A DNA stretch of 38,958 nt from Prevotella sp. (GTDB taxonomy: Bacteria; Bacteroidota; Bacteroidia; Bacteroidales; Bacteroidaceae). The DNA lies in contig JAFUVV010000046.1 of assembly GCA_017477435.1 (NCBI GenBank), forward strand, positions 1 through 38,958, read 5' to 3'. The translations under genes and the position numbers were made by a program. Numbering within the stretch: position 1 is the first letter of the stretch; every line of letters starts with the position of its first letter. The notes under the pieces are model-generated. The model saw only the letters and a list, made by a program, of their open reading frames with translations, was not told where the DNA came from and ran no database searches. Shown here in pieces: positions 1-38,958 of the stretch.

Positions 1-178
1 AAAATTAATTGTACATAAAATTTATGAATAATTTATGGTCAATTCATGGCAATTCGTGTTAAAATAAAAACACGAAATATTCATTAAAAAATAATGTGTG
101 TTCATCTACTTATAAATGAGAATGCCAAGCAATCTTTTGAAAATTGAGTAAAAATAGAAACCTTTAAAAAATTCTTTC
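1..178. other. AT-rich upstream region of the GH32 gene
   Basis: Non-coding and very AT-rich. It contains an 8-bp inverted repeat (TTCGTGTT at 53-60 and AACACGAA at 69-76, with an 8-nt loop), preceded by a short direct repeat of the CAATTC type. The hairpin has no clear T-tract, so it is not called a terminator. No -7 box of the TAnnTTTG type is convincing here, so the promoter of the GH32 gene is unassigned. Confidence 0.4.
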
Positions 179-1867
179 ATGAGAAAAATCCTACTGACAC
201 TAATGCTTCTTTCAACTGTCAGCCTTAATGCTGCCGACATGAAGATGAAGATATCGAAGCGATACCTGTGCTTCCCCGTGTCGCATCAGAGTGAGCGACG
301 CATGATGCGCCTTATTGCCGACGGCAGGGAGCAGTGCCATTTCGTCATTCGCTTAGCACAGGGTGAGCCCGACTACTGGGTGTTCCGCGACGTGAATGAA
401 TGGAAAGGAAAGGTGGTTACACTGTCATACGATGGCGACAAAGAGGCTCTTCAGCTCATATCACAGGGCGACACATGGCCGGGACAGGATAGTGTATATG
501 CCGAATCATTGCGTCCACGGTATCATTTCACCACGCAGCGGGGATGGATAAACGATCCCAACGGTCTTGTCTACGACCGCACACGGGGGGAGTATCATCT
601 GTTCTATCAACACAATCCCTATGAGCGTGAATGGGAAAACATGCACTGGGGACATGCTGTCTCTACCGACATGCTACACTGGAAAGAGCTCCCCGACGCT
701 CTCCATCCCGACAGTATCGGCACCATGTTCTCTGGCTCGGCACTGATGGACTACGACAATGCTGCGGGGTTCAACATCCCTGCCCGCAAGGATAAGCACG
801 GGAGGATTATAGAGCCCGAGCAGGTGGCGATGATTGTATATTACACCGCCGACAGCCCTAAAGCAGAGCGGCAGTGCATGGCATATAGTCTCGACGGCGG
901 ACGCACATTCACAAAGTATTCTGGCAACCCCGTCATCGACTCGCATAAGGAGTGGGATAGTCACGACACCCGTGACCCGAAGATTTTCAAATATGCCGAC
1001 AACCACTACGTGCTCGTGCTCAATGAGCGCGACGGCAACACCATCTACCGTTCCTCCGACCTGAAGACATGGCAAGCCGTGAGTCACATCACAGGCTTCT
1101 GGGAGTGCCCCGAGTTGTTTCCTCTCAATAACCCGCAAGGCAACAATCCCACCGACTCGCTGTGGGTGATGTGGGGCGCATCGGGCACTTACATGCTCGG
1201 ACACTTCGACGGCGAGACATTCACCCCCTCGTCACCGAAACAGATAAACTCTGGCGGCACTGCCTATGCCGCACAATGCTTCAACTGCCTCGACAGCAGC
1301 GAGAGGATAAAAATAGCGTGGGGGCGTATATCTTTCCCCAATATGCCGTTCAACGGATGCATGCTGCTGCCGCAGAGGCAGGCGTTGCGCAGCACACCAT
1401 CGGGGCCACGACTATATAGCCGCCCCATCGAAAGCGCCCAGAAACTGTTCACGCAGGTATACGAAGGCGGCAATATGTCGATGCACGAGGCAAATCAACT
1501 GTTGCAGCAATATGCCGACGACGATGCCCTGCGCATACATGCCACACTGCATCTCACCTATGCCACCGACGTCTCGCTCCACTATCGCGGGCAGCCCCTC
1601 TTCGCCTACGACATGAACAGCAACAGGCTGCAGGGCGACTTCTACGTGAATCCCTGGCAGCCAGGGGCTATGGACATCGATCTCGACGTGTTCATCGACG
1701 GCACCATCGTCGAGGGATTTGTAGATGAGGGAGCCTTCAGCTATTCGCTCCAACTGAGCACACCGCCGAGGGAGCAACGGGGATATGAGTTCAGAGGCAA
1801 CAGCATCGAGATAAAGCGTCTGCAGATATACAGACTGAGAGAGGGCGAGAGCTGTCGGGTGAAATAG
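179..1867 (+). CDS. Secreted glycoside hydrolase family 32 (fructan/levan/sucrose beta-fructosidase)
   Basis: The 562-aa protein has an N-terminal signal peptide (about residues 1-19) without a lipobox cysteine, so a periplasmic or secreted enzyme is expected. After an N-terminal region of about 100 residues resembling the DUF4980 segment of Bacteroides GH32 enzymes comes the five-blade propeller with all three signature motifs: WINDPNG at 123-129 (D126 nucleophile), RDPK at 265-268 (D266 transition-state stabiliser) and WECPEL around 308-313 (E309 acid/base). The C-terminal part is the GH32 beta-sandwich. The family hydrolyses terminal or internal beta-fructosyl bonds in sucrose, inulin or levan; the exact linkage cannot be read here. 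No SusC/SusD, fructokinase or sensor gene is adjacent, so this is not a recognisable fructan utilisation locus. GH3 follows on the same strand after 324 bp containing its own promoter. Confidence 0.93.
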   Translation: MRKILLTLMLLSTVSLNAADMKMKISKRYLCFPVSHQSERRMMRLIADGREQCHFVIRLAQGEPDYWVFRDVNEWKGKVVTLSYDGDKEALQLISQGDTWPGQDSVYAESLRPRYHFTTQRGWINDPNGLVYDRTRGEYHLFYQHNPYEREWENMHWGHAVSTDMLHWKELPDALHPDSIGTMFSGSALMDYDNAAGFNIPARKDKHGRIIEPEQVAMIVYYTADSPKAERQCMAYSLDGGRTFTKYSGNPVIDSHKEWDSHDTRDPKIFKYADNHYVLVLNERDGNTIYRSSDLKTWQAVSHITGFWECPELFPLNNPQGNNPTDSLWVMWGASGTYMLGHFDGETFTPSSPKQINSGGTAYAAQCFNCLDSSERIKIAWGRISFPNMPFNGCMLLPQRQALRSTPSGPRLYSRPIESAQKLFTQVYEGGNMSMHEANQLLQQYADDDALRIHATLHLTYATDVSLHYRGQPLFAYDMNSNRLQGDFYVNPWQPGAMDIDLDVFIDGTIVEGFVDEGAFSYSLQLSTPPREQRGYEFRGNSIEIKRLQIYRLREGESCRVK

Positions 1868-1957
1868 ATTTGCATAATACTGCACTTTCGTTATTTGCGC
1901 CCCGACAGTTTTCTGGCATGTCGGCACATCTTTGAATAAAGAGGCTTTTAAGCAAGA

Positions 1958-2023
1958 CATAAAGGGCTCTTTTATGGAACATAACGGGCTCTTTAATGGC
2001 GCATAACGGGCTCTTTAATGAGA
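1958..2023. repeat. 22-bp palindromic unit array, three units (array F)
   Basis: Three tandem 22-bp units start at 1958, 1980 and 2002. Each has a 6-bp left arm (CATAAA, CATAAC, CATAAC), the 7-bp middle GGGCTCT, a right arm (TTTATG, TTAATG, TTAATG) and a 3-bp spacer. The first unit is perfectly self-complementary; the other two have two mismatches in the arms. A degenerate fourth copy may precede it at about 1936-1957. The architecture matches arrays A-E elsewhere in this window. The array lies between two co-directional genes, 97 bp after the GH32 stop codon. Confidence 0.8.
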
Positions 2024-2140
2024 CACATGCCGGCAAATTGCCCTGAAGTGGACACCGTGGGATGGATCAGCGTGAATGGGGAGCCAACATCCGCCGGCAG
2101 AGGAAAATGACGAGAGTGAAAAGTAAAAACGGAAATAAAT

Positions 2141-2171
2141 TTGGATGTTCGACCATAATATTGTATCTTCG
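2141..2171 (+). promoter_or_regulatory. Bacteroidetes-type promoter for the GH3 gene
   Basis: A TTG at 2141-2143 is followed after 20 bp by TATCTTCG at 2164-2171, a close variant of the TAnnTTTG -7 box of the Bacteroidetes primary sigma factor. Transcription would begin about 15-25 bp before the GH3 start codons. Confidence 0.6.
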
Positions 2172-2191
2172 CCAGAAATTTTTAATATGTG

Positions 2192-4360
2192 ATGAAAGAC
2201 ATGAAGAGAATACTTACGCTGACGGGTGTAGCCATTATGGCTGCCCTGTCGCTGCATGCCCAGAGCCAGGCAGAGGCGCAGCGAGTGGCATTGCATCAGA
2301 AAGCCGTAGACATAGTGGCAAAGATGACTCTCGACGAGAAGATCGCTCAGATGATAAGCGGCACTCCTGCCATCGAGCGGCTGGGCATAAGGCCTTACGA
2401 CTGGTGGAACGAGGCACTGCATGGCGTGGCACGTCATGGAAAAGCAACATCGTTCCCGATGCCGATAGGACTCGGCGCAACATTCGATGCCGCACTGGTA
2501 AAGCAAATCGGAGAGGTGGTGTCGACAGAGGGAAGAGCGAAATACAACGTGGCGCAGAAGCAGAAAAACTACTGGAGATATACGGGATTGACATACTGGT
2601 CGCCCAACATAAACATCTTCCGTGACCCTCGCTGGGGACGCGGCATGGAGACGTATGGCGAGGACCCATTCCTCACAGGCACACTGGGCACAGCATATGT
2701 CCGCGGCTTGCAGGGCGATGACCCGGTGTATCTGCGCACAGCAGCCTGCGGAAAGCATTTCGCTGTGCACTCCGGACCAGAGGGGACACGACATAAGGAT
2801 AATATCACGCCGTCGCTCAAAGACCTCAACGAGACTTATCTGCCGGCTTTCAAGATGCTGGTGCAGGAAGGTAAAGTGGAGGCTATCATGGGAGCATATA
2901 CCCGTTTGTTTGGCGAGAGTTGCTCGGGTAGCAAGGCTCTGCTCACCGACTTGCTGCGTGATAAATGGGGATTCAAGGGGCATGTGGTTTCCGATTGCGG
3001 AGCCGTTGACGACATATACCGCGGACATGGCATTGTGAAGACAGCTGCCGAGGCAGCGGCAATAGCAGTGAAAGCGGGAGTGAACCTGGAGTGTGGCAGC
3101 TCGTTCCGTTCACTGCATGAGGCGGTGGACAAAGGACTTATCACAGAGAAAGAGATTGACAACGCTCTCATACCGCTGATTGAGACTCGCTATCGACTAG
3201 GCATCATCGACGACGACCCAGCATGCCCTTACAACTATACCGACGAGACAGTGGTGTGCAGCGACGCCAATGCCGCCATTGCACGGCGTGCGGCACAGGA
3301 GAGTATGGTGCTGCTGAAGAACGACGGTGCACTGCCAATAAAGAAAGCACTGCGAAAGATATTCGTCTCGGGACATGGGGCAACAGACATATTCTTCCTC
3401 ATGGGTAACTACTTCGGAGTGAGCGACAGCTACTCAACATACCTCGAGGGGATAACAAGTCATATCACTGCCGGCACAACATTGGAATACCGGACATCAT
3501 ATCTCCCGACGCAGAACAACGACAAGCTGCGCATCAACAACTGGGGAGATGCCCGCAGTGCCGACGTGGCAATAATATTCATCGGCAACAGCGGTGACAC
3601 TGAAGGCGAAGAAGGTGATGCTCTCGACTCGAATGAGAAAGGCGATCACCTGACAATGTCGTTGCCTGAGGAGCAGATGGAGTTTCTGCGGCGTGCATCA
3701 AAAGACCGTTGGAACAAGATTGTGACGGTGGTCACCGGTGGCAGTCCTGTTGAGATGAAGGAGATAGAAGAGCTTTCCGACGCCGTGATAATGGCATGGT
3801 ATCCTGGTCAGGAAGGTGGCGAGGCGTTGGCTGACTTGCTCTTCGGCGATGCCAACTTCAGCGGCAGGCTGCCGATAACATTCCCCGAGTCGACAGATGT
3901 TTTGCCGGCTTTCGACGACTACACAATGAAGGGCCGCACATATAAATACATGACCGACGGGGTGATGTATCCCTTCGGCTATGGACTGAGCTACTCGAAA
4001 GTAACCTATTCCGACGCCACAGCGACGCTGACAAAGCAGGGACTCCACGTCACAGCTACTCTCCGCAACGAGTCGGACATCGCCACAAGCGAGGTGCCAC
4101 AGGTATATCTGCGTGTACCAGGGGCTGGACAGACGGCAGCAGAGTGGACTCTGATAGCATTCGACAGGATAGATATTCCAGCCAAGGCAACCAAAGAGAT
4201 ATCCTTCGACATACCCACTGAGCGACTGATGACAGTGCAAGACAACGGCGAGAGCAAGCTGCTCAAAGGGCAGTACACCGTGGCAGTGGCGGCAGCAGCT
4301 CCCCTGAAGCGCTCCGAACAGCTTGGAGTAAGCATGACAAAAGCAACATTCAAAAAATAA
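2192..4360 (+). CDS. Secreted glycoside hydrolase family 3 (beta-xylosidase/beta-glucosidase type)
   Basis: About 722 aa. Starts at GTG 2189, ATG 2192 or ATG 2201 are possible; all retain the signal peptide, which ends at an HAQ motif near residue 24. The GH3 N-terminal barrel carries WWNEALHGV (about residue 72), typical of xylosidase/arabinosidase-like GH3 enzymes, the KHF substrate-binding motif (about 189-191) and VVSDCGAVDD, whose Asp (about 269) is the catalytic nucleophile. The second alpha/beta sandwich begins around ESMVLLKNDGALPI, and a fibronectin type III-like domain follows PFGYGLSYS. The family removes terminal non-reducing beta-linked sugars (glucose, xylose, or arabinose in some members). 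The oligopeptide transporter starts 9 bp after the stop codon, so the two are probably co-transcribed. The specific substrate is not determinable from sequence. Confidence 0.93.
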   Translation: MKDMKRILTLTGVAIMAALSLHAQSQAEAQRVALHQKAVDIVAKMTLDEKIAQMISGTPAIERLGIRPYDWWNEALHGVARHGKATSFPMPIGLGATFDAALVKQIGEVVSTEGRAKYNVAQKQKNYWRYTGLTYWSPNINIFRDPRWGRGMETYGEDPFLTGTLGTAYVRGLQGDDPVYLRTAACGKHFAVHSGPEGTRHKDNITPSLKDLNETYLPAFKMLVQEGKVEAIMGAYTRLFGESCSGSKALLTDLLRDKWGFKGHVVSDCGAVDDIYRGHGIVKTAAEAAAIAVKAGVNLECGSSFRSLHEAVDKGLITEKEIDNALIPLIETRYRLGIIDDDPACPYNYTDETVVCSDANAAIARRAAQESMVLLKNDGALPIKKALRKIFVSGHGATDIFFLMGNYFGVSDSYSTYLEGITSHITAGTTLEYRTSYLPTQNNDKLRINNWGDARSADVAIIFIGNSGDTEGEEGDALDSNEKGDHLTMSLPEEQMEFLRRASKDRWNKIVTVVTGGSPVEMKEIEELSDAVIMAWYPGQEGGEALADLLFGDANFSGRLPITFPESTDVLPAFDDYTMKGRTYKYMTDGVMYPFGYGLSYSKVTYSDATATLTKQGLHVTATLRNESDIATSEVPQVYLRVPGAGQTAAEWTLIAFDRIDIPAKATKEISFDIPTERLMTVQDNGESKLLKGQYTVAVAAAAPLKRSEQLGVSMTKATFKK

Positions 4361-4369
4361 ACACGAAAA

Positions 4370-6352
4370 ATGGACAAGGAAAAAGATTTAATCCAGCTTC
4401 CGGAGAACGCGTTCCGCGAGCTGAAGGAGGGCGAGGAATACTCGCCCGTTATGAGTCCCGAGGGCAACTATCCGGAGGTGAACACGTGGTCGGTCACGTG
4501 GGGCATCCTCATGGCAGTGCTCTTCTCGGCCGCCGCAGCCTATCTGGGGCTGAAGGTGGGCCAGGTGTTTGAGGCTGCCATTCCGATCGCTATCATCGCC
4601 GTAGGCGTGTCGACGGCGGCAAAGCGCTCGCAGGCACTCGGCGAGAACGTTATCATCCAGAGCATCGGAGCATGCTCAGGAGCAGTGGTGGCAGGAGCGA
4701 TATTCACGCTGCCGGCAATATATATCCTGCAGGCAAAGTATCCGGAGATGACGGCATCGTTCATGAAGATATTCCTTGCCTCGGCGCTCGGTGGCATCAT
4801 CGGAATATTGTTTCTCATCCCGTTCCGCAAGTATTTCGTGAGCGACATGCACGGCAAGTATCCCTTCCCTGAGGCTACGGCGACGACGCAGGTGCTCGTC
4901 AGCGGCGCAAGGGGTGCGGGGCAGGCTAAGCCGCTGCTCATAGCGGGCCTCGTGGGCGGTCTCTACGATTTCGCCGTGGCAACGTTCGGGCTGTGGAATG
5001 AGAATGTCACTTCGCGGATGATTGGCCTGGGCGAGATGGTTGCCGACAAGGCGAAGCTTGTGTTCAAGCTCAATACGGGCGCGGCAGTGCTCGGACTGGG
5101 ATATATCATCGGACTGAAATATGCTTTCATCATCTGCCTCGGCTCGGCGGCGGTGTGGTGGCTGATAGTGCCGGGAATGGCGTTGCTGTTCCCCGACACA
5201 GTGGTCAACGTCGGGGGCAGCCAAGTGACGACGGCGGTGGGGGCAATGCCCCCCGAGGCCATCTTCGCCACCTACGGCAAGGCCATCGGCATAGGAGGCA
5301 TCGCAATGGCGGGCATCATCGGAATCATAAAGAGCTGGCCCGTGATAAAGAGTGCCATACATAAGATGAAGCCTCAGCAGGGCGGCGAGGTCAGACATGA
5401 GACAGTGAAGCGCACGCAGAGAGACATACCGTTCAAAATCATCGCCATAGGGTCGCTCGTGGCAATCGTCGTGACGTTCTTATTCTTCTGGTTTGGGGTG
5501 ATGAACAATCTTCTCCATGCCGTAGTGGCTATCGTCCTGGTGGCTATCATTGCGTTTCTCTTCACCACCGTTGCCGCCAATGCCATCGCCATCGTGGGCT
5601 CCAACCCCGTGTCGGGCATGACGCTGATGACGCTCATCATCGCCTCCGTGGTGATGGTGGCAGTGGGATTGAACGGCCCTGCGGGCATGGTGGCAGCACT
5701 GATAATGGGCAGTGTGGTATGCACGGCGCTCTCCATGGCGGGAGCATTCATCACCGACCTGAAGATAGGCTACTGGCTCGGCACCACTCCAGCACGTCAG
5801 CAGACGTGGAAGTTCCTCGGCACGCTCGTCTCGGCAGCCACCGTCGGCGGCGTGATGATGCTCCTCAACCAGACCTACGGCTTCGACCCAGAGTCGCCCA
5901 CCCATCTCGTGGCGCCGCAAGCCAACGCCATGGCGGCAGTCATCGAACCGATGATGAACGGTGCAGGTGCCCCGTGGCTGCTCTACGGCATCGGCGCTCT
6001 CATCGCCATCGCCCTCACGGCAGCGAAGATACCGGCACTGCCTTTCGCCCTCGGAATGTTCATTCCCCTCGAGCTAAACCTCCCGCTGCTCGTGGGTGGT
6101 GCGGTGAACTGGTTTGTGACGACACGTTCTAAGGACAAGAAGGAGAACCACGACCGCGGCGAGCGCGGCACGCTCATCGCCAGCGGATTCATCGCCGGCG
6201 GAGCACTGATGGGAGTGGTGAGTGCACTGCTGCGCTTCGGAGGGTTCGACGCCATCAACCCCCAGTGGCTTGCCGACCCACTGTCGCAGGCACTGTCGCT
6301 CGCAGCATACCTCTTCCTGATTATCTTCTTCATCCGCGCAACAAGGAGATAA
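4370..6352 (+). CDS. OPT-family oligopeptide transporter
   Basis: A 660-aa integral inner-membrane protein with about 14-16 hydrophobic segments. It starts with a short polar N-terminus and the NTWSVTWGILMAVLFS segment, followed by AYLGLKVGQVFEAAIPIAI, typical of bacterial OPT proteins. Family members import small peptides or, in the YSL branch, metal chelates, driven by protons. Other OPT-like landmarks are KYPFPEATAT, NAIAIVGSNPVSGMTLMTL and a late PALPFALGMFIPLELNLPLLVGG stretch. The length is normal for the bacterial family. It sits 9 bp behind the GH3 gene, probably in the same transcript, and is followed by a hairpin with a T-rich tail. The link between a glycosidase and a peptide transporter is positional only. 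Confidence 0.92.
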   Translation: MDKEKDLIQLPENAFRELKEGEEYSPVMSPEGNYPEVNTWSVTWGILMAVLFSAAAAYLGLKVGQVFEAAIPIAIIAVGVSTAAKRSQALGENVIIQSIGACSGAVVAGAIFTLPAIYILQAKYPEMTASFMKIFLASALGGIIGILFLIPFRKYFVSDMHGKYPFPEATATTQVLVSGARGAGQAKPLLIAGLVGGLYDFAVATFGLWNENVTSRMIGLGEMVADKAKLVFKLNTGAAVLGLGYIIGLKYAFIICLGSAAVWWLIVPGMALLFPDTVVNVGGSQVTTAVGAMPPEAIFATYGKAIGIGGIAMAGIIGIIKSWPVIKSAIHKMKPQQGGEVRHETVKRTQRDIPFKIIAIGSLVAIVVTFLFFWFGVMNNLLHAVVAIVLVAIIAFLFTTVAANAIAIVGSNPVSGMTLMTLIIASVVMVAVGLNGPAGMVAALIMGSVVCTALSMAGAFITDLKIGYWLGTTPARQQTWKFLGTLVSAATVGGVMMLLNQTYGFDPESPTHLVAPQANAMAAVIEPMMNGAGAPWLLYGIGALIAIALTAAKIPALPFALGMFIPLELNLPLLVGGAVNWFVTTRSKDKKENHDRGERGTLIASGFIAGGALMGVVSALLRFGGFDAINPQWLADPLSQALSLAAYLFLIIFFIRATRR

Positions 6353-6392
6353 GCGCCGACTTGTTGCCCTGAAGAGCAGGGCAGAGAACCAT

Positions 6393-6435
6393 AGCGGCCC
6401 GTTTGCTGGAATGCAGATGGGCCGCTTCTTGTTTC
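6393..6435 (+). terminator. Probable intrinsic terminator after the OPT transporter
   Basis: AGCGGCCC at 6393-6400 pairs with GGGCCGCT at 6419-6426, with partial extra pairing inside. The tail TCTTGTTT follows. It lies about 40 bp past the transporter stop codon. Confidence 0.65.
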
Positions 6436-6445
6436 ACCTGGCCGC

Positions 6446-6533
6446 AGTACATGGGCCTTGTACTGCAAGTACATGTACGCTGTACTACGAGTACATGGGC
6501 TTTGTACTCCGAGTACAAGAGCTATGTACTGCA
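6446..6533. repeat. 22-bp palindromic unit array, four units (array A)
   Basis: Exactly 88 bp made of four 22-bp units starting at 6446, 6468, 6490 and 6512. Every unit is AGTACA, seven variable bases, TGTACT, three spacer bases. All eight arms are perfect, while the middles differ (TGGGCCT, TGTACGC, TGGGCTT, AGAGCTA). The array lies between the transporter terminator and the TPP riboswitch promoter. There is no open reading frame with coding character across it. Confidence 0.95.
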
Positions 6534-6616
6534 TCCGGACCGGCTGAGATGTACAAAAAAACAGCCGGACTAGGCAGAAAATGACACCCGCCTGACGCCG
6601 GATTTCATTTTTTCCA

Positions 6617-6648
6617 CTAACTTTGATTTCCTCGTAAATCGAAGTTAG
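6617..6648. repeat. TAACTT fold-back repeat
   Basis: CTAACTTTGATTT (6617-6629) faces AAATCGAAGTTAG (6636-6648) across a 6-nt loop. In RNA all 13 pairs can form, one being U-G. The left arm contains TAACTTTG, identical to the local -7 promoter box. Similar fold-backs occur at 16611-16627, 38213-38244 and 38398-38430. Confidence 0.65.
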
Positions 6649-6683
6649 GATGCACCTCGGCAAAAAAAATAAATAAATTTATT

Positions 6684-6713
6684 TTGTTTTGCCCTCGGTT
6701 TTCACTAACTTTG
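6684..6713 (+). promoter_or_regulatory. Promoter of the TPP riboswitch operon
   Basis: TTG at 6684-6686, then 19 bp, then TAACTTTG at 6706-6713, a full match to the TAnnTTTG consensus. The predicted transcript begins just upstream of the riboswitch aptamer. Confidence 0.8.
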
Positions 6714-6735
6714 CAGCGGCTTACAGAATGTAGGC

Positions 6736-6810
6736 TAAGGGGTGCCCTTACAGAGTTGGGCTGAGATTATACCCTCCGACCTGATCCGGATAATGCCGGC
6801 GTAGGGAATG
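6736..6810 (+). promoter_or_regulatory. TPP (thiamine pyrophosphate) riboswitch, THI element
   Basis: The conserved aptamer blocks are present in order: GGGGTGCCC, GGGCTGAGA, ACCC, GACCTGATCCGG, ATAATGCCGGCGTAGGGAA. They form the P1-P5 architecture that binds thiamine pyrophosphate, including the CUGAGA core. The aptamer ends about 86 bp before the receptor start codon. In Bacteroidetes this element represses thiamine synthesis and uptake genes when TPP is abundant. No obvious long T-tract follows, so control of translation initiation or a terminator not seen by eye are both possible. Confidence 0.95.
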
Positions 6811-6815
6811 GTACG

Positions 6816-6845
6816 GTTAACGTTAGCGTTGACGTTAGCGTTGAC
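6816..6845. repeat. 12-bp tandem repeat between riboswitch and receptor
   Basis: GTTAGCGTTGAC occurs twice in tandem (6822-6833 and 6834-6845), preceded by GTTAAC. It occupies the expression-platform region between the aptamer and the start codon, where length change could alter folding. The CGTT-rich pattern resembles the hexamer repeat in the metallophosphoesterase gene at 37829-37901. Confidence 0.8.
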
Positions 6846-6895
6846 ATCAAAATCTCTCCCCTTTTCATGTCATTTATATACAAAAGAAAACAGAG

Positions 6896-9193
6896 ATGAA
6901 AAGGAACATTGTACTATTTACAGCTTTTGCAGCTGCTATCGGCATGAGCGCTCAGCAGCTTGCCCAGACCGACACCATCAAGACGGAAGACCTGGAGGAA
7001 GTGCAGGTGACGGCAACCCGTGCAACAGGCAAGATGCCCATGGCGTTCGCAAACATGGACCGCAAAGATATCAACGACGTGAACCACGGCAAGGACATGG
7101 CGTCGATACTGGAGATGACGCCGTCGGTGACAACATCGTCGGATGCCGGCACGGGCATCGGATACACCGGCATACACATTCGAGGCACCGACCCCACTCG
7201 CATCAACGTCACCGCAAACGGCATTCCTCTCAACGACTCGGAGAGCTCGCAGCTCTACTGGGTGAACATGGGCGACTTGGCATCGTCGATGCAGTCGGTG
7301 CAGATACAGCGCGGAGTGGGAACGTCGACAAACGGAGCAGGAGCTTTCGGAGCAACGGTGAACATGCTCACCGAGAACGTCGGGGCAACACCATACGGGG
7401 CTGTAGACATCGCTGCAGGATCGTACGGCACACATAAGGAGACACTGCGATTCTCTACAGGACTGCTCGGCAACCACTGGGGACTGCAGGGACGACTGTC
7501 GAACATCGCATCCGACGGATACATCGCCCGCGCAACATCGAGACTCGGATCTTACTTCCTGCAGGCAGCATACTACGGCCAGAGCACCATGGTGAAATTC
7601 ATCACCTTCAACGGCAAGGAAAAAACCTACATGGCATGGGACTATGCTTCGAAGAAAGACATGGAACGCTACGGCCGCACCTATAACCCCAGCGGAGGAT
7701 ATACCGACGACGAGGGAAACACCCACTACTACAGCAACCAGACCGACAACTACCACCAGCAGCACTATCAGCTCATTCTGAACCAAGGCATCGGCTCGGC
7801 ATGGAAGCTGAACGCTGCCCTGCACTACACACGAGGCGACGGGTACTACGAGCAGTATAAACAGGATCAGAAACTATATAAGTATCTCATCCCCACAAGC
7901 CTCAGAGCCGATCTGGTCAGACAAAAGAAGATGAAAAACGACTTCTACGGCACCATCGTCTCCCTCAACTACGATGACCATAGCCGACTGACGGCAAACA
8001 TCGGAGGCGGATGGAACAAATACGACGGCGACCACTTCGGACACCTGCTGTGGATGGGGACACCATACTACTGGAACGACGACGACCGCAAGGAATACTC
8101 CACCATCGCTTCACCACTGAACGCCGACCACGAATACTACCGCAACAATGCCAAGAAGACCGACGGCAACGTGTATGCAAAAGTGAACTACGAAATCGTC
8201 GACGGACTACGAGCCTTCGTCGACATGCAATACCGCCACGTGAGCTACAAGATGAGCGGCACATCGCAGGAATTCGACGACGACAAGCAGCAGCGCCCTC
8301 TCGTGATGGACAGAAAGTATAACTTCTTCAATCCCAAAGCCGGACTGCTATATCAGTTCCTCCACAACCACACCGTCTACGCTTCCTACGCCATCGCACA
8401 TAAAGAGCCAACCCGCAACGACTTCGAAGACATGCTCGCAGAGACAGAAGAAGTGACTCCCGAAGCAGAGAGACTAAACGACCTCGAAGTCGGATACCGC
8501 TACGAAAGCCCGCGATTCAACGCCGAAGCCAACTTCTACTACATGGACTACGACAACCAGTTCGTACTCACCGGAGCACAAGACTCCAACGGCGAGATGG
8601 TTGCACGGAACATAAAAGACTCCTACCGCCTCGGACTGGAACTGGCACTCGCATGGCAAATCACCGACAACCTCAGCTGGAAAGCAAATGCCACGTTCTC
8701 ACAGAACAGAGCGCGGAACATGAACCTCACCGTCATCAACCCCGACTGGAGCCAGAGCTACATAAACGTGGGCACCACACACCTGGCCTTCTCGCCCGAC
8801 ATCATTGCGGCTAACACCATCTCCTACTCATGGCGAGGACTGAAACTGTCGCTCATGACCAAATACATCAGCGAGCAATACATGACCAACTCAGGGTTTA
8901 AGAGCTATGCAGAAGACGACGGCAGCCAGACCAGCGCAATGATCGATCCCATCTTCACCACCGACCTCGACCTGTCGTACACCTTCCGACTCCGCAGCAT
9001 AAAGAACGCCACGGTGGGACTGACCATCTATAATATCTTCAACAACAAATACGAAAGCAACGGCTCCTGCTCGATGAACTTCCGCCAGGGAGCCGACGGG
9101 AAAGTGGAAGCCTACAACGGCGGATGGGCATGGAGCACATACTCCGCACAGGCACCCACACACCTGCTTGCATACCTCTCGCTGACATTCTAA
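6896..9193 (+). CDS. TonB-dependent outer-membrane receptor, probable thiamine receptor
   Basis: A 765-aa protein with a signal peptide ending near GMSAQQ (about residue 20). A TonB-box/plug start follows (LEEVQVTATR, about 34-43), then a plug domain with HIRGTDPTRINVTANGIPLND and the IQRGVGTSTNGAGAFGATVNM segment (about 135-160). The remainder is a 22-strand barrel ending in LLAYLSLTF, with the terminal aromatic residue expected for barrel assembly. The protein would bind its ligand at the cell surface and import it using TonB energy. The TPP riboswitch directly upstream and the PnuT-like carrier 31 bp or more downstream make thiamine (or a precursor or phosphate ester) the likely ligand, as in the Bacteroides OMP-thi systems. 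Ligand identity is inferred from regulation, not from the binding site. Confidence 0.93.
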   Translation: MKRNIVLFTAFAAAIGMSAQQLAQTDTIKTEDLEEVQVTATRATGKMPMAFANMDRKDINDVNHGKDMASILEMTPSVTTSSDAGTGIGYTGIHIRGTDPTRINVTANGIPLNDSESSQLYWVNMGDLASSMQSVQIQRGVGTSTNGAGAFGATVNMLTENVGATPYGAVDIAAGSYGTHKETLRFSTGLLGNHWGLQGRLSNIASDGYIARATSRLGSYFLQAAYYGQSTMVKFITFNGKEKTYMAWDYASKKDMERYGRTYNPSGGYTDDEGNTHYYSNQTDNYHQQHYQLILNQGIGSAWKLNAALHYTRGDGYYEQYKQDQKLYKYLIPTSLRADLVRQKKMKNDFYGTIVSLNYDDHSRLTANIGGGWNKYDGDHFGHLLWMGTPYYWNDDDRKEYSTIASPLNADHEYYRNNAKKTDGNVYAKVNYEIVDGLRAFVDMQYRHVSYKMSGTSQEFDDDKQQRPLVMDRKYNFFNPKAGLLYQFLHNHTVYASYAIAHKEPTRNDFEDMLAETEEVTPEAERLNDLEVGYRYESPRFNAEANFYYMDYDNQFVLTGAQDSNGEMVARNIKDSYRLGLELALAWQITDNLSWKANATFSQNRARNMNLTVINPDWSQSYINVGTTHLAFSPDIIAANTISYSWRGLKLSLMTKYISEQYMTNSGFKSYAEDDGSQTSAMIDPIFTTDLDLSYTFRLRSIKNATVGLTIYNIFNNKYESNGSCSMNFRQGADGKVEAYNGGWAWSTYSAQAPTHLLAYLSLTF

Positions 9194-9205
9194 AAAAGAA
9201 AACTG

Positions 9206-9312
9206 AAAACCCAAAACTGAAAGTTTGTGCAAACCGAAGGCAGAGAGCTTGCTCTATGCTGAGGCGCCGCCAAACTTCATGGAGCAAAGCGACATAAAAC
9301 CCAAAACTGAAA
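9206..9312. repeat. 17-bp direct repeats bracketing a 73-bp insert at the pnuT start
   Basis: AAAACCCAAAACTGAAA occurs at 9206-9222 and again at 9296-9312, exactly 90 bp apart. The 73 bp between begin with GTTTGTGCAAAC and contain a GC-richer segment. The spacing is a multiple of three and the segment is open in the pnuT frame, so the insertion lengthens that reading frame without breaking it. Confidence 0.8.
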
Positions 9313-9974
9313 ACTTTCAATTTTCAACCTCCTTGGTAACACTCGATTTCATCGGTGCCGTGCTCGGCATCATCTACATACTGCTCGAATACCGCGCCTC
9401 GATATGGCTGTGGATAGTGAGCATCATCATGCCCCTCGTCGACATGATGCTATATTTCCGTGCCGGACTATACGCCGACTTCGGCATGGCCGTCTACTAC
9501 GCCCTCGCCGCCATCTACGGCTTCTGGATGTGGAAAAGGAAGAGCAACAATGGCGACAGCACCACCATCAGCAGCCAGCAAGACAGCCACCAGAACAGAA
9601 TCACCTTCTTCCCCCGCCGTCTCATCCTGCCAACTATCGTCGTCCTGCTCGCCCTGTGGTTTGCCATCTACGAAGTGCTCATCCACTTCACCGACAGCAG
9701 CGTACCCGTCACCGACAGCTTCACATCCGCACTGAGCATCGTCGCACTATGGGCTCTCGCCCACAAGTACGCAGAGCAGTGGCTCCTATGGATCGTCGTC
9801 GACGCCATCAGCAGCACACTCTACGTCTACAAAGGCATACCCTTCAAGGCATCGCTCTACGCACTCTACGTGGTAATAGCCATCTTCGGCTATCGCAAGT
9901 GGTGCCGCATGATAAGAGAAGGAGAACAGGCAAAAGCAGCCGACAGCACACCACACTCCACTATCAAAGCTTGA
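9225..9974 (+). CDS. pnuT: PnuC/PnuT-family vitamin transporter, probable thiamine carrier
   Basis: Up to 249 aa with about seven membrane segments. The conserved part starts at LDFIGAVLGIIYILLEYRASIWLW and includes the PnuC-typical tryptophan-rich helices and the later WLLWIVVDAISSTLYVYKG segment. PnuC-family carriers move nicotinamide riboside or, in the PnuT branch, thiamine across the inner membrane by facilitated diffusion with trapping by phosphorylation. The TPP riboswitch and receptor upstream indicate thiamine. The start is uncertain: ATG 9225 and ATG 9279 are possible, and the first 35 or so residues come from a repeat insertion rather than conserved protein. A polar linker of about 30 residues sits between the third and fourth hydrophobic regions. 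The stop codon lies inside array E. The thiamine pyrophosphokinase gene often found next to pnuT in Bacteroides is absent. Confidence 0.88.
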   Translation: MCKPKAESLLYAEAPPNFMEQSDIKPKTENFQFSTSLVTLDFIGAVLGIIYILLEYRASIWLWIVSIIMPLVDMMLYFRAGLYADFGMAVYYALAAIYGFWMWKRKSNNGDSTTISSQQDSHQNRITFFPRRLILPTIVVLLALWFAIYEVLIHFTDSSVPVTDSFTSALSIVALWALAHKYAEQWLLWIVVDAISSTLYVYKGIPFKASLYALYVVIAIFGYRKWCRMIREGEQAKAADSTPHSTIKA

Positions 9975-10047
9975 CAGTATCACTATCCGTGCTTGACAGT
10001 ACCACTATCCGTGCTTGACAGTACCACTATCCGTGCTTGACAGCAGA
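9960..10047. repeat. 22-bp palindromic unit array, four units (array E)
   Basis: Four 22-bp units begin at 9960, 9982, 10004 and 10026. Each is ACTATC, seven bases (AAAGCTT once, CGTGCTT three times), GACAGT (GACAGC in the last), three bases. The arms are complementary except for one position. The first unit overlaps the end of pnuT and supplies its stop codon. The array is followed by a bidirectional terminator and lies between convergent genes. Confidence 0.92.
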
Positions 10048-10083
10048 ATCTTCTTTTCCCAATAGCAGAAAAGACAAAAACAA

Positions 10084-10118
10084 CAGCCGGCAGCATCCAG
10101 TTGTGATGCTGCCGGCTG
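10084..10118. terminator. Bidirectional intrinsic terminator between pnuT and the rhamnosidase gene
   Basis: A perfect 14-bp stem, CAGCCGGCAGCATC (10084-10097) with GATGCTGCCGGCTG (10105-10118), and a 7-nt loop. T-rich sequence follows on the right and A-rich sequence precedes on the left, so it can act on both convergent transcripts. Confidence 0.85.
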
Positions 10119-10147
10119 ATTTCTTTGTATGAATTAGAAGTTTTGCA

Positions 10148-12847
10148 TTACTGCAGCTCGACAGTGATGCGGTGCTTGCCGGAATGGAGTATCAATAACT
10201 GCACATCGGCTTTGTGGCGTTTACCATTTACGTGCGTGATGCGCTTCACATCCTGCGAACTGAATGCCACTTTGAGGCCCACGGGTATCTCGATGTCGAA
10301 CGTGGCGGTGGTGCCGGTGCGGTGCCACTCGACGGCTATCTGGCCGTAGGGCGTCTCACGGGTTGACTTCACCCAATCGATTCCCTTTGCCAGTTGCGGA
10401 GAGATGGTGTATGTTGGAGTGTAGAGTTGAGAGTGTAGAGTGTAGAGTGTAGAGTTATCGTCCTTTCGTTTTATCGTTTTATCGTTATTTATACCTGCAA
10501 GGGCATTGTAGAACCATGAGCCGATGCCGTTGAAACAGTTGTGGACGTAGCTGCGGCGACCTGTCCAGTATTCCCACGTGGCGGTGGCGCCGTGGTCTAC
10601 CATGTAGAGATAGCCTGGGGCGTCGTGCTGACGGAGTATGTCGGCCATGAGGTCGGCTTTGTGCTCGTCGACGGCCCACTCCGTGAAGATGGGCACACCG
10701 GTGAGTCCCACTGCAATGTGGCTGTTGTACTTCCCACGCGACAGTCTTTCGAGCTTATCGGATACTGCCTGGCGGAGATTCTCTGGCACTACGCCGGCCA
10801 CGAGGGCATAGGCGATGTCGATGGGCACGCGGGAGGCGTAGGTGGAGTCTTCGGGATGATAGAACTCTGCGTGTATCCTGTCGTTGAGACTGCGCCGCCA
10901 TTCTGCAAACCGTCGGCTGTCTGAGGTCTTTCCGAGGAGTGTGGCGATGGCAGTCATCTTGTCGAGACACTCACTTATGCAGCAGTTGTTCACCATGTCG
11001 ACGGATGCCTTGTCGGTGACGTCGATTCCCTGTGGTGCTATCCAGTCGCCGAGGTACCAAGCACGATAGTCGGTGTCGGGCCAGGGTCGGAGCAGTCCGT
11101 CAGTAGAATGCGACTTCACGAAGTCGAGCCAGCGACACATGGAGTCGTAGGTGTCGGCAAGGAGCGACGGATCGGAGTAGTTGAGATAGGTGTTCCACGG
11201 GGCTTTGATGATGAAACTGTTCCAGTATGGTCCTCCACCGCAGCGATACTCGGGAGCCACATGTGGCAGTCCGCCGTCGGGGTGTATCACGTCGCGCCAT
11301 GCCTGCATCCAGTTCTTGTAGGTGGGCAGGGCATCGTACATGGTCTGCACGGTGAGTGTCGACGAGTTGCCATCGCCGCCGTATCCCATGCGCTCGATGT
11401 GGGGACAGTCGACCATGTAGCCGCTGAACATCAGGCAGCGGAGAGTGTAGTGGATGAGGTCGTGGACGGTATTGAGGTCGCGGTCGGAACACTGGAAGGT
11501 TGACGTCTGTTCGTAGTCGCCGGAAATCTGAAGTCCCTCGACCGAGGCAATGTCCTCCACTCCTTTCACCACGACATAACGGTAGGCGTGGTGATTGAAC
11601 TTATTTGTGAAGGTCTCCTCGCCCTTGCCCGCAGCTATATAGATGTCGTATTCGTCCTGAGAGATGAGCTCGCCCTTTTCGTCGATGGCATCGGCATAGT
11701 CCATCCTTACTTCGCTGCCTGCCTCGAGACCGTTCATGGTGATCTGGAACCATCCTGTTATCACTCTTCCGAGGTCGACGAGCCACGTTCCGTCGGCTCT
11801 CTTCTCCACCGTTTTGGGCTTCAGCTGTGCGATGATGGCATTGCCTGGGAACATCTGTGGAGTGGCCTCGATGCCTTCCACGTCGATTTCTATCGCCTTG
11901 GAGAAATTCACCTTGTCGAGATCGGCGGCGTTCATGGTTGCCGGGAGGATTCTTCCGTCCACTTTTTCACCGAAATACTGCCAGGCGTTCCACGTGCCGA
12001 GGTCGCGGTATCCGCTGTCGGCGGCGTCCCATGTGGCATCGGTCGATGCTATCGGTCGCCACACATCGCCCTGCTCCTGAGCTATCTCAACTTTCACGAG
12101 CGGTCCTTCCAGCGCATTTTTGAACAGCGTCTCCTTGTACCACCCCTGCCCTGCCCAGACGACGATATCGTTTTCTCCGGCATGCAGGAGACTGGTGATG
12201 TCGTAACCGACGATGAGTGAGCGTTTTGTGAGCTGCGACACTGCGGGCTGCAGGACATGCTGGTCGGCTTTCTGACCGTTCACGTAGAGCTCGTGATAAC
12301 CGAGGCTATTGACGTAAGCGACAATCGATCCGTCGCCTTTGATGTTTATCTTCTTGCGGAATATCGGTGCGCGACGCTCGGCATTCTCTCGCGAGAGGGC
12401 GATATACTTGCCTTCCATCTGCGCGCCATCTACGAATCCCACTCCGAAGCGGGCTATCTCGCTCCAGTCGCCGGGCTTTCCTTTGACGTCGTAGGGACGC
12501 ACACGCCAGTAGACCATGTCGCGTGGACTGAGCTTGCGGCCGCCGTAGGCTACGAGAATGCTGTTCTCCGACTTCACCTTCCCCGAGCGCCACAGGTCGG
12601 GCTCTCCCATGAGGAGGAGGTCGATGGTGGATGCTGCCTCTATCTCGTAGGCAGTCTGGCTGTCGCCCTGACGGGTGCTGGCGAGCTTCCAACTGAGCCG
12701 CGGCGTGGCGGTATCAATGCAGAGGGGATCGCGGAGACCCTCACATGTCTGTTCGATGACATGCAGACGTGATTTTGCCTCCACCGTCTGTGCGACGAAG
12801 AGGGACGAAATGATGATCAATACAGAAAATAATCGTTTCATATCCAT
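10148..12847 (-). CDS. Secreted glycoside hydrolase family 78 (alpha-L-rhamnosidase)
   Basis: An 899-aa protein with a signal peptide (about residues 1-24; starting at Met1 or Met3). The N-terminus reads like the Bac_rhamnosid beta-sandwich (LRDPLCIDTATPRLSWKL), and a carbohydrate-binding-like domain with YVNGQKADQHVLQPAVSQL follows. The catalytic (alpha/alpha)6 barrel carries DCPHIERMGYGGDGNSS, the version here of the DCPxRxERxGWxGDA motif that contains the general acid Asp. The family releases terminal alpha-L-rhamnose from plant polysaccharides (rhamnogalacturonan) or glycosides by inversion. Residues about 787-812 are an insertion encoded by simple repeats (LYTLHSQLYTPTYT), close to the end of the barrel and before the C-terminal sandwich. 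No other pectin genes adjoin it. An 18-bp perfect palindrome lies about 90 bp upstream of the start. Confidence 0.94.
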   Translation of the reverse strand: MDMKRLFSVLIIISSLFVAQTVEAKSRLHVIEQTCEGLRDPLCIDTATPRLSWKLASTRQGDSQTAYEIEAASTIDLLLMGEPDLWRSGKVKSENSILVAYGGRKLSPRDMVYWRVRPYDVKGKPGDWSEIARFGVGFVDGAQMEGKYIALSRENAERRAPIFRKKINIKGDGSIVAYVNSLGYHELYVNGQKADQHVLQPAVSQLTKRSLIVGYDITSLLHAGENDIVVWAGQGWYKETLFKNALEGPLVKVEIAQEQGDVWRPIASTDATWDAADSGYRDLGTWNAWQYFGEKVDGRILPATMNAADLDKVNFSKAIEIDVEGIEATPQMFPGNAIIAQLKPKTVEKRADGTWLVDLGRVITGWFQITMNGLEAGSEVRMDYADAIDEKGELISQDEYDIYIAAGKGEETFTNKFNHHAYRYVVVKGVEDIASVEGLQISGDYEQTSTFQCSDRDLNTVHDLIHYTLRCLMFSGYMVDCPHIERMGYGGDGNSSTLTVQTMYDALPTYKNWMQAWRDVIHPDGGLPHVAPEYRCGGGPYWNSFIIKAPWNTYLNYSDPSLLADTYDSMCRWLDFVKSHSTDGLLRPWPDTDYRAWYLGDWIAPQGIDVTDKASVDMVNNCCISECLDKMTAIATLLGKTSDSRRFAEWRRSLNDRIHAEFYHPEDSTYASRVPIDIAYALVAGVVPENLRQAVSDKLERLSRGKYNSHIAVGLTGVPIFTEWAVDEHKADLMADILRQHDAPGYLYMVDHGATATWEYWTGRRSYVHNCFNGIGSWFYNALAGINNDKTIKRKDDNSTLYTLHSQLYTPTYTISPQLAKGIDWVKSTRETPYGQIAVEWHRTGTTATFDIEIPVGLKVAFSSQDVKRITHVNGKRHKADVQLLILHSGKHRITVELQ
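10411..10485. repeat. Simple-sequence insertion inside the rhamnosidase gene
   Basis: On the + strand this region contains several copies of GTAGAGTGTAGA-like units followed by TCGTTTTATCGTTTTATCG. It is translated in frame on the minus strand into a Lys/Asp then Leu-Tyr-Thr-rich loop. The composition is that of intergenic low-complexity DNA rather than of the flanking coding sequence. Confidence 0.8.
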
Positions 12848-12934
12848 TTGTTGTTATTTTACCTCCCTTTCGGTCGGAGTGAAAAGTTAAAAACGAAAAG
12901 TGAAGAGTTCATAATGCAGAACTTATTTATTTTT

Positions 12935-12952
12935 CCACCACCCGGGTGGTGG
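12935..12952. promoter_or_regulatory. 18-bp perfect palindrome upstream of the rhamnosidase gene
   Basis: CCACCACCCGGGTGGTGG is fully self-complementary with no loop and stands out as GC-rich in AT-rich surroundings. It lies 88 bp upstream of the rhamnosidase start and 84 bp past the radical SAM stop codon. The lack of a loop and of a T-tract argues against an intrinsic terminator; an operator for a dimeric regulator is possible. To its right are several degenerate AACTCCTT repeats (about 12990-13030). Confidence 0.5.
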
Positions 12953-13035
12953 TACAATACGCATGGGTAGGTGTGGTAGAGTCAATTGTCTTAACTCCCT
13001 AACTCCTTAACTCCTTAAACTCCCTTAAAAACTCC

Positions 13036-13905
13036 TCACAACCTTATCCCCAGCCCTGCGAGTATTGTGTCGGGTTTGAAGGCGAATACGGCGTTCATCT
13101 CGCCAGCCATGCTGAAGCCGCATTTCTCGCACATGCCGCTCTCCATGTCGTCGATGCACTGCGGTGAGCGGCGACCGTCGCAGTAGACGAAGTTGCATAT
13201 CCAGCAGCGGCGGGCGAACTGGAGGGTGAGCATGTTTCTGAGTCCCGACACGCTGTTCATTATCTTATACCCCTGCCGCTTGCGTTCGATAAGGAGTTCT
13301 ATCGTCTCGCGCCGCTGCTCTGGCGAGAGTGCGAGGTGCTCGGTGCCGGCGAAGGGGGTGTGGAAGTTGAAGGCAATCTGCCTGATGCCCTTGTGTGATT
13401 GCACAAACTCCAGCACGCTGTCGACGTCGCCACAGTTTTCGGCATTCACCACCATATAGAGCGAGGCATCTGTGATGTCGCGAAGATGGTCGCAGTCGCT
13501 CAGTGAGAGTATGCTCACCCACAGCACATCGACATCGATGCGACGCTGCTGCCATTCTCCGTAGTCGGCGGCTTTCACCATCGTCGACGTGCTATAGAAT
13601 CCTTTCTTGCGTGCAAGGGCGAAGATGTCGGCTGCGGTATGGGTGCCGTCGTGCCAGTGCAGGAGGTCGACGCCTTCCACGTCGAGGATGCGTGCTCCTT
13701 GCGAGTAGCAGTAGTCGAAGTCGGTCTCGATGTCGGCAAGCGGCTTTTGGTATGGCTCGGGATGTGTGCAGAGCGTGCAATGCCGACAGGTAGAGTCGCA
13801 GCGGCTCGTGACGAAGACGACGCTCTGGAGGGGTCGGCGGCAGCGGAGAAACCGTGCCTTGAAAAACCACCAGGCCATGTATAGCAGTTGCCTCAACGTG
13901 TTCAT
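13036..13905 (-). CDS. Radical SAM protein with C-terminal cysteine cluster
   Basis: A 289-aa protein. CDSTCRHC (C36, C40, C43) is the CX3CX2C motif that holds the S-adenosylmethionine-bound 4Fe-4S cluster; a fourth Cys (C46) follows closely. The C-terminal region (about 236-272) has six further cysteines in the order CWIC, VYC, PQC, CEKC, suggesting a second metal or Fe-S site as in SPASM-like proteins. The N-terminus has a hydrophobic stretch (LLYMAWWFFKARFL) that may bind the membrane. The substrate is unknown. It begins 17 bp after the menA stop codon on the same strand, so the two are probably co-transcribed; a role in quinone or membrane chemistry is conceivable but only suggested by position. 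Confidence 0.85.
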   Translation of the reverse strand: MNTLRQLLYMAWWFFKARFLRCRRPLQSVVFVTSRCDSTCRHCTLCTHPEPYQKPLADIETDFDYCYSQGARILDVEGVDLLHWHDGTHTAADIFALARKKGFYSTSTMVKAADYGEWQQRRIDVDVLWVSILSLSDCDHLRDITDASLYMVVNAENCGDVDSVLEFVQSHKGIRQIAFNFHTPFAGTEHLALSPEQRRETIELLIERKRQGYKIMNSVSGLRNMLTLQFARRCWICNFVYCDGRRSPQCIDDMESGMCEKCGFSMAGEMNAVFAFKPDTILAGLGIRL

Positions 13906-13922
13906 TCAGCAGAGAGTGTCGG

Positions 13923-14840
13923 CTACCACAGTGCTATTGTGGTGAGTATGCCAAGGATTGTGAAGTTGCGGGGGCTCTCGTAGTAGACCACATTGAGTGC
14001 GTTGCCGATTCTTATGCGGTTGAGTTTCAGCCATGAGCCGACGTGAAGTATCAGGTATGGGATGCTTGTGTAGAGGAATCCCCAGATGCTTATCCTCCCA
14101 TCGACATAGAGCAGGACGAGCATGACGATGCACACCAGTCCGGCTCCGAGGTATAGGAATCGTCCGAACCTCTCTCCGAAGATGGCCACGCTCGTATGCT
14201 TGCCGGCCTCGGGGTCTTCGTCACGGTCGCGGTAGTTGTTGAGAATGAGGAGCGTGTCGATCGATGCTCCAGCGATAATCGATGCCCAGAGAGCGTCCCA
14301 CGTGAGTGTATAGGTGAGCACGTAGAACGTTCCGCACACGGGTATGATGCCGAAGCAGAGCAGCACTGCCAGGTCACCCAGACCGTGATAGGCGAAGTAC
14401 ACACTATAGAGGAATGTGCATGCCACTATCACCGCACCCATGGCGAGTATCTCCCAACCGCCCCATATCAGCTTGTCGTGCACCATCCACAATATGGTGA
14501 GGCCCACGAGGCATCCTATCACCAGGCACACGGCGGTGCCCACATACATGGCACGCTTCGTGAGCAGTCCGTTGGCGTAGATGCGGTCGATGCGTTCCGG
14601 GTCGCTCTTGTCGAGACCACGCTGGAAATCAACTACATCGTTGATGAGATTGGCGGCCACATGCACAAACCACGCAAACAGCAGACAGAGCACTGCCACC
14701 GTCCACGAAAACTTCTCAGGGGCATAGCCATGGGCCAGACCCGAGCCAATCAACACTGTTACCAACGACCCACCAAGACTAGTAGGACGAATACCCAGGA
14801 GCCAAGCCTTGAGCGAATTAACCTTCATTTTCTCTGTCAT
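13923..14840 (-). CDS. menA: 1,4-dihydroxy-2-naphthoate polyprenyltransferase
   Basis: 305 aa when started at ATG 14840. The longer frame back to 14984 crosses the promoter and has no conserved sequence. It is an UbiA-superfamily integral membrane enzyme with about eight or nine helices. The first Asp-rich motif is NLINDVVDFQRGLDKSDPER and the second is NNYRDRDEDPEAGK; both bind Mg-prenyl diphosphate. The reaction joins 1,4-dihydroxy-2-naphthoate to a polyprenyl chain, giving demethylmenaquinone for anaerobic respiration (fumarate reductase in Prevotella). No other men genes are in the window. The radical SAM gene follows 17 bp downstream. The length and early motif (WLLGIRPTSLGGSLVTVLIG) fit MenA well. 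Confidence 0.93.
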   Translation of the reverse strand: MTEKMKVNSLKAWLLGIRPTSLGGSLVTVLIGSGLAHGYAPEKFSWTVAVLCLLFAWFVHVAANLINDVVDFQRGLDKSDPERIDRIYANGLLTKRAMYVGTAVCLVIGCLVGLTILWMVHDKLIWGGWEILAMGAVIVACTFLYSVYFAYHGLGDLAVLLCFGIIPVCGTFYVLTYTLTWDALWASIIAGASIDTLLILNNYRDRDEDPEAGKHTSVAIFGERFGRFLYLGAGLVCIVMLVLLYVDGRISIWGFLYTSIPYLILHVGSWLKLNRIRIGNALNVVYYESPRNFTILGILTTIALW

Positions 14841-14885
14841 TACTGTGTTATTTTTTTTGTTTTTGAATGTTTTACGAATCTGCTG

Positions 14886-14893
14886 CGAAGTTA
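14886..14893 (-). promoter_or_regulatory. -7 box upstream of menA
   Basis: TAACTTCG on the minus strand, about 46 bp upstream of the menA start codon. No TTG is present at the proper distance upstream, so only the -7 element is supported. Its position inside the longer open frame is the reason for choosing the 14840 start. Confidence 0.5.
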
Positions 14894-14941
14894 CGAAATA
14901 AAATCGAGAAAACGACATAAAAAGAGTGGTTAAAAGGTAAA

Positions 14942-15163
14942 GTTTGTGCAAACATTCCCCCATTTTCCTTCTCCTTGTCGCCACGCACCGTTGCCGATTT
15001 CACCGTGCAGGAGAATGTGCTCGGCAAGCATGTCAACTTCCTCCCAGAGATGAAGGGCGGCGCTCAGAAAGGCTCACACAAGCAGATCTATCTGCTCGAA
15101 GGCATGAGCGTGAAGGAAGCACCAAAGAACGCTGTGGACACCAGCAAGCCTGTTGAGCCGTAA
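14942..15163 (+). pseudogene. Gene relic (C-terminal fragment of an unrecognised protein)
   Basis: From about 14975 to the TAA at 15161-15163 the frame reads like genuine coding DNA with GC-rich codons like those of the neighbouring genes: TVADFTVQENVLGKHVNFLPEM, then KQIYLLEGMSVKEAPKN, ending in a Pro-rich tail. There is no ATG start or ribosome-binding context. The frame is simply open back into the menA promoter region and begins near a copy of AAAGTTTGTGCAAAC also found at 9220-9234. I do not recognise the family. It is best read as the truncated 3' end of a gene. A hairpin (CTCCCC 15211-15216, GGGGAG 15233-15238) downstream could be its old terminator. Confidence 0.4.
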
Positions 15164-15293
15164 AAGGCTGCCTGCCTCAGGCTCGCCTTTGACTCACGAG
15201 CAAAGCTCACCTCCCCGTAGCATTTCTACTATGGGGAGAGTGGGTGGCGTTTTTCCTTATTGCCTCGCGCTCCTAAAAAATCATACATTCATT

Positions 15294-15323
15294 TTGCGTT
15301 AATTGAAAAAATCCCTACCTTTG
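15294..15323 (+). promoter_or_regulatory. Promoter of the AT-rich lipoprotein gene
   Basis: TTG at 15294-15296, 19 bp, then TACCTTTG at 15316-15323, a full TAnnTTTG match. The 5' leader would be about 50 nt. Confidence 0.75.
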
Positions 15324-15377
15324 TGAGAGAAATAACAAAATACAAACATCATAGTATAACCCAAACAATTTACACAT

Positions 15378-15959
15378 ATGAAAAGATTATTTCCTTTATT
15401 TCTTTTGTTGTTTACATTGTCATGTGCAAACAAACAAATAAAAATTGTAGACGAAGAACACAAAACGTTCTATGTAAATGGAATATCTGCCTTGGATGGA
15501 TATGAGGCAGTATCAAATAGTTTAAAAAAGCTGGGATTTAAAATTGACAAAGACGGGGTAGTAGAATGCGACCTTACCTCTCTTGGCAATGATCTCACTT
15601 ATTATGCCACTTACAATGCAGACAAACTAACCAAGAAACAAGCGTCAAAATTGACATATGGTCTGTTTGACAATTTGCCTTCGGGAAACACCTTAGATGG
15701 AAAAGGAGAATGGAGAATATTTCTCCAATGGTACAAGTCTGGTGAAATAAGTGATTGCTTAATTGGATTTAAAGAAGGTTCGCCAATTCCCGATGTAGAC
15801 AAAATTGAGGTAAATAAAAGATTATCTGCATTGTTCCCTCATTCCAAAATAGCTCAACAAAAATATGGTTATTATTATGACGATAATGGAATTGAGATTT
15901 ATTATACGAATGGATTCACATTAGATGTTAGGAAGGATTATCGTGAAGCATATTATTAA
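15378..15959 (+). CDS. Hypothetical lipoprotein, AT-rich
   Basis: A 193-aa protein starting with a short lipoprotein signal (KRLFPLFLLLFTLSC, Cys16 as the probable lipidated residue). The mature part is charged and shows no repeats, membrane helices or catalytic motif that I recognise; several Tyr and Lys residues cluster near the end (KYGYYYDDNGIEIYYTNGF). The gene is clearly more AT-rich than its neighbours, with many AAA, AAT and ATA codons, which suggests recent acquisition. It has its own promoter and terminator and so is a single-gene unit, next to a gene relic. Function unknown; expected location is the inner or outer membrane leaflet. Confidence 0.8.
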   Translation: MKRLFPLFLLLFTLSCANKQIKIVDEEHKTFYVNGISALDGYEAVSNSLKKLGFKIDKDGVVECDLTSLGNDLTYYATYNADKLTKKQASKLTYGLFDNLPSGNTLDGKGEWRIFLQWYKSGEISDCLIGFKEGSPIPDVDKIEVNKRLSALFPHSKIAQQKYGYYYDDNGIEIYYTNGFTLDVRKDYREAYY

Positions 15960-16031
15960 ATAACGAATACAACAAAGCAAACGGAGAAGATTTATAGTTT
16001 TTGTTTGTTGTAAACGGTTATACTACAAGAT

Positions 16032-16058
16032 AGGGGTGCAAGTCACCCCTTTTTGTTT
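16032..16058 (+). terminator. Intrinsic terminator of the lipoprotein gene
   Basis: AGGGGTG (16032-16038), loop CAAGT, CACCCCT (16044-16050), then TTTTGTTTT. Confidence 0.85.
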
Positions 16059-16091
16059 TGGATTCGGTTTTTGCGGATGTGAAGGCATAAA

Positions 16092-16119
16092 AAAGGCCGG
16101 GCATCACTGCTCAGCCTTT
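16092..16119 (-). terminator. Probable intrinsic terminator of the merR gene
   Basis: AAAGGCCGGGCA (16092-16103) pairs with TGCTCAGCCTTT (16108-16119), with one mismatch and one wobble. On the minus strand it is followed by a run of T (the A-run at 16089-16094 on the + strand). It lies about 60 bp past the merR stop codon. Confidence 0.6.
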
Positions 16120-16180
16120 CGTCATAATCTATGAAAAATATCTTATTTTTTCCTCTTCTTATATATAATGTCGGCCGCTT

Positions 16181-16516
16181 CTACACCACCTCCTCGAGAT
16201 GTCGCTTCAGCGAGATGAGCTGGTCGCGAATGTAGGAAAGCGTCTGCAGGACTTCCGCCGTGCGCTCGGCTCCCTGACGGTTGGCATGAAGCATACGACT
16301 GGCAGCGGCAAGCTTGAAGCCGCGCACCTTCACAAGGTTGTGAATCACGCGCACCTGCTCGATGTCCTTGTCGGTATACTGACGCACGCCCTGGCTGTTA
16401 GTCTTCGGACGCAAGTGGGGGAACTCTGTCTCCCAATAGCGCAGCGTGCTCTCGTTCAGGTCGAACATCTGAGCCACCTCGCGAATGCTGTAATATAATT
16501 TTGCAGGCTTACCCAT
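16181..16516 (-). CDS. MerR-family transcriptional regulator
   Basis: A 111-aa protein with the MerR winged helix at the N-terminus: YYSIREVAQMFDLNESTLRYWETEF (about residues 8-32) is the helix-turn-helix, and YTDKDIEQVRVIHNLVKVRGFKLAAASRML the wing and second helical part. It ends in a short coiled coil (VLQTLSYIRDQLISLKRHLEEVV) for dimerisation and has no effector domain or cysteine metal site. Short MerR proteins like this are common as single genes in Bacteroidales, usually of unknown regulon. The gene is divergent from alaS. Its promoter segment is duplicated (16549-16569 and 16627-16647). Confidence 0.9.
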   Translation of the reverse strand: MGKPAKLYYSIREVAQMFDLNESTLRYWETEFPHLRPKTNSQGVRQYTDKDIEQVRVIHNLVKVRGFKLAAASRMLHANRQGAERTAEVLQTLSYIRDQLISLKRHLEEVV

Positions 16517-16547
16517 ACCAATTTCGTATTCTTTCTAATTACAACTG

Positions 16548-16577
16548 CAAAGTTAGTGCAAGTTGAGAGAAAAACAA
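16548..16577 (-). promoter_or_regulatory. Promoter of the merR gene
   Basis: On the minus strand TTG (16577-16575), 20 bp, then TAACTTTG (16555-16548 region, complement of CAAAGTTA). About 30 bp upstream of the start codon. Confidence 0.7.
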
Positions 16578-16647
16578 AGAATTTTATTCTTTTTTTTCCG
16601 AAACGCAGCCTAACTTCAACGAAGTTAAAGTTAGTGCAAGTTGAGAG
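16549..16647. repeat. Duplicated 21-bp promoter segment with TAACTT fold-back
   Basis: The 21-bp sequence at 16549-16569, beginning AAAGTTAGTGCAAG and ending TTGAGAG, recurs exactly at 16627-16647. The first copy contains the merR -7 box; in the second the box has become TAACTTTA. Just left of the second copy is a perfect hairpin, TAACTTC (16611-16617), AAC, GAAGTTA (16621-16627). Confidence 0.75.
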
Positions 16648-16692
16648 CGGAACAAAATTAAAGTATATTTTTTTCTTATCCCTGCCTTACGT

Positions 16693-16718
16693 CCGCCCCT
16701 TATCAAGGGGCTCTAAAT
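16693..16718. repeat. 26-bp interspersed repeat with CCCCTT/AAGGGG palindrome, copy 1
   Basis: The 26 bp starting CCGCCCCTTATC and ending GGGGCTCTAAAT are identical to 38359-38384. Both copies also have CTTATCCCTGC a short way upstream (16675-16685 and 38298-38308). The core CCCCTT-ATC-AAGGGG can form a short hairpin. Confidence 0.8.
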
Positions 16719-16840
16719 TACCGAAACACTGAATATGACACAAATTGATTTCACCTGCCGCAATGACCAATGACGGCAATCCCGCTCCCTCCCGACGCAA
16801 GAAGACTGAGGAAACATCCACTCCCCTCGGTTCATGCCAC

Positions 16841-16928
16841 AGTAGAAAGCCCATGTACGGGGAGTACAAAGCCCATGTACGGGGAGTACAAAAGCCAAGT
16901 ACGGGGAGTACAAAGCCCATGTACTCCA
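16841..16928. repeat. 22-bp palindromic unit array, four units (array C)
   Basis: Exactly 88 bp: units start at 16841, 16863, 16885 and 16907. Left arms AGTAGA, AGTACA, AGTACA, AGTACA; middles AAGCCCA three times and AAAGCCA; right arms TGTACG, TGTACG, AGTACG, TGTACT; spacers GGG, GGG, GGG, CCA. The middle is the reverse complement of the TGGGCTT seen in array A, so this array sits in the opposite orientation. It lies in the divergent gap between merR and alaS. Confidence 0.93.
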
Positions 16929-16970
16929 CCATGCAGCACCACATAAGACAAAAAAAGCATCCCTTTTCCC

Positions 16971-17001
16971 TTGCTTATTTACATGCTTTTCACTAACTTT
17001 G
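16971..17001 (+). promoter_or_regulatory. Promoter of alaS
   Basis: TTG at 16971-16973, 20 bp, TAACTTTG at 16994-17001. It starts 43 bp downstream of array C and gives a leader of about 35 nt. Confidence 0.78.
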
Positions 17002-17042
17002 CATGCTGAAAAAAATAAACATATAAATATATAGCACAACCT

Positions 17043-19664
17043 ATGACAGCTAATGAGATTCGTGAATCGTTCCTGCGATTCTTCGAGGGCAAAGGACACA
17101 CAATCGTTGCCTCGGCCCCAATGGTAGTGAAAGACGACCCCACACTGATGTTCACCAATGCCGGAATGAACCAGTGGAAAGATATCATCCTCGGCACCCG
17201 CGACCCTGAGCCGCGACGCAGAGCCGACTCGCAGAAGTGTCTGCGCGTAAGCGGAAAGCACAACGACCTGGAAGAGGTGGGCCACGACACCTACCACCAC
17301 ACAATGTTTGAGATGCTCGGCAACTGGAGCTTCGGCGACTACTTCAAAGAGGGAGCCATCGATATGGCATGGGAATATCTCGTCGACGTGCTCCACCTCG
17401 ATCCCAACGACCTCTACGTCACAGTGTTCGAAGGCTCGGCAGAGGCAGGTATCGCACGCGACAACGAGGCAGCATCTTACTGGAAGAAGCACGTAAGCCC
17501 AGATCATATCATCGACGGCAACAAGCACGACAACTTCTGGGAGATGGGCGACACCGGACCATGCGGGCCATGCTCGGAGATACACTACGACTCACGCTCC
17601 GACAAGGAAAAGCAACTCACCCCAGGACGCGAGCTCGTAAACAAAGACAACCCGCAAGTAATCGAGATTTGGAACATCGTCTTCATGCAGTATAACCGCA
17701 AGGCCGACGGAAGTCTCGAGCCTCTCTCAATGAACGTCATCGACACGGGAATGGGATTCGAGCGACTGGTGCGCACACTGCAGGGGAAAAACTCAAACTA
17801 CGACACCGACATCTTCCAGCCCATCATAAAAGAGGAGGAGCGCCTCACCGGCCTCACCTACGGCGAGAGCGAAGACACCGACGTGGCAATGCGCGTCTGT
17901 GCCGACCACCTCAGAGCCGTCGCATTCTCAATAGCCGACGGACAACTGCCGGGAAATGCAAAGGCAGGATACGTGATACGACGCATTCTGCGACGCGCCA
18001 TCAGATACGCCTACACCTTCCTCGGACAAAAAGAGGCCTTCATGTTCCGGCTGCTGCCCGTGCTCATCAACGAGATGGGGCACGCCTATCCCGAACTGAC
18101 AGCACAACGGGAGCTCATCGGACGAGTGATAAAGGAAGAAGAAGACTCGTTCCTGCGCACACTGGAACGTGGCATCAACCTGCTCAACGGAGCAATGGAC
18201 GAACTGAAAGCCCACTGCCAGACAGTGCTCGACGGCACCGCAGCATTCCGACTCTTCGACACCTACGGATTCCCACTCGACCTCACACAGCTCATCTGCC
18301 GCGAAAACGGACTCACCGTCGACGAGAAAAAGTTCAACGAAGAGATGCAAAAACAGAAAGAGCGCGCACGCAACGCCGCACAAGTGGAAAACTCCGACTG
18401 GATGGAACTCAGACAGGGAGAACAGCAGTTCGTAGGCTACGACTACACAGAATATGAATGCCACATACTCCGCTACCGAAAGGTGACGCAAAAGAAAAAC
18501 ACCTACTACGAACTCGTGCTCGACTATACCCCGTTCTACGGCGAAATGGGAGGACAGGTAGGCGACCAAGGTGTGCTCGTCAGCGAATTCGAGACAGTGG
18601 AAATCACCGACACAAAGCGCGAGAACGGACAGACGGTTCACATCGTAAGCCGACTGCCAGAGCATCCCGAAGCCGATTTCATGGCATGCGTAGACACCGA
18701 CAAACGCGAAGCCAGCGCTGCCAACCACACAGCCACACACCTGCTCGACTACGCCCTGAAGCAAGTGCTCGGCGACCACGTAGAGCAGAAAGGATCGCTC
18801 GTCTCGCCCGACACACTGCGATTCGACTTCGCTCACTTCCAGAAAGTCAGCGACGAAGAGCTGCGCCAGGTGGAACGACTCGTAAACGACATGATACGCC
18901 AAGACATCCCTCTCGACGAGCATCGCGACACTCCGCTCGAAGAGGCACGACAGATGGGAGCTATCGCTCTCTTCGGCGAGAAATACGGCGATAAAGTACG
19001 CGTGGTCAGATTCGGACCGTCGTGCGAGTTCTGCGGTGGTATACACGCAAAGAGCACAGGACACATCGGAATGTTCAAGATCATCAGCGAAGCCAGTGTG
19101 GCAGCAGGAGTAAGACGTATTGAGGCCCTCACAGGAAAGAACTGCGAAGAAGCCCTCTACGACCTCGAGGATACGGTGAAGGCCATCAAGGCGCTCTTCA
19201 ACAACGCCAAAGACCTGGAAGGAGTGATAGAGAAATACATCAACGAGCACGACACGATGAAGAAGGAAATCGAACGCTTCCAGGCACAGGCCGTGGAGCG
19301 CATGAAGAACACCCTCATCGAGCGAGCCAAGAAGATTGGAGGCATCACCGTGGTGAAAGCAGTGCTGCCAGTAGAACCAGCTGTTGCAAAGGATCTGGTG
19401 TTCAAAGTGAGAGAGGCAATCGGCGAGAAGCTCATAGCTGTAATCGGGTCCACAGCAGGCGACAAACCGCTGCTCACCGTCATGCTCAGCGACGACATGG
19501 TGAAAGACCACAACCTCAACGCCGGACAGATGGTGCGCGAAGCAGCCAAACTCATCCAGGGAGGAGGAGGCGGACAGCCACACTTCGCCTCTGCAGGAGG
19601 AAAGAACATCGACGGAATCACCGCCGCAGTGGAGAAGATCGTTGAATTAGGTTTAAGTTCTTAG
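17043..19664 (+). CDS. alaS: Alanyl-tRNA synthetase
   Basis: An 873-aa class II aminoacyl-tRNA synthetase of normal length. The catalytic domain begins [19 protein letters not shown] and holds class II motif 1 ([11 protein letters not shown]), motif 2 with [15 protein letters not shown], and the [12 protein letters not shown] segment. The editing domain carries HTATHLL (about residue 562) and the zinc-binding [13 protein letters not shown] region (about 657-669), which clear misacylated Ser- and Gly-tRNA. The C-terminal oligomerisation/C-Ala domain ends in the glycine-rich [14 protein letters not shown]. It charges tRNA-Ala and is essential. The BspA-like gene starts 45 bp downstream, without a visible terminator between. 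Confidence 0.98.
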
Positions 19665-19709
19665 TTTTCGGTTTTCAGTTTTAAGTTTTCAACTTCCACT
19701 TTTTTGAAA

Positions 19710-20945
19710 ATGAGACGAACAGCTTTATTCATTTTATTCGCTGTCTTGACTGTGGTAGCACAGGCAGGCGACAAGGTGATTATTGGCGGCGTGAGCTATC
19801 AGCTCAACGACAAGAAGCAGACGGCCACGGTGGTAAAGAACCAACAGGTGTGTCAGGGTGATATCGTCATCCCCGAAAAAGTCGACGGCGACAGCCTGAC
19901 ATACACCGTCGAAGAAGTGAGCTCATTTGCCTTCGCCGGACAAACGGCCATCACGTCGATCGTAGTACCCAGAACCGTCACTAAAATCGGAGCCAACGCC
20001 TTCGCCGACTGCTCAAGCATGAAAGAAGTCACCCTGCCGAAAGGCATCACCGAACTGCCCGCCGAACTATTCGCAGGATGCTCCAGCCTGGAGACCATCA
20101 ACCTGCCTGGCACGATAACGAAGATCTCCTACGGCGTGTTTCGCTACTGCCGATCCCTGCACACCTTCTCCCTGCCCAATAGCATCGCCAACCTACCACA
20201 CCACACCTTTGCCGGATGCTCAAATCTGCAGGACATCACCCTCCCCTCGGGATTGACGAAGATAAGCAACAGCGCCTTCGAGCAGTGCACAAGTCTCGAC
20301 AGCATCAGCATCCCGACAAGCGTGAAAGAGATCGGAGCCAATGCCTTCAGGGGATGCTCCAGCCTCAGTGCCTTCCGATTTCCGACAAGTCTGACCACAA
20401 TAGCAGGCAACCTCTTCGACGGATGCACAAGTCTGAAAGACATCCACATCCCCAACTCCATCACGTCGATAGCCCACGATGCCTTCCGAGGATGCACCAG
20501 CATCGACAGCCTGAAGCTGCCCAACTCCGTACGTGAGATCGGTTCCTCATGCTTCAAAGACTGCAACAACCTGCGCCGCGTAGTGCTACCCAACGGTTTG
20601 ACCAAAATCCCGACCGCCGCCTTCCAGGGATGCAGCAATCTCGAGCGCATCCCCCTGCCAAACTCACTGAGAGAGATCGGCTCGAAAGCCTTCGATGGTT
20701 GCGCCTCGCTGCATAGCGTCACAATACCAAGCTCGATGCGGGAAATCGGCGGCGACGCCTTCAACCGTTGCGCAAACATCCGACGTGTGTATGCCGCAGG
20801 TGCTGCACCACCGAAAATCAGTAGCAGCAGTTTCGACAAGCAGACTTATCGCGAAGCTACACTCATTCTAAGGAGAGGAACAATAGAAAACTACCAGATG
20901 AACAAACAATGGTGCAAATTCCTCGACATGGAGGAAAGCAGGTAG
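19710..20945 (+). CDS. BspA-like leucine-rich repeat (LRR_5) secreted protein
   Basis: 411 aa from ATG 19710 (a TTG two codons earlier is also open). A signal peptide ends at AQAGDK; there is no lipobox. The body is about 13 LRR_5/BspA repeats of about 23 residues with the pattern IxxxAFxGCxSLxxIxLPxS, from about residue 60 to 360. It ends in a short non-repeat cap (AAPPKISSSSFDKQTY...). Such proteins are surface adhesins binding host matrix or other bacteria in Tannerella and Treponema; many gut Prevotella have families of them. No C-terminal type IX sorting domain is visible. The gene follows alaS by 45 bp filled with low-complexity TTTTCAGTTTT-type sequence and may be read through from it. 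Confidence 0.92.
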   Translation: MRRTALFILFAVLTVVAQAGDKVIIGGVSYQLNDKKQTATVVKNQQVCQGDIVIPEKVDGDSLTYTVEEVSSFAFAGQTAITSIVVPRTVTKIGANAFADCSSMKEVTLPKGITELPAELFAGCSSLETINLPGTITKISYGVFRYCRSLHTFSLPNSIANLPHHTFAGCSNLQDITLPSGLTKISNSAFEQCTSLDSISIPTSVKEIGANAFRGCSSLSAFRFPTSLTTIAGNLFDGCTSLKDIHIPNSITSIAHDAFRGCTSIDSLKLPNSVREIGSSCFKDCNNLRRVVLPNGLTKIPTAAFQGCSNLERIPLPNSLREIGSKAFDGCASLHSVTIPSSMREIGGDAFNRCANIRRVYAAGAAPPKISSSSFDKQTYREATLILRRGTIENYQMNKQWCKFLDMEESR

Positions 20946-21012
20946 GCGCAGGTGCGGGCCCCCCTTCCCCCCATGGGGGGTAAAACGAAGAACGAAAACG
21001 AAGAACGAAGGA

Positions 21013-21166
21013 CCACAGATTGCGCAGATTAAACAGATTTTTCATCCGTGCACAATACGAAATAAAAAAAAGATTTCACAGATTCGAGCAGCATGAATCT
21101 GTGAAATCTTTTTTCAAGTTCTATACAAGAAGAAAGAATAATCTGTTTAATCTGTGAAATCTGTGG
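21013..21166. repeat. Nested inverted-repeat element containing a 20-bp hairpin
   Basis: Outer arms of 27 bp lie at 21013-21039 and 21140-21166; each is three 9-bp units of the type nnnCAGATT or its complement, and the arms match except at two positions. Inside lies a perfect 20-bp stem at 21066-21085 and 21095-21114 with a 9-nt loop. The inner stem is A-rich on the left and T-rich on the right and so is a bidirectional terminator between the convergent BspA-like and GH95 genes. To the right the sequence AATCTGTGGTA recurs at about 21158, 21179 and 21201, giving a 21-22 bp period. Confidence 0.85.
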
Positions 21167-21225
21167 TAGAAAAAGTGAAATCTGTGGTAGTAAAAGTGAG
21201 AATCTGTGGTATAAATGTCCAGCGT

Positions 21226-23550
21226 TCACTTTTTTATACTACACGCTACTTGTTTCACTTCTCCGTTTATGCGGCAGGTGACAGTCTGCGGTTCCTTAGA
21301 GCGAAGTTGATAGGCAGTGACCTTTCCGTCTGCCCATGTGATGTCGGCTTCTATTCCACCTCGGGCACAGATGCCTCTTACGCTACCCGACGACCACTCC
21401 TTCGGCAGGGCAGGCAGGAAGTCGAGATAGCCGTCGTAGCTCTGCAACAATGCTTCGCAGATGCCGCTCACTGCTGCCTCGTTGCCATCGAAGCTGAAGA
21501 TATCGCTCTGTGCGCCGGCCACCCCTTGCGGCGATACCGACATAAGATTGTCGCTGACGAAACGTTCATACATTCCCATCAGCGAACGGTAGGTCTCCTC
21601 GGGATTCTTCAGACGAGCGTAGAAGTTGATCATATTGCCGCGTGTCCACTCAGTGTCTTCCCACCATCCACACTTTGTCTGCAGTTCGAGGAACTTGTCG
21701 CACGCTGCTGCCAACTGCGGTGTGCGTTCCGGCGATATCTGACTGAAGGGATATAGCGTCACGAGATGCGATGCATGGCGGTGGGCTTGGTTGGTGCGGT
21801 GACCGTCTACCTGCCACTCCATGAGTGCACCGTCGCTACCCACACGCAGCGGTGGCAACCGAAGAATGTCGCGCTCAAGACGGCTGCGCATGTCGGCATC
21901 GACATCGAGCAGTCGCGATGCTTGTATGCAGGCATCGTAGATGTCGTAGACAACACCACGGTCAATCGTTGGCATCATTGAAACAAAGTATGGTGTCTTG
22001 CCATCGAGGCTGAAGGCAGTCTCTGGAGAGATGCTTGGACCGGTGACGAGATATCCCGTACGAGGGTCTTCCACCATATAGTCGATGAAGAATTCGGCTG
22101 TCTTTTTCAGCAGCGGGTAGCCAGTCTGCCGCAGGTAGTCGATGTCCTGAGTGTACTGAAAATGTGTCCAGAGGTGGGTAGCTATCCATGCCCCCGCTGT
22201 GACATTGGCAGCCCAGGCGAGCCCTTTGCCTGGCATGGTGTTGCCCCACACGTCGTTCATCGTATGCGCCACCCATCCACGGCAGCCATACATCACACGG
22301 GCCGTCTCGCTGCCATGCTTGGCGAGGTCGGCAATGTAGCTAAACAAGGGAGCATTACACTCTGGCATATTGGCGATGTTCGCCGACCAATAGTTCTGCT
22401 GGATATTTATGTCGAGGTGGTAGTCGCAGGTCCATCCCATATTGCATGCGAGGTTGTCGTTCCATATCCCTTGCAGATTGGCGGGCAGGGGGGAGTTTTC
22501 CCTCGACGAAGATATGAGCATATAGCGACCGTAGTTGAAGAATATCTCGTCGAAAAGGGGGTTCGATTTCCCCGCCCGTGCATCCTTCAACATATCTTCC
22601 ATCGGGGGAAGAACCGTGGAGCCAATGCCTACGCTTGGGTTAAGAGTGAGCGAAATGCGCGAAAAGAGCGGCGAATAGTCTTCGACATGAGATTTTCTGA
22701 GTTGTTTGTATGACATGGAGAGAGCTGTGGCGACAGTGTGGTTGCAAAGCTGGATGAAATCTTTGTCGGCATAATTCGTTCGTATATCGCAGACGAGAGT
22801 CATTGCCCTTGCATCGCTGACGACAATTTTATCGCCTTCAGCCGCGACGTTTCCGCCGTCGGTCTTAACGCTTATGACTCCACGGAAATCGACTCCTCCG
22901 ATGCCATGAAGATCGAAGAGGCAATTACCGTCGACGATTATCTTGTTTCCCTCTGCCTTCACGTTGCTGTTTCTGAGCATATCGACCCCGACGACAACGT
23001 TTATCCGTCCGCCCTTCCTTGCTGTGTATCTCGCCACGAAAGCCTGTGCAGGGTTGCTGCAGAAGTATTCGCGACTGTATTGTTTCCCATCGACGGTATA
23101 TTCCACATTGGCAAGAGCCTGACTCATGTCGAGCTGACGGCGATAGCCAAACACGCGGCCTACTCTGTCCGTAGATTTTATCACTATATCTCCGAAGGGC
23201 AGATGGGTTCCTGCAGCCTTACGGTCGGCCACGAGATGATGCCATGCCAGGCTGTCGGCGAGGGCGTAGTTGTCGGCAAAGACTGCCTTTCTGATGCGGG
23301 CAAGCATCTCCGGTCCGCAGACATCGTTGGCCGCTGTGTTGAGGCTGCCCGACCACATGGTCACCTCGTTCATTGCTATGTGCTCTTCGAACACGCCGCC
23401 ATAGACCATCGCCCCGATGCGTCCGTTGCCAAGGGGAATAGCGGCATGCCAGCGTGCGGCAGGGGTGTTGTAGTAGATCTTCGCGTTACTCTCGCGTGCC
23501 GACAGCTGCATCGACAGCGTCAGCATGAACGCCACAAATAATGTCTTCAT
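21226..23550 (-). CDS. Secreted glycoside hydrolase family 95 (alpha-L-fucosidase/alpha-L-galactosidase)
   Basis: 774 aa from ATG 23550, which begins the signal peptide KTLFVAFMLTLSMQLSA; the frame is open to 23571 but the extra seven residues come from low-complexity DNA. The N-terminal domain shows the GH95 signature IYYNTPAARWHAAIPLGNG and GAMVYGGVFEEHIAMNEVTMWSGS. The (alpha/alpha)6 catalytic region holds DYHLDINIQQNYW and TGPSISPETAF, whose Glu is the expected general acid. The family inverts terminal alpha-1,2-fucosyl or related alpha-L-galactosyl bonds, for example on mucin glycans, milk oligosaccharides or plant xyloglucan. In the LDINIQ motif the first catalytic-base-assisting Asn of the bifidobacterial enzyme is replaced by Asp, which needs alignment to judge. 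The SprT gene ends 50 bp upstream on the same strand. Confidence 0.93.
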   Translation of the reverse strand: MKTLFVAFMLTLSMQLSARESNAKIYYNTPAARWHAAIPLGNGRIGAMVYGGVFEEHIAMNEVTMWSGSLNTAANDVCGPEMLARIRKAVFADNYALADSLAWHHLVADRKAAGTHLPFGDIVIKSTDRVGRVFGYRRQLDMSQALANVEYTVDGKQYSREYFCSNPAQAFVARYTARKGGRINVVVGVDMLRNSNVKAEGNKIIVDGNCLFDLHGIGGVDFRGVISVKTDGGNVAAEGDKIVVSDARAMTLVCDIRTNYADKDFIQLCNHTVATALSMSYKQLRKSHVEDYSPLFSRISLTLNPSVGIGSTVLPPMEDMLKDARAGKSNPLFDEIFFNYGRYMLISSSRENSPLPANLQGIWNDNLACNMGWTCDYHLDINIQQNYWSANIANMPECNAPLFSYIADLAKHGSETARVMYGCRGWVAHTMNDVWGNTMPGKGLAWAANVTAGAWIATHLWTHFQYTQDIDYLRQTGYPLLKKTAEFFIDYMVEDPRTGYLVTGPSISPETAFSLDGKTPYFVSMMPTIDRGVVYDIYDACIQASRLLDVDADMRSRLERDILRLPPLRVGSDGALMEWQVDGHRTNQAHRHASHLVTLYPFSQISPERTPQLAAACDKFLELQTKCGWWEDTEWTRGNMINFYARLKNPEETYRSLMGMYERFVSDNLMSVSPQGVAGAQSDIFSFDGNEAAVSGICEALLQSYDGYLDFLPALPKEWSSGSVRGICARGGIEADITWADGKVTAYQLRSKEPQTVTCRINGEVKQVACSIKK

Positions 23551-23600
23551 AGTTTTTAGTTTATAATTCATAGTTCAAAGTCGTACTTGTTCTTCTCCTT

Positions 23601-24254
23601 TTATAGAGGCAGGGAGTGAACATTGCTTCCTGCCTCTTTTATTCTCTCATATTCTTCCCGCGTCACTCGTCTTCCTCTCAGCGATCTCACCTGTGGGAAG
23701 TCGGCGAAATACTCGTCGCTGCTGATGAGCCAGTGGTGCTCGCTGATGTCGCGTGCCTTGTCGAGTATGCGCTCTATCGCCGACCGATATTTTGCATTCA
23801 CGACCGTGACAATATATCCTGCCTGCTTATGCCGCAGCAGTAGCACGAGTCGCTCGCGAGGCTTAGGCTTGCTTACTGGAGTATAGTCCTTCAGCCGCGT
23901 GGATACCGTGACCTCCCAGCCATACTCCTTGTTCAGGACGTTCATCATCTTGCGGAACGTCACTCCGTGGGCCGACGTGTCGGGCAATCCCATCGAGGCG
24001 ATGCAGAGATGTATCATCTCGTGGAGCAGAATGTTCTCTGCCTGCCGCTCGGTCATCACGAAGGCGGTGGTGAGGCGGAGGGTGAAATCGGTCTTCACGA
24101 TGCGGAACATCCGCCGGTTGCATTTATACGACAGCGTACCGAGTCGCGTCTTCGAGCGTGAGAGCCCGAACGCAGGCGTCGGAAGCTTACCTTCGAAATA
24201 GCTGTCGTTGAACTCAGCGAAGCGTTTCTGCATCCATTCTCTGTCTACAATCAT
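23601..24254 (-). CDS. SprT-like zinc metalloprotease domain protein
   Basis: A 217-aa cytoplasmic protein. The SprT-like domain occupies about residues 5-115, with NDSYFEGKLPTPAFGLS at the start and the zinc-binding HEMIH (H78, E79, H82) followed by the SAHGVTFRKMM segment providing the third ligand. The C-terminal half, about 100 residues, is basic and unrecognised (RLVLLLRHKQAGYIVTVVNAKY..., then LRGRRVTREEYERI). SprT/Spartan proteins in eukaryotes cut proteins cross-linked to DNA; bacterial members are little studied. Its start codon overlaps the stop of the helicase gene upstream (24251-24254), indicating translational coupling and a shared role. Confidence 0.88.
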   Translation of the reverse strand: MIVDREWMQKRFAEFNDSYFEGKLPTPAFGLSRSKTRLGTLSYKCNRRMFRIVKTDFTLRLTTAFVMTERQAENILLHEMIHLCIASMGLPDTSAHGVTFRKMMNVLNKEYGWEVTVSTRLKDYTPVSKPKPRERLVLLLRHKQAGYIVTVVNAKYRSAIERILDKARDISEHHWLISSDEYFADFPQVRSLRGRRVTREEYERIKEAGSNVHSLPL

Positions 24255-25711
24255 ATTGTCTGCGTTTTAGGCCAGTTGACGAGATATAGTTTCTCCGTAG
24301 CTCGGGTGAAGGCAGTGTAGAGCCAGTGGATGTAGTCGGGGGTGAGCATGTCGTCGGTCATGTATCCCTGATCGACGTACACATGTTCCCACTGGCCGCC
24401 TTGTGCTTTGTGACACGTCACGGCATAGGCGAATTTTACCTGCAGGGCATTATAGTGTATATCGCTGCGCAGTTTTTTTATGCGCTCTTCGCGGGATGGT
24501 ATGTCGGAATAATCTTCAAGCACCTTATAGTACAGTTGCTCGTTTTGCTCGTGGGTGAGGGCCGGAGCGTCGGTCATCAGCGTGTCGGTGATGATGGTGG
24601 TCTGAATCTCATAGTCGTCGTAGTCGGGCAACGTCAGCCAGACGTCGACGAAATTGAATCCATACAACTGCCGATGATTCCTCACTTTCCTCACCACGGC
24701 GATGTCGCCATTTGCAAGAAACTGTGGTGCTCCGTCGTCGGTCTCCTCTGTCTCTGGTGTCGCGTCGGCGGCTTTGTTCTGCTCTATCCAGAAATAGTTG
24801 TTCTTCACTATCATGAGCATGTCGCCCGTCTGGAGCATGTCCTCCCGTCCGAGCACTTGGTTGCGTATGCCTTGGTTGTAGATGTTTGCGCGCTTGTTGC
24901 TTCGGGTGATCACTATCGTAGAGTCTGTCCCCACGTGGCTGTAGCTCGACGAGAGGCTTTCGATGAGTTCACCGCCGGGCACCATCTCTATATCTGCAAA
25001 TCCGCTGAACTTCACCTTCGGCAGTCCTCCGACGATGTCGCCGCCTTCTATCATCCTCCTCACGACGGTGGCGTTGGAGAGTATGCCGCTGCCTTCTGCC
25101 TGACGCATCACCTCGTTCAGCGTACACTCGCTGACGTTCAGTCCGTAGCGCCGGAGCACGTCGGCACTGAGCGCCGGCGATTCTTCCTCGCCCACGGGAG
25201 GCAGCTGGGCGCTGTCGCCGATGAACATGATCTTGCAGTTCATTCCTGAAAAGACAAACTGAAGCAAATCGTCGAGCAGCCGCCCCGTGCCGAAGATGCT
25301 CTCGCTCTGACGGTTGGATATCATCGAGGCTTCGTCGACAATGAACAGCGTGTAGTTCATGCGGTTGTAGTTCAGGTCGAACGATCCTCCTGCTGCGTCG
25401 ACCGACTTCTGACGGTATATCTTCCTGTGTATCGTGAACGCAGCGTGGCCGCTGCTCAGTGCAAACACCTTCGCCGCACGGCCCGTAGGAGCAAGGAGCA
25501 TGATTTTCCGTCCCACCTTCACCATCGTCCTCACTATTGCCGAGGCCAAGGTGGTCTTTCCCGTTCCTGCCGAGCCGCGCATGATCATCGCCGACATTGG
25601 CTCGCGACTCAGGAGGAAACGTGCGAACACGTCCATCGCCGCTGCCTGCTCCCGCGTAGGGTCGACAGACATATTTTGCCTGATTTGATAAATTAGTTCG
25701 TCGATAATCAT
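24251..25711 (-). CDS. RecD/UvrD-like superfamily 1 helicase (AAA family ATPase)
   Basis: 486 aa. Walker A GSAGTGKTT (about 46-54), motif Ia LLAPTGRAAKVF, Walker B LFIVDEASMIS (about 122-132) and motif III region IMFIGDSAQLPPVGEE define an SF1 helicase of the RecD/Dda kind. The C-terminal VTCHKAQGGQWEHVYVDQG (about 431-449) and YTAFTRATEKLYLV are motifs V and VI. An SH3-like insertion around LANGDIAVVRKV is typical of RecD2/Dda. It would unwind DNA 5' to 3' in repair or recombination; there are no RecB or RecC partners here. The 4-bp overlap with the SprT gene implies joint expression. A TATCTTCG box on the minus strand (25743-25750) lies 32 bp upstream, back to back with the promoter of the DUF3822 gene. 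Confidence 0.92.
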   Translation of the reverse strand: MIIDELIYQIRQNMSVDPTREQAAAMDVFARFLLSREPMSAMIMRGSAGTGKTTLASAIVRTMVKVGRKIMLLAPTGRAAKVFALSSGHAAFTIHRKIYRQKSVDAAGGSFDLNYNRMNYTLFIVDEASMISNRQSESIFGTGRLLDDLLQFVFSGMNCKIMFIGDSAQLPPVGEEESPALSADVLRRYGLNVSECTLNEVMRQAEGSGILSNATVVRRMIEGGDIVGGLPKVKFSGFADIEMVPGGELIESLSSSYSHVGTDSTIVITRSNKRANIYNQGIRNQVLGREDMLQTGDMLMIVKNNYFWIEQNKAADATPETEETDDGAPQFLANGDIAVVRKVRNHRQLYGFNFVDVWLTLPDYDDYEIQTTIITDTLMTDAPALTHEQNEQLYYKVLEDYSDIPSREERIKKLRSDIHYNALQVKFAYAVTCHKAQGGQWEHVYVDQGYMTDDMLTPDYIHWLYTAFTRATEKLYLVNWPKTQTI

Positions 25712-25740
25712 TGACTTTCAGAAATAAATCACTATTTTTG
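25711..25740 (+). promoter_or_regulatory. Promoter of the DUF3822-rsmD operon
   Basis: TTG at 25711-25713, 19 bp, TATTTTTG at 25733-25740. The TTG overlaps the start codon of the divergent helicase gene, and the two opposed -7 boxes lie 2 bp apart, so the two promoters would compete. Confidence 0.65.
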
Positions 25741-25780
25741 TGCGAAGATAATCAAAATCTGCCAATAACAGAAATAAAGA

Positions 25781-26635
25781 ATGAAAAAAATAAACACATT
25801 ATCACGCCTGGTGATCCGCATCGGCAAGGACACTCTTTCCTTCTCCGTCATCGACAACGACTCCGAGAACCAGATCATCCTCGAGCCCTACGTGGTCAGG
25901 AGCGGCATCTCGATGGCTGCCAACCTTCGCGAGGCGTTCACGAAGAGCGACCTTCTCATGGCTGGCTACGAGAAGGTGCACGCCATAGTCGACTCGCCAG
26001 TGGTGCTCATACCCACTGCAGAGCTAAACGAAGGACGAAAGAACGAAGACGATAGCGACGACGAAAACGGTGACGAGGGCGTGGCCTCGCTCCTCACCGA
26101 TACCTACAACCACACCATCAGCGACGCGAAGAACCATGTGGTGCTTTCTCACGAACTGCCTGAACTGGGCGCCACGGCGCTGTTCTCCATAAACAAGGAC
26201 CTGAAACTGGTCGTCGACGACCATTTCAGCGACGTGCGCATAAGCCCGCTCATGTCGTCGGTGTGGCGATATCTCTACCACCGCGACTTCCAGTCGGCAG
26301 CCAGGAAGCTATTCGTCTACCGCCACGAGGGGATGACCGACATCTTTGCCTACGACCACGGGCGGTTTAAGTTTGCCAACAGCTACCGCACGCGTACCGC
26401 AGCCGATACGGCCTACTTCATCCTCGCCGTGTGGAATCAGCTGGGCCTCGACAGCAAGCGCGACGAGATACACCTCGCAGGCTTCGACGCCGAGAAGGAC
26501 GATCTGCGCACAGAGCTGTCGCGCTTTGTAGAGACCGTGGTGGCAATCAACCCGTCGGCAGAGTTCAACCGAGCTCCGATCACACGCATAAAAGGACTGC
26601 CATTCGACATGATGACGTTGTTCGTAAAGAAATAA
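25781..26635 (+). CDS. DUF3822 family protein
   Basis: 284 aa, cytoplasmic, no signal peptide. The family is restricted to Bacteroidetes and has an actin-like (ASKHA) flavour: the N-terminus LSRLVIRIGKDTLSFSVID resembles a phosphate-1 strand pair, and later come DIFAYDHGRFKFANSY and LAGFDAEKDDLRTELSRFV. The function is unknown. An acidic stretch at about residues 81-100 (ELNEGRKNEDDSDDENGDEG) looks like an inserted low-complexity loop, because its DNA resembles the ACGAAGAACGAA repeat in the gap at 20985-21012. rsmD starts 5 bp after the stop codon, a conserved neighbourhood in Bacteroidales. Confidence 0.88.
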   Translation: MKKINTLSRLVIRIGKDTLSFSVIDNDSENQIILEPYVVRSGISMAANLREAFTKSDLLMAGYEKVHAIVDSPVVLIPTAELNEGRKNEDDSDDENGDEGVASLLTDTYNHTISDAKNHVVLSHELPELGATALFSINKDLKLVVDDHFSDVRISPLMSSVWRYLYHRDFQSAARKLFVYRHEGMTDIFAYDHGRFKFANSYRTRTAADTAYFILAVWNQLGLDSKRDEIHLAGFDAEKDDLRTELSRFVETVVAINPSAEFNRAPITRIKGLPFDMMTLFVKK

Positions 26636-26640
26636 AAACC

Positions 26641-27174
26641 GTGAGAATAATAACAGGAATATATCGCGGCCGGCGATTTGAAATACCTCGCACCTTCAAG
26701 GCACGACCGACCACCGACTTTGCAAAGGAAAACATCTTCAACGTGATGAACGGCCTCGTTGACTTCGACGATGCCACGGCACTCGATCTCTTTGCCGGCA
26801 CAGGGAGCATCTCTCTCGAACTGCTCTCGCGCGGATGCCGCGAGGTGGTCAGCGTAGAGCTCGACAGACAACACGCCGCGTTCATCTCACAGTGCATGGA
26901 TAAAGTTGGAGCAGGCGAGAAAAGCATCCTCATAAAGGGCGATGCCCTGAAATACATCAAAGCCTGCAGCCGACAGTTCGACATCATCTTCGCCGACCCA
27001 CCCTACTCCATGCCCGAACTGCCCACCATACCCGAGCTGATACTTTCCTCTGGACTGCTGGCCGAAGGGGGACTGCTCGTCTTCGAGCACGGCAAGCATA
27101 ACGACTTCTCCGACCATCCTCGCTTCTTCAACCACCGCGAGTATGGCAGCGTGAACTTCAGCCTGTTCAGATAG
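26641..27174 (+). CDS. rsmD: 16S rRNA (guanine(966)-N2)-methyltransferase RsmD
   Basis: 177 aa from GTG 26641, which gives the normal RsmD start MRIITGIYRGRRFEIP; no ATG is available before that block. Rossmann methyltransferase with RPTTDFAKENIFNVM, the SAM-binding LDLFAGTGSISLELLSRG and the catalytic ADPPY motif (about residues 118-122). It methylates G966 of 16S rRNA in the assembled 30S subunit. It is translated together with DUF3822 and is followed by a strong terminator. Confidence 0.95.
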   Translation: MRIITGIYRGRRFEIPRTFKARPTTDFAKENIFNVMNGLVDFDDATALDLFAGTGSISLELLSRGCREVVSVELDRQHAAFISQCMDKVGAGEKSILIKGDALKYIKACSRQFDIIFADPPYSMPELPTIPELILSSGLLAEGGLLVFEHGKHNDFSDHPRFFNHREYGSVNFSLFR

Positions 27175-27253
27175 AGAGACCGAAGCCGGCACCATTCAAA
27201 TATATTTTTTCAACGCAGTTCAGGCACTGCGCGGCTGTCTGCATAAAAAAATA

Positions 27254-27278
27254 CCCAGGGCAACACCCTGGGATTTTT
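27254..27278. terminator. Intrinsic terminator after rsmD
   Basis: CCCAGGG (27254-27260), loop CAACA, CCCTGGG (27266-27272), then ATTTTTG; an A-run on the left lets it also act on the minus strand. Confidence 0.88.
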
Positions 27279-27368
27279 GATGCTGCAACCCTGGTCAGCA
27301 TGGCAGCAAAGATCGCATGCAAGAGGCACAACATTAATCTGACGACTTCTCAACAGGCCGACTCGACA

Positions 27369-27456
27369 AGTACATGGGCCTTGTACTCCGAGTACATGAC
27401 TCTTGTACTGAGAGTACACGGGCTTTGTACTGACAGTACAAAAGCCATGTACTGCA
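27369..27456. repeat. 22-bp palindromic unit array, four units (array B)
   Basis: Exactly 88 bp, with units at 27369, 27391, 27413 and 27435. All arms are perfect AGTACA and TGTACT; the middles are TGGGCCT, TGACTCT, CGGGCTT and AAAGCCA; the spacers are CCG, GAG, GAC and GCA. The arms are identical to array A, 20 kb away. It lies in the convergent gap between rsmD and the SemiSWEET gene. Confidence 0.95.
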
Positions 27457-27485
27457 GCCTGTACTATCTCCCGACGCAAGAAGAA

Positions 27486-27573
27486 AGCCTCCGAGACAAG
27501 CGCAGGAAGCCTCCGAGACAAGCGCAGGAAGCCTCCGAGACAAGAGCTAAGAGCCTTCGAGACAGCGATGGGA
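27486..27573. repeat. Second 22-bp-period array next to array B (array B2)
   Basis: Four 22-bp units start at 27486, 27508, 27530 and 27552; the first two are identical and the others increasingly diverged. Read on the minus strand, the best units have arm CCTGCG, a 7-bp middle CTTGTCT, arm CGGAGG (one mismatch) and spacer CTT, the same 6-7-6-3 layout as arrays A-F. The array starts 29 bp after array B and ends 6 bp before the stop codon of the SemiSWEET gene. Confidence 0.8.
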
Positions 27574-27579
27574 AGAGGG

Positions 27580-27870
27580 CTATTTCTTGCTGAAATAGTC
27601 GTTCTTGATCTTTATGCCGAAGATTATCACACTGCAGATAGTGGTGATAAGGTTGGTGACGAAGAGAAATATCCCCTCGCGACCGAGCATGTAGCCCTGA
27701 ATCATGAAACAGATGCCGCCGATGGCCATCATGAGAAATGTTGCCAGGGCGATGTCGTCGGTGCGGCGAGTACGTATCGTCTGAATGGCTTGGGGCAGGT
27801 AGCCCAGGATCAGGCAGATGCTTGCCGTCCAGCCGATGATTTGATAGAAAGTGTTTGTCTCCATTGTCAT
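27580..27870 (-). CDS. SemiSWEET-type sugar transporter (PQ-loop)
   Basis: 96 aa from ATG 27870 (ATG 27864 also possible). A longer frame to 27906 would begin upstream of the -7 box and is rejected. Three membrane helices with the PQ-loop signature: IIGWTASICLILGYLPQAIQTIRTRRTDDIA in helix 1 (PQ near residue 20), then LATFLMMAIGGICFMIQGYMLG and IFLFVTNLITTICSVIIFGIKIK. SemiSWEETs are half-size relatives of eukaryotic SWEET proteins and work as homodimers moving mono- or disaccharides down a gradient across the inner membrane. The gene is single and divergent from nadB; its substrate is not indicated by context. Confidence 0.9.
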   Translation of the reverse strand: MTMETNTFYQIIGWTASICLILGYLPQAIQTIRTRRTDDIALATFLMMAIGGICFMIQGYMLGREGIFLFVTNLITTICSVIIFGIKIKNDYFSKK

Positions 27871-27893
27871 TATTGTTTTTTTTCTGGTTTCTG

Positions 27894-27901
27894 CGAAGAT
27901 A
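27894..27901 (-). promoter_or_regulatory. -7 box of the SemiSWEET gene
   Basis: TATCTTCG on the minus strand, 23 bp upstream of ATG 27870. No well-placed TTG is seen. It decides against the longer start at 27906. Confidence 0.5.
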
Positions 27902-27964
27902 CTCATTTTTTATAAATTATAGAAATTATACACCGAAAAAAACAATCTTTTGAAAAAATATCAG

Positions 27965-27972
27965 TAACTTCG
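27965..27972 (+). promoter_or_regulatory. -7 box of nadB
   Basis: TAACTTCG, 17-20 bp upstream of the start codons; a TTG at 27950-27952 is too close (12 bp) to be the usual -33 element. Confidence 0.45.
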
Positions 27973-27992
27973 CGCCGATAAACCTATTAGTG

Positions 27993-29594
27993 ATGATCTA
28001 CAAGTATGATTTCCTCATCATCGGCGGCGGTGTTGCCGGCATGAGCTATGCCCTGAAGATTGCCCGGGCGAAAAAGGGCAAGATATGTCTCATCTGCAAG
28101 ACCACCCTCGACGAGGCCAACACGAAGTTTGCCCAAGGCGGTGTGGCCAGTGTGACCAACCTGAAGATAGACAACTTCGAGAAACACATCGAAGACACGA
28201 TGATCGCCGGCGACTTCATCTCCGACCGCGCTGCCGTGGAGCAGGTGGTCAGAAACGCCCCGGCACAGATAGCAGAGCTCGTCGGATGGGGCGTCAACTT
28301 CGACCGCAACGCCGACGGAGAGTTCGACCTGCACCGCGAAGGCGGACACTCAGAGTTCAGAATCCTACACCATGCCGACGACACTGGCGCAGAGATACAA
28401 CGCGGACTGATGGCGGCCGTCAGAGCATGCCCAGACATCGAGGTGAAGGAAAACCACTTCGCAGTGGAGATAATCACGCAGCACCACCTCGGCGTGGAGG
28501 TCACCCGACGCACGCCCGACATTGAGTGCTACGGAGCATACGTGCTCCGACCCGACGAGAAAAAGGTCGACACCTATCTGTCGCGCGTCACACTGATGTG
28601 CACAGGAGGCTGCGGAGCCGTCTATATGACAACGTCGAACCCCATCATAGCCACCGGCGACGGAGAAGCAATGGCCTATCGAGCAAAAGCCACCGTGGCC
28701 GACATGGAGTTCGTACAGTTCCACCCAACCGTGCTCCACAACCCCAAAGAGACCCACCCCGCATACCTCATCACCGAGGCAATGCGAGGATATGGAGGCA
28801 TACTGCGACTGCCGACAGGCGAATCCTTCATGGAAAAATACGACCCACGACTCTCGCTGGCACCGCGAGACATCGTGGCACGCGCAATCGACAAAGAGAT
28901 GAAAATACACGGAATAGACCACGTATGCCTCGACGTCACGCATAAAGACCCTGAGGAGACACGCCACCACTTCCCAAACATCTACCAGAAATGCCTCTCC
29001 ATAGGCATCGACATCACAAAAGAGTATATCCCCGTACGGCCTGCAGCCCACTATATGTGCGGCGGAATAAAGGTGGATCTCAACGGCGAGTCGAGCATCC
29101 ATCGCCTCTACGCCATCGGCGAATGCTCGTGCACAGGACTACACGGCGGAAACCGACTGGCATCCAACTCGCTCATAGAAGCCGTGGTCTATGCCGATGC
29201 AGCAGCGAAACACTCACTGAAACATATCGACGAATACTCGTTCAACAACGACATTCCCGAGTGGAACGACGAGGGCACGATGACCAACGAGGAGAAGGTG
29301 CTCATCACACAGAGCGTGAAAGAAGTGGCAGAGATAATGTCTAACTACGTCGGCATCGTCCGCAGCGACCTCCGACTAAAGCGCGCCTGGGACCGACTCG
29401 ACCTGCTATACGAGGAGACCGAGGCACTCTTCAAGCGCGTGAAAGCCACACGCGACATCTGCGAACTGCGAAACCTCATCAATACCGCCTACCTCATCAC
29501 ACGATGGGCCATCGAACGCAAGGAATGCCGGGGGCTGCACTTCACGATAGACCATCCACACCACGCGTACGACAAAGTGGAAAATGTAAAGTGA
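27993..29594 (+). CDS. nadB: L-aspartate oxidase
   Basis: 533 aa from ATG 27993 (a GTG one codon earlier is also open). FAD-binding dinucleotide fold FLIIGGGVAGMSYALKIA at residues 7-24, the flavoprotein block KFAQGGVASV, the substrate-side RxGGHSExRILHHADDTGxEI-type segment (HREGGHSEFRILHHADDTGAEI) and the C-terminal IGECSCTGLHGGNRLASNSLIEAVV. The enzyme oxidises L-aspartate to iminoaspartate, the first step of de novo NAD synthesis; in anaerobes fumarate serves as electron acceptor. nadA and nadC are not in the window. The PH-domain gene follows within a few bases, suggesting an operon with it and the carboxypeptidase. Confidence 0.96.
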   Translation: MIYKYDFLIIGGGVAGMSYALKIARAKKGKICLICKTTLDEANTKFAQGGVASVTNLKIDNFEKHIEDTMIAGDFISDRAAVEQVVRNAPAQIAELVGWGVNFDRNADGEFDLHREGGHSEFRILHHADDTGAEIQRGLMAAVRACPDIEVKENHFAVEIITQHHLGVEVTRRTPDIECYGAYVLRPDEKKVDTYLSRVTLMCTGGCGAVYMTTSNPIIATGDGEAMAYRAKATVADMEFVQFHPTVLHNPKETHPAYLITEAMRGYGGILRLPTGESFMEKYDPRLSLAPRDIVARAIDKEMKIHGIDHVCLDVTHKDPEETRHHFPNIYQKCLSIGIDITKEYIPVRPAAHYMCGGIKVDLNGESSIHRLYAIGECSCTGLHGGNRLASNSLIEAVVYADAAAKHSLKHIDEYSFNNDIPEWNDEGTMTNEEKVLITQSVKEVAEIMSNYVGIVRSDLRLKRAWDRLDLLYEETEALFKRVKATRDICELRNLINTAYLITRWAIERKECRGLHFTIDHPHHAYDKVENVK

Positions 29595-29615
29595 AAAGTG
29601 AAAAAAAACATCCCT

Positions 29616-30008
29616 ATGCTTAGAACATTTCACTCTCGCATGACCATCGGCACGCTCTGCGGCATAATACTGCTCGCAGTGGCCACGCTCGTGTGCTTCC
29701 TCAACCGCTCCACCACGGCCATCGTGTGCGGACTGGTAATCATGACAATGGCCGTCGCAGCTACGGAAAGAGCACTACACACAGAGTATCGCATCACAAG
29801 CGAGGGGATGCTGACAATATATAAAGGACGATTTTCAAAGGAAAAACAGATAGAACTGAAGGACATTCAGCAGATAGAAAGGATTCACACCACCTTCGGA
29901 CTCACCCACTTCCTGCTGCTCAGACTCGACAACGGAAAGAACATAATCCTACAACCAGACAACGAAGATGCATTTATCAGCCAGATACAGAAATTCAGAA
30001 ACACATAG
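29616..30008 (+). CDS. Small membrane protein with bacterial PH domain
   Basis: 130 aa from ATG 29616; a GTG at 29598 would add six residues. Two hydrophobic helices (TIGTLCGIILLAVATLVCFL and AIVCGLVIMTMAVAATERAL) precede a bacterial PH-like domain (YRITSEGMLTIYKGRFSKEKQIELKDIQQIERI... LDNGKNIILQPDNEDAFISQIQKF). Such proteins are membrane-anchored with the PH fold in the cytoplasm; molecular function unknown. It lies 21 bp after nadB and its 3' end overlaps the start of the carboxypeptidase gene by 41 bp. Confidence 0.82.
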   Translation: MLRTFHSRMTIGTLCGIILLAVATLVCFLNRSTTAIVCGLVIMTMAVAATERALHTEYRITSEGMLTIYKGRFSKEKQIELKDIQQIERIHTTFGLTHFLLLRLDNGKNIILQPDNEDAFISQIQKFRNT

Positions 30009-31236
30009 CCTGAAAGCATTCCTTATCGGGACAGCTCTCCTTCTCGCACTCGCCGGCCACGCACAGGTGACCGACAATAGCACCATCGTGGTGGAGACAA
30101 CCGACATGATGGTCGCCGACAGCCCTGCCCTGCCCTGGCCACAATCACTCGTGGCAGAGATGGATAGCCTCATGGGCAGCGACATCTTCAAGACTTCGCA
30201 GGTAGGACTGGAGATTTACGACCTCGATGCCGACAGCATCCTCTATCGCCACGGCGAGCGCCAACGACTGCGCCCGGCATCGACACAGAAGCTCATCACG
30301 GCAATCACAGCACTCGACCAACTGGGCACCAACTATCAATATAAGACCGAACTTCGTTACACCGGAACGATTGCCGACTCCACCCTGACAGGCTCGCTAT
30401 ACGTCGTGGGAGGCTTCGACCCGTGCCTCGGTCGCGACGACCTCGCAGCGCTGGTGGAGTGTCTGCAGACGGCAGGCATCGATACCATCCGTGGCAGCAT
30501 ATATGCCGACCGCAGCATGAAAGGACCGGAGCTATATGGTGAAGGATGGTGCTGGGACGACGACAACCCCCGTCTCTCACCACTGCTCTGCGGAGGAAGC
30601 GACTTCTTCATGGACCGCTTCATCAACATGCTTGCTGAGAAAGGAATCACAGCCGATGCGACAATCTACGAAGGACAATGTCCCACAGAAGCCGTCACCA
30701 TATGCCGGCAGACACGACCGATCGACCAGATACTGCTGAAGATGATGAAGGACAGCAACAACCTCTACGCCGAGTCGATGTTCTATCAGATTGCAGCCTC
30801 CACGGGCGAGCATCCTGCCTACGCCAAGCACGCCGCGACGGTCGTGAAGAACCTCATAGATAAACTGGGACTCGACAGCTCTGCCTACTACATTGCCGAC
30901 GGCAGCGGACTCTCGCTCTACAACTACACGTCGGCAGAGCTGCAGGTGGCCTTCCTTCGCTATGCCTATCGCCAGCAGGACATCTTCCTCCACCTGCGCC
31001 CGTCGCTTCCCGAAGCCGGCGTCGACGGAACGTTGAAAAGTCGCATGACCGGCGAGAAGACCCGCGGCCGAGTGTTTGCCAAGACCGGCACAGTGACCGG
31101 CGTGAGCTCGCTCGCAGGCTACTGCATAGCCTCCAACGGCCACATGCTCGCCTTCTCGATCATCAACCAAGGCCTTCGCCGCGCCGCAGCAGGCAAGAAT
31201 TTCCAAGACGCCGTCTGCACAGCAATGTGCAGATAA
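29968..31236 (+). CDS. dacB: D-alanyl-D-alanine carboxypeptidase/endopeptidase (PBP4 type)
   Basis: 422 aa from ATG 29968. The export signal is LKAFLIGTALLLALAGHAQ (about 15-33), unusually preceded by 14 polar residues. No other ATG exists near it, so either this start overlapping the PH gene by 41 bp or a non-ATG start near 30010 is used. Penicillin-binding motifs are complete: STQK (S105 nucleophile, K108), SNN (263-265) and KTG (372-374), with about 155 residues between the first two, as in PBP4 with its extra domain. The enzyme trims the terminal D-Ala and cuts cross-links in periplasmic peptidoglycan. It is the last gene before a strong terminator. Confidence 0.93.
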   Translation: MHLSARYRNSETHSLKAFLIGTALLLALAGHAQVTDNSTIVVETTDMMVADSPALPWPQSLVAEMDSLMGSDIFKTSQVGLEIYDLDADSILYRHGERQRLRPASTQKLITAITALDQLGTNYQYKTELRYTGTIADSTLTGSLYVVGGFDPCLGRDDLAALVECLQTAGIDTIRGSIYADRSMKGPELYGEGWCWDDDNPRLSPLLCGGSDFFMDRFINMLAEKGITADATIYEGQCPTEAVTICRQTRPIDQILLKMMKDSNNLYAESMFYQIAASTGEHPAYAKHAATVVKNLIDKLGLDSSAYYIADGSGLSLYNYTSAELQVAFLRYAYRQQDIFLHLRPSLPEAGVDGTLKSRMTGEKTRGRVFAKTGTVTGVSSLAGYCIASNGHMLAFSIINQGLRRAAAGKNFQDAVCTAMCR

Positions 31237-31280
31237 TTCAAAAAGCGAGAGCAAGAGATTTAGCACTTTTCGTATATAAT

Positions 31281-31324
31281 AAATCGGTGGAGATGCCCAT
31301 GACATCTCCACCGATTTGTTTTTT
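31281..31324. terminator. Bidirectional terminator between dacB and the beta-barrel gene
   Basis: A perfect 15-bp stem, AAATCGGTGGAGATG (31281-31295) with CATCTCCACCGATTT (31303-31317), and a 7-nt loop, followed by GTTTTTTT. It serves both convergent genes. Confidence 0.92.
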
Positions 31325-31341
31325 AGCCTAAATGCTGGCTA

Positions 31342-31950
31342 TTAGAAGTTCAGACCGAAGTTTACATAGAATGCATTTGCATGTCCTGTCGGGTTGTCCT
31401 TTGCTATATCGGTGATACCGAAACGATAGCCAGCCTCAAGATAGAGGTTGTTATACTCAGCGCCGCATCCGATCTTGAAGCCCATGTTTGGCTTGTTCAC
31501 CTCGAGGAGATCAGTGCTCACGCTTGTCTTACCTTCCTTGTAAGAGGTTGATGTTTTGAGGGCCATAGCGAATGTCGGGCCGATGTAGGGCAGGATGGCG
31601 AAGTTGTCGCCGGCCTTGAAGCCGTACTTGATGAGGAGAGGAATCTCAAGGCAGTTGTAGCTCTGGGTGAGTCCGTCTTTCTTTGCACCGCCCTCAGTGT
31701 AGTAGAGTCCGCTCTCGAGGAATACCGGAGCAGCGTTGCTGACGCGAAGACCGATGACACCAGCGAGGTTCATACCAACCTTTGTGCCGAGGTCGAAGTC
31801 GCCGGAGAGGCTGGCGATGTTGAGACCAATGCGTACACCATAGTACATGTTCTCTTTTTCGAGCGAGAATCCGCCGCTACTGTACTGTGCAAATGATGTC
31901 AGCGATACTGCCATCATTGCGATTGATAAAAGAATTTTCTTCATAATCAT
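31342..31950 (-). CDS. Outer-membrane beta-barrel protein (porin family, OMP_b-brl)
   Basis: 202 aa (start Met1 or Met3). The signal peptide KKILLSIAMMAVSLTSFAQ is followed by a small eight-strand-type barrel: alternating hydrophobic residues, YGVRIGLNIASLSGDFDLGTKVGMNLAGVIGLRVS early and FKIGCGAEYNNLYLEAGYRFGITDIA late, ending in NAFYVNFGLNF with terminal Phe for barrel assembly. Proteins of this kind are abundant in Bacteroidetes outer membranes and mostly of unknown function. A weak -7-like TTACTTTG lies on the minus strand at 31989-31996. The gene has its own terminator on the left; array D and cardiolipin synthase lie on the right. Confidence 0.9.
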   Translation of the reverse strand: MIMKKILLSIAMMAVSLTSFAQYSSGGFSLEKENMYYGVRIGLNIASLSGDFDLGTKVGMNLAGVIGLRVSNAAPVFLESGLYYTEGGAKKDGLTQSYNCLEIPLLIKYGFKAGDNFAILPYIGPTFAMALKTSTSYKEGKTSVSTDLLEVNKPNMGFKIGCGAEYNNLYLEAGYRFGITDIAKDNPTGHANAFYVNFGLNF

Positions 31951-32076
31951 AAGTTATTAAAATAATGTAGTTAAAGCCTTACGAGGTGCAAAGTAACACA
32001 TTTTTTCGCTCTCTGCAAAACTTTTCACGTCTATTTTTCATATCTGCCGCAAAAGTTAAGTCGTCTTTTGGTCATC

Positions 32077-32164
32077 AGTATCTGAGCTTGGTACTGAGAG
32101 TATCTGTGCTTAATACTGAAAGTATCTGCACTTGATACTACGAGTATCTGTACCTGATACTGCC
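32077..32164. repeat. 22-bp palindromic unit array, four units (array D)
   Basis: Exactly 88 bp: units at 32077, 32099, 32121 and 32143. Left arm AGTATC in all four; right arms GGTACT, AATACT, GATACT, GATACT; middles TGAGCTT, TGTGCTT, TGCACTT, TGTACCT; spacers GAG, GAA, ACG, GCC. The last two units are perfect inverted repeats. The arms differ from array A at two positions, with both sides changed together. It lies in the gap between two minus-strand genes (126 bp upstream of the beta-barrel gene). Confidence 0.95.
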
Positions 32165-32195
32165 GCCGGTGGAACGAGATGGGGGCGCTGATATT

Positions 32196-33632
32196 CTACA
32201 GCAGGGGCGAGAAGAGACGCATGAGCGACTCCCAAATACGGCCGATGAGCGACTGTCGGGGAAGTGGAGAATCGAGTGTGTAGACTGTGGAGTGGGCGGC
32301 ATCGTCGAGGAAAACCTTCTTCACGCGGAGGGCCATGTCGGTATCATAGAAGAAGATATTGGCTTCGAAGTTGTTCTCGAAGCTGCGGAAGTCGATGTTC
32401 GTGCTGCCGCAGGTGGCTATGTTGTCGTCGCTGACGAGAAGTTTCGAGTGGTTGAATCCGTTCTCGTAGATGTAGATCTTCACCCCTGCCTCAACGGCTT
32501 TTGCGAAGTACGACTTGCTTGCCCATTCTATCAGTTTGGCGTCGCAATGCCGGGGGACCATCAGTCTGACGTCGACCCCGGAGAGTGCTGCAGTGCGGAG
32601 GGCAAAGAGGAACGGCTCGGTGGGAAGGAAATAGGGCGTTTCCATGTAGACATACTGCTTCGCCTCGAGTAGTATGCGCACGTAGCCTTGCATTATGTCG
32701 GGCCACGGCGAGACCGGACTGCTGGTAACTACCTGTGAGAGCATGGGTGAAGGAGCATGAGGCGTGGAGTGTGGAGAGAGCGGCGGATAGTATTCGCGGC
32801 CGTCGAGGAGAGTGCGGTCGACGAAGTACCAATCGATGAGGAATGCCCGCTGCAGGGCATATACGGCTCCTCCGACGACACGCATGTGGGTGTCGCGCCA
32901 TGGGCCCAGCTTCGTCCCACGTACATATCGCAGGGCGATGTTCATTCCGCCGATGAAGGCAACGCGGCCGTCGACCACGCAGATCTTGCGGTGGTTGCGA
33001 TAGTTCACCTTCCCCGTGAATGCCGGGAAACGCACGGGCATGAAGCTCCGCACGTCGATTCCCTCGTGACGCAAGCGCTCGAAGAAACGTCCTCTCACGC
33101 GCCAGCAGCCCACATCGTCGTAGATCACCCTGACACTCACACCTTCACGTGCCTTGTCGATGAGCGCATCACTGACGAGTCGCCCAAGGGAATCATCGTC
33201 GAAGATGTAGCTCTCGAGGTGGATATGATGGCGGGCAGAGCCGATTGCCGCAATGAGCGAGAGGAAAAAGTCAGCGCCAGTGGTATAGATTTCCACATCG
33301 TTGTCCTTGAACGGCAACGACATGCTCTGGTTCGTAAAAAGCTGTATGAGATTCCTATGCTCCTCGGGCAGGTGGAGATTCTGTTGCTCCACATACTGAT
33401 ACATGGCGTGCTTCGTGAGATCGTCCATACTCTGCTCGCTTATATAACGCTCGCGACGGGTGTTGCGACCGAAGAAGAAATAGAGGACAATCCCAAGCAG
33501 AGGCAAAAACGTGAGCACGAGCAGCCAAGCCATAGTCTTTGCCGGCTGGCGGTTGTCGGTGAGCACTGCTATCATCGAACCGACGACAGCAAGCACATAG
33601 AGCGTGAGGATTATCCAGTGTACGTAAAGCAT
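32196..33632 (-). CDS. cls: Cardiolipin synthase (phospholipase D family)
   Basis: 478 aa. Two N-terminal membrane helices (WIILTLYVLAVVGSMIAVL and MAWLLVLTFLPLLGIVLYFFFG), then two phospholipase D catalytic motifs: HRKICVVD (H214, K216, D221) followed by GRVAFIGGMNIA, and HSKLLVSD (H395, K397, D402) followed by GSTNIDFRS. The enzyme joins two phosphatidylglycerol molecules (or PG with PE) to make cardiolipin at the inner membrane. Two low-complexity stretches, residues about 284-300 (Ser/Pro/His-rich) and 446-458 (HSTVYTLDSPLPR), look like insertions; the DNA of the second resembles the CTCTACAC repeat in the rhamnosidase gene. The gene follows dnaG by 78 bp. Confidence 0.94.
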   Translation of the reverse strand: MLYVHWIILTLYVLAVVGSMIAVLTDNRQPAKTMAWLLVLTFLPLLGIVLYFFFGRNTRRERYISEQSMDDLTKHAMYQYVEQQNLHLPEEHRNLIQLFTNQSMSLPFKDNDVEIYTTGADFFLSLIAAIGSARHHIHLESYIFDDDSLGRLVSDALIDKAREGVSVRVIYDDVGCWRVRGRFFERLRHEGIDVRSFMPVRFPAFTGKVNYRNHRKICVVDGRVAFIGGMNIALRYVRGTKLGPWRDTHMRVVGGAVYALQRAFLIDWYFVDRTLLDGREYYPPLSPHSTPHAPSPMLSQVVTSSPVSPWPDIMQGYVRILLEAKQYVYMETPYFLPTEPFLFALRTAALSGVDVRLMVPRHCDAKLIEWASKSYFAKAVEAGVKIYIYENGFNHSKLLVSDDNIATCGSTNIDFRSFENNFEANIFFYDTDMALRVKKVFLDDAAHSTVYTLDSPLPRQSLIGRIWESLMRLFSPLL

Positions 33633-33666
33633 AGCGAAAAATGAATGAGGCCTGTATCTCCAGCAC

Positions 33667-33710
33667 TATAGCTTCTATAGCATCCATAGCCTCTATAAAA
33701 TCTATATCCC
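33667..33710. repeat. Degenerate 18-bp tandem repeat between cls and dnaG
   Basis: Units at 33667-33684 and 33685-33702 follow the pattern nATAGCnTCTATAnnATC, and a third decayed unit runs into the dnaG stop codon. Each good unit includes a CTATAG-like self-complementary core. No promoter was recognised in this gap, so cls may be read from the dnaG transcript. Confidence 0.6.
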
Positions 33711-35693
33711 CTAAACTATTATATTGCTTCCGAGACTTTTGGCAAGCTCGTTTCTGACCATCTGCATCTCCTTGTATTGCTTCATGAGGCTGATGGTCTT
33801 TGCTGCATCTCCCTTCGTGGCGACGATTTCCTGCTGCAGGGCCTTAAGGCGGTTGTCGATATACTCCAGCCGGAGGTCGAGCAGAAGATGGTTTACCTTC
33901 TTCAGCAGAGCATGGCTTCGTTTCTTTTCAGCCTCCCTTTTTTCTTCGGCGGAGAGAGGTCTTTCCTCTTCCTGTTCTGCGAGCATATAGTTGTCGTAGG
34001 CCAGCCGGGTAGCCACACGGCTTATCTCCACATCCTGATGGTTTGTGAAGTATTCTTCACTCTTGAACCCCTGGTCAGCGGAATGAGCCACAGCTTCTTC
34101 GAGCATCTGTCTATATAACGGATTTGAGAACACAATATTATCCTCTCCAAGCGAGTAAGCCACGAACTGCGCCACATTGAGGTCGCACCGGTTGCCGGCG
34201 GAGTCTTCCGCATCGCGGAGAATAATCACGTCGCCGTTGCGCACTATCATCTGCATCAGCAGCGACTCTATGTTGTCCTCGTTTGCTTTCTTTCGCTCCT
34301 GCTGGGTGAGTATGTTCTGCTGTCTGGCCCTCTCGGGAGCAACCACACTCTGCTCTTCCTGCCGCTGTCCGCGGTCGCGGTTGGCGCGGATGAAGTTGTT
34401 CATCGTGTTTATCAGAGTGGCTTCGTTTATGCCCATACGCATCGAACAGTCGTGGATATACGTGTCGCGGAGTATCTGGTCGGGGATGACCGAGATGCTC
34501 TGCACAATCGAGTTTATAGCCTCGGAGCGCTTCTGCGGGTCACGCTCATTCCTGAGCAGGAGGTCGGTCTTAAACTGTATGAAGTCGGTCTGGTGTTCCT
34601 CTATATATTTTCTGAAGTCTGATGCCGTGTGCTTGCGTGAAAAGCTGTCGGGGTCGTCGCCGTCGGGCAGCAGCAGCACCTTCATGTTCATGCCCTCGGA
34701 TAGCAGCATGTCGGTACCGCGCATTGCTGCGTGTATACCGGCCTCATCGCCGTCGTAGAGCAGCGTGATGTTCTGGGTGAACCGATGGAGTATGCGTATC
34801 TGATGCAGAGAGAGGGCCGTGCCTGAATTGGCCACGACATTCTCAATGCCGCACTGATGCATAGATATCACGTCGGTATAACCCTCTACCATGTATACCA
34901 TGTCCTCTCTGGCGATGGCTTTTTTTGCCTGATATATGCCATAGAGTTCGTGATCTTTATGATATATCTCCGAGTCGGGCGAATTGACGTATTTCTGTTG
35001 CACGCCCTTCGTGGCTGCGTCGAGTTTTCTGCCACCAAATCCGACAACCTTTCCACTGACTCCTATCCAAGGAAAGATCACTCGTCCGGCATATCTGTCG
35101 ACAAGCTCGCCGCGGTCGGTCTTATAGCATATTCCCGTCTTCACGAGGAAGTCTTCCTTGTAACCCTTTCCAGTGGCAGTGCGTGCAAGGCGGAATCGGT
35201 CAGGCAGGTCGAAGCCCAGCTGGAACTTCTTTATTATGTCATCGCGAAAGCCACGGCTGCGGAAGTACTGCATGCCAATGGCCTGGCCATCGGGATTGTT
35301 GTGAAGGAGGTCTTCAAAATACTTTGCCGCCCATTCATTGACGATGAACATCGATTGCCGTTCGCTTTCGGCTTCTTTCTCTTCCGTGGTGAGTTCGCGC
35401 TCGTGTATCTCAATGTGATACTTGTTTGCCAGCCACCGGAGCGCCTCGGGATATGTCATCTGCTCATGCTCCATGATGAATCCCACGGGTGTACCACCCT
35501 GCCCGCACCCAAAGCAGTGGCACGTATTCCTCGCCGGAGAGACCATAAAGGACGGGGTCTTCTCGTTGTGGAACGGGCACAATCCTTTATAGTTGGCACC
35601 AGCCTTGCGCAAGGTGACAAACTCACTCACTACATCTACTATATTCGCAGCTTCTTTTATGCGTTCAACAGTCTGCCTGTCAATCATATCCAA
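33711..35693 (-). CDS. dnaG: DNA primase
   Basis: 660 aa (Met1, or Met3 as IDRQTVERIKEAANIVDVV). CHC2-type zinc ribbon at the N-terminus: C39, H42, C60, C63 within YKGLCPFHNEKTPSF and CHCFGCGQGG. The RNA polymerase domain follows, with the TOPRIM fold (MVEGYTDVISMHQ, about 265-280, and LLYDGDEAGIHAA, about 309-321, giving the catalytic acidic residues). A C-terminal helicase-binding region ends the protein, with a Lys/Glu-rich stretch (LSAEEKREAEKKRS). It makes RNA primers for the replisome. Its start lies 3 bp after the CotH gene stop codon, so expression probably depends on a promoter upstream of the metallophosphoesterase or one inside the CotH gene. Confidence 0.97.
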   Translation of the reverse strand: MDMIDRQTVERIKEAANIVDVVSEFVTLRKAGANYKGLCPFHNEKTPSFMVSPARNTCHCFGCGQGGTPVGFIMEHEQMTYPEALRWLANKYHIEIHERELTTEEKEAESERQSMFIVNEWAAKYFEDLLHNNPDGQAIGMQYFRSRGFRDDIIKKFQLGFDLPDRFRLARTATGKGYKEDFLVKTGICYKTDRGELVDRYAGRVIFPWIGVSGKVVGFGGRKLDAATKGVQQKYVNSPDSEIYHKDHELYGIYQAKKAIAREDMVYMVEGYTDVISMHQCGIENVVANSGTALSLHQIRILHRFTQNITLLYDGDEAGIHAAMRGTDMLLSEGMNMKVLLLPDGDDPDSFSRKHTASDFRKYIEEHQTDFIQFKTDLLLRNERDPQKRSEAINSIVQSISVIPDQILRDTYIHDCSMRMGINEATLINTMNNFIRANRDRGQRQEEQSVVAPERARQQNILTQQERKKANEDNIESLLMQMIVRNGDVIILRDAEDSAGNRCDLNVAQFVAYSLGEDNIVFSNPLYRQMLEEAVAHSADQGFKSEEYFTNHQDVEISRVATRLAYDNYMLAEQEEERPLSAEEKREAEKKRSHALLKKVNHLLLDLRLEYIDNRLKALQQEIVATKGDAAKTISLMKQYKEMQMVRNELAKSLGSNIIV

Positions 35694-35696
35694 AAA

Positions 35697-37133
35697 CTAT
35701 TTCTTTATTATCTTCCTTATCTCCCCATCGGAGCGCCGCTCTATATAAATTCCTGCAGGCAACGCCGTTTCGTCCACTCTTCTGCCGTCGATGGAGAAGA
35801 GACCGGGTTTGCCGGCTGCGGTACGTGGGACATCGATGGCAGTCTCAACATCGTCGTATTGCTTCATGAGCATCGCAACGTCGGCAATCCTACGGCGGAA
35901 CAGTTCGTCGATCTCGTCTATCTGTTCACAGAAAGACTTCACTCCTTCGCCCGGATACTTGCCGTTGTGGATGGCGATACTCTCGTCGAAGACGGCAGCG
36001 CGGCGTTCCTTTTCCTTCTCCAATGCTTCGTGTAGCCGGTCGTATAGACCCGTACCGACAGCATTCCATTGGCTAACGTACTCCTTGCGAAAGTCGTCAC
36101 GGGCGAAGAGAGTGGGATAGTAGAAATCCGTCATCGTATGCACTCGGCTCCATTTCCCTTCACCTATGCGGAAACAGGAATCGTAGTCCCACGGCGGACC
36201 AATTCTCATCTTTGAGGACAATGGTGTCGACGGGTCAAGGTCGTACTTATACAGGAACTTGTTGCACCCTGCGCCATCGTCGGTGCCGAGTATGTCGTGC
36301 ACGAGCACCCAGCGGGCGAAGCTCTCCATGTCGATATATTCCGCCACGTCGCCACCCGTCGCCAGACAATCCTCGAAGGCGTTCATGTAGCTCTGAATCT
36401 CCGCTTGCTGCTGCGCGGTCACGTCGTCCTTGTCGGGATACTTATATGTGTAGCCATAGGATGGAGCCTGGCGGTCGGTCTTGAAGAAACGTCCATCTTC
36501 GTTCCAAAAGAATGGGTCGTGCTCGATGATGAACCCCGTGGTGCTGACGTCAATCCTGCTCTCTCCACGAGCGACGGCCTCCATGAGATAGTACATACCC
36601 TGGTAGTTGCCGTTCATCACCACGTTGACGAAGTCGTACCTCGGTGTCCACTCCGCCCCGAGAGCATCGAGAGCGAGCAGAGCAGCAACGTTGAGGACGT
36701 TTGAATACTCCTTGGTCATCTTCACGTTCCACGTGTACATACTCAGCAGGAGCCATTCCTTGTGCTTAAACTCATTGCTGAGGCCGAGCAGGTCATGCTT
36801 CTTCGAGAGCTTTATCTTGTAAGGACGCTGATTGAGATAGGCTCCCGTAGAGTTGCCTCTAATCTTTATCCTCATCCCCGAGACCGACTTCTCGTATTCA
36901 CCTGAGTCGTAGAGCGTGTCTCCATTAATGGTCATCACCATGCGCCCCGTCACGTAGTCATTATCGGTAATGCTCGTGCCGATGCATCCCTCTGGTGCGC
37001 TCACCACGCGGCACGTCGGTTCCACGCCGCCGTCGGTGGTGATATCTATCAACGGCATGTCGGCAGGGAGTTCCTGAGCACTAACCACAAATGCCTCAGC
37101 GATTACGAACAAAAGGAAGCATACTTTCTTCAT
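35697..37133 (-). CDS. Secreted CotH kinase family protein
   Basis: 478 aa with a signal peptide (KKVCFLLFVIAEAFVVSAQ). CotH-type atypical protein kinase features: MRIKIRGNSTGAYLNQRPYKIKL (about 90-112), the NVVMNGNYQGMYYLMEAV strand-loop, RIDVSTTGFIIEHD and GPPWDYDSCFR (about 294-304), whose Asp residues bind metal and ATP in the family. CotH of Bacillus spores phosphorylates coat proteins; secreted Bacteroidetes members have unknown targets. The C-terminus (GLFSIDGRRVDETALPAGIYIERR) resembles short Prevotella C-terminal modules linked to type IX secretion. It is packed between the metallophosphoesterase (9 bp) and dnaG (3 bp). Confidence 0.9.
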   Translation of the reverse strand: MKKVCFLLFVIAEAFVVSAQELPADMPLIDITTDGGVEPTCRVVSAPEGCIGTSITDNDYVTGRMVMTINGDTLYDSGEYEKSVSGMRIKIRGNSTGAYLNQRPYKIKLSKKHDLLGLSNEFKHKEWLLLSMYTWNVKMTKEYSNVLNVAALLALDALGAEWTPRYDFVNVVMNGNYQGMYYLMEAVARGESRIDVSTTGFIIEHDPFFWNEDGRFFKTDRQAPSYGYTYKYPDKDDVTAQQQAEIQSYMNAFEDCLATGGDVAEYIDMESFARWVLVHDILGTDDGAGCNKFLYKYDLDPSTPLSSKMRIGPPWDYDSCFRIGEGKWSRVHTMTDFYYPTLFARDDFRKEYVSQWNAVGTGLYDRLHEALEKEKERRAAVFDESIAIHNGKYPGEGVKSFCEQIDEIDELFRRRIADVAMLMKQYDDVETAIDVPRTAAGKPGLFSIDGRRVDETALPAGIYIERRSDGEIRKIIKK

Positions 37134-37142
37134 CTCTCCACA

Positions 37143-38150
37143 CTACCTTCTCCATCCGACACTCTCTTGATGGCCGAAGCCTTCGATTGTTATATTCCCC
37201 CGGCTATCGATTTCTACTATCGCGTAGCTGTTGTGAACAGGATATTCGCCTTCGATCATCGCCTTGAAAGTAATATAATGTATTCCTGCACGCTGACTGT
37301 GATGACCCGCATGATGATGCCCCTGCATGACAACCAGCACATTACCGTGCTTCTCGAGCACGTCGACCACCTCTTGTCCATTACCCACGCACACATTGCG
37401 CGGCGCATCGGAGAAGCCATCGAGCATCTGATGGCAGAACACCACCGCTGGCATTTCGTCGGCTCCGAGCTCACGGTCGAGCCAGTCGATCTGCTCTTGT
37501 GGCACAAATGCCTTCCACCACTCAAAGTTCCCACGCGAGTAAGGCGTGCGATTCTCGTTGAAATTTGCATCAAGGACGATGAACTTCACGCCCTTTTTCT
37601 TGAATGCATAGAATGCCTGCCCACGCGACTTGCCATGATTATGGGTGTGGGAAAGAAACTCCTCTTTCGTTATGCAGTCCATGTCGTGATTGCCCAGCAC
37701 GTGATAGCACGGTCCATGGAAACGCCGAAACTCGCGCTCGATATCATCGAGGAATCCCAGTGCCAGTTCCGGAGCTGAGAGAGGAGAAGCGCCCCGTCGC
37801 CCTCCAAGGGCGAGCAACTCCCTGCTTTCGTTATCGTTATCGTTCCCGTTATCGTTATCGTTCCCGTTATCGTTCCCGTTATCGTTATCGTTCCCGTTAA
37901 CCTCCCTCATATCCTTCAAGTCACCCAGCTCAATCACGAAGTCGAGGTTTGCACGATTGAAGACCTCCACAGCATCATGCATCTTCTTAATAGAATCCTC
38001 ATAATAGCGATTCCCCGTTGCAGTCTTACGTGCAAAGTGACAATCGGTGACCACGCCGAACCGCAACGGGCGTCGTGTCAACGTGAACGAGGGTAGAAGC
38101 ACCGCAGCAGCACCGCATGTTAGAGTTTCAATGAATGTTCGTCGATCCAT
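37143..38150 (-). CDS. Calcineurin-like metallophosphoesterase
   Basis: 335 aa with an export signal starting MDRRTFIETLTCGAAAVLLPS; the RR and hydrophobic stretch are Tat-like. Metal-binding motifs of the family are in order: VVTDCH (D36, H38), ELGDLKD (D77), VLGNHDMD (N154, H155), FCHQM and QGHHHAGHH near the end. The protein would hydrolyse a phosphomonoester or diester in the periplasm. Residues 85-107 are a pure Asn/Asp/Gly run encoded by hexamer repeats, followed by about 22 residues (ESRELLALGGRRGASPLS...) of intergenic character; both lie in a loop between GDLKD and GNHD and leave the motifs intact. The start codon lies only 4 bp after the -7 box, so the mRNA may be leaderless. First gene of a cluster with CotH and dnaG. 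Confidence 0.9.
   Translation of the reverse strand: MDRRTFIETLTCGAAAVLLPSFTLTRRPLRFGVVTDCHFARKTATGNRYYEDSIKKMHDAVEVFNRANLDFVIELGDLKDMREVNGNDNDNGNDNGNDNDNGNDNDNESRELLALGGRRGASPLSAPELALGFLDDIEREFRRFHGPCYHVLGNHDMDCITKEEFLSHTHNHGKSRGQAFYAFKKKGVKFIVLDANFNENRTPYSRGNFEWWKAFVPQEQIDWLDRELGADEMPAVVFCHQMLDGFSDAPRNVCVGNGQEVVDVLEKHGNVLVVMQGHHHAGHHSQRAGIHYITFKAMIEGEYPVHNSYAIVEIDSRGNITIEGFGHQESVGWRR
37829..37901. repeat. Hexamer tandem repeat inside the metallophosphoesterase gene
   Basis: About twelve 6-bp units of CGTTAT or CGTTCC in mixed order on the + strand, ending in CGTTAAC. Unit length is a multiple of three, so changes in number keep the frame. Confidence 0.95.
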
Positions 38151-38154
38151 ACTG

Positions 38155-38185
38155 CAAAGTTACAATTAAGCGAGTGAAAAGCCAA
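38155..38185 (-). promoter_or_regulatory. Promoter of the metallophosphoesterase-CotH-dnaG cluster
   Basis: Minus strand: TTG at 38185-38183, 20 bp, TAACTTTG at 38162-38155. The -7 box ends 4 bp before the ATG at 38150, so transcription should begin at or within the start codon. Confidence 0.7.
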
Positions 38186-38821
38186 ATTTATTTGAACTTT
38201 TCCGAGCGTGAGTAACTTCACGGAGCGTCAGCGCCGTAAAGTTAGTGACGAGTTGTTGAGCAAAGCGAGAAAAGCTGAAAGAATTTGATATTTTTTACTT
38301 ATCCCTGCATTCTCCAGACTCGCTGACGCTCATAGGAGCGAACAAGTTCGAGCGATAGCCGCCCCTTATCAAGGGGCTCTAAATACCGAGGCGCATCCTA
38401 ACTTCTTTTCCCGAAGGGAGAAAAAGTTAGTGCAAGTCTCGCTGCGTTCATCAGCAAGCAGTTCCTTCCCTTCTTCGCTTCGCACGAAACGGTGACCTTC
38501 GGTTCTTCATCCGCAAGGATGGAAAAATATAAGTCATTTTGTTTCACTAAGTCAAAGACCGCCACAAAGCCGCCCCGCGTCTATTGCAAGACAGTTTTAT
38601 GGCTGCAAAGGTAAGAATGTTATCTGCTTCCTGAAAGCGAAACCCGCTTCCAGTGTTAACCACAAAAAATGGCAATATCATTGCCTAAAAGATTGCGCCC
38701 CGCCGTCGAGGTGATAGTAAACAACATAACAGAATAATGACACGACATATCTATCTTGGGAACACTGTGATTTGTATTCCCAAGAGTATTATTGATATGT
38801 ATTTATTCTACTGTTCATTAT
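38186..38821. other. Repeat-rich intergenic region without a recognisable gene
   Basis: No coding frame of good character in either strand. It holds a TAACTT fold-back at 38213-38244, a second copy of the 26-bp repeat at 38359-38384 with its upstream CTTATCCCTGC, and another fold-back, CTAACTT...AAGTTAG, at 38398-38430 followed by TGCAAG as at the merR promoter. Further right are a TACCTTTG-like box on the minus strand (about 38601-38612) and an 8-bp hairpin, CTTGGGAA (38755-38762) with TTCCCAAG (38777-38784), 38 bp past the stop codon of the gene at the right edge; this hairpin may be its terminator. A small RNA in 38430-38750 cannot be excluded by eye. Confidence 0.5.
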
Positions 38822-38958
38822 CTATTCATCATTTGCTTTTCTTATTATTTCATCGTATGATGGGTACATAACAACGTCTTTCATCGACGGTATAGGTGGA
38901 AAATATAATTTAGAATCAAACTCGTCTAATTGTTTGCCTGTTACCTCATATAATATGT
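38822..38958 (-). CDS. C-terminal fragment of an unidentified protein (runs off the window)
   Basis: The minus strand is open from the window edge to a TAG at 38824-38822, giving 44 residues that start ILYEVTGKQLDEFDSKLYF, continue with a Pro-rich PPIPSMKDVVMYPSY and end in the charged EIIRKANDE. The amino-acid composition is protein-like and the codons AT-rich, as in the lipoprotein gene at 15378. I do not recognise it; a protein C-terminus is supported only by the open frame and composition. Confidence 0.5.
   Translation of the reverse strand, partial: ILYEVTGKQLDEFDSKLYFPPIPSMKDVVMYPSYDEIIRKANDE

Follow-up and report, generated by a model that had tools for sequence, protein, structure and literature searches.

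The window analysed here is a stretch of 38,958 nucleotides from the genome of Prevotella sp. (GCA_017477435.1; 2,320,315 b, 77.9% complete; hereafter G000), in which a preliminary description had drawn attention to seven arrays with a period of 22 bp. All seven were recovered on re-reading (Table 1), including array A, which was indeed found to consist of four units with perfect AGTACA/TGTACT arms. The claim that the same layout recurs along the window holds for the number of units (four in arrays B, C, D, and E), with full arm pairing limited to A and D. The presumed three-unit relative at 1958-2023 is part of array F, a weak four-unit chain that begins at 1935 and lies in a different register. 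The array described as being of a second type has a period of 22, yet its arms are unpaired at the same offsets. Other period-22 arrays directly adjoining an AGTACA array, comparable to the one at 27486, lie 82 bp to the right at L073 11865 and 42 bp to the left at L056 13541.

At the gathering score, the sole Rfam match in the window was a TPP riboswitch (RF00059, 67.4 bits, 6728-6825), located downstream of array A and upstream of an ORF at 6896. Short AACGAAG heptamer repeats occur at 20984-21010 (intergenic) and 26027-26049 (inside a predicted gene), with further heptamer repeats at 10417-10455 and 29574-29604; a TCGTTA hexamer array of 10.8 copies (37828-37892) lies within a predicted gene.

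Table 1 Period-22 arrays and register features in the window
Feature	Position	Strand	Description	Paired arm bases of 6, by unit (interval read)
Array A	6446..6530	.	Four AGTACA-N7-TGTACT units, spanning 85 bp when the last spacer is left out	6 in all four units (6446-6533)
Array B	9960..10047	.	Four units, RSTATC arm family (ACTATC/GACAGT)	5,5,5,4 (9960-10047)
Array C	16841..16925	.	Four AGTACA-type units, arms paired 4-6 of 6	4,5,4,6 (16841-16928)
Array D	27369..27453	.	Four perfect AGTACA units	6 in each of four units (27369-27456)
Array E	32077..32164	.	Four units, RSTATC arm family (AGTATC/GATACT)	5,5,6,6 (32077-32164)
Array F	1935..2022	.	Weak units, RMTAAA arm family	6,4,4 (1958-2023)
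Period-22 array of second type	27486..27573	.	Palindromic arms absent	2,2,3,1 (27486-27573)
One-phase stretch	21001..37500	.	Genes on both strands; phase shared with arrays D and E	
Coding DNA	3001..6000	.	Phase one base away from that of array A (21), with block optima of 0 and 0	

Arrays as four-unit double-stranded DNA sites

Across 1.10 Mb (47% of G000), exactly four units were present in 78 of 80 AGTACA-N7-TGTACT-N3 arrays: 54/54 in the first 758,937 b (the window together with fetched stretches) and 24/26 in a held-out set of 339,006 b (L165-L184), where the two exceptions were one real two-unit array and one case resembling a chance match. The ends of the arrays are sharp, with 6-12 mismatches of 12 in the would-be zeroth or fifth unit, and lone units are scarce (three with at most one mismatch in the first 404 kb). 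Decayed longer arrays were rejected, as outward position 6 was never T in 108 ends although the units carry T there. Exact two-unit matches numbered 343 in G000, versus 0 for the reversed-pattern control. When 404 kb were scanned for a four-palindrome score of at least 18 of 24, 41 places were found at period 22 and 0-3 at all other periods from 14 to 40, bar period 33, at which 30 places represent an alias of two dyads 11 bp apart.

The 78 four-unit arrays correspond to a mean density of one per 14 kb, and the G000 chromosome carries more than 100 short four-unit palindrome arrays. The median gap between neighbouring arrays was 6.1 kb in G000 (31 gaps; biased by the 20-kb stretches) and 5.4 kb in the related genome G058 (40 gaps). 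The coefficients of variation of these gaps were 0.46 and 0.57, respectively, where random points would give about 1, an expectation that leaves intergenic placement out of account. Such spacing fits spaced anchors.

A second arm family of G000, RSTATC/GATASY, accounts for 19 chains within the first 759 kb; after trimming, at least three units remain in 18 of them (four units in 4, five in 6, and six in 8). Weaker and partly overlapping families have RCATAA, ACAAAA, and RMTAAA arms. As the listing of arrays outside the AGTACA family ends with the first 758,937 b, such arrays stayed unmasked in the hold-out loci L165-L184. Two composite arrays (L030 17352 and L035 16508) have two RMTAAA-type units between two copies or near-copies of the palindrome AATTTTGCTAGCAAAATT, on a 22-bp grid.

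The exact two-unit AGTACA pattern was present in 11 of 398 genomes of the genus, ten of which had 1-8 matches. Among the matches listed, most carriers of AGTACA arrays were MAGs of Prevotella or Prevotellaceae, joined by one Bacteroidaceae and one Bacteroidales MAG, and several come from ruminant stomachs, judging by titles. Named carriers had at least 24 chains, some of them cut by record ends: 18 with four units, 4 with three, and one each with five and six. One carrier, the MAG RUG12886 (G398), has contigs 96-97% identical to G000 (L140, L144, and L148); as it contains just 25 two-unit matches in 2.6 Mb despite this identity, it is probably chimeric, and the absence of arrays there carries no meaning.

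In 56 relatives (1.146 Mb), the palindrome scan gave 46 matches at 22 bp versus 3-25 at other periods (47 at period 33, again an alias), a background per period at this threshold that keeps single weak rows from serving as proof. The arms found in relatives are unrelated to AGTACA (e.g., GCGAAA, TTTACC, CTAGAA, GTTACA, TGTTCC, and GTAAAA). In 260 kb of G058, RAAACG-N3-CGTTTY units form 42 chains, with four units in 23 chains, five in 14, six in 4, and three in 1, the outer units often being weak or of a different type. In many G058 arrays (L036, L037, L119-L129), the outer units are conserved from one array to the next, reading CANNTGANNNTCANNG...GTT on one side; some have TAAAGGC/GCCTTTA ends, and the arrays may be larger elements. 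The step spacing, dinucleotide pattern, matrix-based phase, and superperiod of G058 given below rest on the best run of four units in each of the 41 chains that have four or more. On the comparison of these families and relatives, the layout is kept while the arm sequence turns over. A unit number fixed at four, as originally proposed, is thus a property of the AGTACA family (78/80); the number varies in RSTATC and is not strict in G058.

Arm-pair covariation was assessed in 216 AGTACA units of G000 and was close to zero (z ~0) for nearly all pairs, pair 4-16 (z 4.0) being raised by one compensated unit. The 189 units of G058 gave z ~0 for all pairs, with outer arm positions variable enough to inform. 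The outer loop pair was anti-complementary (z -8.9). The RSTATC arm pairs 2-18, 3-17, 5-15, and 6-14 reached z 2.9-5.1, as did the spacer pair 18-2 (z 3.6), and these associations are put down to the likeness of units within one array. In four orthologous arrays, G000 and RUG12886 differed at 0/192 arm, 4/112 loop, and 3/36 spacer positions with four units in both, versus 37/497 substitutions, plus gaps, in the near flanks; the ortholog of array A in L144 has four units and 0 arm changes.

According to our own ORF caller, applied to the first 758,937 b only (the loci used for the codon, promoter/terminator, and neighbouring-gene tests as well), 53 of 54 AGTACA arrays are intergenic. The genes flanking the 54 arrays are tandem in 29 cases, convergent in 12, divergent in 9, and not classed in 4, which roughly tracks the intergenic length in the same DNA (77.9, 21.6, and 17.1 kb for tandem, convergent, and divergent, respectively). 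In gaps of 40-500 bp, the motif TAnnTTTG, which we take to be the Bacteroidales -7 element, pointed towards the gene in 30 of 44 array-start codon gaps and backwards in 8 of 44. Terminator-like hairpins between stop codon and array, counted over the same range of gap lengths, were few (7/36; other strand, 3) and form the weak side of this picture. Six of 53 stop-side gaps are 126-128 bp long, with no sequence common to the array-gene interval.

With no arm covariation and a promoter motif between array and gene, the arrays behave as double-stranded DNA sites and not as RNA hairpins, the alternative that the preliminary description had kept open and that these two results do not support. Its other suggestion, of palindromes facing one side of the DNA and suiting a dimeric protein, is supported by the same two results (the motif in 30/44 gaps), by the 0/192 arm substitutions, and by in-phase flexible steps outside the arrays (see below). 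It had also regarded a broad range of unit numbers, together with arm changes that break complementarity, as the mark of ordinary tandem repeats. By this yardstick the outcome was mixed: the number proved not broad in the AGTACA family and variable in other families; arm changes inside a species do not preserve complementarity, which is seen across families and species.

A 22-bp register extending through genes

What the preliminary description had missed is that the arrays sit as nodes in a 22-bp register of kilobase length: a dyad-symmetric dinucleotide pattern continues in register from them through intergenic DNA and genes. Beside the arrays it takes the form of a comb of steps at outward positions 6, 19, 28, 41, 50, and so on, with spacings alternating between 13 and 9, whose first base is rarely G and second rarely C, in the register of the TpA steps of the arms. 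From the first of these positions, further steps were predicted between 63 and 138, and in the 107 ends already used every one of them proved raised (z 2.8-5.8). In 50 held-out ends, the thirteen predicted steps scored 0.843 and shifted combs at most 0.738, although step 138 did not stand out clearly from the average there. At the comb steps, TG/CA, CG, and TA are enriched, and GC, GT, and CC are depleted. The RSTATC arrays (35 ends) and those of RUG12886 (18 ends) showed the same comb, while in other named MAGs (29 ends) it was weak and near the array. The spacing of flexible steps differs by species (13/9 in G000, 15/7 in G058).

Further away from the 78 arrays, unit positions 3 and 16 took the top two ranks among the 22 phases in all distance bins up to 2970 bp, with only the cores of neighbouring arrays masked. 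At 0.4-2 kb, GC steps were depleted at positions 3 and 16 (z -8.7 and -9.7) and enriched at 10 and 20 (z 5.4 and 4.9), CA and TG were raised at 3 and 16, and by eye the code looks reverse-complement symmetric. After removal of the other known arrays together with 400 bp around each, DNA 0.4-3 kb away was within 1 of the array phase in 46 of 78 cases (10.6 expected); a leave-locus-out matrix placed DNA 0.2-2 kb away in the array phase in 62 of 78 (10.6 expected). That matrix, although learned round AGTACA arrays only, also found 15 of 18 RSTATC arrays in phase with far DNA (2.5 expected), and in the three weaker families 5 of the 11 rows agreed with the far-DNA phase. At a period of 22.0, consecutive AGTACA arrays were mutually in phase (p ~3e-5 over 31 gaps, with a Rayleigh R of 0.58; best period 22.01), and much less so at 20, 21, 23, and 24 (p = 0.03-0.45).

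In a test that selects no array, with known arrays masked, the autocorrelation of GC and HD steps peaked at multiples of 22 (as well as at 11 and 33), reaching z 7.9-13.5 over the range 300-1000 bp and z 9.4-10.3 over 1000-3000 bp. The signal at 22 was stronger than that at 11 (z 4.9-8.3). Coherence lasted to 7-11 kb (z 2.1 and 4.3 at a period of 22.000; 3.8 and 6.0 at 22.005) and was gone at 11-16 kb. The far signal is small per lag, and a lag-by-lag view of far DNA showed no peak at 22. The best-fitting period of G000 was 22.005, not 22.000, and block phases along the sequence drifted up oftener than down (+1 in 94 cases, -1 in 46).

Adjacent 1.5-kb blocks agreed within 1 in 307 of 648 comparisons (88.4 expected, z 25). 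The same test gave |z| below 1 at periods 20, 21, 23, 24, and 25, z 3.2 at period 19 (132/648), and z 1.2 with one row-permuted matrix. In 200 kb of E. coli K-12, the adjacent-block z was 0.4 and the autocorrelation of GC and HD steps had no 22 or 11 signal, compared with z 2.4-10.2 for two 200-kb samples of G000 in the same autocorrelation test. An artefact of codon periodicity was rejected, the comb visiting all codon phases, the modulo-3 effect having been removed, and other periods failing; neighbouring arrays were rejected as the source of the far signal, which persisted with them masked.

In coding DNA, the signal was largest where the step includes the third codon position (z 10.6 and 11.3) and small at codon positions 1-2 (z 3.5), with z 5.0 in non-coding DNA. 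Of 135 usable pairs of neighbouring genes, 109 agreed in phase to within 2 (30.7 expected), regardless of orientation and with or without an array between them; a pair was usable if each gene was 600 bp or longer and had a z of 3.5 or higher, which 62% of 399 genes pass. The window, which was held out of matrix training, illustrates the register and its limits. Successive block optima modulo 22 in the one-phase stretch are 1,0,0,0,0,21,0,1,1,2,2; array D lies within 2 of this phase (that of the DNA from ~21 to 37 kb), and arrays D and E have equal phases modulo 22. In the first 15 kb, block phases run 18, 20, 0, 0, 19, 19, 15, 17, 16, 17, with arrays A and B at 21 and 15. Between 15 and 21 kb there is no clear block phase, array C itself being at 10.

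In a second species, G058, whose arms are different, the register recurs but reaches less far. With arrays masked, adjacent 1-kb blocks of this genome were in phase in 108 of 234 comparisons (31.9 expected); 27 of 41 arrays were in phase with far DNA (5.6 expected), and consecutive arrays were mutually in phase at 22 (40 gaps, p = 2e-4). The register fails at periods 20, 21, 23, and 24, for which the matrices were unsymmetrised, symmetrisation having been applied for 22 only. The unsupervised signal reached z ~7 up to 1 kb and was gone beyond (z 0.1 and 1.3; arrays unmasked). The pattern in G058, AA/TT against GC about one dyad, differs in its details from that of G000, and scoring with the G000 matrix gave 35/156 blocks (z 3.2, arrays unmasked). 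The same matrix, with arrays unmasked, detected no register in the array-bearing genomes G117 and G128 (6/60 and 5/72 blocks), whose own signal is at most weak and short-range. The other relatives gave 98/635 blocks with this matrix (z 1.3) and, when pooled without a matrix, z 1.5-5.9 at 22 (arrays unmasked).

A putative protein-DNA fibre and its rivals

On balance, we lean towards a reading in which the arrays act as register-setting nucleation sites for a putative dimeric DNA-coating or DNA-wrapping protein, whose protein-DNA fibre the surrounding DNA has come to fit. A symmetric (dimeric) DNA-bending protein would bind the double-stranded array sites once per 22 bp, and contiguous strong sites, four in the main family, would nucleate a regular fibre and set its register. 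The fibre would then extend in both directions for several kilobases over weakly matched DNA, spacers and genes alike. Because each dimer would cover exactly 22 bp, that is two turns at 11 bp per turn, the surrounding kilobases would have drifted or been selected to fit, mostly via third codon positions, with flexible CA/TG/TA steps at kinks and GC at dyads. A protein making the register, its nucleation by the arrays, and a dimer that coats or wraps are all three inferred. Counting against this reading are the loss of the unsupervised signal beyond 1 kb in G058, a step spacing that changes with the species, the missing register of G117 and G128 under the G000 matrix, the part of the window at 15-21 kb with no clear phase, and the lack of a 44- or 88-bp superperiod. 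We infer that two unlike dyads 11 bp apart, in a 22-bp repeat blind to gene direction, are the imprint of a non-polar string of protein dimers. More tentatively, this fibre may be linker-free and phase-locked, with one dimer per 22 bp running uninterrupted for ~10 kb through genes, its register set by four-unit palindromic nodes of species-specific sequence and codon choice adapted to it.

Candidate genes for such a protein are present at one HU, one HU-HIG, and three AsnC-domain places in G000 (78% complete); they are candidates only. HU and IHF introduce two kinks 9 bp apart, and flexible steps are 9 bp apart in G000 and 7 bp apart in G058. Lrp/AsnC proteins form octamers of four dimers, and AGTACA arrays do carry four units. 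An 88-bp turn round such an octamer was nonetheless rejected, with no 44- or 88-bp superperiod in either autocorrelation or array spacing.

Of the alternatives, the one that survives best, although we regard it as doubtful, is that the register is an unselected mutational imprint: a regular fibre, or some other periodic process (e.g., scanning by repair or replication), would bias mutation with a period of 22, and the arrays would be no more than the places of strongest binding. The signal is indeed strongest where third codon positions take part. Between sister strains, moreover, substitutions at comb positions (71/2409, after dropping positions with a local z under 4) were not fewer than elsewhere (339/10818; z -0.5), so that present-day selection at these positions is not shown. 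The conserved arms (0/192) argue against such an imprint, and a regular 22-bp structure would still be needed, which makes this a rival on the cause of the register and not on the fibre.

Considerably less probable is a code of intrinsic curvature that serves supercoiled DNA without any protein, as a strong version of the known periodicity of ~11 bp. Period 11 is present too, and the AA/TT against GC pattern of G058 would suit such a code. It sits poorly, however, with the two unlike dyads, the 13/9 spacing, and a signal in G000 that is stronger at 22 than at 11, and equally with coherence to 7-11 kb and a register tied to palindromic nodes, as a bend code in free DNA should need no kilobase phase. 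E. coli had no signal in GC and HD steps, tests that leave its AT-tracts aside.

That the arrays are operators of a transcription factor binding as four cooperative dimers is very unlikely. One-face dyad sites, often upstream of a promoter motif, are what operators would look like, but flanking gene orientations are roughly as expected from intergenic length, and the phase in distant genes would be left unexplained. We give slightly less credence still to mobile elements of the kind represented by REP/BIME or MITEs, for which dispersed intergenic palindromes and the partly shared conserved ends of G058 flanks could be cited. REP/BIME elements have a linked RAYT (Y1) transposase, and four Y1-transposase matches were found; two of the four loci (L185 and L186) contain array units in the 3.3 kb retrieved, which may be chance given how frequent arrays are. 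Against mobility, target duplication at G000 arrays (offsets 0-59) was limited to scattered single cases without consistency, no flank is conserved past ~8 bp except for the comb, and insertions would not be expected to keep step with the chromosome modulo 22. That the arrays are ordinary tandem repeats or transcribed hairpins is, in spite of the tandem layout, arms able to pair, and a variable RSTATC number, scarcely tenable given four units in 78/80 AGTACA arrays, the lack of covariation, an anti-complementary outer loop pair (z -8.9), and the promoter motif that separates arrays from genes in 30/44 gaps.

It is an old open question whether bacteria pack their DNA in a regular, sequence-registered fibre. 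On the favoured reading of arrays as nucleation sites, sequence alone would predict the register of the fibre over several kilobases, the places of its anchors, and exact positions for nuclease mapping; if true, codon choice in register genes would also bear a DNA-structural message.

Comparison with known systems

Among the matches listed, we found no literature on a Prevotella or Bacteroidales nucleoid with such arrays or a 22-bp period; as the coverage excluded most subscription journals and all preprints, the novelty of the arrays and the 22-bp register is not proven. The BrickBuilt MITE of Porphyromonas gingivalis has a 23-nt repeat consensus inside an element with terminal inverted repeats, as described in the accessible part of the report (PMC4596501). 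The G000 arrays resemble it as a short tandem unit in a Bacteroidales genome, but differ in their period of 22 instead of 23 and in an unrelated consensus, so far as that part of the source goes, and no BrickBuilt-type terminal inverted repeats were found in G000. REP/BIME elements, in the available portion of PMC3733652, are palindromes of 20-40 bp with a GTAG or CGTC tag at one end. Like these, the arrays are intergenic palindromes in many copies; unlike them, they are four-unit tandems of AGTACA-N7-TGTACT-N3 with no GTAG/CGTC tag in the consensus, phased with the surrounding genes.

The histone-like chromatin formed by HTa of Thermoplasma (PMC6877293) offers another parallel: a small DNA-binding protein, regular chromatin, and a dinucleotide code, which in the present case is an idea drawn from nucleotide patterns. 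The 22-bp unit, by contrast, seems linker-free and keeps one phase over kilobases. Finally, periodicities of ~11 bp have been described in bacteria as "class A flexible patterns" (PMC1242344) and in cyanobacteria as a "structural code" (PMC4132750), and periodic motifs in bacterial genomes were treated in PMC7537859, each available in part. Phased signals of ~11 bp extend for ~100 bp, E. coli having AT-tracts of that kind, according to the excerpt of PMC4132750. The register of G000 shares with these a dinucleotide period of helical scale in coding and non-coding DNA and, within the accessible portions of these sources, a preference for third codon positions. It departs from the ~100-bp signals of PMC4132750, as excerpted, in its period of 22, its two unlike dyads, and its coherence over 7-11 kb, and from ~11-bp periodicity in that its register is locked to palindromic nodes.
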